From contig NZ_CAGY01000001.1 of the NCBI RefSeq assembly GCF_000308055.1, positions 372,001 to 436,000 of the forward strand: 64,000 nt of DNA, read 5' to 3'. Below the pieces are notes generated by a model, which did not search any database, was not told where the DNA came from, and was given only the letters and a program-made list of their open reading frames with translations. The stretch comes from Actinomyces sp. ph3. GTDB lineage: Bacteria > Actinomycetota > Actinomycetes > Actinomycetales > Actinomycetaceae. Shown piece after piece: positions 1 through 64,000 of this stretch (positions are counted from its first letter, which is position 1; each line of letters begins with the position of its first letter). Position numbers and translations under genes: made by a program.

Positions 1-1118
1 CTCTCTTGCGCAGTCCCGCGTAGAATCGTCGAACTCAAGCGTGAACGAACCAGCGCCTCCACTGTTGATGCAGAAGGTAGTTGAGCGTGAACTAGTCCCT
101 GGGCAGAGCTCATACCCGCGCGCATCCCCCAGCGTTGTCCTCCGGGATATTCTTCCTGCTCGCTATTCGTCACGACTTGGGCGACAAGCGGACGTTCGAC
201 ATGAACACGCAGGGTATAGCGTTCATCGGTGATTCCGTTCAGTGGAACGTCAACGACCGTTCCTGCGCTCACGTCCAATTCCCCACCCGGCACATTAAAG
301 GTGCCAGCGTCACTGGTGTAGCTCAAGGCGACGTGAGTATCGGCCTCGTCATCTGCTGCCGAAGGAGGAACAAGAAGACGCAGGCTACTGCTCCCCTGCT
401 TTGAAAGCCCAAGGAAAAGCTGGTCTTCCCTTGGCTTTGTTCCACTCACGCTTGTCACGCCTTTGGGCACTTCTCCCTGCATTGCAGAGCTTTGCACCCA
501 GGCTGCCACTCCTTGACCATCGGCGTGGATATGTACGGCCAGTGCACTCTCTTCTGGGAAGAGTCCCCCCGCCAGGACAGATTGAGTGGAGCGGGCCGGA
601 ATCGTCATCTGGTGTGGTTTGGCATCAATGGGACCGTTTGCTCCGTATCCCTCAAGGGTGACCACAGAAGGCGAGGAATTAGGATTTGCAAAGGTCACGA
701 CCAAGTCTTCGCCACTGGTACTTGATCCCAGAACGCTCCACTGGTCATTCGCTGGCAATTGGCATGACGTCATACTCAGACCGCGAAGCTCTCCCCCGCT
801 TTGGCCCATCACACCAAGCGTCGTGGGAAGGGTGTGCGCAGAGGCATCCGCACGCAGGATTGTCCATTCTCCACTGGTCTCACGCTCCCCGGCGGAATTC
901 CACACCGAGGCAGCAGATACACCTCCATCAAGGTGGAATGGGTCGACAATCCCCGCCGGACAGGCATAGTTAAGGGTTTCTGGGCGCGCGTGAACGACCT
1001 GGGGCGCAGGAAGTGAGGACTCAGGCACGACTCTGCCTATTCCCCACGAGGCGGTGCCTAGGAGTAGCAGTGAGGCAGGGATGGCACCAATAGTGAGCAT
1101 GCGTTTTCTATTCACCAT
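1..1118 (-). CDS. DUF5719-type secreted/membrane-anchored protein (partial, cut by left edge)
   Basis: The frame is open from the ATG at 1118 to the window edge, giving about 372 codons with no stop, so the C-terminus lies outside the window. The N-terminus has a short basic start and a hydrophobic stretch at about residues 6-22, which looks like a signal peptide or anchor. The rest is extracytoplasmic-type sequence, rich in beta-strand patterns with few charged clusters. Its ATG overlaps the last 11 bases of the upstream glycosyltransferase gene, which implies translational coupling. In actinobacteria, DUF5719 proteins sit directly behind such a membrane glycosyltransferase next to whiB. The family name therefore rests on gene order plus general look, not on a catalytic motif. 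Function is unknown; a role at the cell surface together with the glycosyltransferase is inferred. Confidence 0.7.
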   Translation of the reverse strand, partial: MVNRKRMLTIGAIPASLLLLGTASWGIGRVVPESSLPAPQVVHARPETLNYACPAGIVDPFHLDGGVSAASVWNSAGERETSGEWTILRADASAHTLPTTLGVMGQSGGELRGLSMTSCQLPANDQWSVLGSSTSGEDLVVTFANPNSSPSVVTLEGYGANGPIDAKPHQMTIPARSTQSVLAGGLFPEESALAVHIHADGQGVAAWVQSSAMQGEVPKGVTSVSGTKPREDQLFLGLSKQGSSSLRLLVPPSAADDEADTHVALSYTSDAGTFNVPGGELDVSAGTVVDVPLNGITDERYTLRVHVERPLVAQVVTNSEQEEYPGGQRWGMRAGMSSAQGLVHAQLPSASTVEALVRSRLSSTILRGTAQE

Positions 1119-4100
1119 CGTCTACCACGTCCTTCCTCCCTCGAAGAAGCCCGCAAAGCATCACTGTGGCGGCAAGCGCGCACGCAGCTTTCCACGCCAG
1201 AATCCAGTTCGAGCGGTAGTTCAGCACGAGCTCACCCTCGGATGGAAGCGAGAATGCCGTTCCCCACTGATTCGTTGCTTCAGTTTGGTTCAAGCGCTGT
1301 CCATTAAGAGTTGCAACCCAATGCGAGTTCTGCCGTTCAGCAAGGCGAAGGACCCCGGGGCCTGAGACGTGTGTACGAGCACCGATAGCACCGCTTGCGA
1401 GCTCTTCGCACTGGGAATCGGCCGATTCTGAGGCAAGGCACAGGCGCGCGGGCTTACGTCCATCTGGACGTACTCTCCATGCGCTCCCGGCCTCGGTTTC
1501 ACCGATCTTCTCAATACCGGGCGCACTGTCCAGCGTTTGTGTAATGGAAGGCGCTGCGGGTCCCCCGGAGTGCACAATGATCGTATCGACGCCGTGAAGC
1601 GCTAAACGCTGGGAAGCAGAATCGTCGGGGAAAGACACCAAGGTCGCGATTGTCTCCCCCAATTCACTCCGCGCGGGATCGCTGATGTTGTTCATCCTGT
1701 CACGGAGAGCCGCCCACGAGGCCACGCTGGAGTGCTCACTCCATTGCGGGCCTGCGCCGCGCCAGAGGCGGGCATCGAGGTCGCCATCGGCACCAACGTT
1801 GAGGACAAGAACCCGAGCCTCGCGCGAAGAATTTTGTGCGTAGCGGGAAACAAGAGGCACCTGTTCGCTGGTCGAGCGCGCGCTCCACTGCGCTGAAGGT
1901 AGTACCTCAAGCCAAGGGGATGCCGCCATTGAAAGGAGTGGGATCAACCCAACACAGGCAACAAGTTTCCATCCTGTGCGGGTAATTTTTCCTTCCTTTT
2001 CGTTGTCTTTCACACAAAGCAATAAAGCGCAGATCAGGGCTAATGCCTGAACGCTGAGCAACGGTCCACCCCACGCAAAAAGCGGGCTATTTGAAGAATC
2101 GACAGGAATGTAAGACAGGGCCAATGCACCAATACCGCTCACAAGTGCGATACCCACGAGCGCCGGAAGAGAAAGCGGGAAGAAGGAAGAGCCTCGGGAA
2201 TGAAGAAGAAAACAACCGACGCTCAGCAGTGTTGCCAGCCAGAGACTAAGGAGAAGGAGCGCGCAGACGCCAAGCCACGCGGCAGAAGAAGCTGCGGGAA
2301 TACCCCACGCTCCCAAGCCGAAGGAGGCGCGCTCATAGGAAGCTGCGGCCTCGGCTGGGGCAAGAAGCGCGGGCCAGGCACGCCAAAGAATTGCATCAAC
2401 AAAGAAGGGCAGGCACAGGAGTAGACCGGGAAGAGCGGCGGTGGCGCGGCTGAGGCTGCGCGAGAAAAGCACAAGTGCGCATATGCCAAGCAGCGGGTAA
2501 GCGGCGGTGATAATCAGCCCAACGATTGCAGCGCAAGTCCACCCGCGGCGCAAGATGGCATGTCGATCACGCGGAAGGGAAAGGAGCAGGGCCACCCACA
2601 GGGGCATAAAAACATGCACGGCAAGGGAGGCAAGTCTTCCGCTGGTCATTGCGAAAAGAGCACTAGGAAGAGAGGCCCACAGACACATCAGCGCTACTCG
2701 CAGCGCGCGCGATGATGTCAGGCGCATGCTGAGGACGTCCATATTCCACGCTGCCCACGCAGGACTTAGGACGAGGAAGACATAGAGCAGTACCGTTGGC
2801 GCGATGCCGAAAAGCGCAAGTGGAGCACTCAGCACGCTGAGAAGCTGGACAAGAGGGTCCACCGCGTGTGCAGAGCCATCGCCAGAAGGTAACCAGCCCG
2901 ACCAAGCGTAGGTCCACAGATCAGTGAATCGGTCGGGAAGATTGAGCCAGGCTCCCCCATTAATCGATCCCAGATCGGAGCGGTAGATCCACAAAGAGAG
3001 CAAGAAGAGCGCAAGGCTCGTGACAACGCGAGGCGCCAGGTCACTGCTCCGACGTTCAAGAAGCGAATCTTTCCACGAGGCCTGCTCCTCAATAACGTGA
3101 GCGCTACGGTGCGTTCGGCGAATGCGAGAAGCATCAAAGCGTCCAGTGAGCAGCGGGCGTAGCGAGGAACGCGGCTGGCTGGCACAGCGGGCATGACGCG
3201 CCCGTGCAGCCACAATATGTGGGATATGAGCAAAGAGGCCGAGCCATGCGAAGAAACGAGCATAGGCCGCGCGCGGGCGAGCGCTGAGCAACAAGGCAAG
3301 GCAGCTCAGGGGAATCCAGAGTAGCGAAGCCAGAGCCTGAACAATGAGCAGCAGGGGGTTTGCAATGAGAGTCGCGAAATAGAACTCACTGGAACGTCGA
3401 GCTCGTAGCGCCGAGGCGCGCCGCAGGTTTTGCGGTGAGGAGACCTGCAGGTGAGTGAGATGGGCATTTGGGGCCGCAACAATGCGGTGGCCTGCTCGGT
3501 GAATCCTCCAGCAGAGCTCAAGACCTTCGTTGTACGGACCGAGCGCTCGATCGAAACCACCGACCTGGTTAAAGAGGGAGGAAGCCACCAGAAGGCCTGC
3601 ACTACCACCGGCAAGAACGTCAGTAACACCGTCGTACTGTCCTTGGTCGATTTCTCCATCTAGGACGAGCGGAACTCGCCTTCCAGAGGCTGTCGCGTGG
3701 ATTCCAACTTCAGCAAGAGTCCCATCAGCGCGGAAAACCTTTGGAGTTACAGCTGCAATAGATGCCCCTGCCTCGGTAGCTGCAAGCTGTTCCCTCAGGC
3801 AGGTATCTGCCGGAAGACAATCATCATGGAGGATCCACAGCCAATCGCTCGCAGTGATTACCTGAGAGGCCGCATGGTCTTTGGTGGCCTTCGCGAGGGC
3901 ATCGCTGATGTTGCGCGCACGCCCAACTGAGATCAGCAGCGCATTTTCGGGGAGGTCTTCAGCAACGACGACCTGACCCGAGGCCAAAGGAGAGGTTCGA
4001 GGGGCTCGCACATCACAGACGATCAAGTGATCGACTGCGCGACTCTGCGCGGTTAGTGCGTCAAGAAGCGAACGCAGCTCGGGGGTCATTCCCCGAGCGA

Positions 4101-4149
4101 CGACGATGGCTGCGACTGTCCCCCGCGAAAAGGGGATGCCCCGAGCCAT
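1108..4149 (-). CDS. Large membrane glycosyltransferase, family 2 N-domain plus multi-TM C-part
   Basis: About 1013 residues. The first ~250 residues form a GT-A domain: a beta-alpha start (TVAAIVVARG), a DDC metal-binding motif within WILHDDC, and a later acceptor-site region (GGFDRALGPYNEGLELCWR). Further on come at least ten hydrophobic segments and a soluble, probably extracytoplasmic C-terminal part before a last TM helix. This matches actinobacterial family 2 transferases that act on lipid-linked or wall glycans. The frame extends upstream to 4203, but the ATG at 4149 shares its A with the whiB stop (TAATG), so I chose it. The upstream 18 residues would lie inside whiB. Donor and acceptor sugars cannot be read from the sequence. 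It forms one transcription unit with whiB before it and the DUF5719 gene after it. Confidence 0.85.
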   Translation of the reverse strand: MARGIPFSRGTVAAIVVARGMTPELRSLLDALTAQSRAVDHLIVCDVRAPRTSPLASGQVVVAEDLPENALLISVGRARNISDALAKATKDHAASQVITASDWLWILHDDCLPADTCLREQLAATEAGASIAAVTPKVFRADGTLAEVGIHATASGRRVPLVLDGEIDQGQYDGVTDVLAGGSAGLLVASSLFNQVGGFDRALGPYNEGLELCWRIHRAGHRIVAAPNAHLTHLQVSSPQNLRRASALRARRSSEFYFATLIANPLLLIVQALASLLWIPLSCLALLLSARPRAAYARFFAWLGLFAHIPHIVAARARHARCASQPRSSLRPLLTGRFDASRIRRTHRSAHVIEEQASWKDSLLERRSSDLAPRVVTSLALFLLSLWIYRSDLGSINGGAWLNLPDRFTDLWTYAWSGWLPSGDGSAHAVDPLVQLLSVLSAPLALFGIAPTVLLYVFLVLSPAWAAWNMDVLSMRLTSSRALRVALMCLWASLPSALFAMTSGRLASLAVHVFMPLWVALLLSLPRDRHAILRRGWTCAAIVGLIITAAYPLLGICALVLFSRSLSRATAALPGLLLCLPFFVDAILWRAWPALLAPAEAAASYERASFGLGAWGIPAASSAAWLGVCALLLLSLWLATLLSVGCFLLHSRGSSFFPLSLPALVGIALVSGIGALALSYIPVDSSNSPLFAWGGPLLSVQALALICALLLCVKDNEKEGKITRTGWKLVACVGLIPLLSMAASPWLEVLPSAQWSARSTSEQVPLVSRYAQNSSREARVLVLNVGADGDLDARLWRGAGPQWSEHSSVASWAALRDRMNNISDPARSELGETIATLVSFPDDSASQRLALHGVDTIIVHSGGPAAPSITQTLDSAPGIEKIGETEAGSAWRVRPDGRKPARLCLASESADSQCEELASGAIGARTHVSGPGVLRLAERQNSHWVATLNGQRLNQTEATNQWGTAFSLPSEGELVLNYRSNWILAWKAACALAATVMLCGLLRGRKDVVDDGE

Positions 4150-4442
4150 TAGATGGCCGAGCGGCGCAGTCGACGACGTTCGCGCTCTGACAGGCCACCC
4201 CAAATTCCGAAGCGCTCATCATTCGCCAATGCGTATTCAAGGCATTGCTGGCGAACCTCGCAAGATTGGCACACGGCCTTTGCTTCGCGAGTCGAGCCTC
4301 CCTTTTCAGGGAAGAAGGCTTCGGGGTCGGTCTGAGCGCACAGTGCGTGCTGCTGCCAGGCTAGGGGACCGTCAGAGAAGGGAAGAGCTTCAACATCGGC
4401 GTCAGACCACTCAATAGGGCCGTCACCCAGAATGTTCCACAC
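4149..4442 (-). CDS. WhiB-family iron-sulfur transcriptional regulator
   Basis: A 97-residue protein with the WhiB signature: four cysteines at 35, 58, 61 and 67 (C-x22-C-x2-C-x5-C) that should hold a [4Fe-4S] cluster, then the G-I-W-G-G turn at 79-83, then a basic tail (RERRRLRR) for DNA contact. Members bind the primary sigma factor and control cell division, development or redox responses. The start is a GTG at 4442 with AGGGG about eight bases upstream. The gene has a clear promoter of its own, with a perfect TTGACA -35 box. It leads a three-gene overlapping unit with a membrane glycosyltransferase and a DUF5719 protein. The position beside wall-glycan genes resembles the WhiB2/WhmD branch, which affects septation, but that subfamily assignment is inference. 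Confidence 0.95.
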   Translation of the reverse strand: MWNILGDGPIEWSDADVEALPFSDGPLAWQQHALCAQTDPEAFFPEKGGSTREAKAVCQSCEVRQQCLEYALANDERFGIWGGLSERERRRLRRSAI

Positions 4443-4492
4443 GGTAGTATCCCCTCTGTGTGATGAGATGTAACAAAAAGGTCAATACGAGA

Positions 4493-4521
4493 ATTACACG
4501 CGTGTCGTTTCCACCTGTCAA
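4493..4521 (-). promoter_or_regulatory. whiB promoter, TTGACA-17-TGTAAT
   Basis: On the minus strand a perfect TTGACA (4521-4516) is followed by a 17-base spacer and TGTAAT (4498-4493). It is the best sigma70-type promoter in the window. It predicts a leader of roughly 44 bases before the whiB GTG. Confidence 0.7.
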
Positions 4522-4703
4522 GCGGATTAAGGATAAAGGGAATGCGTGCGAAGGGCCCCAAAACAGTGCACGAATTGACACGTTATGCAAGTCCAAAAGC
4601 GCAGAAATCCGGGCTTTCCGCGGAATTTCAATGAAACCTGAACACAAAGCTGGACGCTCGCTGTGAAAATCGGGCAAAAACAGCACATTTACAGCCTTTC
4701 CGC

Positions 4704-4709
4704 TACCCT
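4704..4709 (+). promoter_or_regulatory. -10 box (TACCCT) six bases before a start codon, leaderless mRNA
   Basis: TACCCT ends six bases before the ATG at 4716, and no ribosome binding site is visible. This spacing puts the transcription start at or next to the A of the ATG. I see no clear -35 box. Confidence 0.45.
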
Positions 4710-4715
4710 TTTTCT

Positions 4716-5450
4716 ATGCAAGCCATCTCACATTTTCTCTCGACAACCCAGCAGGCAAATCATCCAATTTTGACCCACTATCACAGTTTTCGAGATGAGA
4801 TTTCAGGCCCCGTCGCCTCTCGCTGGGTCTCAAAAATGGCAAATTTACTTGCTTCCGACCTCAGCAACGACCTGTTCGGAAATGCTGACAGCACCTCTAG
4901 CATTCTGATCGAGCTACCAGCGGGCTGGCAGTCGACATTTTGGCAGGTCAGCGGGGATTTGATGGGTTGGCAAACCGAAAACACCCTTTTCTCCCAGCAT
5001 TTATCCAGTAACGCTTTCAGCTTCGATGTGCACGTGAGTAACGAGCTTGCGACCCTCGAGGCAAGCACTGCAGCATGGCGCTTAGCCCATTCCACCGCTC
5101 CCCTGGCTATGCGCTGGAGAGGCTCTTTACCCTCTGGGATCCTTGACGCGCTGTCCGAGCTCATGGCTCAAAGCGATCAATTCGAGTACGAGGCGCTGGA
5201 GAGCGCTCCTTCCATAAAGGATTACCTCGCGCAGATCAATTCTGACGAAGAGGCTCTTCTCAAGGAGGCCTCGGCACAGGGACAACCCACGCGTCTGGGT
5301 CTCTACAGCGAAAGCTTCCCGAGCGCTCCCCTACTCACGCACCTATGGATGGACGGACACAGCGTCGTGGTTGTCGACAAACTCCAGTACACCCTCGAAA
5401 AGGCGCAGGAGATCTTCGCCAGCGAAAAGGTCCGCCTTGTCGTGGATTAG
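4716..5450 (+). CDS. TIGR03089 family protein
   Basis: A 244-residue soluble protein with no signal peptide or TM segment. It opens with a helical stretch followed by a region resembling the N-terminal subdomain of acyl-adenylate-forming enzymes (ISGPVASRWVSKMANLLA), but it lacks their ATP-binding core. This small actinobacterial family (TIGR03089) is usually found beside LCP, mannose-1-phosphate guanylyltransferase or rhamnosyltransferase genes, which fits the wall-glycan setting here. Its biochemical role is unknown to me. It is transcribed divergently from whiB and faces the lipoprotein gene, with 65 bases between the two stops. Translation probably begins without a leader. The family name rests on recognition of the overall sequence and on the neighbourhood. 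Confidence 0.7.
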   Translation: MQAISHFLSTTQQANHPILTHYHSFRDEISGPVASRWVSKMANLLASDLSNDLFGNADSTSSILIELPAGWQSTFWQVSGDLMGWQTENTLFSQHLSSNAFSFDVHVSNELATLEASTAAWRLAHSTAPLAMRWRGSLPSGILDALSELMAQSDQFEYEALESAPSIKDYLAQINSDEEALLKEASAQGQPTRLGLYSESFPSAPLLTHLWMDGHSVVVVDKLQYTLEKAQEIFASEKVRLVVD

Positions 5451-5515
5451 GAGCTGAAAGCCCTGCGTGCAAGGGACTGCTCACCTGCCGCTTGGAGGCG
5501 CGGGTGAAAACTCCA

Positions 5516-6196
5516 TTACTTCTTCAGGTGGAAGATCTCTGTTCCCGAGCGATTGATCTTTGCACCATCGCCGGTTTCAGTGTCCCAGCAAACCATCGCT
5601 TCGCTTGTGCTGGCACACACGTCATTGCCCGCGTAAACGGTTTCGCCATAGGCAAGGGTTCGCAAACGCTCGCCTTGATTCGTGGGAAGCGGCCCATCTC
5701 GGCGCGCGGAAATATAGGGGATTTCTTTGTCTTTAGAAAGCCCTGCGAAAAGAATATTGTCTTTGGCAAGTGGTTGCGTTCCCGGGAAGAATTCTTGCTC
5801 ACCGTAGGGCTTATCCTCGCGATAGGAATCGACCATGCACAGTTGCAGAACATCGTTAGCGAACCAGCAGTGGATGTTTCCAGAGGGTGAATTCACCCAG
5901 ATTCCTTTGGAATCCCCCGTATCCTCCAATCGGCTTGCGCCCTGAGGAATTGAGCCGAGTGTTGGGGTCACTCCCCCATCTTGGGCATTCGCCGTAGTGC
6001 TTTGCGTCGAGGCCGTGGGAGAAGAACTTTGGGGAGCCTCGCTTTGTGCGCTTCCCTGCGTTCCGTTCCCACTTGCCGAGGCCTCCGGAGAGCTCTGTGC
6101 ATTTTGGTTCCCAGAGCCTGTCCTGCAGGAAGTCAGGGAAAGGCTGAGCAGGCCGATGAGCGCAACGGCAGAGACTTTGATGATGGGATTGCGCAT
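5516..6196 (-). CDS. Secreted lipoprotein of unknown function
   Basis: 226 residues. The N-terminus is a lipoprotein signal: MRNPIIK, a hydrophobic core, then LSLTSC with the lipidated cysteine at about residue 24. A Ser/Thr/Gln/Ala-rich spacer follows to about residue 75, as in surface lipoproteins that must reach through a thick wall. The C-terminal ~140-residue domain holds spaced cysteines in two pairs (the NIHCWF / QLCMVD region and the NDVCAST / MVCWDT region) that could form disulfides outside the cell. A good ribosome binding site (GGAGGT, six bases from the ATG) supports this start. It lies 48 bases behind the GtrA gene, with a 7-bp inverted repeat (6206-6233) between them, and is probably the last gene of that unit. 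I do not recognise the globular domain. Confidence 0.8.
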   Translation of the reverse strand: MRNPIIKVSAVALIGLLSLSLTSCRTGSGNQNAQSSPEASASGNGTQGSAQSEAPQSSSPTASTQSTTANAQDGGVTPTLGSIPQGASRLEDTGDSKGIWVNSPSGNIHCWFANDVLQLCMVDSYREDKPYGEQEFFPGTQPLAKDNILFAGLSKDKEIPYISARRDGPLPTNQGERLRTLAYGETVYAGNDVCASTSEAMVCWDTETGDGAKINRSGTEIFHLKK

Positions 6197-6244
6197 TATG
6201 GGACCTCCAACAGCGCTGTATGGATGTGTTGGAAGGAAGTATAT

Positions 6245-6685
6245 CTACTTCTTGCGGGTAAAAATGAACCTATATCCCAAGTAGTTACATACCGCTCCGG
6301 TGCCCATTGCAACGATCTTCGCGGCAGGTTTGAGCAGGGACAGCGAGATCCCCAAACCGAGTGCGGGAAGACCGTGGACAATCACCCAAATGATGGCGGA
6401 TTGAAGGACCATTCCCGTAAAAAGAGTCAATCCCGCAAAAGAAAAGAACGAGGCCCAGGAAAAACCTTTTGCTTGGAAGACAAAGTGTTGGTTAATCCAA
6501 TAGCTCACGCACACGGTGATAATCGTCGAGGTGATATTCGACGGAATCACGGGAAGATCGAAGCCCACCGAGAGCAGCGAGAAGAGTGAAAAGTCCAGAA
6601 GCGAGGTTCCAACACCCACCAAGAGGTAACGGTAGAAGGAACCCGCTTCAAGAAGACGCTTCCACGCCTTTTGAAAGACGTTCAT
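6245..6685 (-). CDS. GtrA family membrane protein
   Basis: 146 residues with four predicted TM helices (roughly residues 19-41, 47-71, 80-105 and 118-142). The GtrA/DPMS-associated pattern is clear: FYRYLLVGVGTSLLDF at the start, SYWINQHFVF in the middle and NYLGYRFIF at the end. GtrA proteins help move or flip polyprenyl-phosphate-linked sugars made by an adjacent DPM-like glycosyltransferase. Here it lies 20 bases behind exactly such a gene (6706-7677), so the two probably work as a pair. The ribosome binding site is weak (ACGGG). The cargo sugar cannot be read from the sequence. Confidence 0.9.
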   Translation of the reverse strand: MNVFQKAWKRLLEAGSFYRYLLVGVGTSLLDFSLFSLLSVGFDLPVIPSNITSTIITVCVSYWINQHFVFQAKGFSWASFFSFAGLTLFTGMVLQSAIIWVIVHGLPALGLGISLSLLKPAAKIVAMGTGAVCNYLGYRFIFTRKK

Positions 6686-6705
6686 AAAGCCCGTTAATTC
6701 GCTTA

Positions 6706-7677
6706 TCAGTTCGGAAGCACTGAAGAGTAGCGCAGGTAAGCCAAGCGCATGGCTTCGCGGCGGGTCTTCAAGTTACCGGATTGGAGCAATCCGACAACGA
6801 AGGACAAGACGCCAACTATCACCAGCGAGGATGCCAGTACAGCGCTGGGCAGCTTGGGAACATTGCCCGCCTGGATGAAGTGCCAGATGACGGGAGCGCC
6901 GAAGCACAGGGCCAGGAGCATGAAGATTGCAGAGAAGATTCCGTAGAAGGCCATGGGGCGTTCATGTGCAACCAAACGGCCAATCAGTCCGAGAATACGG
7001 AAGCCATCGTGGAAGGTACGCAGCTTAGATTCTGAACCTGCGGGGCGATCCTTGAAGCCAACGCCGTACTCGGCCTGAGGAACGCGCAACGCCATGGAGT
7101 GGACCGTGAGTTCGGTTTCGATCTCGAACTCGCGAGAAAGCGCCGGGAAGGACTTGACGAAACGACGAGAGAAAACACGGTAGCCGGAGAGCATGTCCGT
7201 AACCGTGTCGCCGAAGAGGAATCCGACCAGGGAGTTGAACATCTTATTTCCCTGAGCGTGGCCGGGGCGGTAAGCCGAATTATCCTTGTCGTCAACACGG
7301 CAGCCCAGAACATGATCAAGGTTTTCGCGCACCAACAGGTCGATCATTTCGGGTGCAGCAGCAGCATCGTAGGTGTCATCACCGTCGATCATCACGTAAA
7401 CATCGGCATCAATGTCTGCGAATGCGCGACGCACAACATTGCCCTTGCCCTTACGAGTTTCCTTGCGGACGATTGCGCCGGCTGCAGCTGCAACTTCAGC
7501 GGTACGGTCGGTTGAATTGTTGTCGTAAACGTAGACTTCAATTCCGGGAACTGCATTCTTCAGGTCCGTGACAACTGTGCCAACTGCGGCTTCTTCGTTG
7601 TAGCACGGGACGATTGCTGCGATACGCACCTTGAATTCCTTTTCTCCGACATCGGGGGTCACAGGCAGAGCCTGCAC
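6706..7677 (-). CDS. DPM-like family 2 glycosyltransferase (polyprenyl-phosphate sugar synthase)
   Basis: 323 residues. The GT-A domain comes first: AAIVPCYNEE at the start, the nucleotide-sugar contact DNNSTDRT, and the metal motif DGDDTYD near residue 100. Two TM helices follow in the C-terminal third (about 237-260 and 275-300). This is the architecture of enzymes that transfer a sugar from a nucleotide to polyprenyl phosphate at the inner membrane face. The GtrA gene directly downstream supports that role. The start is a GTG at 7677. A TATACG box ends five bases before it and no ribosome binding site is present, so the mRNA may be leaderless. An out-of-frame ATG lies four bases upstream of the GTG. 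The galactan operon terminator separates this gene from GlfT2. Confidence 0.88.
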   Translation of the reverse strand: MQALPVTPDVGEKEFKVRIAAIVPCYNEEAAVGTVVTDLKNAVPGIEVYVYDNNSTDRTAEVAAAAGAIVRKETRKGKGNVVRRAFADIDADVYVMIDGDDTYDAAAAPEMIDLLVRENLDHVLGCRVDDKDNSAYRPGHAQGNKMFNSLVGFLFGDTVTDMLSGYRVFSRRFVKSFPALSREFEIETELTVHSMALRVPQAEYGVGFKDRPAGSESKLRTFHDGFRILGLIGRLVAHERPMAFYGIFSAIFMLLALCFGAPVIWHFIQAGNVPKLPSAVLASSLVIVGVLSFVVGLLQSGNLKTRREAMRLAYLRYSSVLPN

Positions 7678-7682
7678 TCATG

Positions 7683-7709
7683 CGTATAGCCTAGCGAAGA
7701 TCACTGCAA
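7683..7709 (-). promoter_or_regulatory. Candidate promoter of the DPM-like/GtrA unit
   Basis: Minus strand: TTGCAG (7709-7704), a short 15-base spacer, then TATACG (7688-7683) five bases before the GTG start. An overlapping TAGGCT offers a second possible -10. The short spacing makes the -35 uncertain. Confidence 0.4.
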
Positions 7710-7808
7710 TTTAGCGAGATAGCGCCCCCGGCAAGTCTGTTTTGGTGTTAAATCGCAATATTTTCACTTACCGCCGATGACAGCTTCACAAGAAAAGCGC
7801 ATCACATA

Positions 7809-7847
7809 AACGTGGTGGGTGAGAAGAAGCTCCTCACCCACCACGTT
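7809..7847 (-). terminator. Hairpin terminator after the galactan operon
   Basis: A perfect 15-bp inverted repeat (7809-7823 with 7833-7847) around a 9-base loop lies 31 bases behind the GlfT2 stop. The stem is GC-rich, and the T tract on the minus strand is short (TTTATG). It separates the galactan genes from the DPM-like unit. Confidence 0.8.
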
Positions 7848-7877
7848 ATTGCTCAGGACTACAGCCTGCGCTACGGG

Positions 7878-9839
7878 TTACTTCAATCCGAAGGTCTTTT
7901 CCCATGCCTGAACTGAGACCAGTTCGGGAAGAGCTTCCCGATACTCGCGGCTCAGCGAAGCCCAACGACGAATAAGCTCGGCGTGGAGCGCAATACTCTC
8001 AGCCAAGGCACGACGGTAATGCTTGGCATCGCGCTGGTAGCGCCATGCACCGGAACCTTCCGCGTTCGAAACCAGAGCAGAGTTGAGGTTTGCAAGCCTC
8101 CACCAACGAGCATCCGTGCTGGAGAGCACATCCTCAACACGGTCCTCACGGTGTTCGCCTTCAGGCAGGAACTGCTTGGTAATACCAGCGATTGCCTTTG
8201 ACATGAACTGGGCGCGTGAATCAGGCTTGGTGCCGACAGGAGCGGGCTTCTTACGGTGCACTGCCGGGAAATCTGCGGCCTCAGTCATCAGGCGGGCGTC
8301 AGTGTATTCCTTTGCCTTTGCGCGTGCCTCTGCAGCTCGGGTATGCATCGAAGGGTGCAGGTGGCCGGGGCCAAGCAAAACATCCCTGAGCCCCTGACGG
8401 CGCAGATCGGCACTGTAGTACTGCAGCGAGAGCAGTGCGCGAACGTCCGAGGCCAGCGAGGTCTTCGGGAAGGACGCACCGCGCGGGTAAGGAGAGTGCA
8501 GCAGAGCTGCAACCCAACGGTTGCGCTGGTGGAAGTAGGCCTGCCAGTCCAGACCGTCGTCCTTCTCGGTCCACGGCACGTGCCACACGGCAGCACCGGG
8601 AAGAGAGACCGTCGGGAATCCGTGTTCTGCTGCGCGCAGACCGTATTCGGAGTCGTCCCACTTGATGAAGAAGGGCAGGGACAGACCGATCTCAGCAACA
8701 ACGGGCTTGGGGATCAAGCACATCCACCAACCGTTGTAGGCAACATCGATACGGCGGTTCAAGCGAGGATCATTGCGGATCGTGCGCTGCGCCAAGTCAA
8801 CTGTTGCAAGTTCAGGGTTGACAGCTCCCCACCAGAACTTGTGAGCGTCGATCGTTTCACCCATCGAGTGCAAAATGGTGCGTTCATTCGCATTGAACAT
8901 GTGGCCACCAACAATAGTTGGCGTCAAAGTGTGCTCTGCGAAAGCAAGCGCACGAAGCAGGCCTTCAGGCTCGATCACAGCATCATCGTCAAGTAGCAGG
9001 ACGTAGTCTGAATCAGGGTTCTTGAGCATCTCGTACATGCCGCGGGAGAATCCACCGGAACCACCCAGGTTCGCCTGCTCGATGACACGGAGCTTGCTTC
9101 CCAGTTCTTCTTGCAGACGCGGGTAACGCTCGCAGTCCTTCACGTTCTTATTGCCCTGATCGACAATGAGGATCTCAGCAATGTGGTCAAGAACCTCGGG
9201 TTCTGCTTGGAAGCGTTCGGCCTGAGTCAAGCAGTCTTCGGGAAGGTTGTAGGTGGTGATACCCACGGTCACATTGGCATGACGGTCACCTTCACGCGTA
9301 GGTACTGACCAGGTTCCCCATTCGAGCTCAACGTCTTCCTTGAGGGCAGTGATTTCGGGCCAGATCCAGCCACCGTCACCAAAACGGTTCAGGGGAATAT
9401 CAAAGCTCAGCTCGCCAGATCCTGCGCGCGTTGCTACAGGGGTGAAGGTACCACGTGCCGAGGAACGCATAACCTCAACGACCGCCCTCTTCGAGAGCTT
9501 CAAAGTCAGGCGGATGTTACGAACATCTGTCCAACGTTGCCAATAAGAAGCAGGGAAGGCGTTGAAGTAAGTCGCAAGTGAGAGACGCTCACGTGCCGGG
9601 ATCAGAATCGAGGTACGAGTCGCATCCACTCCACGAGGCATTTCAAATTGTCGAAGTGTAAGTACGTTCTGATCTCCCTGAGAAGCACTTAGTGCAGCAC
9701 TTGAGGGAGCAACGCCCCAGTCGACGTAGAGCGGCCATAACGAAGTGTCACTCTCTCCGGGGAACACAACGCGTTGGACGGGAGTCCATTGCTGTTCGGT
9801 TGCAGTTCCTTCAGCAACCGCTTCGGTTTTCGCTTTCAC
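7878..9839 (-). CDS. glfT2: GlfT2-like bifunctional galactofuranosyltransferase
   Basis: Polymerises UDP-galactofuranose into a galactan on a polyprenyl-linked primer at the inner membrane face. The protein has the mycobacterial GlfT2 (Rv3808c) layout: an N-terminal beta-rich domain to about residue 180, a GT-A domain with VTVGITTYN and the catalytic LLLDDDAVIEPE (aspartates at about 284-286), the acceptor-side WWGAVN and WDDSEYGLRAAEHG motifs with WHVPW, and a helical C-terminal region that supports tetramers. At about 653 residues it matches the family length. The frame opens at an ATG at 9863, but AAGGAG sits six bases before a GTG at 9839, so the GTG is the better start. It is the last gene of the galactan operon and may also have its own promoter in the 92-base gap upstream. 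Confidence 0.92.
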   Translation of the reverse strand: MKAKTEAVAEGTATEQQWTPVQRVVFPGESDTSLWPLYVDWGVAPSSAALSASQGDQNVLTLRQFEMPRGVDATRTSILIPARERLSLATYFNAFPASYWQRWTDVRNIRLTLKLSKRAVVEVMRSSARGTFTPVATRAGSGELSFDIPLNRFGDGGWIWPEITALKEDVELEWGTWSVPTREGDRHANVTVGITTYNLPEDCLTQAERFQAEPEVLDHIAEILIVDQGNKNVKDCERYPRLQEELGSKLRVIEQANLGGSGGFSRGMYEMLKNPDSDYVLLLDDDAVIEPEGLLRALAFAEHTLTPTIVGGHMFNANERTILHSMGETIDAHKFWWGAVNPELATVDLAQRTIRNDPRLNRRIDVAYNGWWMCLIPKPVVAEIGLSLPFFIKWDDSEYGLRAAEHGFPTVSLPGAAVWHVPWTEKDDGLDWQAYFHQRNRWVAALLHSPYPRGASFPKTSLASDVRALLSLQYYSADLRRQGLRDVLLGPGHLHPSMHTRAAEARAKAKEYTDARLMTEAADFPAVHRKKPAPVGTKPDSRAQFMSKAIAGITKQFLPEGEHREDRVEDVLSSTDARWWRLANLNSALVSNAEGSGAWRYQRDAKHYRRALAESIALHAELIRRWASLSREYREALPELVSVQAWEKTFGLK

Positions 9840-9931
9840 GCGACACTCCTTCATTGTGTGCAATTATGGGCAAAGTCTATGACAGGAAAGCCAATAAAAT
9901 CTATGTCAAACCGCGGGCGCTTTGTTGACGT

Positions 9932-11938
9932 TTAGCCAAGTCCGCAAGCGGTGATCTTATAGAGACTGTAGGGGCCTTGTTGGAGCACAGGCTCGAATCC
10001 CGGGGTCTGGGGAGTAATATTCCGAACTCCTAGCCACGGGTGTGGTTCATCAAAAATTTGCTTGTGACGTTCAAGGACCATCACATAGCGCACATCAAGG
10101 TTACGAAGCATCGGACAGACCTTAGCTGAATCCGTTTCAACCGCATCGAGGTGGTCTTTTAGATATTCAGATTCAGGATTTGGTGAGCCAATCCAGTTCC
10201 CAGGCATTGCGGGGAAAACGACAGGTAGTCCTTCGACACCGTAGGCGAACATGGATCCGTCGAATGGATCATTCATGACCTTTGTGTCAGTACCGACAAT
10301 CGAGCGGGCCTTCTCCATGAATGCGAGTTCTTCGGTGTCGGTGTACTTAGTTGCGACGTCAGCACTCATCTGCGCGAGCATTTTTTCACGATACGCGATA
10401 TTCGAAGATGCAAGAGTAAGCACAACTACTGCTGCGATCAAAACAATTGATGTCCCAGCAATGAGTCCTCGCTTTACGGATGTCGAGGCACTGTTCTCAA
10501 CAAGCTTCGACACTGCGGAAATACAGGACGAGAGAGCATAGGCTGCCAAAGCAACCGCAAGGATACACATTGCGCCTGCAGGCCGGAATGAATCGTGATA
10601 CCAGAAGCCAGTTGCGACATTACGGAAGCGCCCTTCGAAGGCGGCACACAGTACGTATAGGCTCGCGACTGCAAGGTAAGAGAAAACGATCCAAGCCTTC
10701 TTGCGAAGCAAAGCGACAAGAAGCCCAAGAAGAACAAAGACCGCAAGGACGATTTCTCCGCCGTATTCACCATCGGTCGCATTCATTGACAAAGTTGCGA
10801 CTGCGCGAAGTGCTTCTGCGGGTGTTTGGAAAGAATCCCACACCCATGTGACGGTTCGGCGCATAAACGGAGCCTTATAGAGCGCAATCCAGATACCGGC
10901 CGCTGCGGCAAGCAGTGAAGTGCAGACACCAAGTGCCAGCCATACCGATCGCTTCGCACAAACCTTCCATGCGCTAAAGAACAGGAAGGGGAAAATCATC
11001 ACTGCGATGGTGAAAACAGAGTTCGGTTGCGCCAGGGCAATCGCTGCGAAGCCTCCAACTAGCAAAAGAAGGTAGGCAATGAGTTCACCTGGTGCAAGCG
11101 TCTTCAAGCGAAGACCGCGAACAAGAAGAACAATCGCGGCGAGATAAGCGGGTGTTAACGAGTACGCAAAGAAATTCGAATATAGGACACCGAATGTTAA
11201 AAAGCCCCATGGGTACGACCCAAAAAGACCGGCGATCGCAATTGCAAGCTGCGGGGCAAGGTCGAATTTCTTCGAGAAGACCGCAAAAGTAAGGAGGCTG
11301 GCAGAAAGAGGCCAAACGAAGAGCAGAACAACAAGTGTCGATGCATTAATTGCCTGCATCATCGAAGTGTTGAGCACAGAAAGAGCTAAGGAGACCCAGC
11401 CGTGCCATAGCGCAGGATAGAAATGAGAGCCGATCGTGCCATCAACCGTCGCACTGTGAAGGGAAGATGCATCGCCAGAGTCGAGAATCCAGCGAATGAC
11501 AGCCATATGGAAAGGGGTGTCATAGGAATAAAGAATTGCATCTGCGGAGCGGAACGAGCGAAGGAAGACAAAAAGAACGACGCCCGCGTTAATTCCCAAG
11601 CAGAGAAGCGTGCCCAGTAGACCACGCATATTCGACAGCGAGAAGAGATAGGTGAAACTAGCTATCCAGTCGTGGGGTCGACGACCTCCAAGGAAGGAAA
11701 GTCCTGCAACGAGAAGCATGGTCGCAAGCATCACCACGACAACAAGCCCTAAGCCCCAGACTCCGGGTTTGAACCCAGAAACTAGTGAAGCAGCACCCAA
11801 TACCGCTGCGCCAGTCAGTGGTGCAAAAGCAATAGTGAGCACTCGAGAACGGAACAGCAGGGCGTTCACTAGGATTCCCGGAACATAGAGAATCAATGCC
11901 AAGACAAGAGCCGGAACGAGGAGCGAACTCCAACCCAT
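9932..11938 (-). CDS. DUF6541-type polytopic membrane protein (probable GT-C fold)
   Basis: 668 residues with about 12-14 TM helices covering the first ~480 residues, then a soluble C-terminal domain of about 150 residues that would face outside. The first large loop carries SYDTPFHMAVIRWIL, close to the (D)xxFH motif of DUF6541 proteins. An acidic residue in this place is typical of GT-C glycosyltransferases that use polyprenyl-phosphate sugars. It may therefore add a sugar to the exported galactan, but this is inference. The ATG at 11938 has AGGAG upstream. It lies 30 bases behind wzt and before glfT2 in one operon. The position recalls Rv3779 near the mycobacterial wzm-wzt genes, though I cannot show homology. 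Confidence 0.75.
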   Translation of the reverse strand: MGWSSLLVPALVLALILYVPGILVNALLFRSRVLTIAFAPLTGAAVLGAASLVSGFKPGVWGLGLVVVVMLATMLLVAGLSFLGGRRPHDWIASFTYLFSLSNMRGLLGTLLCLGINAGVVLFVFLRSFRSADAILYSYDTPFHMAVIRWILDSGDASSLHSATVDGTIGSHFYPALWHGWVSLALSVLNTSMMQAINASTLVVLLFVWPLSASLLTFAVFSKKFDLAPQLAIAIAGLFGSYPWGFLTFGVLYSNFFAYSLTPAYLAAIVLLVRGLRLKTLAPGELIAYLLLLVGGFAAIALAQPNSVFTIAVMIFPFLFFSAWKVCAKRSVWLALGVCTSLLAAAAGIWIALYKAPFMRRTVTWVWDSFQTPAEALRAVATLSMNATDGEYGGEIVLAVFVLLGLLVALLRKKAWIVFSYLAVASLYVLCAAFEGRFRNVATGFWYHDSFRPAGAMCILAVALAAYALSSCISAVSKLVENSASTSVKRGLIAGTSIVLIAAVVVLTLASSNIAYREKMLAQMSADVATKYTDTEELAFMEKARSIVGTDTKVMNDPFDGSMFAYGVEGLPVVFPAMPGNWIGSPNPESEYLKDHLDAVETDSAKVCPMLRNLDVRYVMVLERHKQIFDEPHPWLGVRNITPQTPGFEPVLQQGPYSLYKITACGLG

Positions 11939-11968
11939 ACTTCTATCTCCTGATCTAGGTGCGAGGTA

Positions 11969-12696
11969 TCAGAGGGAACGCAGTCGATCGACTGCTTCTT
12001 GTGCTGTGCCGTCTACAAGAAGCTCACCGTGGTGGAGCAGCACTCCCCTATTGCACAGGCGCGCAATCAGGTCAAGGTCGTGGCTCACAATCACCAAGGA
12101 GGTCCCTTGCTCTTGCATTTCATGGATACGGTCAAGGCACTTGCGTTGGAAGGGCTCATCGCCCACAGCCAAAATCTCATCAACCAAGAAGATATCCGGG
12201 CTAGTGTGGACCGCAACGGCGAAAGCCAAACGCAAGAACATACCCGAGGAGTAGAACTTCACCTCGGTGTCGATAAACTTCTCAATCTCCGAAAAGGCGA
12301 CAATATCGTCAAAAGCAGCTTCGATCTGCTCTTTACTCATGCCAAGAATTGCGCCGTTGAGAAAAACATTTTCACGGCCCGTCAGGTCCGGGTGGAAGCC
12401 CGCACCAACTTCAATGAGGCCGGCCATGCGTCCGCGGTATCCCACCGAGCCCTCGTCCGGCGTAATGACACCTGAAATGAGCTTAAGCATTGTGGACTTA
12501 CCGGAACCGTTGAAGCCGATCAGACCGATCGAATCCCCCTGCTCAACCGAGAAACTCACATGGTTGAGTGCGCGGAAATGATTCACCAGCTGATTGCGAC
12601 GCCCCGTCAAGCTCCAGACCAAACGGTCTTTCAGAGTGTGCGTATTGCGCAGTGCGAATTCTTTGACAACATCATCAACGCGAATAACTTCAGTCA

Positions 12697-12697
<1 letters not shown>
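11969..12697 (-). CDS. wzt: ABC polysaccharide exporter ATPase (Wzt/TagH type)
   Basis: 242 residues. Walker A is GFNGSGKST, the signature is the YSSGM variant found in O-antigen and teichoic acid exporters, Walker B is FLVDEIL, and the H-loop lies in VIVSHDLD. The protein ends after the nucleotide-binding domain, so it has no C-terminal carbohydrate-binding domain. It resembles mycobacterial Rv3781 in this. Export should then not depend on recognising a chain cap. The frame runs on upstream to 12793, but the ATG at 12697 shares one base with the permease stop (TGATG), so I chose it. It energises export of lipid-linked galactan together with the permease encoded just upstream. Confidence 0.93.
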
Positions 12698-15653
<2,956 letters not shown>

Positions 15654-15657
<4 letters not shown>

Positions 15658-16667
15658 CGAGGCTCCCCCTCTGAGCAGCCACATGCTTCAGAGCCGGATG
15701 AGGAGCACCGGCAGCCGCAGCCGCAGGAACGGTGACCTTGTTCAAGAGCAGCGACTTCATCGGCGACCTCAGTCAGATGCAGGATTTCACTGGAGCGCAG
15801 CGGCGGACGCCAGGCATCACGAAGTCCCTCACGCAGGTATCCGAGTGCGGCTTCGCGGTCGGCCGAGGCGGCAATCATCTTTGCCCAGCGAAGCACAGTG
15901 GCAGCCCCAAAAGCACATCGATCAAAAAGACCAAAGCCCGAAGAAGTTCCAAGCGCCCAGACTTTGTTACGAACTTCGTTGTAGAAACGCGGGCCGGGAT
16001 CAGCAGTAGAGTTACCGAAAGTCTTCGTTCGGTGCTCGACGCGTGCACCATCCACGTAAAGCCCCACTCGCCCTTTGAGAAGGCGCGCGGTGTACTCAAA
16101 GTCGTCATTCCACAAGAAGTAGGCTGCTTCGGGTAGCCCCTCTTCTTCAATCGCACGCGCATCGATCAAGATTGCAACGAATGATGCCGTGCGAATCTGA
16201 CGCGCTCCAACGGCAGCCGCGTGTTCACGCAGCTCGCGGGAGATCAAGAAGCGTTCGCGAGGCGCATTCATCGGATGTTCGCGTCCGTCAATCCAATCGG
16301 CTCGACACGCCAAAACGGCGGGTGTGCCAGGGTATTCCTCACGAGTGCGTAGCAAGACCTCAAGGGCAGTAGGAGTTGGGATCGTGTCATCATCCATGAT
16401 CCATACGAGGTCTGCTCCTAAAGTCATCGCTCGAGCAATTCCCGCGGCAAAGCCACCGGCGCCACCGTAATTTTGGGGAAGGGTCACAACATTGGTGACG
16501 GCAGGATGTGAGGCAATGAGCTGCGGAGTTTCATCGCTGGAAGCATTGTCAACGACGACAACTCCATCCAATGGTCGGGTCTGCGAGGCAAGGCCGTCCA
16601 AGGTTTCACGCAAGAGCTGTGCTCGGTTCCATGCAACGACGACGGCGATGACGGTTGGATTGCTCAT
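15654..16667 (-). CDS. glfT1: GlfT1-like galactofuranosyltransferase with cysteine-rich tail
   Basis: 337 residues. The GT-A domain begins IAVVVAWNRAQLL, has VVVDNASSDETP, NYGGAGGFAAGI and the metal motif WIMDDDTIPTP (near residue 93), and an acceptor region FLWNDDFEYTARL. This matches the enzyme that starts galactan by adding the first galactofuranose residues to the lipid-linked primer (Rv3782 in mycobacteria). The C-terminus is odd: after residue 310 the chain ends in HRSCGCGCRCSSSGSEACGC plus five more residues, six cysteines that the family does not normally carry. The gene opens the galactan operon. Its ATG follows a TAGGCT box by six bases with no ribosome binding site, so the mRNA may be leaderless. 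Confidence 0.88.
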
Positions 16668-16673
16668 GGGATA

Positions 16674-16704
16674 AGCCTACGGGCAAATGTGAGGTATATG
16701 CCAA
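16674..16704 (-). promoter_or_regulatory. Candidate promoter of the galactan operon
   Basis: Minus strand: TTGGCA (16704-16699), a long 19-base spacer, then TAGGCT (16679-16674) six bases before the ATG of the GlfT1-like gene. A TAGGCT -10 is also proposed for valS. Confidence 0.4.
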
Positions 16705-16785
16705 GTAATGCACATAAATTCTGAATAATATTCGGATAGGGTGTTTGAAGAGTTAGTTTCTCTTTGCCCCCCAGGAGATTCACTA

Positions 16786-18735
16786 ATGCGTTCTTCGCTT
16801 TTTGCTTCATCGTGTGCAGCTGCGGCATTGTTTGCCCTCAGCATTGCACCGATTTCGCTTGCCTCTCCCACTTCCGAGGCCGACGCTCCCACCCCATCAA
16901 CGCAGGCGTCTTCCCCAACTCAGACTGAAACCCCCGCACCCGAAGCATCCCCATCTACAAGCGTGCCCTCTTCGGATGGCTCCACGACACCCTCGGGAGA
17001 CACTCCGACCGGGGAAAGTATTCCGAATGGTGAAGACCGCTCTGCTACTGATGACAATGTGTCCCTCTCCCCCGAGGAACAGATCCGCCAGCGCTGGCAG
17101 GACATGGGCGCAGAAAACCGAGTACTTGGCACCGCAACTTCTGGACTAGTCCCCCTGCGCGACGGGGCTTTCATCCAGTTCTACCGCGGCGGCCAAATCT
17201 ACTGGACCGCTCAATACGGTGCGCATGCCTCGCGCGGTGGAATCCACAGTGCCTACGGCGCACAAAGATGGGAAAACGGCCCTCTGGGTTTCCCGACCTC
17301 TGATGAAGAAGCCCAGACTATCGGTGGAATTCGCGGCGCGCTTCAAACTTACGAGAACGGCCAAATTCGTTGGAGCAGCCAGGGCGGGGCTCACCCCATC
17401 TGGGGCAAGATCCTCGAACGCTACGAAATCGCAGAATCAGAAGGTCGTTCCCTGGGCTGGCCAACCGCGAATGAAATGAAAGATGCCGCGGATGGAGGGG
17501 CCTACCAGCACTTCACTGGCGGCTCAATCTACTTCCACTCCCGCACCGGCGCTCACAGGGTTACCGGTGGCATCCGTAATCTGTGGGAAAGACAGGGCTG
17601 GGAACGCGGCCATATGGGCTACCCTGCGGGTGAAGAAACCCCGGCGGCGCTCGGTGGTGTTTATCAGGCTTTCCAAGGAGGAACCACATACTGGCACCCC
17701 CGCACTGGCAGCTACTACGTACACGATGCAATGCTGGGAGCGTACGGTGCAGCCGAATATGAGCGTGGACGCTACGGCTATCCTTTGACCAATGAAACCC
17801 CCTCGGCAAACGGTGGTGTTTTTCAGCGTTTCCAAGGCGGAACTGCCTACTGGCACCCCGGTTCGGATTCATATTTCGTCCACGACGCAATCATGGGGAC
17901 CTACGGTTTCTACAACTGGGAGCGAGGCGAACTCGGTTACCCCTTAACCAACGAAACAGCTTCCGCAAATGGTGGTATCTTCCAACGTTTCCAAGGCGGG
18001 ACAATCTACTGGTCCCCTCGCACAGGATCTCACGCGGTCCCACTTTCAATGCTGGACCTTTATGGCCAACACGGCTTTGAGCGCGGGCACCTGGGATACC
18101 CAACATCAGAGCCCTATTGGGATGGCAACCGTGAGAAGCAAAACTTCGAGCACGGGGTCTTGGAAAAGACCAACGATTTCAATGTGACCTGGGCCGGACA
18201 GCCCAATAACTACTTCTGCGGTCCGGCCAGTGGATGGATGATCCTCAACGCAATTGGTGCGCACCACTCCGCGCAGGGAACACCGCTCAGCATTGACGCG
18301 GTTGCAAGCCGCGATTACATGAACACCGTGGGATACGGCTACACAAGCTTCCACGATCGCCGTTTTGAATATGGGATGAACCGCTGGTTGGGCCGTGATG
18401 CCTACACCACGATTCACACTCCTTCGGTTGATCAGGTTCGAGATTCGGTAAAGAACTCCTTCCGTAAGGGACTCCCCACCACTGTTGATGCCCAAGAGCG
18501 TCGAGGTGGCCCCCACTACAACGGTCACCCGAATAGCACCTTCTCCCACATCATGGTTGTGACTTCCTACGATCCCAACACCGATTCCATGCGGATTGCC
18601 GACCCGGGAGTTCACTACCTGTGGAACGGCGAGGAACAGTTCTGGTACCACCTGCCCTCATTCACCCAGAACTTCCTCCAAACCGAGGTTGAGCGAGACG
18701 GCCGTGAACACATTGGCATCTACACCGCGCGCTGA
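16786..18735 (+). CDS. Secreted LGFP-repeat protein with C-terminal C39-like peptidase domain
   Basis: 649 residues. A signal peptide (MRSSLFASS, then a hydrophobic core ending SLASP) is followed by a Pro/Ser/Thr spacer to about residue 100. Seven LGFP-type repeats of ~54 residues follow (LGTATS, LGFPTSDE, LGWPTANE, MGYPAGEE, YGYPLTNE, LGYPLTNE, LGYPTSEP; about residues 105-445). The C-terminal domain has a papain-like C39 layout: NYFCGPASG with Cys at about 478, FSHIMVV with His at about 588, and IADPG with Asp at about 606. LGFP repeats bind the actinobacterial cell wall; the C39 domain may cut peptides or peptidoglycan stems. The ATG at 16786 has AGGAG upstream; the frame's earlier ATG (16741) would add a non-signal extension. 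The gene is divergent from the galactan operon. Confidence 0.88.
   Translation: MRSSLFASSCAAAALFALSIAPISLASPTSEADAPTPSTQASSPTQTETPAPEASPSTSVPSSDGSTTPSGDTPTGESIPNGEDRSATDDNVSLSPEEQIRQRWQDMGAENRVLGTATSGLVPLRDGAFIQFYRGGQIYWTAQYGAHASRGGIHSAYGAQRWENGPLGFPTSDEEAQTIGGIRGALQTYENGQIRWSSQGGAHPIWGKILERYEIAESEGRSLGWPTANEMKDAADGGAYQHFTGGSIYFHSRTGAHRVTGGIRNLWERQGWERGHMGYPAGEETPAALGGVYQAFQGGTTYWHPRTGSYYVHDAMLGAYGAAEYERGRYGYPLTNETPSANGGVFQRFQGGTAYWHPGSDSYFVHDAIMGTYGFYNWERGELGYPLTNETASANGGIFQRFQGGTIYWSPRTGSHAVPLSMLDLYGQHGFERGHLGYPTSEPYWDGNREKQNFEHGVLEKTNDFNVTWAGQPNNYFCGPASGWMILNAIGAHHSAQGTPLSIDAVASRDYMNTVGYGYTSFHDRRFEYGMNRWLGRDAYTTIHTPSVDQVRDSVKNSFRKGLPTTVDAQERRGGPHYNGHPNSTFSHIMVVTSYDPNTDSMRIADPGVHYLWNGEEQFWYHLPSFTQNFLQTEVERDGREHIGIYTAR
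17100..18120 (+). repeat. Seven tandem LGFP-type coding repeats
   Basis: Repeat units of about 162 bases encode the motif (L/M/Y)G(F/W/Y)P, then a variable stretch and a F-x-G-G-x-x-Y-W core. The last four units are the most alike, which suggests recent internal duplication. Confidence 0.8.
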
Positions 18736-20131
18736 GGGTTCGGTCGTTCCGGGAGCGCTGGCTAACCAGCCACATCCCGGCTCCCATCTTCATTCCCGAG
18801 GCCGCGCATCCCTGCGTCGCCTTGCTCTCCTCAGTGCTTGTGCCCTTTTTGCGCTCGCTGGCTGCGCGAGCGGAGGAAGCGGGGATTCTTCCACCTCGGC
18901 GAGCACACCGGTATCGCCTCGTCAGATGAACGGCGTTTTCGAGCCGCTCGTTGCGCAGTCCTCGCTGGAGGATCCGCACGAAAACGTCTGCACCGATCTC
19001 TCTCTTCCTTTTGAGATCATCGCAATGCATGCGAGTGATGAGCCATGCGCTTTGTCTCCATCGGGACAAAGCCAGGCGTCTTCCGTAGATGAGAAATGGA
19101 CACTCGGCGGGGATTTCCGGCAGATTCCTTCTCTTCCCATCGACGACTCCCAGGTTTTTGGGTCCTCAACAAACGACCCGAACGATCTGTACTCCTACAA
19201 GCCCGCAATTCTCACCCCTCAGGGGGCACGCGATCTATCTGCCGATCTCCTTCGAGAAGACGGCAACTACGTTGAGCCGCTCGATGGAACACAAAACGGT
19301 CCTTGGATTACTTTCCTTGGCCGGCAGGTTTCTTCGTCCTCGACCGGAGATCACCAAGAAGACAATGTCTTCGCCCCGTGGACGATTTACTCCTGGAATA
19401 GGGACGAGCAGCGCCTCCGTACCGTAATGACGTGGAGCGATCTTCCCGCTCATAGTCCACGAAGCTCAGGTGAGCTTCCTCCTGTCAGCGATGAGACACA
19501 CGCGTTTTACGGTGCAAAAGCCTCAACTGATCACGGAGATTTTTCACTGATCATCGCCCAAGGCCTCGAGGATTCAACGCGCTCCAACAAGCCGCAAGTT
19601 CTTCTCTACGGCGCCTACCCCGCGGTCTCTGAGCATGGGCTCAGCGTGGTTGCAACTACGATGAACTCGCCTCTGCCCTCTCGCGTCGCCACGCTCAGCG
19701 GAACTGATTTCTCAAAGGTCACCACACACTTCGACCTCAAATCACAGGACTATCGAATCAGTGGGCTCTACGCGGCCGGAGATCACCACGCAGTCCTCGT
19801 CAGCCCCTCAAGTACTTCTTCCGCGGCCTCGTCCTACCTTGGACTCTGGGACAGCTCTTCCACCGACTACCCCACGCACTGGATCATGGTCGACTCGCGA
19901 ACTCCTTGGGTGTCCATCGGTGAAGAGGCAATCGCGTGGGGTGCGGGATCGCAGGCGAACAATGCACAGATGTACCTGCGTCGATGGGAAACCGGGCAGA
20001 TCACACGTCTGGGAGAAACCCCCGGATATTCGCGTCCCGTTGTCGCAGCAAGTGGACGCACACTGATGATCCCTCATGTGAACAGCCAGGGCGGCATTCA
20101 ATGGAGTATCGGAGAATTTACTGCGGAATAA
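18704..20131 (+). CDS. Lipoprotein of unknown function, probable beta-propeller (start uncertain)
   Basis: The body of the protein has a lipoprotein signal (SLRRLALLSACALFALAGC) followed by a Gly/Ser/Thr spacer and a ~400-residue domain with repeated WxxxD and GL-type beta-strand patterns (for example LGLWDSSS, YLRRWETGQITRLG), suggestive of a propeller. I do not recognise the family. The start is a problem. Between the upstream stop (18735) and the signal peptide no in-frame ATG, GTG or TTG exists. The nearest are a GTG at 18704 and a TTG at 18713, both inside the end of the LGFP gene and giving a long N-region, or a CTG directly before the RR pair. I list the GTG. It probably belongs to one unit with the LGFP gene and lies upstream of the LCP genes. 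Confidence 0.65.
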   Translation: MNTLASTPRAEGSVVPGALANQPHPGSHLHSRGRASLRRLALLSACALFALAGCASGGSGDSSTSASTPVSPRQMNGVFEPLVAQSSLEDPHENVCTDLSLPFEIIAMHASDEPCALSPSGQSQASSVDEKWTLGGDFRQIPSLPIDDSQVFGSSTNDPNDLYSYKPAILTPQGARDLSADLLREDGNYVEPLDGTQNGPWITFLGRQVSSSSTGDHQEDNVFAPWTIYSWNRDEQRLRTVMTWSDLPAHSPRSSGELPPVSDETHAFYGAKASTDHGDFSLIIAQGLEDSTRSNKPQVLLYGAYPAVSEHGLSVVATTMNSPLPSRVATLSGTDFSKVTTHFDLKSQDYRISGLYAAGDHHAVLVSPSSTSSAASSYLGLWDSSSTDYPTHWIMVDSRTPWVSIGEEAIAWGAGSQANNAQMYLRRWETGQITRLGETPGYSRPVVAASGRTLMIPHVNSQGGIQWSIGEFTAE

Positions 20132-20154
20132 CACGCGGAGAACTCAAGTAACGA

Positions 20155-20160
20155 TATGAT
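20155..20160 (+). promoter_or_regulatory. -10 box (TATGAT) seven bases before the first LCP gene
   Basis: TATGAT differs from the consensus at one base and ends seven bases before the ATG at 20168. No good ribosome binding site serves either this ATG or the one at 20156. This favours a leaderless mRNA that starts at 20168. Confidence 0.5.
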
Positions 20161-20167
20161 AAACGCG

Positions 20168-21433
20168 ATGAGTACTCCACAACCGCGCGATGCGCGACCG
20201 ATCCTGCACTCTGCGACGCTCCCTTTCAAGAGCGGTGCGGCACGAGTGGTTTCACTGGTTGCTTTTAGCTGCGTTCTGCTGTTGGTGTGGACAATGTTTT
20301 TTGTCTATCACAGCTTTGGTAGCCAGCTTTCGGCAAACAGCATCAACACAAACGGTCTTGGAAATGCGAATTCAACCGAATCCGCAGCACCCTCGGACTC
20401 TTTCGAAGGCCGCGCCGTCAATATCTTGATTTCGGGTATTGACTCACGGCAGAACCAAGGCGATGACGCCAATGGTGATCCCGATGAACTTTCGTCTATC
20501 CACTCGGATACGACCATGTTCATGCATATTTCTGCGGACCGCTCGCGAATCCAGGTCGTCTCTATCCCCCGAGATCTGATTACCGATATTCCCTCATGCC
20601 GCCGCTCCGATGGCACGATATCCTCTGCCTACACGGGAATGTTTAACTCCGCGTTCTCAACGGGTTCGAATGACACCGATATCGCAGGTGGCATTGCCTG
20701 TACCGAGGCCACAGTTGAGCAACTGACCGGAACGAAGGTTGATGGCTTTGTCGTCGTCGACTTCCACGGTTTCCGCGGCTTGATTGATGCTCTTGGAGGG
20801 GTTTGGTTCGATATCCCCGAAGATATCGATGATTCCAAGTCAGACCTTCACGTTCAAGCAGGGTGCCAGAAGCTCGATGGCAAGACTGCACTTGCCTACG
20901 CGCGCACACGCTACGCCGTTGGGGATGGCTCCGACCTTGGCCGTATCTCCAACCAGCAGAAGCTTGTCGCGGCAATTATGCGCGAGTTGATGGCGAAGAA
21001 CTTCGTTTCCGATCTTCCCTCACTCCTGTCTTTCACAAAGCAGGGTCTTTCAGCTCTGCAGCCTTCGCAGAACCTGTCAAACATCAACACCGACGTGGGC
21101 CTGATGCTCTCGCTCACTTCGGTGAATCGTTCGAATATTCAGTTCATCACCTCACCGAATCAGTATTCGCCGGTTGACCCGAACCGAGTCATCAACCTGG
21201 AGCCTCAGTTCAGCCAGGTGTGGGAAGCAATCCGCAAGGACCAGCCCTTCCCTGCGACCATTGAGTTCACTAATGGCAGCGGTGAAGACGGACAGACGAA
21301 TGCTCCCGCTCAGGATCCTTCGGCCTCGCCTTCCTCATCTCAGAGTGCATCTGCTTCCGCAACACCCAGTGCAAGCGCGTCGCAATCTCCAAGCGCCACG
21401 CCAACTCAAAAGCCCTGTCCCCCGGAGAAGTGA
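20168..21433 (+). CDS. LytR-CpsA-Psr (LCP) family wall-glycan ligase 1
   Basis: About 421 residues. A short cytoplasmic N-terminus leads to one TM helix (about 25-48), then the extracellular LCP domain: NILISGIDSR, the SDTTMFMHI and IPRDL motifs with the catalytic arginine region, GFRGLIDALGGV, and the C-terminal LAYARTRY and GSDLGRISNQQ. A low-complexity Ser/Ala/Pro tail follows. LCP enzymes move polyprenyl-linked glycans onto peptidoglycan outside the cell. The galactan operon nearby makes a matching substrate. An ATG at 20156 is in frame, but the -10 box overlaps it, so I prefer 20168. The stop overlaps the start of the second LCP gene. Confidence 0.93.
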   Translation: MSTPQPRDARPILHSATLPFKSGAARVVSLVAFSCVLLLVWTMFFVYHSFGSQLSANSINTNGLGNANSTESAAPSDSFEGRAVNILISGIDSRQNQGDDANGDPDELSSIHSDTTMFMHISADRSRIQVVSIPRDLITDIPSCRRSDGTISSAYTGMFNSAFSTGSNDTDIAGGIACTEATVEQLTGTKVDGFVVVDFHGFRGLIDALGGVWFDIPEDIDDSKSDLHVQAGCQKLDGKTALAYARTRYAVGDGSDLGRISNQQKLVAAIMRELMAKNFVSDLPSLLSFTKQGLSALQPSQNLSNINTDVGLMLSLTSVNRSNIQFITSPNQYSPVDPNRVINLEPQFSQVWEAIRKDQPFPATIEFTNGSGEDGQTNAPAQDPSASPSSSQSASASATPSASASQSPSATPTQKPCPPEK

Positions 21434-22749
21434 TGACTCAGCCGCCTTCATTCCAGCCTGATCCTTCACGTCGGCGGCCTCGTCTTTCAGAGGTCGCAAA
21501 TGCTGGTGCCCAGAATGAAGAGGCGGCTGCCCACCACCGCAAAGCTGCCACTGAGTCCGCGCAGCACTCTGCTGCTCAACACAGCACACCGGATGAGCCG
21601 TCCCGCGTTCAAGAAGAGGCGATGCCTCCCTCCTTTGCACCCCGCGCGCGACGAACCCAGCCCCCGGCCTACGCACCCTCAGCTCCAGCGCGGGAATCCG
21701 TAGGTGCGACTTCTAGGCCTCCTGTGCAGGCTGCAACGCAACGCCCACACTTCCAACCTGTTCAATCCCAACCCAGCGCACGTCAAGCCGCAGGCGTAGG
21801 CCCAGCGAGGCCTCGTCAGAGGAAGAAGAGGCGCTGGCCTCTTGTCGTCGTCGCGTGCGTTCTACTCATGCTCGCATGGCCTGTTTTCCTGATGCTTGAT
21901 GCCAACTCGCATTTAAAGAAGATCGATGCGCTATCAGGCGCTGCCAATACTTCTGGAACAACGTATCTATTAGCAGGATCAGATTCGCGCGCAGACGGCT
22001 CGGTTCCCGACGACACCGAGGGGCAACGCGCAGATTCGATCATGCTTGTTCACGTTGCTCCCAATGGACAGACCAGCAATATCTCACTCCCCCGCGATAC
22101 CTACGTCGAAATCCCCGGTTATGGCTGGGACAAGCTCAATGCCTCATACGCATATGGCGGCCCCGCGCTCCTAGTCAAGACGGTCGAAAAGCTCACCGGA
22201 CTTACCGTCGATCACTATGCAGAGATCGGAATGGGCGGAGTATCCAACATTGTCGACGCAGTCGATGGGGTGAATCTGTGCTTCGATCTCAGCGTTGAAG
22301 ATGAACGCTCGGAGCTCAATTGGGAAGCCGGATGCCATGATGCCGACGGTAAGACTGCGCTGGCATTTGCGCGCATGCGCTATTCGGATCCACGGGGCGA
22401 CATCGGACGTGCTGAACGCCAGCGCCAGGTTGTGTCGAAGACCGTTTCAAAGGCGATGAAACCGGCAACGCTACTCAACCCGATGAGTGCCCTACGCGTT
22501 GAACGAGCTGGCGCTTCCGCATTCACGGTCGATCAGGACTCATCTGTTATTGACGTTGCGCGCTTGGTACTGGCATTCCGTGAAGCGCAAAACTCCGGAA
22601 TGACCGGTGTTCCCCCGATCGAATCGCTGGGCTATGCGACATCGGCGGGAAGTGCGGTGCTGCTTGAAGATACGACCGCACCGGATTTCTTCGCCAAGCT
22701 TCGTGCTGGGACACTCACAAAAGACGACCTAGCATCCCAGTCCTCATAA
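21433..22749 (+). CDS. LytR-CpsA-Psr (LCP) family wall-glycan ligase 2
   Basis: 438 residues. The N-terminal ~135 residues are cytoplasmic, rich in Pro, Gln, Ala and Arg, and end in a basic patch (RQRKKRR). One TM helix follows, then the LCP domain: YLLAGSDSR, RADSIMLVHV, SLPRDTYVEIP, LNASYAYGG, and the closing LAFARMRY and GDIGRAERQRQ. It should act like the neighbouring LCP protein, but the long cytoplasmic part could receive signals such as phosphorylation. The ATG at 21433 has GGAG five bases upstream and shares one base with the preceding stop (TGATG). A GTG at 21430 is less likely because it would be too near the binding site. Two LCP genes in tandem may serve different glycans. Confidence 0.93.
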   Translation: MTQPPSFQPDPSRRRPRLSEVANAGAQNEEAAAHHRKAATESAQHSAAQHSTPDEPSRVQEEAMPPSFAPRARRTQPPAYAPSAPARESVGATSRPPVQAATQRPHFQPVQSQPSARQAAGVGPARPRQRKKRRWPLVVVACVLLMLAWPVFLMLDANSHLKKIDALSGAANTSGTTYLLAGSDSRADGSVPDDTEGQRADSIMLVHVAPNGQTSNISLPRDTYVEIPGYGWDKLNASYAYGGPALLVKTVEKLTGLTVDHYAEIGMGGVSNIVDAVDGVNLCFDLSVEDERSELNWEAGCHDADGKTALAFARMRYSDPRGDIGRAERQRQVVSKTVSKAMKPATLLNPMSALRVERAGASAFTVDQDSSVIDVARLVLAFREAQNSGMTGVPPIESLGYATSAGSAVLLEDTTAPDFFAKLRAGTLTKDDLASQSS

Positions 22750-22835
22750 TCGGGAAGCTGTTGAGGCGCAGTGCAGATCTCAACTATGGAACTCACGTCA
22801 TATAGTCGAAAGTTGCGCCCATCCGTAAAGAGCGG

Positions 22836-23348
22836 TCAGGAGTTGTTGCGAAGGCTCCAGATGGAAAAAGCCGCAAGAGAAATGGCGTCTTGAAGCTGGC
22901 CACCCGCAATCATCTCTTTGAGTGAAGCAAGGCTGACCCACTGAAGCGCATCAACTTCTCCATCAATAGCCTGACGCTCCTGAGGTGGGACCGTGCAGGA
23001 GACAACTTCGACATGCCCAGCAAGGATGCCAGAATCGGGATAAATCTTCCCCAGGGAGCGTCCGTTTTCCCCATAAAATCCGGTCTCTTCAAGGAGTTCA
23101 CGCAGGCCGGTCGCTACCCCATCCGCGTCTGTTTCCTCGCTCATCCCTCGCGGGAATTCCCAGAGTTCACGCTCGATGGCAAGACGTTGCTGACGAACCA
23201 GGGCAAAATCACCGTTCTGGTTTCGGGCAATCGCAACCGCTCCGGCGCGATTACCACCGATAAAAACGCGGTGCATACGCGGAGTCGCATCGTTACCTTC
23301 GACCCACAGGGGAAAGTTATCTGCGTGCCAAACCTGGGTCCATTTCAT
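22836..23348 (-). CDS. Nudix hydrolase, ADP-ribose pyrophosphatase-like
   Basis: 170 residues. The Nudix helix reads from RGMSEETDADG to RELLEETGF. It keeps the catalytic RExxEE, but it is one residue longer before the RE, with Asp where the canonical motif has Glu. The preceding ELWEFPRG is typical of ADP-ribose and nucleotide-sugar pyrophosphatases. It would clean up ADP-ribose or a nucleotide sugar in the cytosol. The ATG at 23348 has AAGGAG six bases upstream. It lies 57 bases behind the unknown gene that follows galE, so it may share that transcript. The substrate cannot be named from the sequence. Confidence 0.85.
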   Translation of the reverse strand: MKWTQVWHADNFPLWVEGNDATPRMHRVFIGGNRAGAVAIARNQNGDFALVRQQRLAIERELWEFPRGMSEETDADGVATGLRELLEETGFYGENGRSLGKIYPDSGILAGHVEVVSCTVPPQERQAIDGEVDALQWVSLASLKEMIAGGQLQDAISLAAFSIWSLRNNS

Positions 23349-23404
23349 GGCGTCTCCTTGTGCCTGATGGGGGTGAGTTTTGAGAGATTGTCGAGTCGTC
23401 GAAT

Positions 23405-25075
23405 TTAGGCCTGAGCCAATCGGATTTCAGACATCATCCTTGAGGGACGGAGCTTGAAGAGCTCCCGGACATCCGAATACGGGAAGGATGCAAGGAAGGC
23501 AATCGCGGTCCACAGGACATTCATCCAAAGAGTATCTTCACCAAACCACCCTGAATCGTGTGCGGTCAGGAAGAAGGCCAAAATGGTCACAGCGACGCAG
23601 CGAAGCACTCCGCTGAAGACACGTCTACGCCACTCCACCGGATCAACTTCAAACTCTCGAATGAAGAGTGCAAGAGAGCGCCACGCATTACGCGAAGCCC
23701 GCTTTACCCTGATTTCCTCAGCGGGGTGCGCATCTGTGAGAGCACTGAGTTCAAGCTGAGCAGCACGGGCCTTGGCGGTCATCGGGTGGGTCAGCACGCG
23801 CTGGTACTGTTCGGGAGAAAGCGTTCCCATAGCCTCGGTAATTTCCCCGTTGACGTTAAGTCCACGCGCGCTTCCCCCAACTCCCTTACGGCCAGAGCCA
23901 GTTTTTGACGCAACTCGCAGCCCAATGCGGGCAAGTGTCAGTCGGGTATTTTCTTGCAAGCGGGCACGCCAATATTGCTTTCTGCTCTGCGGTGGGACGC
24001 ACATCCCCCACTGACGCTGTGCCCGGACTTCCGCATCATCGGTGCCATCATCGTCGGCGATCATCGTGAAACTCATGCGTGAAGTTGCGGTATCGAGGAG
24101 CGCAAGACGCTGATGCATGGCTGCGTCCTCGTAAAGAAGTGAAAACCAGCGCAACGCACAGCGTGCCTGAGGCGCCGTGAGCACAGCACGATAAAGCTCT
24201 CCTTCTGAGGCATCAAGATCTGCCGGCGGGGCTTCTTCCATCCAATGGGACAGGAGTGAGACAACATCTCCGCGCCGAGCTGATCGCGTCACTTCCCCAC
24301 CGTCATTGGCAATCCACTTCGGCAGCCAGACCCGCAGGGTGCGGGCGATTGCGACTGCTTCGGTATTCTCAAGATCCTCGAGGCGACCGTGACTCTCCCA
24401 GAAATCAGCATCCTCAACGCTAGGGGTTCGAGGCCAGGTCATGAGGTGAACACGCATGCCTTCCATCGCGCGCACCCATTGATCGCGTCCTGTCTCAATA
24501 AGCCGTGCCGGATCTTGTCGAGAACGCGGTACCGAGCAGTAGGCCGGGAATGGCTGGCCCTCTTCGGTTTCCGTTTCGCTCAGCCCTTGGAGCAGCAGTG
24601 CAAGCTGGGCATGCCCCTCAGCCACCGAATGATCTGCGGGCATATCACATTCAAAGACAGCGCGTGCAGCAGAAACAAAGCCTTCGCGCTCAACCTGACG
24701 CCGTTGAAGATCCGCCCACTCAGCACGTTCTTCGGCGCTCGCAGGGCGGGCAAAGCCCGCGGGAGTGCCCGCGGGAGGCTGACAGCCCACGAGTAAAGGA
24801 AGATCTTGGTACGCGGGCAAGCCCAAGGCCTCGGCAAGCCCATCGGGACCAAGAGCGAGGAAACAGACCCCATCTAGAAGCTGATTACGATCGATATAGA
24901 CGTAATCCGCACTCAGCAAGGCCATACGCAGCTTCATGACGAAACTGTGCAGCGCGGCCTGCGGGCCAAGACAACGCCACGCCATCGCCTGCTCAAGAGA
25001 ATCTAAATCACTGATAGATACAGTCGAAGAATTCCACGGTCGAGCAGGCAAGGCCTTCGCTTTGGCGTCTGTCAT
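23405..25075 (-). CDS. Unknown protein with two C-terminal TM helices
   Basis: 556 residues that I do not recognise. The first ~490 are soluble, helical and rich in Ala, Arg and Leu, with many tryptophans and no visible enzyme motif. Two short hydrophobic segments near the end (about 500-517 and 520-540) would anchor it with the bulk in the cytoplasm, followed by a basic tail. It starts three bases after the galE stop, so the two are almost surely co-transcribed. That suggests a link to sugar-nucleotide or envelope metabolism, but nothing in the sequence proves it. The base composition matches its neighbours. Confidence 0.75.
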   Translation of the reverse strand: MTDAKAKALPARPWNSSTVSISDLDSLEQAMAWRCLGPQAALHSFVMKLRMALLSADYVYIDRNQLLDGVCFLALGPDGLAEALGLPAYQDLPLLVGCQPPAGTPAGFARPASAEERAEWADLQRRQVEREGFVSAARAVFECDMPADHSVAEGHAQLALLLQGLSETETEEGQPFPAYCSVPRSRQDPARLIETGRDQWVRAMEGMRVHLMTWPRTPSVEDADFWESHGRLEDLENTEAVAIARTLRVWLPKWIANDGGEVTRSARRGDVVSLLSHWMEEAPPADLDASEGELYRAVLTAPQARCALRWFSLLYEDAAMHQRLALLDTATSRMSFTMIADDDGTDDAEVRAQRQWGMCVPPQSRKQYWRARLQENTRLTLARIGLRVASKTGSGRKGVGGSARGLNVNGEITEAMGTLSPEQYQRVLTHPMTAKARAAQLELSALTDAHPAEEIRVKRASRNAWRSLALFIREFEVDPVEWRRRVFSGVLRCVAVTILAFFLTAHDSGWFGEDTLWMNVLWTAIAFLASFPYSDVRELFKLRPSRMMSEIRLAQA

Positions 25076-25078
25076 AGC

Positions 25079-26074
25079 TCAGGACTGAGAGGGGACCTCG
25101 ATTGCGCGAGGCCCGGCCTGCCAGGCATCCCATGCAGACTGCAGAATCTCGGTGACACCGTAGTTAGCCTTCCAGCCCAAATCCACAGCAATCGACTGGG
25201 GATCGCCAATGAGCATGGGCGGGTCACCTGCGCGACGATCGAGTTCGTCGACCGGGAAATTCCAGCCGGAAACCGCGCGAAGACCATCGATGATCTCACG
25301 GACCGAAGTGCCCAGACCGGTACCCACATTGAATTGACGATGTGCAGGAACGCCGCGCGTCAGGGCATCCAGAGCAAAGATGTGAGCATCGGCCAGGTCT
25401 TTGACGTGGATGTAGTCGCGGATGCAGGTTCCATCATCGGTTGGGTAATCCGTTCCGAAGATCTTCGGGTGCTCACCGCGAGCCAAACGGTCAAGGACCA
25501 TAGGAACCAAGTTGAGGCATGCGGGATCGGCAAGATCATTCCATCCAGCGCCGGCAACGTTGAAGTAACGTAGTCCGATCCAGTTGAGGCCCCATGCGCG
25601 TTCAGCATCGGCCATCATCCATTCGCCGATCAACTTGGTCTCGCCGTAAGGGTTGATGGGCTTCTTCTCAATATCCTCGGGAATCACGGGAACCGGAGGC
25701 ATCCCATAAACGGCAGCTGAGGAAGAGAAAATCATGTTCTTTACGCCGGCTTCCTCCATTGCCAGCAAAACATTCGCCAAACCACCGATATTTTGACGGT
25801 AGTACCACGCAGGACGTTCAACAGATTCGCCGACCTGCTTCTGAGCAGCAAAATGAATAACGCCAGTGACGTCTTCGTCGATCATTGCCTGGGTCAAGAT
25901 GGGCAGAGCCTCATCGCGTGCGACATCCACTTCAATAAGTGTCGCATCGCCAATTCGATTGGCTGCGCCGGTGGTCAGATTGTCAACAACAACAACCTTT
26001 TCGCCACGTTCCAGCAGAAGACGAACAACGTGTGCGCCGATGTAGCCGGCGCCTCCCGTAACAAGAATGCTCAT
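25079..26074 (-). CDS. galE: UDP-glucose 4-epimerase
   Basis: 331 residues of the extended short-chain dehydrogenase type. The NAD-binding motif is VTGGAGYIGAHV at the N-terminus. The catalytic Ser is in FSSSAAVYG, Tyr and Lys in NPYGETK. Later family marks are RYFNVAGA, DYIHVKDLADAH and NVGTG. It interconverts UDP-glucose and UDP-galactose and so can feed glf and the galactan enzymes at 8-17 kb. The frame is open to 26134, but the family N-terminus is at the ATG at 26074. A TACACT box ends seven bases before this ATG and no ribosome binding site is seen, so a leaderless mRNA is likely in addition to read-through from the histidine kinase gene 19 bases upstream. Confidence 0.96.
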   Translation of the reverse strand: MSILVTGGAGYIGAHVVRLLLERGEKVVVVDNLTTGAANRIGDATLIEVDVARDEALPILTQAMIDEDVTGVIHFAAQKQVGESVERPAWYYRQNIGGLANVLLAMEEAGVKNMIFSSSAAVYGMPPVPVIPEDIEKKPINPYGETKLIGEWMMADAERAWGLNWIGLRYFNVAGAGWNDLADPACLNLVPMVLDRLARGEHPKIFGTDYPTDDGTCIRDYIHVKDLADAHIFALDALTRGVPAHRQFNVGTGLGTSVREIIDGLRAVSGWNFPVDELDRRAGDPPMLIGDPQSIAVDLGWKANYGVTEILQSAWDAWQAGPRAIEVPSQS

Positions 26075-26081
26075 GGAATTC

Positions 26082-26087
26082 AGTGTA
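26082..26087 (-). promoter_or_regulatory. -10 box (TACACT) before galE
   Basis: Minus strand TACACT lies seven bases before the galE ATG, in the gap after the histidine kinase stop. No -35 box is clear. Confidence 0.45.
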
Positions 26088-26093
26088 CGGCAA

Positions 26094-27419
26094 TTAAAAG
26101 CGTCGTGAGCGCCGCCCCATCGAGACCAGCGCACCCTCTGGCATCACGCGCCCAGGGTCATAGCTAGCGGGAATCGCTGCCAAAGAGAGAGTGAATACTG
26201 GTGGCACCGTCTGAGTGAGCTCGATGCGGCCACCCATCGTTTCAATGAGGTCCTTCGCCAATGCCAAACCAATTCCGCTGGAACCGTGACCCGACACCCC
26301 ATTTTTGAAAATATAGGGGGCCAATTCAGCATCGACACCTTCGCCTTCATCGGAGACCTCGATAATGACGCCTCGACTGTTAGCGCTATTGCGCGCGTGC
26401 ACCCAGGTCGTGCCAGCACCATAGCGCAAGGAATTTTCGATCAAGGTTGCAAGCACCTGCGCAATCTTGGCCTCATCCGCAAGAATCGGCATATCTGCCT
26501 CATCCGTGAAGCGTAAGACGCGATCGGCTTTTTCGAAGGCTTCTTCCCATTCTTCACGCTGGGTGTTGAAGACCTCCAGAACGTCGATCGCTTCAGTTGC
26601 AGATGCCTGTCGTTTATTTGTATCCAGCAGCTCGGTGACTACCGTTGTCAACCGTTCAATCTGTTCGAGGCATGAACGTGCTTCTTCCTGTACTTCTTCT
26701 TCGGTCGAAATCATTTCGATTTCTTCCAGGCGCATGGAAAGCGCGGTTAAAGGAGTGCGAAGCTGATGTGAGGCATCGGCGGCCAGCTGACGTTCGGCGG
26801 CCAAACGGCGTGCCATCTTTTCGCCCGTACGCTGAAGTTCCTCTTGAACAAGATCGATTTCTTCAATCCCTGAAGGCTTGACACGCGCTCGGACCTGTCC
26901 GGAACCAATTTGTTCCGCTTGAGCCGAAAGATAGATCAGAGGTGCCGAAAGACGCCGCGAAAAACGCGCTGCAAGGGCCCAGCCAACAACCAAAGAGACA
27001 AGGATCCCTAAAAGGAAAATCCCTGAAACACGAACGATGCTTCGAATCGCGTTACGCGCTGAAATCATGACCGTCACTTTGACGCCATCGGGTGATGAGG
27101 CACTTCGAGTGATAGTGATTCCACGAAGCCTCTCCCCCAGAGTAATGGGCTGTGGGTTCTGGGGAATCATAATTTCGACGTAGGCCGGCTCTCCGTTGGT
27201 CACAAGGGTTTGCGCCCACATGCGCGCATAACCTTCAGACAGAGTCGAGGTGCGAAGTCGTCGATCAAGATTGGTTTGAACCGTCTGCACGCGGGCGTCC
27301 AGCGACGTCGTTTGCGAATTCCAGACGATCAAAGAAGACGCCACAGCCGCGGGGATACCGAAAATCAGTGCGACAACCGCAACCGCGGTCAAAATCATTC
27401 GCGCAGCACGTCTACGCAT
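26094..27419 (-). CDS. Sensor histidine kinase of a two-component system
   Basis: 441 residues. One TM helix near the N-terminus, an extracellular sensor region of about 95 residues, a second TM helix (about 130-153), then HAMP (to about 205), the phosphoacceptor helix with DASHQLRTPL (His near 218), and the ATPase domain with ENSLRYGAG, DEGEGVD and GSSGIGLALA. The short sensor region carries no motif that names a signal. It should phosphorylate the response regulator encoded 17 bases upstream. The chain continues about 40 residues beyond the ATPase core as a basic tail (MGRRSRRF at the end). galE follows closely, but that may be chance. Confidence 0.95.
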   Translation of the reverse strand: MRRRAARMILTAVAVVALIFGIPAAVASSLIVWNSQTTSLDARVQTVQTNLDRRLRTSTLSEGYARMWAQTLVTNGEPAYVEIMIPQNPQPITLGERLRGITITRSASSPDGVKVTVMISARNAIRSIVRVSGIFLLGILVSLVVGWALAARFSRRLSAPLIYLSAQAEQIGSGQVRARVKPSGIEEIDLVQEELQRTGEKMARRLAAERQLAADASHQLRTPLTALSMRLEEIEMISTEEEVQEEARSCLEQIERLTTVVTELLDTNKRQASATEAIDVLEVFNTQREEWEEAFEKADRVLRFTDEADMPILADEAKIAQVLATLIENSLRYGAGTTWVHARNSANSRGVIIEVSDEGEGVDAELAPYIFKNGVSGHGSSGIGLALAKDLIETMGGRIELTQTVPPVFTLSLAAIPASYDPGRVMPEGALVSMGRRSRRF

Positions 27420-27436
27420 GACAGACCTTCAGAGAT

Positions 27437-28117
27437 TTAGGCAGTTGGCTTTTCGAAGCGGAAACCCATTCCGCGAACAGTGGTGATATAGCGCGGAGAT
27501 GCTGCATCATCGCCAAGCTTGCGGCGAAGCCAGGACACATGCATGTCCAGTGTCTTTGTCGAACCGCTCAGGCCATTTCCCCAAACTTCACGCATCAGGG
27601 TGTCGCGCGGAACGACGTTTCCAGCCTCGCGAACCAGAACGCGCAGGAGTTCAAACTCCTTTGCTGTCAGCGAGAGCTCTTTTCCTGCAACATAAGCACG
27701 GTGTGCGGCTACATCGATACGGACGTCCTGAACAACAAGATCGCCGTCTGCAACCTCGCCACCACCACGGCGCAGCAGTGCGCGGACGCGGGCAAGGAGC
27801 TCTGCCAAGCGGAAAGGCTTGGTGACGTAATCATCTGCACCAGCATCAAGACCGACAACCATGTCAACTTCGTCGGCTCGTGCAGTAAGGATGAGAACCG
27901 GCACGGAGGAACCAGAGGAACGAATTTCCCTTGCAACATCCAGACCGTCCATATCGGGAAGACCTAGGTCAAGAACAACCAGGTCAACACCCTCAAGATC
28001 TTCGAGTGCGCTCCGGCCGCGGTCATGCGCGCGCACATCGTAGGTTTCACGTGCGAGGGCGCGGGTAAGCGGGCCAGCGATAGCCGGATCATCTTCAACG
28101 AGAAGCACTGTAGTCAC
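27437..28117 (-). CDS. OmpR/PhoB-type response regulator
   Basis: 226 residues. Receiver domain: acidic pocket EDD at 8-10, phosphoacceptor Asp at 50 (VVLDLGLPDMDGLD), the switch Thr in LTAR and Lys at 100 in VTKPF. The C-terminal winged-helix DNA-binding domain follows (TAKEFELLRVLVR, DTLMREVWG, DMHVSWLRRKLG and TVRGMGFRFE). It binds DNA on phosphorylation by the kinase encoded downstream. The start is a GTG at 28117. A TATGCT box ends six bases before it and no ribosome binding site exists, so this gene too looks leaderless. Confidence 0.95.
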   Translation of the reverse strand: MTTVLLVEDDPAIAGPLTRALARETYDVRAHDRGRSALEDLEGVDLVVLDLGLPDMDGLDVAREIRSSGSSVPVLILTARADEVDMVVGLDAGADDYVTKPFRLAELLARVRALLRRGGGEVADGDLVVQDVRIDVAAHRAYVAGKELSLTAKEFELLRVLVREAGNVVPRDTLMREVWGNGLSGSTKTLDMHVSWLRRKLGDDAASPRYITTVRGMGFRFEKPTA

Positions 28118-28123
28118 GGAAAC

Positions 28124-28129
28124 AGCATA
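28124..28129 (-). promoter_or_regulatory. -10 box (TATGCT) six bases before the response regulator
   Basis: Minus strand TATGCT ends six bases before the GTG at 28117. It suggests a leaderless transcript for the two-component genes, separate from the cyclase gene upstream. No good -35 box is visible. Confidence 0.5.
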
Positions 28130-28210
28130 CCGGATTTCAGGGATCTCTTGTACATTTCTTGACCTAAATGGGATGAAATCACAAGATCAGGTAAAAAAGC
28201 AGGCAGCCTT

Positions 28211-29233
28211 TTAGCGACGGTAGGTCAGAAGATAGGGCGAAATCGTTCCAAAACCGCGCAAAGTTGCGCTTGGGAACTCTTCTACGTCGTACTCCATCCC
28301 CGCTTTACCCGCGGCAATCGCGGCAGCCGTGGTGGGATCCATCAAAATTTTGCCCACTGGAGCGATATCCACCAGGCGCGAGGCCAAGTTCACCGTCGGG
28401 CCAAACACATCGCCTGAACGAGAAAAGACATCGCCACGCACGAAGGACGCACGAACAGGAAGCATCTGATCATCAGCGCCCAGTTGCTCAATAAGTGAAA
28501 CCGCTACTCGAAGGCCCGTTTCGAGATCATCGGCAATATACATGACCGCATCACCGATCATCTTCACCACGCGGCCACCCGCGTCAGTCACGGCGTCACG
28601 CGAAAGCTGCTCAAAACGGCCAATGAGATCAACCAGGCGCCCACCCAGAATCGTCGACGATGAGGTGTAGGAAACCATGTCAACAAAGCCCAGGGAGCGA
28701 TTCAGTGGGAATCGCGGTTGCAATCCCTCATGTCCACGCGTGGCGATCTCATGATCCATCCGTTTGAGCAGCGCATCCAATTGACGCCGCCACGAATGTC
28801 GCAGCAGTTCATCAAACATGTCCACACGCTCACGAATATGGTCGAGGACATACATTCGTGCCGCGGTGTCATCTAAGCCGTAGCGTCGCATCGTGTCTTC
28901 AACCAAGGCTTCAACTTGCCACAAGCCCAAACGATCAGCTAAGTGTGAATTCGCGCGAAGAAGCGAACGCGCGGTTGCCTGATCAATAGCCCCCGAAGCA
29001 ATAAATTTCGACCATTCAATGAAAAGCCGAGCATCGTTTTCCGTAAAGACCTTTTCTTCGGCACGCGGGGACGGGAAACCCATTGCGACCCAGAATTCGC
29101 GAACTTCCTCGCTGCTGGTCTGCGCCATCTGAGCAAGATCATCAACAGTGAGGGTAGCCGGACCACCAAGGAGGGAAGAGCTATTGGTGTGTGCAGTCGA
29201 AAAATCGTGGCTCAATCCTGCTTCTTCCTTCAC
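28211..29233 (-). CDS. Class III adenylate cyclase with N-terminal regulatory domain
   Basis: About 340 residues. The C-terminal cyclase domain has the metal-binding Asp in LGFVDMVSYTS (near 185), the purine-selecting Lys and second metal Asp in VVKMIGDAV (near 224 and 228), and the GPTVNLASRL segment with the transition-state Asn and Arg. Lys and Asp favour ATP, so the product should be cAMP. The N-terminal ~170 residues are helical and resemble the regulatory domain of mycobacterial Rv1264, which inhibits the enzyme depending on pH. That resemblance is from memory and only moderately sure. GGAGG lies five bases before the GTG at 29233; the frame also has a GTG at 29245. No TM segment is present. 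The gene stands alone, 93 bases from the two-component genes. Confidence 0.9.
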   Translation of the reverse strand: MKEEAGLSHDFSTAHTNSSSLLGGPATLTVDDLAQMAQTSSEEVREFWVAMGFPSPRAEEKVFTENDARLFIEWSKFIASGAIDQATARSLLRANSHLADRLGLWQVEALVEDTMRRYGLDDTAARMYVLDHIRERVDMFDELLRHSWRRQLDALLKRMDHEIATRGHEGLQPRFPLNRSLGFVDMVSYTSSSTILGGRLVDLIGRFEQLSRDAVTDAGGRVVKMIGDAVMYIADDLETGLRVAVSLIEQLGADDQMLPVRASFVRGDVFSRSGDVFGPTVNLASRLVDIAPVGKILMDPTTAAAIAAGKAGMEYDVEEFPSATLRGFGTISPYLLTYRR

Positions 29234-29310
29234 AGCTTCCTCCACGCATGTGGCCTAACACACATTAGTGTAGTGAAGAAAAGCTGAGCCTGCACGGGAA
29301 AATTCATAGT

Positions 29311-29991
29311 ATGCACCTTGTATTAGCCTCACAATCTCCTGCCCGCCGGCGCATCCTCCAGGAAGCCGGGATAACTCCTATCGTCAAAGTTTCCCAAGTG
29401 GACGAGGATTCAATCTTGGATCGAATCCCAAGCGCCTCCCCCGCTGAGAAAGTGTGCGCCCTTGCGGAGGCTAAAGGCAGGGCCGTGGCTTCGGCAATAT
29501 GCGTGGGAAAGCTATCGCTGGACGAGGCCTCGCTCCCCGAAGGTGAGTGCGTACTAGTTGCCTGTGATTCCATGCTCGAGGCCGGTGGGGAGTTGCTGGG
29601 TAAGCCTCACGATCCCCAAGTTGCCCTTGCCCGAGTAAAGGCACTTTCCAAGGCACACACAACCTTGTGGAGTGGCCACTACCTCGCGCACATGCGCTGG
29701 GATAAGGACGGATGGAAGGTTCTGCGCGAAGACACGCGTCCATCCTCAACCGATATTCACTTTGGCTCGATCAACGATGAAGAAGCCCGCGCTTACGTAG
29801 CAAGCGGCGAGCCCTTAGAAGTCGCCGGTTCTTTCACCATCGACGGATTGGGTGGAGCCTTCATCGAAGCCATTGAAGGCGACCACCACAACGTCATTGG
29901 AATCTCACTTCCCTTAATCCGCACCATGATGGCCGATATGGGATTGCAGTGGGTCAGTCTTTGGGATCGAAAAGGCCCTGACGCTCACTAA
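29311..29991 (+). CDS. Maf-like nucleotide pyrophosphatase
   Basis: 226 residues. The Maf signature starts with LVLASQSPARRRIL, then the acidic catalytic segment VACDSMLE, the LLGKP turn, and the closing GEPLEVAGSFTIDG with FIEAIEGDHHNVIGISLP. Enzymes of this family hydrolyse non-canonical or selected nucleotides (dTTP/UTP or modified pyrimidines) and can halt septation when overproduced. The ATG at 29311 is the family start; only a weak GGGAAAA precedes it. The gene is transcribed divergently from the cyclase and faces dapC with a short gap. It is a few residues longer than the typical ~200 because of a loop around residues 60-80. Confidence 0.93.
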   Translation: MHLVLASQSPARRRILQEAGITPIVKVSQVDEDSILDRIPSASPAEKVCALAEAKGRAVASAICVGKLSLDEASLPEGECVLVACDSMLEAGGELLGKPHDPQVALARVKALSKAHTTLWSGHYLAHMRWDKDGWKVLREDTRPSSTDIHFGSINDEEARAYVASGEPLEVAGSFTIDGLGGAFIEAIEGDHHNVIGISLPLIRTMMADMGLQWVSLWDRKGPDAH

Positions 29992-30003
29992 GCCGGTCAA
30001 ACG

Positions 30004-31146
30004 TCACGCTCGGATCGGCTGGGCGATCAAGCGGCTCGCGGCCTCGGCAACGCGCTCATCGGTGGCGGTCAAGGCTACGCGCACAAAGCCCGCCCCGGCC
30101 TCGCCATAAAAATCACCGGGAGCAACGACAATCCCCCGCTGGGCGAAAGCATCAACGAGCTGCCAGGAATCAAAGTCGCCACGGGGATCCCTCACCCACA
30201 GATAAAGGCCTGCAGCCGAATCCTTGTCACGCTCAAGGCCAGTACGAGCAATGGCATCGATCAAGATTTCACGTCGGCGCGCATACACCTGACGCTGTGC
30301 CTCAACGTGTTCGGTATCCTCCAACGCAACGCGCATTGCGGCTTGCACTGGAGCAGGAACCATCATCCCCGAGTGCTTACGCACTTCAATAACAGGAGCA
30401 AGAAGCTGCGGATCCCCGTACATCAACGCCGCACGATAACCAGCCAGATTCGACTGCTTAGACAGCGAATACAGCACGATCAACGAACGAGGATCTCCAT
30501 CGCAGACTCGTTCATCGAGCAGTGAGGGCACACCCTCGCTGAGGAAAGGCTCCTCCCATGCCAAAGCCGAGTAGCACTCATCAGAAATCACGACTGCGTC
30601 ATGACTGCGAGCCCACTGGACAACCGTACGCAGCTCATCAAGCGTGAGGACGTGGCCATCGGGGTTGCCCGGCGAGTTCAGCCATACAAGTTGTGCATCG
30701 GGCCACGACGAAGGATCTGTCGGGTCAACCGGAAGTGGAGTCGCTCCCGCTAAACGCGCGCTAATGTCATAGGTCGGATACGAGGCCTGCGGGAATAAAA
30801 CCGTATCTCCGGGACGCACTCCCAGAAGGAAGGGAAGCCATGCGACAGCTTCCTTGGAGCCGATAGACGGCACAACGCCCTGCAATCCGACGTCCACCAT
30901 GTTCCGCCGCTTTCCCCACGCAAGAATTGCGTGACGAAGCTCAGGAGTGCCAATCACGGTTGGATATCCCGGCGCATCCGCGTGCTCTTGAAGCGCATCC
31001 TGAATGAGCGCGGGAGTGGGATCAATCGGAGTTCCAATCGACAGATCGCACACACCACGGGGATGCTCAGCTGCCCGTTTACGGTAGGGGGCGAGCTGAT
31101 CCCAAGGGAAAGAAGGCAGATCAAGTGGGCGCGGAAGGACGCTCAT
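30004..31146 (-). CDS. dapC: Succinyldiaminopimelate transaminase
   Basis: 380 residues, fold-type I aminotransferase. The PLP lysine is in YSLSKQSNLAGYR. The Asp and Tyr of the cofactor site lie in VISDECYSALAW, and NSPGNPDG holds the conserved Asn. The final GFVRVALT carries the substrate-carboxylate arginine. DapC works in the succinylase branch of lysine and meso-diaminopimelate synthesis. The gene follows fdxA by eight bases, the conserved fdxA-dapC order of actinobacteria, which supports this name over other aminotransferases. The ATG at 31146 has AAGGAAA upstream. Confidence 0.92.
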   Translation of the reverse strand: MSVLPRPLDLPSFPWDQLAPYRKRAAEHPRGVCDLSIGTPIDPTPALIQDALQEHADAPGYPTVIGTPELRHAILAWGKRRNMVDVGLQGVVPSIGSKEAVAWLPFLLGVRPGDTVLFPQASYPTYDISARLAGATPLPVDPTDPSSWPDAQLVWLNSPGNPDGHVLTLDELRTVVQWARSHDAVVISDECYSALAWEEPFLSEGVPSLLDERVCDGDPRSLIVLYSLSKQSNLAGYRAALMYGDPQLLAPVIEVRKHSGMMVPAPVQAAMRVALEDTEHVEAQRQVYARRREILIDAIARTGLERDKDSAAGLYLWVRDPRGDFDSWQLVDAFAQRGIVVAPGDFYGEAGAGFVRVALTATDERVAEAASRLIAQPIRA

Positions 31147-31154
31147 GTGTTTCC

Positions 31155-31487
31155 TTACTTATCCCAATCTTCGTTCTGCGGAGGAAGCTCGCTGATCCAC
31201 GGAACATCGAAGGGCTGAGGACCGGTCTTCTGAGCACCACCCGGGCTGCCCAGATCAACGAAGAAATCCGCGTTGGCCTGCAGGTAATCGGACCATTCAC
31301 TGGGGAGGTCATCCTCGTAGAAGATTGCTTCGGTCGGGCAGACCGGTTCGCACGCACCACAGTCCACACACTCATCGGGGTGGATGTACAGGGTACGCTC
31401 GCCCTCGTAAATGCAGTCGACGGGGCACTCATCAACGCAGGCCCGGTCCTTAACATCAACACAGGGCTGGGCAATGACGTAAGTCAT
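31155..31487 (-). CDS. fdxA: 7Fe ferredoxin (3Fe-4S plus 4Fe-4S)
   Basis: 110 residues. Two cluster sites can be read: the N-terminal set PCVDVKDRACVDECPVDC and the second set ECVDCGACEPVCP. The spacing matches actinobacterial seven-iron ferredoxins, followed by the typical FYEDDLP segment and an acidic C-terminus. It carries low-potential electrons in the cytosol to partners such as P450s or oxidoreductases; none are encoded nearby. The ATG at 31487 has a strong AAGGAGG seven bases upstream. It is co-transcribed with dapC. Confidence 0.96.
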   Translation of the reverse strand: MTYVIAQPCVDVKDRACVDECPVDCIYEGERTLYIHPDECVDCGACEPVCPTEAIFYEDDLPSEWSDYLQANADFFVDLGSPGGAQKTGPQPFDVPWISELPPQNEDWDK

Positions 31488-31526
31488 TAATTCCTCCTTG
31501 GACTGGGTTGGACAACCACTTCATTC

Positions 31527-31532
31527 TATTAT
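31527..31532 (+). promoter_or_regulatory. -10 box (TATTAT) before the small SH3-like gene
   Basis: TATTAT ends seven bases before the ATG at 31540, with no ribosome binding site between. It points to a leaderless mRNA divergent from fdxA. Confidence 0.5.
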
Positions 31533-31539
31533 CGCCAAC

Positions 31540-31854
31540 ATGAAGATCCACGCGAACGAGCAGCCTTCTTCCCCCGAAAATAGCGAGAAGATAGGTCCTG
31601 CAGAGCATGCCCAAGCAGAAGCTTTTACGCGACAAGAAACGCACGCAATTCCCAATCTTCCGTGGATGCAATTGGGAGTGGGCTCCCGCGTGGTCGTCCG
31701 CTATCGGCTAGACGATGGTCTACACGATGCGCTGGGAACGCTCATCGAAGCTGCCCCAACCCACGTGATCATCGAGACCCGACGCGGCCAGGTTCGCGTC
31801 GATGCGCGAACCATGGTCACCGGAAAGCGCGTCCCTCCCCCACCGCAGATCTAA
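31540..31854 (+). CDS. Small protein resembling the SH3-like N-domain of Rv0428c-type acetyltransferases
   Basis: 104 residues from the ATG at 31540; the earlier in-frame ATG (31498) would place 14 residues upstream of the -10 box. The first ~45 residues are polar and look disordered. The rest is a compact beta-type domain: GVGSRVVVRYRLDDG, ALGTLIEAAPTHVIIETRRG, VRVDARTMVTGKRVPPPP. This pattern resembles the N-terminal barrel found in front of a GNAT domain in actinobacterial proteins near fdxA-dapC. Here no acetyltransferase domain follows; the next gene (typA) is on the other strand. It may be a stand-alone binding module or a degraded form. Function is unknown. Confidence 0.75.
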   Translation: MKIHANEQPSSPENSEKIGPAEHAQAEAFTRQETHAIPNLPWMQLGVGSRVVVRYRLDDGLHDALGTLIEAAPTHVIIETRRGQVRVDARTMVTGKRVPPPPQI

Positions 31855-31899
31855 TCTGAACTTCAGTTGGCGTAGAAGGTCTATCAGGGCCGAGGGGAC

Positions 31900-33822
31900 T
31901 TAGTCCTTGTTCTGACGACGCTCGCGAGCGGCAATCTTGAAACGCTCTTGGGCGTCCAAGACGACCTTACGCACGCGAACGGCCTCGGGAGTCACTTCAA
32001 CGCACTCGTCGTTAGCCGCAAACTCTAGGGACTCTTCCAAGGTGAGTTTGCGAGAAGGTGTCAAGGACTCGTAAACATCAGCGGTCGCACTACGCGTGTT
32101 GGTCTGCTTCTTCTCGCGGCAGATATTGACATCCATATCCTCGCCGCGAGGATTCTCACCAACAACCTGACCTTCATAGACCTCCGAACCCGGCTCAACA
32201 ATGAAGGAGCCTCGCTCTTGAAGGTTCGTCATCGCGTAGGGTGTCGCCTGGCCTGCGCGGTCAGCAACAAGCGAGCCAGTCAAGCGCTGCTCAATTGCGC
32301 CCTGCCACGGTGCGTAGCCCTCGGCGATGGACGAAGCGATACCGGTGCCGCGGGTCTCGGTGAGGAAACGCGTACGGAAGCCAATCAGGCCTCGGGCGGG
32401 AACAACAAATTCCAAGCGAATCCAGCCCGAACCGTGGTTGGCCATGGTCTCCATACGTCCCTTGCGCTGAGCCATCAGCTGGGTGACCGAGCCGAGGTAT
32501 TCCTCGGGGATATCAATGGTCATGCGTTCCATGGGCTCACTGCGCACGCCGTCGATGGTCTTGGTGACAACCTGCGGCTTACCAACGGTGAGCTCGAAGC
32601 CTTCACGGCGCATCTGCTCAACAAGAATTGCCAGAGCGAGTTCGCCACGTCCCTGAACTTCCCATGCATCGGGACGCTCGGTGGGCAGGACTCGAATGGA
32701 AACGTTACCGATCAGTTCGCGATCCAAGCGATCCTTCACCTGGCGCGCAGTCACCTTTGCGCCCTTGACTCGTCCAGCCATGGGAGAAGTGTTAATACCG
32801 ATCGTCATCGAGATCGCGGGATCATCAACGGTGATCAAAGGCAATGGGCGCGGATCATCGAGGTCAACCAGAGACTCACCGATAGTGATGTCTTCGATGC
32901 CGGCTACCGCAACGATATCGCCGGGCTCAGCGGTTTCAGCAGGAAGACGCTCCAGGCCTTCGGTGCGAAGAAGCTCGGTGATACGAACAGGCTTAATCGT
33001 TCCGTCGTGGCGAGCCAGACCAACAGTTTCACCCTTACGCAGAGTGCCGTTGTGAATACGCAGCAGGGCGAGGCGGCCAAGGAAGGGCGAGGCGTCGAGG
33101 TTCGTCACGTGCGCCTGCAGGGGTGCACCTTCCTCATATTCGGGGCCGGGAATACGCTGAAGGATCGTCTCGAAGAGAGGCTCGAGATCCTCGGTGGGGA
33201 TATTGCCGTCGCCGGGGTTGGTCAGCGAGGATTTCCCTGCCTTTGCCGAGGCGTAGACAACGGGGACATCCAGCAGCGAGTCAACATCGGCATCCACGCC
33301 TTCGCTCATGAGGTCCTCAGCCAATGCGAGAAGCAGGTCCTGGGTTTCTGAAACGACCTCATCAATACGCGCATCGGGACGGTCAACCTTATTGACAACG
33401 ATCACGACGGGAAGCTGGGCCTGAAGGGCCTTGCGAAGGACGAAACGAGTCTGCGGGAGAGGTCCTTCAGAGGAATCGACAAGCAGAACGACGCCGTCAA
33501 CCATGGATAGGCCTCGTTCGACTTCGCCACCGAAGTCTGCGTGTCCGGGGGTGTCGATGACGTTAATGACCACGCCACCTTCGATCCCAAGCTTTTGAGC
33601 GGCGGGACCGCGATAGTGGACCGCAGTGTTCTTGGCGAGAATCGTAATGCCCTTTTCGCGTTCAAGATCGCCCGAATCCATCACGCGCTCGCCGGTCTTC
33701 TCAACCGTATCGCGCTCGTTGAAAGCACCCGACTGCCACAACATCGCATCAACCAAGGTGGTCTTGCCATGGTCAACGTGTGCAACAATCGCGACATTTC
33801 GTAGATCTTCGCGGATGGTCAT
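31900..33822 (-). CDS. typA: Translational GTPase TypA/BipA
   Basis: 640 residues. The G domain shows [10 protein letters not shown] (G1), [12 protein letters not shown] (G3) and NKVDRPDAR (G4). It is followed by the beta-barrel domain, the EF-G-like domain III, and the BipA-specific C-terminal domain ([16 protein letters not shown] and [11 protein letters not shown]). It binds the ribosome and helps 50S assembly or translation under stress. The ATG at 33822 has TAGGGAG upstream. Length matches the family (about 610-640), with a small insertion near 180-195. It stands alone between divergent and convergent neighbours. Confidence 0.97.
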
Positions 33823-33922
33823 AAAGCTCCCTATACATTCTCGACGCGTATCACAGCTAGCTTATCGCCGTTTTTGAGGAATTCCCTTGTTCGGAGGGCT
33901 ATGTGTGAGGCGTTACTCGCGC

Positions 33923-33928
33923 TATCCT
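33923..33928 (+). promoter_or_regulatory. -10 box (TATCCT) before the mutarotase gene
   Basis: TATCCT ends six bases before the ATG at 33935 with no ribosome binding site, as expected for a leaderless mRNA. Confidence 0.45.
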
Positions 33929-33934
33929 TGTCCA

Positions 33935-34774
33935 ATGACAAACCGACGCGTCTATCGCGCCAGCAATGACTGCTGTGATGCGAGCTTTTCAGATTCAGGT
34001 GCCCAAGTCCTTACATGGCAACCTTCTGGCACCGAGCCTGTACTCTGGCTCTCCGAACGTTCCCTGCCCTGGGCATCGACGCCCGCACGGGGAGGGATTC
34101 CGATTTGTGCACCGTGGTTTGGTGTTGCAACAGCTTCCCTGGCTGCACCCGGATCCGAAGCACAAAACCACGGATTCCTCAGAAATGCAACGTGGGAACT
34201 GATTGAACGTAGCGATTCCCATGCAGTTCTTGAATTCGTTTACAAACCATCCACAAACGCTGAGATGGCGAAATTCCCCCATCGCTTCACCTCGAAACTT
34301 GAGATCACTTTCGGGCAGGAACTTCACCTGGTGCTTTCGATGAAGAACACCGATGACGAAGCCTTCTACGTCGATGAAGCCTTGCACTCCTATTTCAATG
34401 TTTCCGACGTACGTGAGGTTTGCATTCACGGGCTAGAGGGAGCAAAGGAACTGGATACTGTCCGCGACACACAAGGTATTCACGAAGGTCCACTGACCTT
34501 CACTAAGGGTCGTGTCGATTCGATCTTCGATACGAGCAATGGAGCAATCATTGAAGATCCGGGTTTCAAACGACGGATCATCATCGAAAAAGAACATTCT
34601 GCATCGACAATCGTCTGGAATCCTGCCGAATCCAAAGCTGCGGACATGCACCACGAGGACTGGAAACACTTCGTCTGCGTCGAAGCAGGCAACGTCCGTC
34701 GCAATGCACTACTTCTTCGCCCGGGACAATCTCACTGGATGTCCTTGACTATCAAGGTGGAAGAACTCGTATAG
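33935..34774 (+). CDS. Hexose-6-phosphate mutarotase (YeaD-like aldose 1-epimerase)
   Basis: 279 residues from the ATG at 33935; the frame extends to an ATG at 33887, but that part overlaps the -10 box and does not look like the family. Galactose-mutarotase fold: GGIPICAPWFG at the ligand entrance, the catalytic histidines in AQNHGFLRN and DEALHSYFNV, and the catalytic Glu near the end in CVEAGNV. It speeds the alpha/beta interconversion of glucose-6-phosphate or a related sugar phosphate in the cytosol. It is a single gene facing the esterase gene; no sugar pathway genes adjoin it. Confidence 0.9.
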   Translation: MTNRRVYRASNDCCDASFSDSGAQVLTWQPSGTEPVLWLSERSLPWASTPARGGIPICAPWFGVATASLAAPGSEAQNHGFLRNATWELIERSDSHAVLEFVYKPSTNAEMAKFPHRFTSKLEITFGQELHLVLSMKNTDDEAFYVDEALHSYFNVSDVREVCIHGLEGAKELDTVRDTQGIHEGPLTFTKGRVDSIFDTSNGAIIEDPGFKRRIIIEKEHSASTIVWNPAESKAADMHHEDWKHFVCVEAGNVRRNALLLRPGQSHWMSLTIKVEELV

Positions 34775-34845
34775 GCGAGATCTTCACTGATGCAAGCCGT
34801 GAGCATCCTCAGGTAGACGAAAATCTCTCTCGATTGCCGTGGTTC

Positions 34846-36108
34846 CTACAGCCCGAAACGCTGTGCGAGCCACGGCAATCCGTCTTCGAAGGCCGCGCTC
34901 CACACCTTCCAGGAGTGTCCGCCCGGATAGGTTCGCGTCTCAATGCTCATCCCCGATTTCTCCGCGGCGTGATCGACCTCGATGAGACCTTCTTTAAAGG
35001 CGGTATCAGAGTCGCCCCACGAGATAATGCCCGCGCTTTGCTCATAGCGATTGTGGCTCATCAGATGCACGGGATCATTCGCTTCATAGAGCTCTCGAGA
35101 GCCATCAAATCCATCCGAAATCGTTCGCTCTTCATTACCGAGTTGCGGATGCGCTTCGCCTGACATGTCAAGGAAGCTGCGATACAAATCGGGAGCGCGG
35201 GTCACCACTTGGAGCGCACAGGTCCCTCCCGATGAAAGACCAGCAACGGCCCACTGTCCCGGATCAGAAGAGACGGGAAGATTAGTGTGCAGCCAGCCCG
35301 GGACATCCTTTTGCACATAGGTCGCAACTTTCCCATGCGAGGTGTCGGAGCACAGAGGATTCGCTGTTTGACTGCCGTAGACATCCACAACAGCAACGAT
35401 GGGAGCACGACCATCATGCCGCGATGCAAATTGATCCATCGTCTGGGGAAGTTTGCCCAAAACAAGCCAATCTTGAGGCGTACCGGGCTGGCCAGACATC
35501 AGCACAATGACCGGGAGCTGCGCACTGGGATCTTTGAAATACGACGGTGGAAGATAAACAATGGCTTGCCGAGGGGTGAAAGAGGAATCCGAGGCGGGAA
35601 TGTTCACACGGACAAACGCCCCCTCTGCACTGCGCGCCAGAGCGGCAGCATCATCAGGGCTTTTTAGTTCATCCCAAGAAATTGTCTGTACTCCCCCACC
35701 AACGACTTCCGCCATGGTGGGATAGGCCTCGAAATGATAGTTAATCCCCAGTGCAGCTCCAATGGCCATGAGCATCCACACGCACACCCCAGCTAGAAAG
35801 CGACGAATCCAGTGACGGCGGCGAAACAGGGCAACGATAATCATCACCGCAGCAATAAGGGCTGGCGCCGCCCACAGCCATGTCACGCGTCCCAATCCCT
35901 CGGCGACCGGATGCCAAACCCTTTCGACAAGGTGATGAACAATGACAAGAACGATGGCACCGCCAAAAGCGCTCACAAAGCGCGCCTTGAGGGAAAGCGG
36001 CTTCATAACAAAAAACCACACCCAGGCAGCGGCTGCAAGGATCAAGGCTGCAGCGATCGGCAGAATCCATACGCGCAGAAGTGGAAATAGCTTGAGGAAA
36101 CTAATCAC
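34846..36108 (-). CDS. Membrane-anchored alpha/beta-hydrolase esterase
   Basis: 420 residues. Four TM helices fill the first ~125 residues. An extracytoplasmic esterase-D/mycolyltransferase-like domain follows: QAIVYLPPSYF, PVIVLMSGQPG, the nucleophile elbow GLSSGG, and a C-terminal GGHSWKVW with the catalytic His. It should cleave or transfer an acyl group on the outer membrane face. The GTG at 36108 overlaps the stop of the upstream lipid aminoacyltransferase by eight bases, so the two are a coupled pair. In other Gram-positives, such a hydrolase removes the amino acid that an MprF-type enzyme adds to lipids; I infer the same here. The frame runs upstream to 36150, but that part lies inside the other gene. 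Confidence 0.88.
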   Translation of the reverse strand: MISFLKLFPLLRVWILPIAAALILAAAAWVWFFVMKPLSLKARFVSAFGGAIVLVIVHHLVERVWHPVAEGLGRVTWLWAAPALIAAVMIIVALFRRRHWIRRFLAGVCVWMLMAIGAALGINYHFEAYPTMAEVVGGGVQTISWDELKSPDDAAALARSAEGAFVRVNIPASDSSFTPRQAIVYLPPSYFKDPSAQLPVIVLMSGQPGTPQDWLVLGKLPQTMDQFASRHDGRAPIVAVVDVYGSQTANPLCSDTSHGKVATYVQKDVPGWLHTNLPVSSDPGQWAVAGLSSGGTCALQVVTRAPDLYRSFLDMSGEAHPQLGNEERTISDGFDGSRELYEANDPVHLMSHNRYEQSAGIISWGDSDTAFKEGLIEVDHAAEKSGMSIETRTYPGGHSWKVWSAAFEDGLPWLAQRFGL

Positions 36109-38665
36109 GTGACACCAGCTTTGCCGCGACCCCCACAGCACTGACTGCACTCATGTTTGGCAAATAAGCATGAGCAATTGCCAGACCGACTGCAGGCGCA
36201 TTCGCGATATCGGGAATTGCGAGATACAGGGGGACGAAACGAACCTGGAATTTCTTCTTGTAGGCAAGCAAGGAGCGGAAACCATAAACGGGTTCCATCA
36301 CGCTCCCCATCACATCAAGAACGGGGGCAAAAGCGAAGCGTGAATCTGCCAGTTCTGCGCTCTCCTCGCACTGGCCCGATTCTGCTAGAGGTGCACCGGA
36401 CAGGGAAATGAACTGAAGTCCCTCATCTTGTGCAAGAAGAGCAGCTTGGCCAATGAGAAAGTCAATGGCCAAACGGAAACCAGAGTCATCTCGACGCATC
36501 ACATCTAGGGTCAGGCCGATCACTTTGCCACCCGAGTGGACGGGCATCCACGAGGTCACCGCATGGATACGCTCTTCTTCATCAAGAGCCAGTAGAAGGC
36601 GCGTATCCGAATCATTAATTTCGCGCAGACCGCCCAGGGTAAAGCCCATCTCAGGAAGGGCCTTTTCGTCGGCCCATGCCTGGCAGATCGCATCAACCTG
36701 TTGCTTCAGTTGAGGGGACAGACTTGGATATGACGCCCATTCGGCTCGGATTCCCTCGCGCTTTGCATGATTGAAAGCGGTGCGTACATCCTGGAATTTC
36801 TTACCCTTGAAGGCAAGATCACCCAGATCAATGATGGCTTCCTCAGCAACCTTGACGGTGGACCAGCCTAAACGATGCGCTTCTCGCGCCCACTCTTCGT
36901 GGACCGAATAGAACGCCGGGGTCAGTGCTGCATCGCTTGCAAAGCGTGCGAATTGTGAAATCACTGCTGGAATATCCTCATCCGCTGCGGCACATTGCGT
37001 CAGTGTCAGCGCCACGCCAGATTCTTGACGGTAGGACACTGCAGCGCGTTGGTCAGGACTAATCCACGTGGAGTTTCCCGGCCATGCGAGCATCCACCCC
37101 AAAGAGCCTGCGCCGTGCTGGCGAAGAAGACCAATTAACTCGTCACGAGCATCATGCTGCAGCTCAACCGGTGCAAGGAAAACCTTAAGAAGGCAAACAG
37201 CAATGACAATCCACACCAGCGTGGGAATCCAGACTGTCGAAATCGAGGCAAGGAAGGTTGTCGCATAGATCGGAGTATCAATGAGCCACTGTGCACCAGC
37301 AGGAGCGTATGAGACAACGTAGGCTTCAAAAAGACTTAGTAAATCCGCTTCGGGAACAAACTGGTCGGGAATTAAAACCCCAATGGCAAGCGCAACGAGC
37401 GTGCCAATCACAGCAGCAACAGCAATGACACATGCACTGTGTCCCCAGTAGCGTCGGGCAATGCGTACCTGGAACGCAGAGGAATTCCATGCGGTCAGCA
37501 GAAGCGTCGCCAGGGGGAAAGCAACGCTGATGAGAAGCTTACTCATGTGAATTGGCGCGATAAATAAGTCATCGCCGTCGAATCCCTGTGCTTCATTCAC
37601 CGAAAGCGCGAAAACCATGATCTGCGCGACGCCAATAATCGCGAGCACGCTCTGAAGAAGTAGCGTGCCCACCCAAGCGCCACGACGGCCTCGGAAAAGT
37701 CCAAAAGCCAAAACCAACTGAACCACGAAAGGAATCGAGGCCAAGATTAACGGCGCATAAAGCATCAAAGAATTGCCGTAAATCTCTTTGACACAGCTCA
37801 TGGGATCGCTGCTTTGCTGGCACAGCGCCCACATATACTGCTGGATGGCAAGCTCGGGAGAAAAAGCAGCGCGATCAAAAGCTAGGAAACCATGGCTGCT
37901 GAAATTCCAGATCGAGCTCACCGCTCCCAAGGTAGCGGCAGTGATCACCAAGGGGATCACTCGACGGACCGGATCTCCAATTCCCAGCATCGAACGTCCT
38001 CGGTTCGACCAGCCAATCGTGAAACCACCGATGATCCACCCGCATAGGAAAGCGATTAGACGTGCCAGTGCACCCGCAGTCGAAGAAAATGCCAAGAGAG
38101 CGCCCAAGACGACAAGGGCGCCGATTCGAGTACGCCACGCCCATAGGCGATCCATCTTTGCGCTCGCGGTTCCAAGCAAGGCAGTGAGGATCAGGCTCGC
38201 TCCTGTCAACGGACCACTGACCAGCGGGTACAGACCGCTCTGAGAGATTCCCTTTACTAGAGCGACGAAAGCCCACATCCCCGCTAAAGACATGGGAAGG
38301 GAGATGACCGCAGAAAGAAGCCAAATTCGCGAGCCGAGGAAACGTTCAAGAAGGCTGCCGATGATCGCCATCATGAGAGCGGCATTGATCATCATGCCAA
38401 TCGACGGACTCCACACAACCGTCGTCACAATGGTGAACGGCCGAATTGCACCGCCCTGCGCGGCAAGAGATTGATTCCAATGACCGTGGCTAAAGTGGGC
38501 AGCGATCCCAACAAGCATGATAATCAGCGTCAGGATGATCGAGCATGGAGCAGTCCGAAACCAGTTGAGGAGAAGCGGGACGCCTCGACTCCAGACACGC
38601 GAAAAAGCTGATGCCGGACGCGTCTGAGGAGCCTCGTCAGCCTTGGCTTCGGTTTCGACACTCAT
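36101..38665 (-). CDS. MprF-like lipid aminoacyltransferase with rhomboid-like membrane domain
   Basis: 854 residues. The first ~510 hold some 12-14 TM helices. The opening part has a rhomboid-like outline (IRPFTIVTTVV, NAALMMAIIGSLLERFLG, then GPLTGAS) but lacks a GASG-type serine site and so should be non-proteolytic. The last ~330 residues are the cytoplasmic phosphatidylglycerol lysyltransferase (DUF2156) domain: GLGWSTV-type core, YPSLSPQLKQQ, MGFTLGGL, and the ending YGFRSLLAYKKKF and VPLYLAIPD. It moves an amino acid from aminoacyl-tRNA to a membrane lipid, lowering negative charge. The ATG at 38665 has AGAAGGAG four bases upstream, better than the ATG at 38686. The esterase gene overlaps its end. 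Confidence 0.9.
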   Translation of the reverse strand: MSVETEAKADEAPQTRPASAFSRVWSRGVPLLLNWFRTAPCSIILTLIIMLVGIAAHFSHGHWNQSLAAQGGAIRPFTIVTTVVWSPSIGMMINAALMMAIIGSLLERFLGSRIWLLSAVISLPMSLAGMWAFVALVKGISQSGLYPLVSGPLTGASLILTALLGTASAKMDRLWAWRTRIGALVVLGALLAFSSTAGALARLIAFLCGWIIGGFTIGWSNRGRSMLGIGDPVRRVIPLVITAATLGAVSSIWNFSSHGFLAFDRAAFSPELAIQQYMWALCQQSSDPMSCVKEIYGNSLMLYAPLILASIPFVVQLVLAFGLFRGRRGAWVGTLLLQSVLAIIGVAQIMVFALSVNEAQGFDGDDLFIAPIHMSKLLISVAFPLATLLLTAWNSSAFQVRIARRYWGHSACVIAVAAVIGTLVALAIGVLIPDQFVPEADLLSLFEAYVVSYAPAGAQWLIDTPIYATTFLASISTVWIPTLVWIVIAVCLLKVFLAPVELQHDARDELIGLLRQHGAGSLGWMLAWPGNSTWISPDQRAAVSYRQESGVALTLTQCAAADEDIPAVISQFARFASDAALTPAFYSVHEEWAREAHRLGWSTVKVAEEAIIDLGDLAFKGKKFQDVRTAFNHAKREGIRAEWASYPSLSPQLKQQVDAICQAWADEKALPEMGFTLGGLREINDSDTRLLLALDEEERIHAVTSWMPVHSGGKVIGLTLDVMRRDDSGFRLAIDFLIGQAALLAQDEGLQFISLSGAPLAESGQCEESAELADSRFAFAPVLDVMGSVMEPVYGFRSLLAYKKKFQVRFVPLYLAIPDIANAPAVGLAIAHAYLPNMSAVSAVGVAAKLVSRD

Positions 38666-38855
38666 GAAACTCCTTCTGGCAGACAAACTTCAATTCTCTT
38701 TTTTGATCTTAGATCTTGCCGCCCTCAACTCAACTCGAAGAAGGCCATTATCAGGGTGCAATCAGGGACAATTTCAGGGGGATCACTCACATGGAGAGGC
38801 CCAACTCCGTCAATCCCACGTACACTAACTGCGGCAGAACAAGGAAAGGACGCAC

Positions 38856-39437
38856 ATGGGATTGCGTAAAGCACTGGCTCACACAGTCATGCATCTATCA
38901 AGATGGACTTTCGCTCCTGAGTTCCCTCTTCCCGATCGCTGTTTGGTCATCGGTGCGCCTCACACGTCAAATTGGGACGGCTTCTACATGGTGATGGCGA
39001 TGTGGGCCGTCGAGCGTCCAGTGTCCTTCCTGGTCAAGAAGAATCTCACCGATGTCCCTGTTATTGGAAGTTTCGTGAAGGCGATTGGCGGGATTCCCGT
39101 TGACCGCGAACATCCGGGGCATCTTGTTGACCACATCATTTCCCTTGCCGAATCCAAGGAGCATTTCGTTCTGGTCATTACCCCGAAGGGAACCCGTTCC
39201 GTTCGTCCCTATTGGAAATCTGGTTTCTACCGAATTGCGATGGAAGCTGATCTTCCGATTGTTCCCGGTTTCATCGATGGTGCGAAGCGTCGCTATGGGT
39301 GGGGTGAGCCGATGCGACTCACTGGCAATCGCCGTAACGACATGGACAAAATCCGCGATTTCTACAGTGGGCTGGTGGGGATTCGCCCAGAAAACACCTG
39401 CGTCCCGCGGCTGCGCCACGAAGACTCTGAAGACTAA
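38856..39437 (+). CDS. 1-acylglycerol-3-phosphate acyltransferase-like protein (PlsC family)
   Basis: 193 residues. The acyltransferase block I is HTSNWD (His 36, Asp 41), block II/III reads GIPVDRE, and TPKGTRS takes the place of the EGTR motif. IVPGF forms block IV. There is no long TM helix, only an amphipathic N-terminus. The TPKGTR variant is common in a subgroup whose acceptor lipid is not firmly known. It would act at the inner membrane face. The ATG follows GGAAAGG. It is divergent from the MprF-like gene, so the three neighbouring genes all act on lipids. A TACACT at 38820 could be its -10 box. Confidence 0.87.
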   Translation: MGLRKALAHTVMHLSRWTFAPEFPLPDRCLVIGAPHTSNWDGFYMVMAMWAVERPVSFLVKKNLTDVPVIGSFVKAIGGIPVDREHPGHLVDHIISLAESKEHFVLVITPKGTRSVRPYWKSGFYRIAMEADLPIVPGFIDGAKRRYGWGEPMRLTGNRRNDMDKIRDFYSGLVGIRPENTCVPRLRHEDSED

Positions 39438-39470
39438 AGTTCCCCGAATTTTTGCACTTAAGTCAGTGCT

Positions 39471-40442
39471 TTAGCCGCGGTGAAGCCGACACAGGGTCAT
39501 GACCAGTTTCTCAACCGCGCCCTGCGGGTCCTTCGACGCGCCTTTTGTGTCTTCGTCAGCTTGCGCAATTGCAGTGATTGCCGAGGCCAAAGCGGGGTCG
39601 GGCCATGCGCGAAGTTCGCGTCGGGCTCGTTCTGCCTGCCAGGGTGACATCCCCAAGTTCTTTCGTCCCGAAGAAGCAGAAACTTTGGCCATTGCCCGAA
39701 ATTTCGTTGCAATTGCGGCAACGAGCTGCGCGGGTGCGCTTCCGGTCGCGTAGGCATGGCGAACCAAAGTCAGAGCCCGTGCGGCGCGTCCATCGATAAT
39801 CGCATCAGCGACTTCAAAACTTGTTGCTTCAACACGTCCGGAGTAGTACTTCCGCACGGCATCAAGCGTAATTTTGCCCTCAACATCGCTGAGGAGCTGT
39901 GCCACAGCAGCCGCGAGCGCACTCAGATCATTACCTAGGGCATCCACCAAAGCCTGAGCTGCCTCAGTTTCTATGCTGCGATGAGCTTGTCGTACATCAG
40001 AGCGGACGAAGTCGAGTTTGTCACGATCATTCTTCAAAGGTTCTGCAGGAATCACGGGGAATCCGGCCTTGGCAATCGCGTCGAGCAGCTTCTTCCCGCG
40101 GGCGTTGCCGCCCGGATGGCGCATGAAAATCCACACATCGTCCGCAGGGGCGGATACATATGCCTGAAGGTCAGCCGCTAAGGCGTCTGTCATATTCTCA
40201 AGGTCGGAAATGATGATCATTCGGCTTTCGCCAAAAAGCGAAGGTGAAGTTAAAACATCGAGTTGTCCCGCTTGATAGGTACCGGCTGATAGATCTGTTC
40301 GTTCGAGGGCAGGATCAACCTCATGTGCTTGGCGACGTAACTCGCTTAATGCGCGATCTGCCAGTAAGCTTTCGCTTCCTTTGATGAGGACGAGCGGTGC
40401 AAGTGTTGGAGATACCGGTGCCGCTTGTGTTTTGGCTGCCAT
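39471..40442 (-). CDS. holA: DNA polymerase III delta subunit
   Basis: 323 residues. N-terminal clamp-loader AAA-like domain: PLVLIKGSESLLADRAL, then LTSPSLFGESRMIII and WIFMRHPGGNARGKKLLDAI. The C-terminal collar domain has QALVDALGNDLSALAAAVAQL and the SGRVEATSFEVADAI segment typical of HolA. It opens the sliding clamp as part of the clamp loader. The ATG has AAAGGAG five bases upstream. It lies 72 bases behind comEC, the usual actinobacterial order comEA-comEC-holA, and converges on the PlsC-like gene. Confidence 0.95.
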   Translation of the reverse strand: MAAKTQAAPVSPTLAPLVLIKGSESLLADRALSELRRQAHEVDPALERTDLSAGTYQAGQLDVLTSPSLFGESRMIIISDLENMTDALAADLQAYVSAPADDVWIFMRHPGGNARGKKLLDAIAKAGFPVIPAEPLKNDRDKLDFVRSDVRQAHRSIETEAAQALVDALGNDLSALAAAVAQLLSDVEGKITLDAVRKYYSGRVEATSFEVADAIIDGRAARALTLVRHAYATGSAPAQLVAAIATKFRAMAKVSASSGRKNLGMSPWQAERARRELRAWPDPALASAITAIAQADEDTKGASKDPQGAVEKLVMTLCRLHRG

Positions 40443-40514
40443 AGCTCTCCTTTGCTGATCGTCACCATCATTTCTTAATCAATGCCCTCTAAGTGTGGCA
40501 TGTTCTCTTTGCCT

Positions 40515-42011
40515 CTACGAGGAGAAGCGCCGAATTTTTACCCTCACCACCCAGATCAGCAGGAGAAGGATCACCGCAGTAATAAGACCAGACCACTCTC
40601 CCACCGCGATCCGCGCACCTGGGAGTGCAGACAATCTGGAGGCAACCATTGATATCCACCCTGTTCCCCAAGATGTCAGCCACGCGCATACATAGCCAAG
40701 AGCGGGCCATATTTGAGCTGCAAGTGCCGAGATAAAACACCCTACAGTCACTGGTGTCACCAATGGTGCGATAAGTAGCTGAGCGGGTATTGCCCATGGA
40801 CTGACCCATGAGTTCATCGACAGCATGATCGGGAGCGTGGCTAGCTGGGCTCCCAGTGGGACGCTGATGAGTTTGCTGCTCCAGCCAACCAGAGACTGGA
40901 TCCGTTGCGGAATCGGAGCCACTTGGGATGCACCGGTCTCAATCCAACGTGCAGGAACGCTTACTCCCCAGGTTGCAAGCACAGAGAGTGTAAAACCCAA
41001 GGCACACGCATCGTAGGGCGATATCAGGCAGGCAAGGATAATGACAGTGCTCAAGGATGAGTAAATTCCCCCTTCCCTATTACTCCATATTCCAATAAAA
41101 CCAATAACGCTAACGGCAAAAGAACGCAGTACCGAAGAAGCGGGGCCAACAAGTCCAGCAAAAATCACCAGAACTGAAAATTGGGTAATGATTGCTATGC
41201 GACGTTTCTTTGTTGCAAGAAGACCAACTGTCATCATCAAAATCGACATATGAGTACCTGACACTGCTGTGAGGTGCGCAAATGACACGGTCTTCATATC
41301 ATCACGCATTTGAGTACCGGCTTGGTGGTCATCTCCCAGCGCCATTCCTGGTATCAATGCACGTGCGTGCTCTGGCAATGTCACAACGATCTTCTCGAGG
41401 TTCCTCCTGACGCTTTGAGAAATACGAGTCCAGTGATCGTTTGGGAGAAGACGCTCCCACGATTTGATTCGAAGTGCGCCGACGTTTGGAATGCCGTGAG
41501 CCCAATGAAGATCGCATGTCCCACTAGCAAGAACTCGATCTCCGCGTCGAAGTGTTCTCAAAGATTCGCGCGTGGATACAAGGAGAAAACCCAGGTGTTC
41601 TTTGCTACCAAGAAAACGGGCACGAGCGTAGTAACTCGCTTGATTTCTCTTGTTTGTTGTATTCCTTCCCTCACGCACTTCACCAAGCAGAACAAAGGAA
41701 GCATCTCGCAGTTCCTTTCCTTGCTGGCATAACTGCCCCGCTTCGTCTTCCCAGCTCGTTGCGCGACTTGAAGAGATCACAATGCACGTACAGCACAGGC
41801 ATATCGTGACAATGAGAAGAGGAGCGCATTTACTAACCCGTTCTCTCCCTAACCCCTGGAGTCCTCCTGAGGTTAGAAGCAGGGGGAAGAGGAAAGCAAT
41901 GCATATCCCGGTGTATATAAGAAGCGGAGCCCTGTTCAGCGCACCCCAGGTGCATAGCCAGGATGAAATCGCTAAGGGCACTAAGCGGATATCAATAGAT
42001 AAAGCCCTCAC
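40515..42011 (-). CDS. comEC: ComEC/Rec2 family DNA-uptake channel, short form
   Basis: 498 residues with about 10-12 TM helices. A soluble OB-like domain (about residues 100-190) interrupts the first helices, and the competence core carries the motif HLTAVSGTHMSIL with conserved His, Ser and Gly. ComEC forms the channel for single-stranded DNA during transformation. The protein ends shortly after the last helix (VVRVKIRRFSS), so the metallo-beta-lactamase nuclease domain present at the C-terminus of many ComEC proteins is absent. Its ATG overlaps the comEA stop by four bases (ATGA). Codon and base use here look slightly poorer in GC than in neighbours. Confidence 0.93.
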   Translation of the reverse strand: MRALSIDIRLVPLAISSWLCTWGALNRAPLLIYTGICIAFLFPLLLTSGGLQGLGRERVSKCAPLLIVTICLCCTCIVISSSRATSWEDEAGQLCQQGKELRDASFVLLGEVREGRNTTNKRNQASYYARARFLGSKEHLGFLLVSTRESLRTLRRGDRVLASGTCDLHWAHGIPNVGALRIKSWERLLPNDHWTRISQSVRRNLEKIVVTLPEHARALIPGMALGDDHQAGTQMRDDMKTVSFAHLTAVSGTHMSILMMTVGLLATKKRRIAIITQFSVLVIFAGLVGPASSVLRSFAVSVIGFIGIWSNREGGIYSSLSTVIILACLISPYDACALGFTLSVLATWGVSVPARWIETGASQVAPIPQRIQSLVGWSSKLISVPLGAQLATLPIMLSMNSWVSPWAIPAQLLIAPLVTPVTVGCFISALAAQIWPALGYVCAWLTSWGTGWISMVASRLSALPGARIAVGEWSGLITAVILLLLIWVVRVKIRRFSS

Positions 42012-42796
42012 GAGCAGGCACCAATTCGGATTTTCTCCAGTATCGAAGCTCCAATTCCTGGAACTGCAGCTAAGTCGTCCACACGTGTGATCGGATGAGA
42101 CTTCCTATAGGTGACGATACGCGCGGCCAGTGCCGGTCCAACCCCATCAAGTCCCTGTAGCGTTTGGGCATCTGCTTGAGTGACATCAATACAGGCTGCA
42201 GCTTGACCCGACGGAGCTTCATCCTGCGCCTTTGAGGAGTTCAGAGAAGGAACCTTGATCTGTTCACCATCAACGACCAACCTGGCCAGGTTAACGCTGT
42301 CACGGTCCGCGTCTTCCGTAAAACCTCCAGCTTGATCGACAGCCTCCGAAACCCGAGAGCCATGTCTGACACGGACAACTCCAGGAGCGCGCACTTCTCC
42401 TGTCATATGAACCATCACTTGCCCGCTAAGTCCACTTCCGACCCCACCGGAGCCCTCAGTACCTGAGCTCGAGGAAGAGATAGAACCGGCGCTGTCGGTA
42501 TGTGCACTCGGAGATTCGGCATCAGAAGCCAACAGATTGTCTTCTTCTACGCGACTATTCCAGGTGTGGACAGCCCCTGCTATTAGGGCGAGAAATAGGC
42601 AGATCACAATAAATACTCGAGCGCTACGCCACCGCCAGATCCAGCGCAGGCCTTGTCTTTGGCCCTCATCATCCCAAGGAGCTTCTCGATCGGCGCTCCT
42701 ATCTGCTTCTTGATCGGCCTCAGAAGACTGAGAGGCAAAGACTAAGCGTTCCAAGTGTCTTCTACGGCTCAGATGAGAATGAAAGTGTGAATCCAT
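42008..42796 (-). CDS. comEA: ComEA family DNA-binding competence protein
   Basis: 262 residues. A charged cytoplasmic N-terminus of about 52 residues precedes one TM helix (VFIVICLFLALIAGAV). A Ser/Gly linker leads to an SLBB domain (VMVHMTGEVRAPGVVRV) and a C-terminal double helix-hairpin-helix: LQGLDGVGPALAARIV and LAAVPGIGASILEKI. It binds incoming double-stranded DNA outside the membrane and hands it to ComEC. The start at 42796 is the first ATG; the best binding site (GAAGG) is very near it, so the true start may differ a little. It leads the comEA-comEC-holA run. Confidence 0.94.
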   Translation of the reverse strand: MDSHFHSHLSRRRHLERLVFASQSSEADQEADRSADREAPWDDEGQRQGLRWIWRWRSARVFIVICLFLALIAGAVHTWNSRVEEDNLLASDAESPSAHTDSAGSISSSSSGTEGSGGVGSGLSGQVMVHMTGEVRAPGVVRVRHGSRVSEAVDQAGGFTEDADRDSVNLARLVVDGEQIKVPSLNSSKAQDEAPSGQAAACIDVTQADAQTLQGLDGVGPALAARIVTYRKSHPITRVDDLAAVPGIGASILEKIRIGACS

Positions 42797-42979
42797 GCCT
42801 TCAGTGTGTCCGTCGCTCGACTCCAGTTCTTGGTGCTTGGGTGCTTCTGTGGATGAATCCTTGATTCACATCTTTTGTGGATAGCTTTGCGTTACAAAGA
42901 ATGACCCCTTGTTGCCATCAACACGTAAAGTGTGTTTAAAATAACGCCAAGATCTACACCTTCTCACTCAAGGACTGTC

Positions 42980-43786
42980 ATGCGTATCGGCTTCATCGGA
43001 ACAGGTGCAATGGCCTCAGCTATTGCACGCGGTGCCGTGGCCGCTGGCTTCAGCGGCTCGGATCTGATGTTCGCTGATCGACACCACCAAGCCGCAGAGG
43101 ACTTGGCTGATGAGCTGGGAGGCGTTGCACTCGCATCAAACCGTCTGGTTGCTCAGCAGAGTGATCTTTTGGTCCTTGCAGTGAAACCGAATGTCCAGTC
43201 GGAGGTCATTCGTGAGATCCGCGAGACTGTTCTTTTTGCCAAGGAACTCTGCGTCATTTCTATTGCCGCGGGCCGTACAACAGATCAGATCATTTCGGAT
43301 TTTGGAGCAGCCATTCCCTTGGTCCGCGTGATGCCCAATGTCAATGCGCAGATCGGCCAGTCAATGAGTGCCCTCTGCCCGGTAGGGACAACGGACGAAC
43401 AGCTTGCTGCGGCGCGTAAACTTCTGGATTCGGTTGGCCAAACGATCGTGCTAGATGAGAAGTACTTCCCTGTTTTTACAGCGATCGCTTCTTCCTCTCC
43501 TGCGTGGATTTTCCGCATGATCGATGCCATGGCCGAGGCCGGCGTCAACCACGGCCTCACCAAGGCTGATTCGACGCGCATCGTCGCCCAAGCTTTTGCA
43601 GGAAGCGCACAATTGCTGCTTCGCGGCCTCGAGAATGGGCAAGTACCCGCAAACCTTATTGATCGGGTTTCTTCTCCGGGTGGCACCACTATTGCTGGTC
43701 TCCTCGCCGCCCAAGAGGCAGGTCTTTCCTCCGCGATCGTCGCGGCGGTCGACGCTGCTGTTGAGCGCGACCATCATCTTGGCTGA
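42980..43786 (+). CDS. proC: Pyrroline-5-carboxylate reductase
   Basis: 268 residues. The NAD(P)-binding fold starts MRIGFIGTGAMASAIARG. VLAVKPNV, the catalytic-site VRVMPNVNA and the dimer-domain ending SPGGTTIAGL are all present. It makes proline from pyrroline-5-carboxylate in the cytosol. The frame extends to 42932, but the ATG at 42980 has AAGGA five bases upstream and matches the family start. It is divergent from comEA and lies upstream of the NhaC-type gene with a 158-base gap. Confidence 0.96.
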   Translation: MRIGFIGTGAMASAIARGAVAAGFSGSDLMFADRHHQAAEDLADELGGVALASNRLVAQQSDLLVLAVKPNVQSEVIREIRETVLFAKELCVISIAAGRTTDQIISDFGAAIPLVRVMPNVNAQIGQSMSALCPVGTTDEQLAAARKLLDSVGQTIVLDEKYFPVFTAIASSSPAWIFRMIDAMAEAGVNHGLTKADSTRIVAQAFAGSAQLLLRGLENGQVPANLIDRVSSPGGTTIAGLLAAQEAGLSSAIVAAVDAAVERDHHLG

Positions 43787-43944
43787 CGTCGTCACGAGAC
43801 GCCGTCAGGATAATCTCCCGCGCCCGCGAAGATTTGTCGCAGCCTTCACTTAAGCTCGCGCATCCCGTTTTTAACTTCGCACCCGACTGAAGCTTTTGCT
43901 CCTTATCCACATCAGTTTTTCACACATAATTTCTTGGAATAGTC

Positions 43945-45306
43945 ATGCTTTTGTTGAATGCAGTCGTCCTCTCGGTGATCGTCATGCTGGCTCTGAGCCT
44001 TGCTCGAGTGCACGTCGTAATCTCTCTTTTTGTCGCCTCGATCGTCGCCGGCCTTGTCGCCGGAATGGGAATCTCTGGCACGATGGTCGCTTTCCAAACC
44101 GGCCTGGCAGGAGGCGCGAAAATCGCCCTCTCCTATGCCCTACTCGGCGCTTTTGCTATGGCGGTCGCTCACTCAGGCCTACCTGCCCTGCTCGCACGCA
44201 CAATCGTGAACCGCATGCGCAACGCGGATGCAGCGAGCTCCGCGCGAGTTGCTCGCGGCGCCAAATGGGGAATCGTCGGAGGCGTCCTCATCATGGGTGT
44301 CATGAGCCAAAACCTGATCCCCATTCACATCGCCTTCATTCCGCTCCTTATTCCGCCACTCATTGGCGTGATGAATGAGCTCAAGATGGACCGCCGCATG
44401 ATTGCCTGTGCAATTACCTTCGGTATCGTCACTGCCTACATGTTCTTCCCCATCGGCTTCGGGCGAATCTTCTTGCACGACATTCTCTACAAGAACATCA
44501 ACGACGCCGGCATGGACGTGTCTTCTGTCAACCCCATGGCAGCAATGGCGATTCCCGCGGCTTCAATGGCAATCGGTTGTGCGATCGCACTTCTCTTCAC
44601 CTACCGCAAGCCGCGCACCTACGAACAGCGTGACTCCTCCTTCGCCTCTTCTGAAGACAAGCCGATTGACATGAAGAAGGTCTGGGCCGCGGTGGCTGCC
44701 CTTGTCGTGTGCTTCGTCATTCAGACCGTGCTCACGCGAATGGATTCGGAGGCCGATCCGCTACTCGTTGGTTCCTTGGTGGGTCTTTGTATGATGCTCT
44801 TCATGCGTGTTGTCCCCTGGCAGCAGGCTGACGATGTCTTCAGCGGCGGCATGAAGATGATGAGCCTCATCGGCTTGATCATGATCACCGCTCAGGGATA
44901 CGCCTCAGTCCTCAACGAATCCGGTCAGATTAAGCCTTTGGTTGATGGAACCGCAGCACTCTTCAATGGTTCAAAGGTCCTTGCGGCAATCATCATGCTC
45001 CTCGTCGGCCTCGTGATCACCATGGGTATCGGTTCGTCCTTCTCGACCCTGCCGATCATCTCTGCGATCTACGTGCCTCTGTGTCTCACGCTGGGCTTCT
45101 CCCCCATGGCAACGGTGGCGATCATCGGCACCGCTGGAGCGCTGGGTGACGCCGGCTCACCCGCATCAGACTCGACGCTCGGCCCGACAGCGGGACTCAA
45201 CGTCGATGGTCAGCACGACCACATGCGGGACACGGTGATCCCGACCTTCTTGCACTACAACGTTCCGCACTTGATTGGCGGATGGATTGCGGCGATGGTC
45301 CTCTAA
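43945..45306 (+). CDS. NhaC-type Na+/H+ antiporter family permease
   Basis: 453 residues with about 11-12 TM helices. The ion-transporter signature is near the end: GTAGALGDAGSPASDSTLGP (about residues 393-412), together with MSQNLIPIHIAFIPLLIPP in the first half. These are marks of the Na+/H+ antiporter family that includes YuiF, a possible histidine or amino acid permease. The cargo is therefore uncertain: sodium for protons, or an amino acid with protons. No clear ribosome binding site precedes the ATG. A GC-rich hairpin follows the stop. It is not obviously in an operon. Confidence 0.88.
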   Translation: MLLLNAVVLSVIVMLALSLARVHVVISLFVASIVAGLVAGMGISGTMVAFQTGLAGGAKIALSYALLGAFAMAVAHSGLPALLARTIVNRMRNADAASSARVARGAKWGIVGGVLIMGVMSQNLIPIHIAFIPLLIPPLIGVMNELKMDRRMIACAITFGIVTAYMFFPIGFGRIFLHDILYKNINDAGMDVSSVNPMAAMAIPAASMAIGCAIALLFTYRKPRTYEQRDSSFASSEDKPIDMKKVWAAVAALVVCFVIQTVLTRMDSEADPLLVGSLVGLCMMLFMRVVPWQQADDVFSGGMKMMSLIGLIMITAQGYASVLNESGQIKPLVDGTAALFNGSKVLAAIIMLLVGLVITMGIGSSFSTLPIISAIYVPLCLTLGFSPMATVAIIGTAGALGDAGSPASDSTLGPTAGLNVDGQHDHMRDTVIPTFLHYNVPHLIGGWIAAMVL

Positions 45307-45328
45307 ATAAGATCACGATCCCTATTCT

Positions 45329-45365
45329 CGAGGCCGGGGTGAGCGTACGCGCTTCCCCGGCCTCG
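45329..45365 (+). terminator. Hairpin after the NhaC-type gene
   Basis: An 11-bp perfect GC-rich stem (45329-45339 with 45355-45365) 22 bases past the stop. The loop could pair further (GCGTACGC). No T tract follows, so termination is likely but less certain. Confidence 0.55.
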
Positions 45366-45439
45366 CGCCGTCTCTAGTCCGGTAGGTTTCTTATCCGCCG
45401 CGTTATATGCAGGATTTATCTTCCGTCGGCATGGTCACC

Positions 45440-45458
45440 CGTTCATTGCCAATGAACG
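45440..45458 (+). promoter_or_regulatory. 19-bp palindrome, candidate operator for the MFS gene
   Basis: A perfect inverted repeat CGTTCATTG-C-CAATGAACG ends 59 bases before the MFS start. Its size and place suit a repressor dimer. The adjoining TTTGCACATTTTGC looks like a LacI-type half site. The regulator is not in the window. Confidence 0.5.
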
Positions 45459-45517
45459 TTTGCACATTTTGCTGAAAACTTGCATGTACACGCGATCCAA
45501 GTTGCACAATAGACCCC

Positions 45518-47119
45518 ATGACTTCTACTTCGCCCGCTACACGGTCAAGCCAAAAGGATTTGGAGAAACTCATTGATGAGACTCCGGCATCCGGCCCCAA
45601 GCGTTCGATCGCCTTCCTTGCGGGGGTCGCAACCTTTGGTTCTCTTCTTTTCGGCTATGACACGGGCGTTATTGCTGGAGCCCTGCCCTACATGTATATG
45701 CCGCGCATTGCCGGCGGCCTCGGAATTAATGAATTCCAAGAGGGCCTGGTAGGGGCCTGCCTTGCCCTAGGCGCAGCAATCGGAGCAATCGCCGGCGGGC
45801 GCCTCTCCGACCGCTACGGAAGACGCCACAACATCTTGCTCCTTGCGGGCATTTTTGTTCTGGGAACTTTGGGCTGTACCTTTGCCCCAAATATCGCAGT
45901 ACTCTATCTTTTCCGTTTCATCTTGGGCATTGCTGTTGGCGGCGCCTCCGCGACAGTCCCCGTGTACCTAGCCGAATCTGCGCCCACGCGCGTGCGCGGA
46001 TCTCTGATCGCACTTGACCAGTTCATGATCGTCGCCGGACAATTGCTGGCCTACTCGATGAACGCGATCCTCTCTAGCGCGCACGGAGGCCCCCAGGTCT
46101 ACGTCAGTGAAGACCCTTCGGGGACTCTCACTGCCGGACAGTGGTATTCCTGGGATCAGGTTCAAAACGTGAGCAGCGCGGTCATTACTGCCGGTGATGG
46201 GATGGCCTGGCGCTGGATGCTCGTTCTTGCAACGATCCCAGCAGTCTGCCTGTGGCTGGGTATGCGTCTCATGCCAGAGTCAGGGCGCTGGTACGCCTCG
46301 AAAGATCGCTATTACGAGGCCATTGGGGCGCTTAAGCGAATTCGCGATCCCAAGCTCGATAACCTCAGCGAGGAGATCGCGCAAATCGCCCAACTCCAGC
46401 AAAGAGAAGACGCACAGGGACACTGGTCACTTCGACGCACAGCATCGGTGGCCTGGACCCGGCGCCTGCTGTTGATCGGTGTTGGCCTCGCCTGTTTCGA
46501 TCAGCTGACCGGTATTAATACCGCAATGTACTACCTCCCCAAGATCCTCGCTGCGGCAGGTTTCTCGGCCGCTGATTCGATTACCTTAAATGTCATTACG
46601 GGCGCGGTCGCGTGTGCGGGTGCAGGTTTCGGCCTCTATTTGGTGTCAAAGCTCGCGCGTCGTCACGTCGGTATTTACCAAGAAACAGGCGTGACTCTTT
46701 CGCTCTTCAGCCTGGCGATCATCTTCGGCGTGGGCATATCCCCTTACGTACAGGCTGATGGCAGCATTTCGGCTTCGATTCCCGCCTACCTTCCGTGGCT
46801 GGTTGTCGTCCTCGTTTCGCTTTTCGTCTTCGCCAAACAGTCAGGAACAGTCAACTGGGTTCTGGTATCAGAGATTTTCCCATCGAGGATTCGAGGCGTT
46901 GCTCAGGGTTTTGCGGTCGGCTGCGGATGGCTGATGAACGCAGTGGTGACCTGGGTCTTCCCCGTCATGATTACTCACCTGGGTGCGACATGGACCTACG
47001 CGATCTTCGGATTGATCAACGTGGTTTCCCTGTGTTTCTATCTCTTTATCGTCCCGGAGACCCGTGGAATCTCTTTGGAGACCTTCGAGAAGAACTTCAG
47101 CGAGAAGTACGGACTGTAA
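45518..47119 (+). CDS. Sugar-porter family MFS transporter
   Basis: 533 residues, 12 TM helices. Sugar-porter marks: GYDTGVIAGALP in helix 1, GRLSDRYGRR between helices 2 and 3, PVYLAESAPTRVRG after helix 4, MPESGRW before the central loop, DQLTGINTAMYY in helix 7, and PETRGISLE at the end. An unusual insertion (about residues 185-225) forms a long outer loop between helices 5 and 6. It imports a hexose, pentose or inositol with protons; the exact sugar is not readable. A 19-bp palindrome upstream suggests repression in the absence of the sugar. Its end overlaps the convergent C39-like gene by 23 bases. Confidence 0.93.
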   Translation: MTSTSPATRSSQKDLEKLIDETPASGPKRSIAFLAGVATFGSLLFGYDTGVIAGALPYMYMPRIAGGLGINEFQEGLVGACLALGAAIGAIAGGRLSDRYGRRHNILLLAGIFVLGTLGCTFAPNIAVLYLFRFILGIAVGGASATVPVYLAESAPTRVRGSLIALDQFMIVAGQLLAYSMNAILSSAHGGPQVYVSEDPSGTLTAGQWYSWDQVQNVSSAVITAGDGMAWRWMLVLATIPAVCLWLGMRLMPESGRWYASKDRYYEAIGALKRIRDPKLDNLSEEIAQIAQLQQREDAQGHWSLRRTASVAWTRRLLLIGVGLACFDQLTGINTAMYYLPKILAAAGFSAADSITLNVITGAVACAGAGFGLYLVSKLARRHVGIYQETGVTLSLFSLAIIFGVGISPYVQADGSISASIPAYLPWLVVVLVSLFVFAKQSGTVNWVLVSEIFPSRIRGVAQGFAVGCGWLMNAVVTWVFPVMITHLGATWTYAIFGLINVVSLCFYLFIVPETRGISLETFEKNFSEKYGL

Positions 47120-48203
47120 GGAGCGCGCGCTCATGGGTGTCATCAGCCCACTGCGCCGCCTCCCATAGGTCGCGTGTATGGAGGGGCTGGACATAGGTTT
47201 CCACCCATGTCTCCCCAAACTCCTCGTCGTACCAAGGGTCGTGAATCAAGAAGAAGTCTCCGACACGCCCCCAAATCAGCAGCCAGTGCGGGGTATCTTC
47301 ACCATTAAGCGGGGCAAGGTCTACAAGGGCAATAACATGCTTACCTGCGTCCAAGGCTGAAGTGATGTCTTCTACCGACAGTTCCCTCACCTGGGAAGAA
47401 ACTCCCAATTCGCGTGCACGAGTCATATGTTCGCTGTGAAGAGCGACCCGCGCCCGCTTGCCCAGCATCGTGGTTTTTGAAATCCCCACGATGGGTTCAG
47501 AAGTCGTTGCAAGAACTTCAACCTGTGCGCCGTGGTCCGCCAGTGCCGAGGCCAGGCCAAAGTGGCCGACTCCCCCCGAGTAGGTTGCCTGACGCCATAG
47601 ATCCAGTTCATTGACGAAATCAGTGTGCGGATCTCCTTCGATTTCGCCAAGTGTCATAAGAGCACTTGCTGGACCGCAGGTAAAATCCGTCTTCTGGTGT
47701 TCGTAGGGAGGGACTAGCAAATTCGCACTTTCTCGTGCAAAATCAGGGTTCCATAGAAGCCAGCCACTATGGGAGTAATCTCGGTCATTTTCAATGGGAT
47801 GGGGGTTCCCGTTGATCGTGACCTGCTCAAAACCAATCGAGCGGAGGACATCAACAAAAATCCCCTCATCCGCCCATGAGTCAGCTTTCATCAGCGGGAA
47901 GCGACGCGAGCGCATCTCATCACAGAGTCCCAATACAATCTCGCGCAGGCGACGGGTTTGTTCGGCTTCACCTACCACCTGAGCGTTATTGAGAAGAGTC
48001 CATCCTGCAATGCGCAGATGCGCAGAGAGTTCACGGTGGACTTCCCATACTCCCACCGACCCATTAGTCCACAAGGTCGCACGCATCTTGGGGCCAAGAC
48101 GCGCCCAATCTTTCGCGCGCTCTTCAGGAACGCCTAAAGCGAGCAGACGCTTGTAGCTGTTGTCACCAGATTCAATCGGTATCTGCGAAATCGTCTCAGT
48201 CAT
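47097..48203 (-). CDS. Cytosolic C39-like papain-fold protein in a peptide-transport operon
   Basis: 368 residues with no signal peptide or TM segment. The first ~165 residues are an uncharacterised domain with a helical start (RLLALGVPEERAKDWARLG). The rest is papain-like: TDFTCGPASALMTLGE with Cys at about 176, TPHWLLIWG with His at about 306, and LIHDPW with Asp at about 322. This is the C39 triad order. The ATG at 48203 overlaps the end of the ABC ATPase gene by eight bases; the frame's earlier ATG (48308) lies inside it. As the last gene of the operon, it probably cuts or modifies peptides brought in by the transporter. That role is inferred; no substrate is known to me. Confidence 0.85.
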   Translation of the reverse strand: MTETISQIPIESGDNSYKRLLALGVPEERAKDWARLGPKMRATLWTNGSVGVWEVHRELSAHLRIAGWTLLNNAQVVGEAEQTRRLREIVLGLCDEMRSRRFPLMKADSWADEGIFVDVLRSIGFEQVTINGNPHPIENDRDYSHSGWLLWNPDFARESANLLVPPYEHQKTDFTCGPASALMTLGEIEGDPHTDFVNELDLWRQATYSGGVGHFGLASALADHGAQVEVLATTSEPIVGISKTTMLGKRARVALHSEHMTRARELGVSSQVRELSVEDITSALDAGKHVIALVDLAPLNGEDTPHWLLIWGRVGDFFLIHDPWYDEEFGETWVETYVQPLHTRDLWEAAQWADDTHERALLTVRTSR

Positions 48204-49806
48204 CGTCGCTCCCTTGGCCAGGTACTGCGGCAAGCAAGACCCGGGTGTATTCCTGGGTTGGTGAATGAAGGATATCCTCGGTTGCACCCTCCTCAACGAT
48301 GCGTCCATCCTTCATCACAACAAGGCGATCACACATCTGGCGCGCCACGGCAAGGTCGTGAGTGATAAAAAGCAATGCGAAGCCCTGCTGGTGTTGAAGT
48401 TGGAGCAAAAGCTCCAAAACAGAGGCCTGTACAGACACATCCAAGGCTGAGACCGCCTCGTCGCAAATCAAGAGCTGCGGTCGCGTCGCCAAAGCACGGG
48501 CGATGGCAACACGCTGCCGTTCCCCGCCAGAAAGGCGCGCGGGATAGCGCTTTGCGTAGGAGGCCGGAAGGCCCACAGACTCCAAGAGGCTCGACACCTC
48601 ATTAGCTGAACGACCACCTACGCGCAGAGCCTCAGCAAGGGTAGCGCCGATAGTGCGTGCCGGATTGAGGGCAGAATACGGGTTTTGGAAAACGATCCCC
48701 ATTGGGGGGCGTCCACCTTCAGAGGCACCGCGTAATTTCTCCCGTGGTGTGCCATTGACGTCGATACTTCCAGAATCTGGCTTTTCCAAACCGATAATCA
48801 GACGTGCAAGGGTGGTCTTCCCGGATCCGGATTCACCAACAATTCCAACGGATTCTTGGTGTGCGATAGAGAGCGAAACTCCATCGACTGCCACATGCTG
48901 ATCCCTGCGGCTGCGTCCGCGGAAAATTTTGACTAAGTCCCGTGCATCAACCAAAGCAGGCGCAACATCATTCTTTTCCGAGGCAGTATCCGAAGAGGTG
49001 TCCGCTTGGGATTCTCCCGTGAAAGAACGGGGATTTGGACCATCCAGTCGAGGCTCGGCGGCTGCGAGCTGACGAGTGTAGTCGTTTTCGGGGTGAGTAA
49101 ATACTTTCTCAACGCTTCCCGATTCGACAACCTTCCCGTGGCGCATCACAACCACTTCATCGCCGTATTCGCGTGCCAAAGCAAGATCGTGAGTGATCAG
49201 GATGAGGGCCATCGATCGGCTTTCACGCAGTTCACTCAGAAGATCAAGAATTTCCTTTTGAGTCGTCACATCCAAAGCAGTTGTCGGCTCATCCGCAATG
49301 AAAACTCCGGGTGAAGAATCTAGGGCTGCAGCGATCGCAACACGTTGGCGCATACCTCCCGAGAGTTCTTGGGGGTAAGCCTGAGCAACGCGTTCAGGAA
49401 GTCCGACTTCGCGAAGACGCTCACGAACACGTTCATCCCGCGCGTGCTTCGGCAAACGTGTGTCGGCAATAATCTGTGTGCTACAACGCTGGGTAGGAGA
49501 CAGCGAGGTAAAAGGATCTTGCGGAAGCCAGACAATCCCTTTGCCCCGAAGTGCTTTAAAGGCACGCGCCTGACGGACGATATCAAACTCGCGTCCACCC
49601 AAGGTGACTTGCCCTTGGGCGCTCAAAGTATGGGGAGTGAGCGCACAAATGGTTCGTGCAAGCATGGATTTTCCGGCACCTGACTCACCCACGATAACTA
49701 GGGTGCGTCCGGCTTCTGCGTGAATCGAGACATCATCAACAAGGATCTGCCCGTCATCTCGGGTGACGCTAATATGCGAGGCAATAAGGCCCTGATTCTC
49801 ACTCAC
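48196..49806 (-). CDS. Fused oligopeptide ABC transporter ATPase (DppD-DppF type)
   Basis: 536 residues with two complete nucleotide-binding domains. The first has [18 protein letters not shown] and [11 protein letters not shown]. The second has [18 protein letters not shown] and [11 protein letters not shown]. An acidic, Ser-rich linker of about 30 residues joins them. Each domain has its own H-loop (LILITHDLA and LLFITHDLA). It drives peptide import through the two permeases. The GTG at 49806 has AGGAGGT seven bases upstream and overlaps the permease stop (GTGA); the ATG at 49836 is inside that permease. Fused ATPases of this kind are common in actinobacteria. Confidence 0.95.
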
Positions 49807-50702
49807 GAGCGCACCTCCTGCCTTTCGCTCCACCAATCACCTGCGATATTGATTGCGGTTGCCGTAATGATGATGGCAAGGCCGGCGACAACACAGGCCG
49901 CAGGATTCTGGTTGAGAATAAAACGTCCATCGGCAAGCTGACGTCCCCAGTCTGCGTCTTGCGCACCGACACCAAATCCTAGGTATGACAGTCCAGAGAG
50001 CGACACAAGCGCAAAAGCAACGTTGACAAAGAGGTTTGCCCACACGATAGGAGTGATATTCGGCAGAATATGAACTCCGAGGATACGAGGCGAAGACAAG
50101 CCCAGAACCTGCGCAGATTCAATATAGGGCTGTGGCTTTTGTTGAAGAGTGGCGGCACGAATCATCCGGATATCGGAAGGCGCAAACAAAATGATCAGTA
50201 CGCCGACCGTAACCCAATAGGAACCACCAATTACGCCTGCAACGACGATTGCCAACAGAGTCACCGGCATTGAGAGCAGGATTTCGCAAGAACGAGATAC
50301 AAGGGCATCCCACCAGCCTCCCCACCAGCCGGCGGTCATTCCAAAAATCAGTCCCAAGATCATCGAACCGCCAGCAATCACCAGCGGACCGATGACAGCG
50401 GAGCGTGCACCCGCAATCGTCAATGCGAGAATGTCACGTCCGACTTTGTCGGTTCCAAAAATATGACCGGGAGTCCCCGCCGGGCTCACCCCTAAAGAAA
50501 CATCTTGCCCCAGAGCATTGGGAACGATCAGTGGGGAGAAAAAGACGCATACTGCGACTGCGATCAAAATAATGAAGGAAAGAACGACGGAGCCCGGGAC
50601 TGATCGCATTGCGCGGGCAAGGCCTCGTGCTGAGGAACGGAAACGTCCAGCGGGAACTTCGGCGTTGGCCTCGGCGCCCTGAGACGGTGCGCGATCGCTC
50701 AT
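49803..50702 (-). CDS. Oligopeptide ABC transporter permease, DppC type
   Basis: 299 residues. A cytoplasmic N-terminus, then six TM helices, with a periplasm-facing loop after helix 1 (HIFGTDKVGRDI, the DppC mark). The EAA loop that contacts the ATPase reads ESAQVLGLSSPRILGVHILPN. It pairs with the DppB-type permease. The ATG overlaps the dppB stop by four bases (ATGA). The usual dipeptide/oligopeptide assignment applies, but nickel or other small ligands cannot be excluded from the permease alone. Confidence 0.94.
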   Translation of the reverse strand: MSDRAPSQGAEANAEVPAGRFRSSARGLARAMRSVPGSVVLSFIILIAVAVCVFFSPLIVPNALGQDVSLGVSPAGTPGHIFGTDKVGRDILALTIAGARSAVIGPLVIAGGSMILGLIFGMTAGWWGGWWDALVSRSCEILLSMPVTLLAIVVAGVIGGSYWVTVGVLIILFAPSDIRMIRAATLQQKPQPYIESAQVLGLSSPRILGVHILPNITPIVWANLFVNVAFALVSLSGLSYLGFGVGAQDADWGRQLADGRFILNQNPAACVVAGLAIIITATAINIAGDWWSERQEVRS

Positions 50703-51649
50703 GCGACACCTCCCTCTTCAAGCTTTTGACGCGGATCAACAATGAAAGCTGCAAGGTCGACAATAAATGTCACCGCGATGATGATCACTGCTACCAAGAG
50801 CGCAATCGCCTGGACGACAGGCACATCCTTATACGTAATCGAATCGGCCAAAAGCTGACCCAGCCCGGGAAGAGAGAAGGCTTCTTCAACCAAAACCGTT
50901 GAGCCAAAAAGAGTCCCCAAGATCAGACCCGCGGAGGTAATGATCGGTAAGGAAGCCGCACGCAGGTACATGCGAGTGATACGCCGCGAAGGAAGACCCC
51001 TCGAGCGCGCGAAGGTCACATAATCCTGGCTGAGTTCCGCCACGACTGCGGCGCGAGTAATTCGAATAATCATTGCGCCGATGCCCGTGGCTAGTGCAAT
51101 CGCCGGTAGAGCAAGATGCCACAAGGAATCCAGGAAATCCTCACCTGCTCCGAAAATCGGGAACCAGCCCAGCATGAGTCCGAAAACATAAAGCAGCACA
51201 AGGCCCAAGGCGAAACCCGGTGCAGAAATACCAACCACACTCCAGCCGATAATGGAGCGGTCCACCCAGCTCCCGGCACATCGAGCAGCCCAAATTCCCA
51301 GTGGTACACCGACGCAGATGGCCAAAACAAATGCCATCAGAGTCAGCATCGTGGTTAATCCAACGCGTGAGGCGAGGACGTCAGTAACGGGAGTTGCAGA
51401 GCGCACGGAGTTGCCAAAATCCCCCGTGAGCGCTCGAAGCAACCAATGCCAATAGCGCAAAAGTAGCGGCTCATCCAGCCCGTATTGGGCGGTAATAGCA
51501 GCACGCACCTCGGGGGTGAGGCGGCGAGTGCCAACCAGAATCTTCACCGGGTCTCCGGGAACCAAGTCCAGCAAAGAGAAGATGATGAAGGATAAGGCCA
51601 GCAACACCGCCGCGAACCCCGCGAGGCGTCGTGCGAAGAAATGTGCCAT
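50699..51649 (-). CDS. Oligopeptide ABC transporter permease, DppB type
   Basis: 316 residues, six TM helices. The N-terminus FFARRLAGFAAVLLALS and the following DLVPGDPVKILVG are typical of DppB. The EAA loop is FARSRGLPSRRITRMYLRAA, and the end reads FIVDLAAFIVDPRQK. It forms the membrane channel with the DppC-type protein. A GTG at 51652 and an ATG at 51649 are both possible; the ATG shares one base with the stop of the binding-protein gene (TGATG), so I chose it. No ribosome binding site is visible, so translation is probably coupled. Confidence 0.93.
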   Translation of the reverse strand: MAHFFARRLAGFAAVLLALSFIIFSLLDLVPGDPVKILVGTRRLTPEVRAAITAQYGLDEPLLLRYWHWLLRALTGDFGNSVRSATPVTDVLASRVGLTTMLTLMAFVLAICVGVPLGIWAARCAGSWVDRSIIGWSVVGISAPGFALGLVLLYVFGLMLGWFPIFGAGEDFLDSLWHLALPAIALATGIGAMIIRITRAAVVAELSQDYVTFARSRGLPSRRITRMYLRAASLPIITSAGLILGTLFGSTVLVEEAFSLPGLGQLLADSITYKDVPVVQAIALLVAVIIIAVTFIVDLAAFIVDPRQKLEEGGVA

Positions 51650-53238
51650 CACTTCGTGACGTTCAGGGACGCGGCCCAGGGGGTCATGAAGAAGTAGGAC
51701 GTGTAGTTATTCGGTGTAACGGTCTTCGAGAATGCGGTCGAGGTCTTGCCCCACCAGATCGGCGAGTAGATCGTGTTTTCCTGAGCGATTTTTTCTGCTG
51801 CAACGATTTGCTCAACACGCTTGTACGGATCCGTCTCAGCCGTGGAAGAGGCGATGAGACCCTGAACCTGTTCGTTCTTGTAGCGTGCGGGGTTATCGGG
51901 TCCGAGCAACCAGCCTGCAACCTCTGCGGGATCACCGGTCGTTGAGGTGTAGCTCATGTAGTAGAGACCGTACTCACCAGTTCCCACCTTAGAGATCCAT
52001 TCTTCGATGGGCTTGGAAGTTACCGTGACGTTGATGCCGATCTGCTTGAGGTTATCAGCGATTGCCAGCGCCGCAGAGCCCATCTCGGGGATCGATGCGG
52101 GGTAGGTCAGTTCCGTATCAAAACCGTTGGGAACCTTAGACTGTGCAAGCTCTGCACGTGCTTGGTCCATGCTGAAGGAATCGATGGGCAGATGTGCCTG
52201 AAGCTCACGCGCCTTATCGATGCCGATCTCGCTGCCCAGCTGGTCATTGGGTTCGATTGCAGTCGCAACCTCTCCTCGTCCCTTAAGGATAGATTCAACG
52301 ATTGCCTTGCGGTCAACGGCATGAGCGACAGCCTTACGAACATGAATGTCGTCGAAAGGTGCCACGCCTTGATCAAAGGTCAGACCCACATAGGAACGGT
52401 CAGATTCGGTGAGAACCTTGACCCCATCGATGGATTCAAACTGAGAGACCTGATCGGTGGGAAGCTGCGTGGCGATATCGATCTGGCCGCTTCGCTGAGC
52501 CAAGAGTCGAGCATTCTCATCTGAGAAGAAATCAAACTCGATCTTCTGTGCAGGAGTATCGCCGCCCCACCAGGTACCGCTCTTTTCAAAAACGGCCTTC
52601 GAATCGGGCTGGAAAGAGGTCGCCTTGTAGGGGCCGGTACCCATGATGAGATCCTTGGAGGAACCATAGGACTGTGCGGCCTCGTAGAAGGACTTTTCGG
52701 TGATCCACAGGCCACCGTTTGCCGTCACGGTCCACCCGAAATTCTCAGCCGGAGAAGGAAGGGTAATGGTAATTTCCCACTCTCCGGTCTGCGCGGCCTC
52801 GATACCTGCCGTCCAGTACACGGCCGAAGAAGGCGACTTTTCGGGATTCTTAGCAATGTTGATCGAGAAGAGAATATCTTCAATGGTCACGGGGTTACCG
52901 TCTTGGAACTTCGCGTCCTGACGGATCTGGAATACCCAGGTTTTCGCATCATCCGTGTGGTAAGCCGTCGCAATTGCCGGAACCAGCCTGCCATCCTTAT
53001 CGACAGCGAGCAGACCTTCAGAGGTCACCTGTGCAACGTAGTAGTTGATAATTCCGGTTTCGTGGGCGGTATCCAGGGTCGACAAAGAACCCGGGAGACC
53101 GACCGTAATTGTCCCTGCCTTGCTCGAGGATTGCGTCGAAGAGGCATTCTTCGGCGCACAGGCTGCCAGCGAGGTACACATAAGGACAGCGGCTGAGACA
53201 AGAGCGGCTGCTTTCATGGTGATGCGTGATGCTGGCAT
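51649..53238 (-). CDS. Peptide ABC transporter substrate-binding lipoprotein
   Basis: 529 residues. Lipoprotein signal (MPASRITMK, a hydrophobic core, then TSLAAC), followed by the family 5 solute-binding fold: TLDTAHETGIINYYVAQ, AKFQDGNPVTIEDI near the ligand cleft, and VRKAVAHAVDRKAIV. It captures peptides outside the membrane and gives them to the permeases. AAAGGAG lies seven bases before the ATG at 53238; the frame's earlier ATG (53280) is not supported. It opens a five-gene operon that ends in the C39-like gene. A 165-base gap separates it from the M20 peptidase gene; no clear promoter or riboswitch is seen there. Confidence 0.94.
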   Translation of the reverse strand: MPASRITMKAAALVSAAVLMCTSLAACAPKNASSTQSSSKAGTITVGLPGSLSTLDTAHETGIINYYVAQVTSEGLLAVDKDGRLVPAIATAYHTDDAKTWVFQIRQDAKFQDGNPVTIEDILFSINIAKNPEKSPSSAVYWTAGIEAAQTGEWEITITLPSPAENFGWTVTANGGLWITEKSFYEAAQSYGSSKDLIMGTGPYKATSFQPDSKAVFEKSGTWWGGDTPAQKIEFDFFSDENARLLAQRSGQIDIATQLPTDQVSQFESIDGVKVLTESDRSYVGLTFDQGVAPFDDIHVRKAVAHAVDRKAIVESILKGRGEVATAIEPNDQLGSEIGIDKARELQAHLPIDSFSMDQARAELAQSKVPNGFDTELTYPASIPEMGSAALAIADNLKQIGINVTVTSKPIEEWISKVGTGEYGLYYMSYTSTTGDPAEVAGWLLGPDNPARYKNEQVQGLIASSTAETDPYKRVEQIVAAEKIAQENTIYSPIWWGKTSTAFSKTVTPNNYTSYFFMTPWAASLNVTK

Positions 53239-53403
53239 CCAATTCTCCTTTGTTCCTTTGGCGCGCACGGAAGTGCACAAACATAACGATATGGGTCAAC
53301 AGCTCCCTTGGCGAGTTGTGCCACGTACTGGTCGTTTGTAACAGCAAATCTCACATTCACTGGGCAGGAGCCAATGCGCAGAAATTCCCCAAACGTGCTG
53401 GAA

Positions 53404-54762
53404 TTATTCGCCAATATAGAGGCGAACGAGGCGTTCTAGCTCACGCGCGGTCGAGGCAACGTCTTCAATGGGCATATGTTCGTCGTGCGCATGAAGTTGC
53501 GAATAAACCTCGCCGAGCGTCGCCCCGGAAGCACATGATCCAAAACCGTAGCCCCCTCCCCCCTTGCGCCTGCCGACCCTGAGGTCTGACCCTCCCGGGA
53601 AGAGGATGGGGACCACGACTGCGCCGGGGTGCGCTTCACGAAGAACTTCTTCGATTGTTCGATAGAGTTTCGTCTCAATTGACGAGGCCGTGGCCCGCTC
53701 GCTCAACAGGCGCTCGATCGTCACGTGCTCAGCGAGCTCTCCCAAAGCCTCGGTGATCGCGCGATCAACATCGTCATCGCTTTGCCCGGGAAGGGTACGG
53801 ATATCCAGTTCCAGCTCCCCGGAGGAAGGGAGAACGTTAATAGGACCACCAGCGCGGACAACCGTTTGTGCAACGGTCATATGCGAGACTGCGTGGGCAT
53901 ATGCCGCAAGGTCACCGAATTCACCATAGTCTCCGCGATAGGTACCGCTAATCAAAGATTCTTCAAGTTCTGAATCAAATTCAAATGCGCGGACAAATCC
54001 AGCCCAAATCTCGTCACTTGCCTGTGGCCACTGCGCCTGCGACAGGGCTCGCGAAACCTGAGCGAGCATTTCGACTGCACTTACGCGTCCCAAAGGAATC
54101 GAGCCGTGTCCAGCATCTCCGCGCACATGAAGGCGACGCTGAGCAGCCCCCTTCTCGCCGACAATGACAACAACACTGTCTCCGCCGCGAGCGCCGCGAA
54201 TATGAGCGCCTCCCATCTCAGAGAGCTGGGCTTCCCAGGGGAAAGCATCCGCGCGGTGTTCACCAATCCACGGAACCCCGAGTCCGCCTCGTGCCTCTTC
54301 GTCCGCAGCGGCAACGAAGGTCAGGGTTCCCGCGGGGCGAGCCCCACCTCGGGAAACTTCTTCGGCAAGGCGTCGGGTGACAACTGCCATCGCAGCGGTC
54401 AAGTGAAGCATATCGACGCTTCCTCGTCCCCAAATACTTCCCTCACTGATCTCACCTGCAAAGGGCGGATGGGTCCAGTGCTTCTCATCAACGGGGACAA
54501 CATCGGTGTGTCCAAGGAAAGTCAGGGGCTGCGCTGAAGGATCGGTGCCGTGCAAGGTAACAACCAAAGTTGTACGCCCGGGGTGAGGTTCGATGCGTTC
54601 AAGACTTACGGGAAGGCCGGCAAAGTAGTCTTCAAAAAGATTGGCAGCCTTGATTTCCTGTCCCGAATCTGGGGTGAGGTCATTGACGGAACCAAGTGCG
54701 ATGAGGCGTTGGAGGAGATCGATAGTTTCCTCACCGATGTCGTGGTGCGCGGGCGTATTCAT
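53404..54762 (-). CDS. M20 family metallopeptidase/deacylase
   Basis: 452 residues. Zinc ligands and catalytic residues: FLGHTDVVPVD (His and Asp), GRGSVDML (bridging Asp), AADEEARGG (general-base Glu and metal Glu) and a final His near the C-terminus. The lid domain in the middle carries RLHVRGDAGHGS and INVLPSSGELELDIR. It hydrolyses dipeptides or N-acyl amino acids in the cytosol. The ATG has AAGGAG five bases upstream. Lying just upstream of the peptide import genes on the same strand, it could finish breakdown of imported peptides. It is divergent from valS. Confidence 0.93.
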   Translation of the reverse strand: MNTPAHHDIGEETIDLLQRLIALGSVNDLTPDSGQEIKAANLFEDYFAGLPVSLERIEPHPGRTTLVVTLHGTDPSAQPLTFLGHTDVVPVDEKHWTHPPFAGEISEGSIWGRGSVDMLHLTAAMAVVTRRLAEEVSRGGARPAGTLTFVAAADEEARGGLGVPWIGEHRADAFPWEAQLSEMGGAHIRGARGGDSVVVIVGEKGAAQRRLHVRGDAGHGSIPLGRVSAVEMLAQVSRALSQAQWPQASDEIWAGFVRAFEFDSELEESLISGTYRGDYGEFGDLAAYAHAVSHMTVAQTVVRAGGPINVLPSSGELELDIRTLPGQSDDDVDRAITEALGELAEHVTIERLLSERATASSIETKLYRTIEEVLREAHPGAVVVPILFPGGSDLRVGRRKGGGGYGFGSCASGATLGEVYSQLHAHDEHMPIEDVASTARELERLVRLYIGE

Positions 54763-54890
54763 CGATTCTCCTTGTCATAAGGTCATTTCTCTTGCTTTAA
54801 GACTACTCAGCATGACTACTGGCGCATTTGCAGATCACGAAGAGAGCGGATGCTACAGCAGCAAGGAGTCGGCGCCCCCGGTGTGCGCAC

Positions 54891-54919
54891 TGGACCGATA
54901 TGGCCGAGAAAAGTAGGCT
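54891..54919 (+). promoter_or_regulatory. Candidate valS promoter, TGGACC-17-TAGGCT
   Basis: TGGACC (54891-54896), a 17-base spacer and TAGGCT (54914-54919). The leader would be about 34 bases. I looked for a T-box leader and found none. Confidence 0.5.
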
Positions 54920-54958
54920 TGGACGGTAATAAGTCCACGACTCGGATGGAGAATACGT

Positions 54959-57718
54959 ATGAGCGCTCAGCGCCAGGCCGAACCAACCTCGCTGCCCGCA
55001 CCCCAGGTGCCGGACAAGGTCGCCACTGAAGGCCTCGAAGCACAGTGGAACCAGCGTTGGGAAGATCAGGGAACTTACCGTTTTGATCGAAGCCGCCCCC
55101 GCCAAGAGGTCTACTCGATCGACACTCCCCCGCCCACGGTTTCGGGTTCGCTTCACGTCGGCCACGTGTTCTCGTACACGCACACCGATGTCGTCGCACG
55201 TTTCCAGCGAATGCAGGGTAAGTCGGTCTTTTACCCTATGGGCTGGGACGACAATGGCCTGCCCACCGAGCGCCGCGTGCAGAACTACTTCGGGGTTCGC
55301 GTCGATGCGACCCTCCCCTATGATCCAAACTTTGAGCCCCCTCATGTTGGAGGCGAAGGCAAGTCCATCAAGGCTCGAGATCAGGTGCCGATCTCGCGTC
55401 GTAATTTCGTGGAACTGTGCGAGCGCCTGACCGTTGAAGATGAGAAGCACTTCGAAGATCTGTGGCGCCACCTGGGTCTGTCGGTTGACTGGACTCAGAA
55501 CTACCAGACCATCGGTACTCGTGCCCGCAAGGTCGCCCAGGCTGCATTCCTGCGCAATCTCGAGCGCGGCGAGGCCTACCAGGCCGAGGCTCCTGGCCTG
55601 TGGGACGTCACCTTCCAGACCGCAGTTGCTCAGGCCGAGCTTGAGAGCCGCGAATACCCGGGCTTCTACCACCGCCTCGCCTTCCACATCACCGACCCCG
55701 CGCGCGCTGCCGAGGCCGCTGCAGCCGGTGCGCCAGTTGAGAACGGTGTTGATGTCTGCATTGAGACGACTCGTCCCGAACTCCTTCCCGCGTGCGTAGC
55801 TTTGATCGCTCACCCCGACGACGAGCGCTACAAGCCTCTGTTTGGCACCACAGTCGCCTCCCCCGTTTTCGGTGTTGAGGTCCCTGTTCTTCCTCACCCC
55901 GAGGCGGAGATGGACAAGGGTGCCGGTATTGCCATGTGCTGTACTTTCGGTGACACGACCGATATCGATTGGTGGCGCGACCTGAATCTTCCGCTGCGCA
56001 CAGTTTTGCGCAAGGACGGCCGCCTGCAGACCGAAACCCCCGAGTGGATTACCACCGATGAGGGTCGCGAGGCCTTCGCTGAGCTTGCGGGGAAGACGAC
56101 CTTCTCTGCTCGCGAGGCCCTGGTGGCGCGCCTCGAGGCCAGCGGCGAGATGCGCGGCGAACCTCAGAAGACGATGCGCCAGACGAACTTCTTCGAAAAG
56201 GGCGACAAGCCCCTGGAGATCGTCACTTCGCGTCAGTGGTACATCCGCAATGGTGGCAAGCCGTGGGTCAATCCTGCAACTGGCAAGGACCTGAACGAGG
56301 AACTCATCGAGCGCGGTAAGGAACTGGAGTTCCACCCTGATTTCATGCGCGTGCGCTACGAGAACTGGGTGCGCGGCCTTAACAACGACTGGCTGGTTTC
56401 CCGTCAGCGTTTCTTCGGCGTCCCCTTCCCCCTGTGGTACCGCGTTGATGACAATGGCGAAGTCGATTACACACAGATCATCACTCCCAGTGAAGATCAG
56501 CTTCCTGTCGATCCTTCGTCGGATACTGCTCCGGGTTACACCGAGGATCAGCGCGGAGTTGCCGGCGGTTTCGTGGGCGAACTCGACATCATGGATACCT
56601 GGGCGACTTCGTCTCTCTCCCCGCAGATTGCCTGCGGTTGGCTTGAGGATGAGGACCTGTTCTCTCGTACCTACCCGATGGACTTGCGTCCGCAGGGTCA
56701 GGACATCATCCGCACCTGGCTGTTCTCAACGGTTGTCCGCGCCGATCTGGAATTTGGTGCACTCCCCTGGGCACACGCTGGTCTTTCCGGATGGATCTTG
56801 GATTCGGATCACAAGAAGATGTCGAAGTCTAAGGGCAATGTTGTGACCCCCATGGGCTTGCTCGAGAAGTTCGGCTCGGACGCTGTGCGTTACTGGGCGG
56901 CTTCAGCTCGACTGGGCTTGGATGCTGCTTTTGATGAATCGCAGATGAAGATTGGCCGCCGCCTGGCCATCAAGGTACTCAACGCTTCGAAGTTCGCACT
57001 CACAATGGGCGGGGACGCAGATCTGGATCTGGACATCACGCATGTCGTCCAGCCCCTGGATCGCTCAATGCTCGCGGCTTTGCGCGAGGTTGTCTCTTCT
57101 GCGACCACAGCTCTGGAAAATTACGAGCATGCTCGTGCACTGGAAGTCACCGAGTCCTTCTTCTGGACTTTCTGTGACGACTACTTGGAGCTGGTCAAGG
57201 AACGCGCCTACAACCGCGAGGGCAAGTGGAGCGATCAGGCTTCTGCTTCTGCCCGCGCAGCGCTGGCGATTGCCATCGATACCTTCGTTCGCTTGCTTGC
57301 TCCCTACCTGCCCTTCGTTACCGAAGAGGTGTGGAGCTGGTATCGCGAAGGTAGCGTCCACCAGGCTGCATGGCCGACTGCTTCCGACCTCGAGGTCACT
57401 CCGGATGGAACCGTTGAAGGCGCTATCGAAGATGCTTCCAGCGTGTTGTTGGGTGTTGCCTCTGAGGCACTGGTGGTCCTGCGCCGCGTGAAGTCCGAAG
57501 CAAAGGTTTCCCCCAGGACCCCATTCCTCGAAGTGACGGTGTCTGCTCCTGAGCAGACCATTCCCCTGCTTGAGGATGTTCTGGAAGACCTTGCGGCAGC
57601 AACGAAGATTCAGGGACCTGCTCATTTCGAGGCCTCGGCAGACTCTAGCGAAGATGAAGGTACCATCCGTGTTGCTTCCTTCGAGTTGGGCGAAGCCCCG
57701 GCTAAGAAGAAGGACTAA
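54959..57718 (+). CDS. valS: Valyl-tRNA synthetase
   Basis: 919 residues, class I synthetase. HIGH-type motif SGSLHVGHV (about 63-70), the WDDNGLPTERR segment, an editing domain (CCTFGDTTDIDWW), the KMSKS motif at about 620-624 (HKKMSKSKGN), then the anticodon-binding domain (WTFCDDYLELVKERAY). It charges tRNA-Val with valine and hydrolyses mischarged threonine. The C-terminal coiled coil of many ValS proteins is short here. The ATG has GGAGAA upstream. A strong terminator follows the stop. Overlapping long open frames on the other strand arise from codon bias. Confidence 0.98.
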   Translation: MSAQRQAEPTSLPAPQVPDKVATEGLEAQWNQRWEDQGTYRFDRSRPRQEVYSIDTPPPTVSGSLHVGHVFSYTHTDVVARFQRMQGKSVFYPMGWDDNGLPTERRVQNYFGVRVDATLPYDPNFEPPHVGGEGKSIKARDQVPISRRNFVELCERLTVEDEKHFEDLWRHLGLSVDWTQNYQTIGTRARKVAQAAFLRNLERGEAYQAEAPGLWDVTFQTAVAQAELESREYPGFYHRLAFHITDPARAAEAAAAGAPVENGVDVCIETTRPELLPACVALIAHPDDERYKPLFGTTVASPVFGVEVPVLPHPEAEMDKGAGIAMCCTFGDTTDIDWWRDLNLPLRTVLRKDGRLQTETPEWITTDEGREAFAELAGKTTFSAREALVARLEASGEMRGEPQKTMRQTNFFEKGDKPLEIVTSRQWYIRNGGKPWVNPATGKDLNEELIERGKELEFHPDFMRVRYENWVRGLNNDWLVSRQRFFGVPFPLWYRVDDNGEVDYTQIITPSEDQLPVDPSSDTAPGYTEDQRGVAGGFVGELDIMDTWATSSLSPQIACGWLEDEDLFSRTYPMDLRPQGQDIIRTWLFSTVVRADLEFGALPWAHAGLSGWILDSDHKKMSKSKGNVVTPMGLLEKFGSDAVRYWAASARLGLDAAFDESQMKIGRRLAIKVLNASKFALTMGGDADLDLDITHVVQPLDRSMLAALREVVSSATTALENYEHARALEVTESFFWTFCDDYLELVKERAYNREGKWSDQASASARAALAIAIDTFVRLLAPYLPFVTEEVWSWYREGSVHQAAWPTASDLEVTPDGTVEGAIEDASSVLLGVASEALVVLRRVKSEAKVSPRTPFLEVTVSAPEQTIPLLEDVLEDLAAATKIQGPAHFEASADSSEDEGTIRVASFELGEAPAKKKD

Positions 57719-57727
57719 GTCCTAGGT

Positions 57728-57774
57728 ATAAGGGTGTGGGCCCGGCGACTGCCGGGCCCACACCCTTATTTTCA
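57728..57774 (+). terminator. Strong rho-independent terminator of valS
   Basis: A perfect 19-bp inverted repeat (57728-57746 with 57751-57769) around a four-base loop, followed by TTTTC, ten bases behind the valS stop. It is one of the clearest terminators in the window. Confidence 0.93.
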
Positions 57775-57874
57775 GAGGGAGGGGAAGCGTTCAATTCCCC
57801 GCGCGTTTTGTATATCCCAACGGATAAGAGTTGCTACGCTCCGAGTCCTCATTACACACGTAAATGGACAATCC

Positions 57875-58624
57875 CTAACGAAGGCCGTAACGGTCTTCTT
57901 GCCTCATTCGAAGTACCTGCTGTTTTCCAAGGCCATTAAGCGCAACATAGTCACCTGAGCCTGCGGTGAAACCTCGAGCAACACCCCAGTCCCAGATACG
58001 TGAACACTGGATCACCGCCTGGCGTTCAAGTTCATGAGTATTTGGGCCCGTGAAGCTAATCCCCAAAGGAATCTGTTTCCCCGCATCACTGATCAGCGTG
58101 ACGCTGAGCGTCTGCACCTGTCGCGAACTAGCGGACAGACGACTAGCAGTTCGAGAATCATGTACGAAGAAACTGGTTCGAGAAGTCGGCCAAGGAAAGT
58201 GCTTCGTACTTAAAAAGCCACCGATTTCAAAACCATCACGGCTGATGAAGTTCTTCCGAGGTAGAAAATGGATACCTACGAAGGCAAATACGACAGTTGC
58301 GACAGTTGCCACGGTAAGAAGAAGCGATGACTCGCCTCGGAAAGCAGAGGTGACAAAAGCTGAAAACATCAAGACCGAGAATGCAAAAAACAATCCGGCC
58401 CACGCCCTAGAACCTTTATTGATGACGATACGGTCAACTGTCGTTGGGATCGGGCAATCATCTTTACAGTCGATATAGTAATCGGCGCCTTTAATGCGAT
58501 ACTTCATAGATTCAGATTTCGTTGGCACAACCTGACCAACAATTGATGGGAGGGTTTCTGTCGTGTACGAGACGCTCACACTATTTCCTATATTTTCCTT
58601 TTCTGGTGTCAGTTCAACATCCAC
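57875..58624 (-). CDS. Unknown protein with two TM helices and possible PH-like domain
   Basis: 249 residues, not recognised. A polar N-terminus of about 70 residues with two close cysteines (IDCKDDCPIP) is followed by two adjacent TM helices (about 74-92 and 100-117). A soluble C-terminal part follows, with FISRDGFEIGGFLSTKHFPW near its start. The short beta-strands after paired helices resemble bacterial PH-like domains, but I would not rely on this. Both ends would face the cytoplasm. Codon use is less GC-rich than in the flanking genes and the upstream region is AT-rich, so it may have been acquired. It stands alone, facing valS. Confidence 0.7.
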   Translation of the reverse strand: MDVELTPEKENIGNSVSVSYTTETLPSIVGQVVPTKSESMKYRIKGADYYIDCKDDCPIPTTVDRIVINKGSRAWAGLFFAFSVLMFSAFVTSAFRGESSLLLTVATVATVVFAFVGIHFLPRKNFISRDGFEIGGFLSTKHFPWPTSRTSFFVHDSRTASRLSASSRQVQTLSVTLISDAGKQIPLGISFTGPNTHELERQAVIQCSRIWDWGVARGFTAGSGDYVALNGLGKQQVLRMRQEDRYGLR

Positions 58625-58961
58625 ATGCTATATGGCTGTTTTTCTAACTTGTTGCAACCACAACGACAACCATAGCAACCTAAATTAGCCTTCAATTCGC
58701 GTATTTCAGCAGGTCAAAGCATCTTTGCTAGAAGAAAATTTCCACGCCAGATGTGAGACATCAGACGATAATCTGACGTTTAAACAACAGCATCGCAAGC
58801 AGATACAGATTCCAATCACCACACTCTTAGCCCCCCATAACAGTGAAAAGAACAGGATGAGCGATCGGCCACAGCCCCTAACAATTTTCTTGAACTATGC
58901 GCCAAAAAACCGGTACAGTTGACAGGTATATTGACAGCAGAACGCACTAAAGGAATCATCG
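58625..58961. other. AT-rich intergenic stretch of 337 bases
   Basis: No convincing gene or RNA is seen. It holds the start regions of the unknown membrane gene (minus) and of the first LARTG gene (plus), including the promoter at 58890-58919. Base composition is visibly richer in A and T than in the rest of the window. Confidence 0.6.
58890..58919 (+). promoter_or_regulatory. Candidate promoter of the LARTG genes, TTGAAC-18-TACAGT
   Basis: TTGAAC (58890-58895), an 18-base spacer and TACAGT (58914-58919). The leader would be about 36 bases. A second TTGACA directly after the -10 (58919-58924) lacks a matching -10. Confidence 0.5.
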
Positions 58962-59987
58962 ATGGCATTCTTGTCCTTCACACGGCAGCATCGCCGCCGC
59001 AGAGTCATTTTTACTGCGCTATTAAGTGCAGCAATTGCATGTGGTTTCCTCGGTGTTTCGTCTACCCGACTTCGCGCACAAGCTGACAGCTACGGCAGCG
59101 ATCTCATCCTTTTAAAGGATGCCGCCCATGTTCAGATGTCGGGCGCACAACCTGCCTATGGAAGTAACGGTCTTCCTATTGCCCTCGATTCCACTGCAGA
59201 CGCCCCGATCAGCGACTTCAACGTTGGCGACTATGTTCTCTATCGCGTCAATATTCTCAACCGCGGCCAAGGAACGCTGGCTCACTTCAAGGTTCAGGAT
59301 CAGCTTCCCGAAGGTATTACCTACCAGAATTCCTGGGTCAGCCGCTGCCAAATGATGTTAGTTGCGCCTATAGACCACCTGTGGGTTCGCGAAGATGGAA
59401 CACCCGCTTCCCCTGCAGAACAAAGCGTCACTTTCCCCTGTACGGGTGGCGGGATTACCAGCAAGGAATCCTTTGATCACTGCACAGGAGAATGGTCGAG
59501 CGATAACGGACTCGACTACATGGGCTACTCCACGCTGCATATTCTGGGGCGCGTGAATAAGAAGGCCGCTGGAACGACAGTGTCCAATACTGCGACAATT
59601 GGCGATCTTTCCGATCCGAATGCGCAGACGCCAGTTAAGTCTTGGACTGCCAACATTACGGTCGCGCCCTTGGCTGCTGATGCTCAGGTTGAACCGATCA
59701 TCGATCCATCCCCCTGCGCACCTGAACCGACTCCGTCGCCTTCAACAACCTCACCTTCTCCTTCGGCGAGTACAACGCAGCCTTCTCCCTCGACAAGCTC
59801 AACCACTCCTTCTCCCTCGGCAACGACCGAGACAACTTCACCTATTTCCCCTGCTCCTAAGCCATCACAATCACACAAGCCATTGCTTGCACGTACCGGT
59901 GTGCCTTTGGCTCTCATTGGGGGAGCAACACTCATGACCGCAGCTTCGGGATTTGTTTTTGCCTCACGCAGGCGAAAGTTCGACTGA
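58962..59987 (+). CDS. Wall-anchored surface protein, LARTG sortase signal, DUF11-like (paralogue 1)
   Basis: 341 residues. A long basic signal peptide (RQHRRRR, then a hydrophobic core ending near residue 41), then a ~200-residue beta-type domain with DLILLKDAAHVQM, FNVGDYVLYRVNILNRG and LPEGITYQNSWV, the pattern of DUF11/isopeptide-type adhesin domains. A Ser/Thr/Pro wall spacer follows (about 250-305). The sorting signal is LARTG (about 309-313), a hydrophobic helix and RRRKFD. LAxTG signals are used by class E sortases of actinobacteria; no sortase is in the window. Four or more cysteines in the domain may form disulfides. The ATG has AAAGGAA upstream. The next gene is a close paralogue. 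Confidence 0.88.
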   Translation: MAFLSFTRQHRRRRVIFTALLSAAIACGFLGVSSTRLRAQADSYGSDLILLKDAAHVQMSGAQPAYGSNGLPIALDSTADAPISDFNVGDYVLYRVNILNRGQGTLAHFKVQDQLPEGITYQNSWVSRCQMMLVAPIDHLWVREDGTPASPAEQSVTFPCTGGGITSKESFDHCTGEWSSDNGLDYMGYSTLHILGRVNKKAAGTTVSNTATIGDLSDPNAQTPVKSWTANITVAPLAADAQVEPIIDPSPCAPEPTPSPSTTSPSPSASTTQPSPSTSSTTPSPSATTETTSPISPAPKPSQSHKPLLARTGVPLALIGGATLMTAASGFVFASRRRKFD

Positions 59988-60014
59988 TTCCGCTCGCCAA
60001 GGAAAAGGACCTCT

Positions 60015-61049
60015 ATGTCACACCTGACGGCACGTCGCGCAAAGCGCCGCCGCACACTTCTTGCCACCTTCGTAAGCGCAAGCGTTGCACTGGGAATCGT
60101 GGGCGCTTCGGCCTCACATCATCAAGCAGATGCCGCTCCTAACGATGGTGCTGATCTCATCGTCATGAAGGATGCTGCGCACGTCAAGATGGAGAACGGA
60201 AAACCAGTCTTTGATGCAAACGGTCTTCCCGTTGCTTTGGATTCGACTGCGGATGGTCCGATCGGTGAATTCAACGTGGGCGACTACGTTGTCTATCGCA
60301 TCAACGTTTTGAACCGTGGTCGAGGCGTTGTCAATAACATTAATGTTTTCGACAGCCTTCCCAAGCAGATTACCTACCAGAACTCGTGGACACGAAGGTG
60401 CACGACGGACTTCTACACCGTCGCACCGACTGACCACCTGTGGGTGCGCTACGGGCAAAGCTTCGATCCAAATCCGGATTATTCTGGCGAGTTGAAGTTC
60501 CCCTGTGAAAGCTCCAATACCTTTGGTTCCTACAATTACTGCGGTGCAATGTGGAACACTGGGACGGGTGAACTTGCCTACCTCGACTACGGTACGCTCT
60601 ACGTTCTGGGCCGTGTGAACGAAAAGGGTGCAGGAGAAGAGATTTCGAACAACGCGATCATCTCCAACTTCAAGTCTGAGAACGGAAAGTCTTCGGTCGA
60701 CATGTGGACCGCAAACATCACAGTTGCCCCTAAGGCTGCAAACGCTCAGTACGAGCCGATCGTCGAGACCGAGGTCTGCGAGACTCCCACTCCTTCACCG
60801 ACGCCCTCGACGACTACGCCGACGCCGTCTCCGAGCACCTCGACGACGACACCTTCGCCTAGCCCGTCGACCACTTCGACGACGCCATCCCCGAGCGCCA
60901 GCACGACCACGCCAACTCCCAGCACCTCTTCTCCTACTCCGAAGACACCGCTGGCACGTACAGGCGCTCCTTTGGCACTCTTTGCGGGAGCAGCACTGCT
61001 TACCGGCTCTGCAGGTGTTTACGCGTCGCGTAAGCGCAAGCTCGGCTAA
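60015..61049 (+). CDS. Wall-anchored surface protein, LARTG sortase signal, DUF11-like (paralogue 2)
   Basis: 344 residues and similar to the preceding protein along its whole length: DLIVMKDAAHVKM, GLPVALDSTADGP, FNVGDYVVYRINVLNRG, ITYQNSW, TDHLWVR and LYVLGRVNEKGAG have direct counterparts. The signal peptide ends near residue 40. A spacer of repeated Thr-Pro-Ser (about 258-308) leads to LARTG (313-317), a hydrophobic helix and SRKRKLG. The tandem pair arose by duplication. An AAGGAAAAGG sits before the ATG, and a strong hairpin follows the stop, so both genes probably share one transcript. A role in adhesion is likely but not shown. Confidence 0.88.
   Translation: MSHLTARRAKRRRTLLATFVSASVALGIVGASASHHQADAAPNDGADLIVMKDAAHVKMENGKPVFDANGLPVALDSTADGPIGEFNVGDYVVYRINVLNRGRGVVNNINVFDSLPKQITYQNSWTRRCTTDFYTVAPTDHLWVRYGQSFDPNPDYSGELKFPCESSNTFGSYNYCGAMWNTGTGELAYLDYGTLYVLGRVNEKGAGEEISNNAIISNFKSENGKSSVDMWTANITVAPKAANAQYEPIVETEVCETPTPSPTPSTTTPTPSPSTSTTTPSPSPSTTSTTPSPSASTTTPTPSTSSPTPKTPLARTGAPLALFAGAALLTGSAGVYASRKRKLG
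60780..60945 (+). repeat. Low-complexity Thr/Pro/Ser coding repeat (wall spacer)
   Basis: Short imperfect repeats encoding T-P-S-P-S-T units make up the stalk between the folded domain and the sorting signal. Such tracts change length easily by slippage. Confidence 0.75.
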
Positions 61050-61063
61050 CGCTCTCCTACATC

Positions 61064-61109
61064 ACACTGAGGTCTACGCATGAAGCGTAGACCTCAGTGT
61101 TTGTCTGCT
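61064..61109 (+). terminator. Terminator of the LARTG gene pair
   Basis: A perfect 16-bp stem (61064-61079 with 61085-61100), five-base loop, followed by TTGTCTGCT, 15 bases behind the stop. Confidence 0.85.
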
Positions 61110-61130
61110 AGGCGCGAGCGATATGGAGAC

Positions 61131-61162
61131 ACAAAAGACCCGGTCTCTGATGAGACCGGGTC
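61131..61162 (-). terminator. Terminator of the initiator tRNA gene
   Basis: On the minus strand an 11-bp perfect stem (61162-61152 with 61147-61137), a four-base loop and a TTTT run (61136-61133) follow the tRNA 3' end by five bases. Confidence 0.85.
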
Positions 61163-61167
61163 GTCAG

Positions 61168-61241
61168 TAGCGGGGACAGGATTTGAACCTGCGACCTCCG
61201 GGTTATGAGCCCGGCGAGCTACCGAACTGCTCCACCCCGCG
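61168..61241 (-). tRNA. Initiator tRNA-Met (CAT anticodon)
   Basis: 74 bases without an encoded CCA. The cloverleaf is complete: acceptor strand CGCGGGG with CCCCGC, D-arm, anticodon CAT at 61207-61205, and T-loop TTCAAAT. Two marks identify the initiator rather than the elongator: position 1 (C) is unpaired with position 72 (T), and the anticodon stem ends in three G-C pairs (GGGCTCATAACCC). It should be formylated and bind IF2. The gene stands alone with its own terminator. Confidence 0.96.
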
Positions 61242-61247
61242 TCGGTA

Positions 61248-61275
61248 CCTATAAAAGGTACCCTCTATTAGCCAA
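61248..61275 (-). promoter_or_regulatory. Candidate promoter of the initiator tRNA gene
   Basis: Minus strand: TTGGCT (61275-61270), a 16-base spacer and TATAGG (61253-61248). The predicted start lies at or just before the mature tRNA 5' end. Confidence 0.4.
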
Positions 61276-61363
61276 ATGACACAAATCGAGCAGGGGTGAG
61301 ATGAGTCATGCGCTCTTTCCTACAGACACTTCAAAACTGGATGGAACTGAGGGTGCCACCACC

Positions 61364-61369
61364 TAATAT
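61364..61369 (+). promoter_or_regulatory. -10 box (TAATAT) before rmuC
   Basis: TAATAT ends six bases before the rmuC ATG with no ribosome binding site between, so a leaderless mRNA is likely. Confidence 0.5.
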
Positions 61370-61375
61370 GCGGGC

Positions 61376-62656
61376 ATGACTTCTTCGAGCTTCTTCACAA
61401 TCGTTTTATGCCTCTTACTGTGCAGCGCATCGTGGGTACTCGGTAAAAGAATGGGACAGACACAGACGCGCCTCGACCTATCTGAAAAGCTCGTTAGCGC
61501 ACAGACACAGGTAACAGAATTACGCGCCCGACTCGATGAACAACGCGATATCCAATCCCACCTCACTGATTCACAAAACCAAGCATTCCAACATGAGTCC
61601 ATCAATCATCAACGCCTGATGCAAAGCCTTATGCCCATCAACGAAGGAATGAGGCTCCTGCAGACTTCGGTGACCTCACTTGAACGCCAACATGCGGCAC
61701 AACTAGCAGCACTGGGGCAACAGCTTCAATTGACCCGCATTTCAGAAGAGCGTCTCCGTCAATCCGCTGATGAGCTATCTCGAACTTTATCGCACTCACC
61801 TCTGCGCGGTACGTGGGGTGAAGCTCAATTACGTTCCTTAGTTGAATCTGCAGGGCTACTTGAGCACGTGCACTTCAACACCCAGGTCTCGCTCGCCCAG
61901 CGCACTAAACGCCCAGATATGTTAATCCTTCTGCCAGAAGACAAATGCATCCCCATTGACTCAAAGGTCCCCCTTAGCGCTTTCCTCGATGCACAGGGCC
62001 GGGAAGAAGAACAGGACAAGAGCGATTCGGATTCTTCAGCAAAGCCCACGGAGTCTTACGAAGAACTCATGCTCACCCATGCCCAGTCCCTTCGCAGACA
62101 CGTGACCGAACTGGCCAAAAAAGAATATTGGAAGGAACTCCCCTACTCTGCCGACTACGTCATTGCGTTCATACCCGCAGAGTCAATCCTGTCCGCCGCA
62201 CTACGCTACGATCCATCTCTCATGCATGATGCACTTGAAATGAATGTCGTCCTTGCATCCCCCACCTCAATGTGGGCAATTCTTCGAACGGTATCTTTCA
62301 CATGGCGTCAGGAAAACTTGTCCTCACAAGCCAATGAGATTATCCAACTTTCTCAAGAACTCTACGAACGCCTTCAAACACTAGGAAAACATGCGACAAA
62401 AGTGAGCAGTGCGCTCAATAACGCCTCTCAGTCGTGGAATTCCTTCCTAGCGTCCTTCGAGTCTCGCGCTCTGGTCAGCGCACGGAAATTATCGGGATTG
62501 AGTACTGAATCCAGACCGCTCGATACAGTCAAAGTAGAAGCACGCTCTTTGGACGATGATCTATTCGAGAGAAGCCAAGCGGGGAAAAGCCCTGAGAAGC
62601 CTAGTCGCCTAGATCCGACGGAAAACTTGGATACGCCAACGGAGGGCATCTCCTGA
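61376..62656 (+). CDS. rmuC: DNA recombination protein RmuC
   Basis: 426 residues. An N-terminal TM helix (FFTIVLCLLLCSASWVLG) is followed by a coiled-coil region to about residue 135. The conserved RmuC core has GTWGEAQLRSLVE, KRPDMLILLPEDKCIPIDSK, YVIAFIPAES and the ASPTSMWAILRTV segment. The C-terminal ~60 residues are polar and variable. RmuC is a predicted nuclease that limits DNA inversion or rearrangement at repeats. The last 48 bases overlap the convergent folA gene. Confidence 0.95.
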   Translation: MTSSSFFTIVLCLLLCSASWVLGKRMGQTQTRLDLSEKLVSAQTQVTELRARLDEQRDIQSHLTDSQNQAFQHESINHQRLMQSLMPINEGMRLLQTSVTSLERQHAAQLAALGQQLQLTRISEERLRQSADELSRTLSHSPLRGTWGEAQLRSLVESAGLLEHVHFNTQVSLAQRTKRPDMLILLPEDKCIPIDSKVPLSAFLDAQGREEEQDKSDSDSSAKPTESYEELMLTHAQSLRRHVTELAKKEYWKELPYSADYVIAFIPAESILSAALRYDPSLMHDALEMNVVLASPTSMWAILRTVSFTWRQENLSSQANEIIQLSQELYERLQTLGKHATKVSSALNNASQSWNSFLASFESRALVSARKLSGLSTESRPLDTVKVEARSLDDDLFERSQAGKSPEKPSRLDPTENLDTPTEGIS

Positions 62657-63214
62657 AGGACCGCGCCACTGGGCATCGCTGGCCTCGGTATCTAATTTCC
62701 AGGTGGAAGGATCGATCTCAGGGGCGTACACGCCACTGGTACAAGAGCCAACACGCGCCTGCGCTTCTTCCTTCAACTCGAGCACAGAAACAACAAGCTC
62801 ATCAACAACATCCATAGCCAGGCTATAGATCTGCGCACCACCTGTCACCCACACGCGTTCGCTTCCACGCAAGGCAGCATCTTTTTGCCCGCACAGTAAG
62901 GCCTCGTCAATCGAATGGACGACTTCAGCGCCGTCAATAACCAAGCTAGGGTCGCGAGTCACAACAATCGACGTCCGTCCTGGAAGAGGGCGACCCAAAG
63001 CATCCCACGATGAACGCCCCATTATGATCGGGCTATTCATAGTCGCTGATTTAAAGTGAGCAAAGTCGTCGGGAACCCGCCAGAGTAAGTCTTTACCGGA
63101 GCCTAAAAAACCATCTTCTGCCTGGGCCCAAATCGAAGCAACGGGGACTTTTCCCCCTGTTACCGTCTCCATAAAAGGATTCGATGCGAAGGATGTTGCC
63201 TCCACGACACTCAC
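62609..63214 (-). CDS. folA: Dihydrofolate reductase
   Basis: 201 residues. Core motifs: [26 protein letters not shown] with the catalytic Asp, [18 protein letters not shown] for NADPH, and [10 protein letters not shown]. It reduces dihydrofolate to tetrahydrofolate, which thyA consumes. The protein is longer than the usual ~160: about 25 extra residues precede the core, and a loop lies near 150-170. The GTG at 63214 overlaps the thyA stop by four bases (GTGA). An ATG at about 63172 would give a shorter N-terminus, so the start is not certain. Confidence 0.94.
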
Positions 63215-64000
63215 ACGGCCACCTGCGCCTTGATCGTCGGATGATGCTCATAACCGACGATCTCGACATCATCAAAGCCGTAAGAGAACATCGAATCAGC
63301 CTTACGGAGCTTCAAAGTTGGGAAGGGGTAGGGTTCACGCGAGAGTTGCTCAGTAACCTGCTCCACGTGGTTGGAATAGATGTGACAGTCGCCGCCAGTC
63401 CAGATAAAGTCTCCCACCTCAAGGCCAGCTTGTTGGGCAAACATATGAGTGAGCAGCGAGTAGGAGGCGATATTGAAAGGAACGCCAAGGAACATATCTG
63501 CACTGCGCTGGTAGAGCTGAAGCGAGAGACGGCCATCAGCAACATACAGCTGGAAGAATGCGTGACACGGTTCCAGAGCCATCTTCGGCAAGTCTCCGAC
63601 ATTCCACGCAGACACAATCATTCGGCGAGAGTCAGGATTGGTCTTCAAAGTCTCCAAAACTTGGGAAATCTGGTCGATTTCACGCCCATCACCAGCATTC
63701 CAGCGCCGCCACTGGACACCATAAACCGGCCCGAGATCACCATTTTCATCGGCCCATTCGTTCCAAATCCGCACGCCGTTTTCTTGAAGCCAGCGAACAT
63801 TGGAATCACCACTCAAGAACCACAAAAGCTCGCCGATGATCGACTTCATGTGGACACGCTTGGTCGTGATCAGTGGGAATCCCTTTGAAAGGTCATAACG
63901 CAGCTGGGCACCAAAAAGCGAACGAGTACCCGTGCCGGTGCGATCAGACTTTTCGGTTCCCTCGCGCATGATCTTCGCCAGCAGATCCTCGTACTGTCGA
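63211..64000 (-). CDS. thyA: Thymidylate synthase (partial, cut by right edge)
   Basis: The frame is open to the window edge. An ATG at 63969 is internal: codons before it read QYEDLLAKI, the usual ThyA N-terminus, so only a few residues lie outside. Motifs: [15 protein letters not shown] (phosphate arginine), [14 protein letters not shown], the catalytic cysteine in EPCHAFFQ, the phosphate-binding [17 protein letters not shown] and the closing [12 protein letters not shown]. It methylates dUMP to dTMP using methylene-tetrahydrofolate. It is coupled to folA by a four-base overlap. Confidence 0.97.

Follow-up and report, generated by a model that had tools for sequence, protein, structure and literature searches.

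The window, that is, the whole 64,000-nucleotide stretch of DNA analyzed, stems from a genome with a completeness of 99.8%, and the nearest record to its source species is labeled Trueperella pyogenes 331_TPYO. The reverse strand carries, within 7878-16667, the genes for GlfT2, a DUF6541 membrane protein, Wzt, Wzm, Glf, a GT2, and a GlfT1-like GT2. The forward strand follows at 16741-22749 with an LGFP/C39 protein, an unnamed ORF, and two LCP proteins (Table 1). Preferred starts are herein those with a purine-rich box upstream.

Table 1 Coordinates of the features of the galactofuran locus
Feature	Position	Strand	Matches and remarks
GT2a, polyprenyl-phosphate sugar synthase–like, proposed donor maker for DUF6541	6706..7677	-	
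GlfT2-type galactofuranosyltransferase (polymerase)	7878..9863	-	start 9854 or 9839 possible
DUF6541, predicted GT-C membrane glycosyltransferase, Rv3779-like	9932..11938	-	PF20176 467 bits
Wzt-like ABC ATPase, polysaccharide exporter	11969..12697	-	PF00005; ORF listed to 12793
Wzm-like ABC-2 permease	12697..13575	-	PF01061 55.4 bits
Glf, UDP-galactopyranose mutase	13572..14738	-	TIGR00031; ORF listed to 14831
GT2b, proposed linker-sugar transferase, GlfT1-like partner	14794..15657	-	PF00535; ORF listed to 15684
GlfT1-like GT2, proposed galactan starter	15654..16667	-	NF050113 97.7 bits
LGFP/C39 protein	16741..18735	+	PF08310 299.8 bits, PF13529
Unnamed ORF, lipoprotein-like by eye	18596..20131	+	sequence and hydropathy
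LCP glycopolymer transferase 1	20156..21433	+	PF03816 142.5 bits
LCP glycopolymer transferase 2	21430..22749	+	PF03816 150.8 bits
GalE, UDP-glucose 4-epimerase (UDP-Galp supply)	25079..26134	-	TIGR01179 339.2 bits, cutoff 262.3

Predicted enzymes of the backbone, linker, and export

Glf is the sole PF03275 match in the genome and scores 338.9 bits against TIGR00031, above the cutoff of 303.75; its start at 14738 is supported by a purine-rich upstream box. GlfT2 contains the Pfam domains PF17994, PF13641, and PF19320 and matches the PDB chain 9dtp_A, named galactofuranosyltransferase, with 448.8 bits. Among 13 aligned GlfT2 sequences, D292–D294, W402–D404, and H428 are invariant, and a purine-rich upstream box perhaps favors the start at 9839. 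Wzt, with a likely start at 12697/12700 (purine-rich box upstream), reaches 201.9 bits against NF010065, which is below the cutoff, and 168.5 bits against the galactan exporter equivalog NF050108 (cutoff 400); Wzm reaches 47.8 bits against NF050109 (cutoff 380). For both, the top NCBIfam models describe exporters of teichoic acid or galactan, and none of these scores reaches its cutoff.

The score of the proposed starter against the GlfT1 equivalog NF050113 lies under the cutoff of 330; hence, the gene is named GlfT1-like only. By comparison, GlfT1 of locus L148 reaches 540 bits. This locus belongs to the f7 genomes, whose "mycolate-type" status is based on GlfT1 score and gene order. NF050113 is matched at E 1e-5 or better by all 15 members of set A4, and a PDB sequence search with the GlfT1-like protein returned generic glycosyltransferases only. 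GT2b, the start of which (15657) is supported by a purine-rich upstream box, adjoins the GlfT1-like gene in 15/15 loci with >150 bits, and the two are fused into one frame in L080 (Kineococcus), L101, and L117. A PDB sequence search with GT2b gave no match (E up to 0.01).

The best RmlD match in the genome reaches 35 bits versus a cutoff of 224, which makes a GlcNAc-rhamnose linker unlikely. The cutoff is passed by 4/4 f7 genomes and by 2/12 other GlfT2 genomes searched. A non-rhamnose linker with a putative second sugar is likely. RmlD absence was also considered as a marker of GT2b: none of the four GT2b genomes pass, yet only two of the eight non-f7 GlfT2 genomes lacking GT2b do, so that it fails to separate the GT2b genomes.

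Emb (PF04602), AftA (PF12250), and DprE1-type ALO (PF04030) gave no match in the genome, and the single ketoacyl-synthase match (PF00109) falls within a frame of 3075 aa, the size of a FAS-I, which argues against a mycolate-condensing PKS of the Pks13 type. A predicted galactofuran lacking arabinan and mycolate is well supported by these searches.

On the forward strand, the LGFP protein combines six LGFP repeats with a Peptidase_C39_2-like domain and, by hydropathy, one N-terminal hydrophobic segment. The ORF behind it has no Pfam match at E 0.001; its listed start overlaps the LGFP gene, and the true start is thus probably further in. In both LCP proteins, the LytR_cpsA_psr domain (PF03816) scores above cutoff. 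GT2a bears two hydrophobic segments at its C terminus and matches the dolichol-P-mannose synthase 5mlz (E 4.5e-12) and AglJ TIGR04182 (215.9 bits, cutoff 325).

Every gene that the original prediction named (Glf, GlfT2, DUF6541, Wzt/Wzm, GT2, GlfT1-like, LGFP, and two LCP) is present, and the galactofuran pathway it proposed without arabinan or mycolates agrees with the genome-wide searches, including the check for emb/aft genes that it had suggested. For the pathway to be "complete", a WecA-like gene, at the least, has to be added that the window does not contain. GT2a, GalE, and the ORF behind the LGFP gene had not been named. Also passed over were the linker, which is likely to lack rhamnose, and what DUF6541 is and that it is swapped.

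Distribution of the cassette and an exchanged DUF6541 gene

The locus comparison draws on one scan, from which 80 named loci were retained. In 66 of them, Glf, GlfT2, Wzm, and Wzt occur together, and Arthrobacter is the commonest host of the cassette among the 80. This rules out a unique locus, and the contiguity that the original prediction had held to be special is common. GlfT2 is patchy around the source organism (7/81 family genomes, 0/3 genus mates). Nor is the view supported that this type of polymer awaits description: PMC7278926 cites Galf polymers of Arthrobacter, as a sulfated polysaccharide–peptidoglycan complex, and of Bifidobacterium, as a wall galactan. The product predicted here resembles them as a Galf polymer of non-mycolate actinobacteria, one of them being a peptidoglycan complex. 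It differs in that the Arthrobacter polymer is sulfated and that the cited passages tie neither structure to genes. GlfT2 cassettes outside mycolate bacteria were absent from the literature matches listed, the search leaving most subscription journals outside. Wall sugars of Trueperella were found neither among the matches listed nor in the passages of PMC6612551 that were covered, in which Actinobaculum, Actinotignum, and Arcanobacterium are given glucose and rhamnose, but no galactose.

DUF6541 is present in 47/80 named loci. It is homologous over its full length to Rv3779-type proteins (hhalign E 2e-36, 615 columns). The structure model (pLDDT 90.5) matches the fold of OST, ArnT, and AftA, and this predicted fold, shared also with AftD and Emb, would place the protein in the GT-C superfamily. 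In contrast, sequence identity to these enzymes is 7–15%, and in Pfam the function of the PF20176 family is still given as unknown. A PDB sequence search gave no match (E up to 1), nor did a fold search of a viral structure library at E 0.001 or better. Residue D140 is invariant, sits after helix 104–128 of the model, and may be the catalytic acid. The word DUF6541 had no literature match in a search that left most subscription journals outside.

In the nearest relative, L047, core proteins are 96–100% identical, whereas DUF6541 is 55% identical. Of its four-fold sites, 47/150 are identical, which is near random, while those of GlfT2 (162/228) and GlfT1 (115/133) largely match. Hence, the DUF6541 gene is replaced between close relatives, and fast evolution in place is rejected as the cause of the divergence in L047. 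In some other close pairs, both members have one and the same allele.

Two f7 genomes carry DUF6541 beside Wzt and GlfT1; these proteins are taken as Rv3779 orthologues by gene order and N terminus, and it is to them that the full-length profile homology extends, a likeness to the Rv3779 GalN transferase and Cgp_0658. The latter, from C. glutamicum, is called an Rv3779 orthologue (PMC9671496); a PF20176 search of C. glutamicum gave no match. Reports on Rv3779 activity conflict (PMC3485146). Rv3779-type enzymes put galactosamine on arabinogalactan, with branched arabinan as the reported acceptor (PMC5964476). Arabinan genes are not found here, so the acceptor of DUF6541 would need to be another one. 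A further difference from the Rv3779 system is that GT2a lies far under the PpgS cutoff (NF058614, 48.3 bits versus 370). From its predicted fold and its homology, DUF6541 is probably a side-chain transferase decorating the polymer.

Proposed pathway and alternative readings

The probable product of the operon is a galactofuran secondary wall polymer, which the encoded proteins would assemble, export, and decorate, and which LCP proteins would join to peptidoglycan; it would carry neither arabinan nor mycolate. Its backbone genes are conserved, and the gene of the proposed decorator is exchanged between relatives. Step order, linker sugar, decoration, and wall attachment are herein inferred. 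WecA, encoded elsewhere in the genome, would transfer GlcNAc-P onto polyprenyl phosphate, GT2b would then add a second, non-rhamnose linker sugar, and the GlfT1-like enzyme the first Galf. With UDP-Galf supplied by GalE and Glf, GlfT2 would polymerize the chain and Wzm/Wzt export it. Outside the membrane, DUF6541 would add a side sugar from a polyprenyl-P-sugar made by GT2a, and the LCP proteins would join the polymer to peptidoglycan. Counting against this scheme, GlfT1-like, Wzt, Wzm, GT2a, and WecA-like proteins all score under their NCBIfam cutoffs. The patchy occurrence of GlfT2, the 47/80 loci with DUF6541, the close pairs with a shared allele, the missing PF20176 match in C. glutamicum, and the conflicting reports on Rv3779 count against it as well.

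LCP genes lie near the cassette in at least 6 of the 80 named loci and LGFP genes likewise in at least 6, both being lower bounds as some loci end early (L047 before its LCP region). With so few loci, this linkage was dropped as general support, and gene context speaks only weakly for a link to peptidoglycan. Alternatively, the galactofuran may be free or capsular, or the product a glycan anchored to lipid, with the two LCP proteins serving another polymer; this would account for such sparse linkage, and the phosphoglycero-beta-galactofuran of B. bifidum is classed as capsular (PMC12413058). Here, however, a pair of LCP genes is placed 3.5 kb away from the operon, and the commonest host, Arthrobacter, is the one with the peptidoglycan complex mentioned above (PMC7278926), which leaves this reading unlikely.

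In Glf (TIGR00031) and GlfT2 (three Pfam domains), the locus agrees with mycobacterial-type arabinogalactan biosynthesis, and it shares with that pathway the ABC exporter, a GlfT1-like starter, and a DUF6541/Rv3779-type GT-C protein. The counterparts are Rv3809c (Glf), Rv3808c (GlfT2), Rv3782 (GlfT1), Rv3781 (Wzt), Rv3783 (Wzm), and Rv3779. The shared Galf enzymes and exporter type and the f7 neighborhoods of DUF6541 could also fit a pared-down arabinogalactan that kept the linker of mycobacteria along with GlfT1 and galactan but lost arabinan and mycolates, with DUF6541 unrelated to the polymer. Unlike in mycobacteria, arabinan genes are not found and all lies in one operon. Further differences, which speak against the pared-down reading, are that RmlD is not above cutoff, that GlfT1-like protein and exporter are under their family cutoffs, and that an extra GT2b is present; this reading is very improbable. 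Slightly less probable still is that a surface protein anchored by sortase receives the glycan from the operon-adjacent LCP protein, as has been reported of GspA and LcpA in Actinomyces oris: Actinomyces belongs to the same bacterial family, and glycosylation of protein by LcpA is described (PMC7831098), but no sortase or anchor domain occurs among the window proteins scanned.

The wall-polymer reading provides a candidate gene cassette for the galactans of Arthrobacter-like bacteria, so far known as chemistry, and gives DUF6541 a predicted fold and a likely role. In non-mycolate hosts, galactan synthesis and Rv3779-type decoration could be examined separately from arabinan and mycolates. More tentatively, and with somewhat less than even confidence, galactofuran loci of non-mycolate actinobacteria may consist of a conserved backbone and export cassette plus an exchangeable DUF6541 slot, in which a swap would change the surface sugar of the wall galactan, probably under phage pressure, much like side-chain genes of teichoic acids. 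On this view, DUF6541 would represent a large family that decorates wall polymers, with Rv3779 as its characterized member, and the slot, if real, would predict which gene governs how phages or antibodies recognize these walls.

An LGFP protein lies near glf also in two f7 genomes (L041 and L045). The WecA-like protein outside the window, near G000:C10:304860, scores 80.8 bits against TIGR02380, below the cutoff, and the genes flanking it, read by eye, are those of the ATP synthase operon.

The galactan cassette and its genome

The original prediction of a complete galactofuran pathway with exporter and LCP ligases is borne out in its gene inventory, as the operon, the LGFP gene, and the two LCP genes were all identified by their families (see the table). 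From the GlfT1-like gene through Wzt, the genes overlap end to start. Glf exceeds its equivalog cutoff and occurs as a single copy in the genome. GlfT2 contains all three domains (N-terminal, catalytic, and third), matches a solved galactofuranosyltransferase structure with 448.8 bits, and carries the motifs DDD, WDD, and H, which are invariant in an alignment of 13 GlfT2 proteins and which we take to be catalytic. The GlfT1-like protein, Wzt, and Wzm are kin to the mycobacterial models, with scores under those models' cutoffs. Together, these genes would build and export a galactan that is probably attached to the cell wall. The interpretation is supported in part: gene families and the replacement of DUF6541 are demonstrated, while the polymer itself, its linker, its decoration, and its tie to the wall are inferred.

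Positions of the features in the window and in two related loci
Feature	Coordinates	Strand	Description
GT2-domain protein	1108-4203		1031 aa, GT2 domain at the N terminus, ~13 hydrophobic segments
GT2a	6706-7677	-	Polyprenyl-phosphate sugar synthase-like
Operon	7878-16667	-	In order of transcription: GlfT1-like GT2, GT2b, Glf, Wzm, Wzt, DUF6541, GlfT2
DUF6541	9932-11938	-	Predicted GT-C membrane protein, Rv3779-like; putative side-sugar transferase
GT2b	14794-15657	-	Partner of the GlfT1-like protein
Divergent genes	16741-22749	divergent from operon	LGFP/C39 protein, lipoprotein-like frame (by eye), two LCP proteins
PF00756 esterase	34846-36150		Adjoins an LPG_synthase_C protein
Locus L047	12067-15011		Acyl_transf_3 gene directly after GlfT2 (PF01757, 86.7 bits); beyond it, minus-strand frames resembling a holin, an amidase-type lysin, and a small regulator (by eye)
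Locus L101	2042-8599		Actinomyces massiliensis, three consecutive DUF6541 genes beside the cassette

The claim that arabinosyl genes are lacking was followed into the whole genome (1.86 Mb, completeness 99.83%), where searches for Emb, AftA, and the DprE1-type ALO protein gave no match, while the positive control Corynebacterium glutamicum matched in each; in the ALO search, three controls matched, two of them above cutoff. The sole ketoacyl-synthase match falls within a frame of 3075 aa, a length typical of FAS-I. The PF00756 esterase, whose family also includes mycolyltransferases, has weak NCBIfam matches to S-formylglutathione hydrolase and depolymerase models.

A wall galactan without mycolates, proposed as a polymer deserving description, is nevertheless already known chemistry, because the Galf polymers cited in PMC7278926 include a sulfated polysaccharide-peptidoglycan complex of Arthrobacter and a wall galactan of Bifidobacterium catenulatum, and PMC12413058 cites a galactofuran of B. 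bifidum. The cassette is also present in Kineococcus rubinsiae (L080), whose whole-cell sugars are given in PMC7472656 as galactose, glucose, and mannose with minor arabinose and ribose, which is compatible with a galactan. What is new here is the set of genes, together with the arguments on the linker and on DUF6541.

Distribution of the cassette

PF19320 (GlfT2) was found in 7 of 81 family genomes, this one included and G012 counted with weak, divergent matches alone, in none of three genus mates, and across the phylum in 16 of 296 genomes (15 above cutoff). The genus mates retain Glf, around which no other operon genes were found except a weak GT2a-like match in one of the three. A scan of named genomes gave at least 592 pattern matches, including at least 581 relatives; the analysis covered the 80 best loci among these relatives. 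These come mostly from Arthrobacter and close relatives, and further from Kocuria, Rothia, Cellulosimicrobium, Kineococcus, Actinomadura, Actinomyces massiliensis, and Boudabousia; among their titles we recognize no mycolate genus, some of the loci being from unplaced MAGs. In 66 of the 80, Glf, Wzm, and Wzt share the strand of GlfT2 and lie no more than 6 kb from it; the order is Glf, GlfT2, Wzm, Wzt in 65, and the nearest relative, L047, alone shares the order of the window. Several of the remaining 14 are truncated by contig ends; in L048 and L065 the four genes are spaced more widely.

Three genomes taken as mycolate-type (G315, G130, and G358; loci L026, L027, and L028) contain a second, divergent GlfT2 (84-105 bits versus 279-297 for the first), in G358 with GlfT1-like and Wzt-like genes nearby (L044). 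Relatives of the 1031-aa protein lie near GlfT2 in L030, L037, L086, L105, and L112 (27-34% over the aligned part).

A putative linker pair

GT2b matches above 150 bits occur in 15 loci, and the GlfT1-like gene adjoins in all 15; in K. rubinsiae, A. massiliensis (L101), and a Jiangellales MAG (L117), both are fused in one open frame. Being adjacent and fused, the two suggest consecutive steps. Outside the 15, GT2b is interrupted by a contig end in L113, and L096 and L111 have weak matches (62-63 bits) without a GlfT1-like neighbour. Conversely, 5 of 20 loci with a GlfT1-like match above 150 bits lack GT2b, three of which (L029, L105, and L154) are one genome.

Mycobacterial GlfT1 acts on decaprenyl-PP-GlcNAc-Rha, as stated in PMC7168186. 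RmlD exceeds its cutoff in 4/4 mycolate-type genomes and in 2/12 other GlfT2 genomes searched, a set whose four GT2b carriers all fail; the ten failing genomes reach at most 54 bits. The cutoff alone can miss, because RmlD-like proteins of the three genus mates score 210-214 bits, slightly under it. This genome holds no such protein near that range, its top score, that of the GalE of the window, being 35 bits where the cutoff is 224. GT2b may thus transfer a linker sugar other than rhamnose. One of the two PF00953 proteins of the genome adjoins genes resembling an ATP synthase operon (by eye) and scores higher as WecA (80.8 bits) than as MraY (59.3 bits), both below cutoff.

Replacement of DUF6541

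L047, labeled Trueperella pyogenes 331_TPYO, is the nearest of the best 80 loci and aligns with the window in three long DNA matches of 90.5-91.9% identity, so that its label need not hold for the species of the window. The core proteins are 96-100% identical and GT2a 98.8%, versus 55% for DUF6541. Drift as the source of this divergence is contradicted by the four-fold sites, which agree at 47/150 in DUF6541, 162/228 in GlfT2, and 115/133 in GlfT1, and by the long matches ending near the DUF6541 borders; the gene has been replaced. The gap between GlfT2 and GT2a measures 3.2 kb in L047, with the acyltransferase and other frames, and 0.2 kb in the window.

Similar slots occur in Arthrobacter. 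Between L060 and L085, the two flanks of DUF6541 align at 80-82% and the interior does not align, and L082 and L118, the latter with an extra LGFP gene, align at 92% and 83% in the flanks around an unaligned interior. Across six locus pairs, four-fold identity in GlfT2 versus DUF6541 is 0.85 versus 0.43 (L082/L118), 0.50 versus 0.30 (L093/L098), 0.64 versus 0.40 (L050/L051), and, as a weak contrast, 0.43 versus 0.33 (L060/L085); L061/L075 (0.54 and 0.55) and L096/L111 (0.71 and 0.61) have kept their DUF6541 alleles. DUF6541 is less than 45% identical in 43 of 53 locus pairs whose GlfT2 is 80% or more identical, the pairs being non-independent and the copies compared being the best-matching ones, not always at the same position. 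The genus mates without GlfT2 retain one longer DUF6541 each (758-763 aa; L150, L151, and L152), so the family may decorate further polymers.
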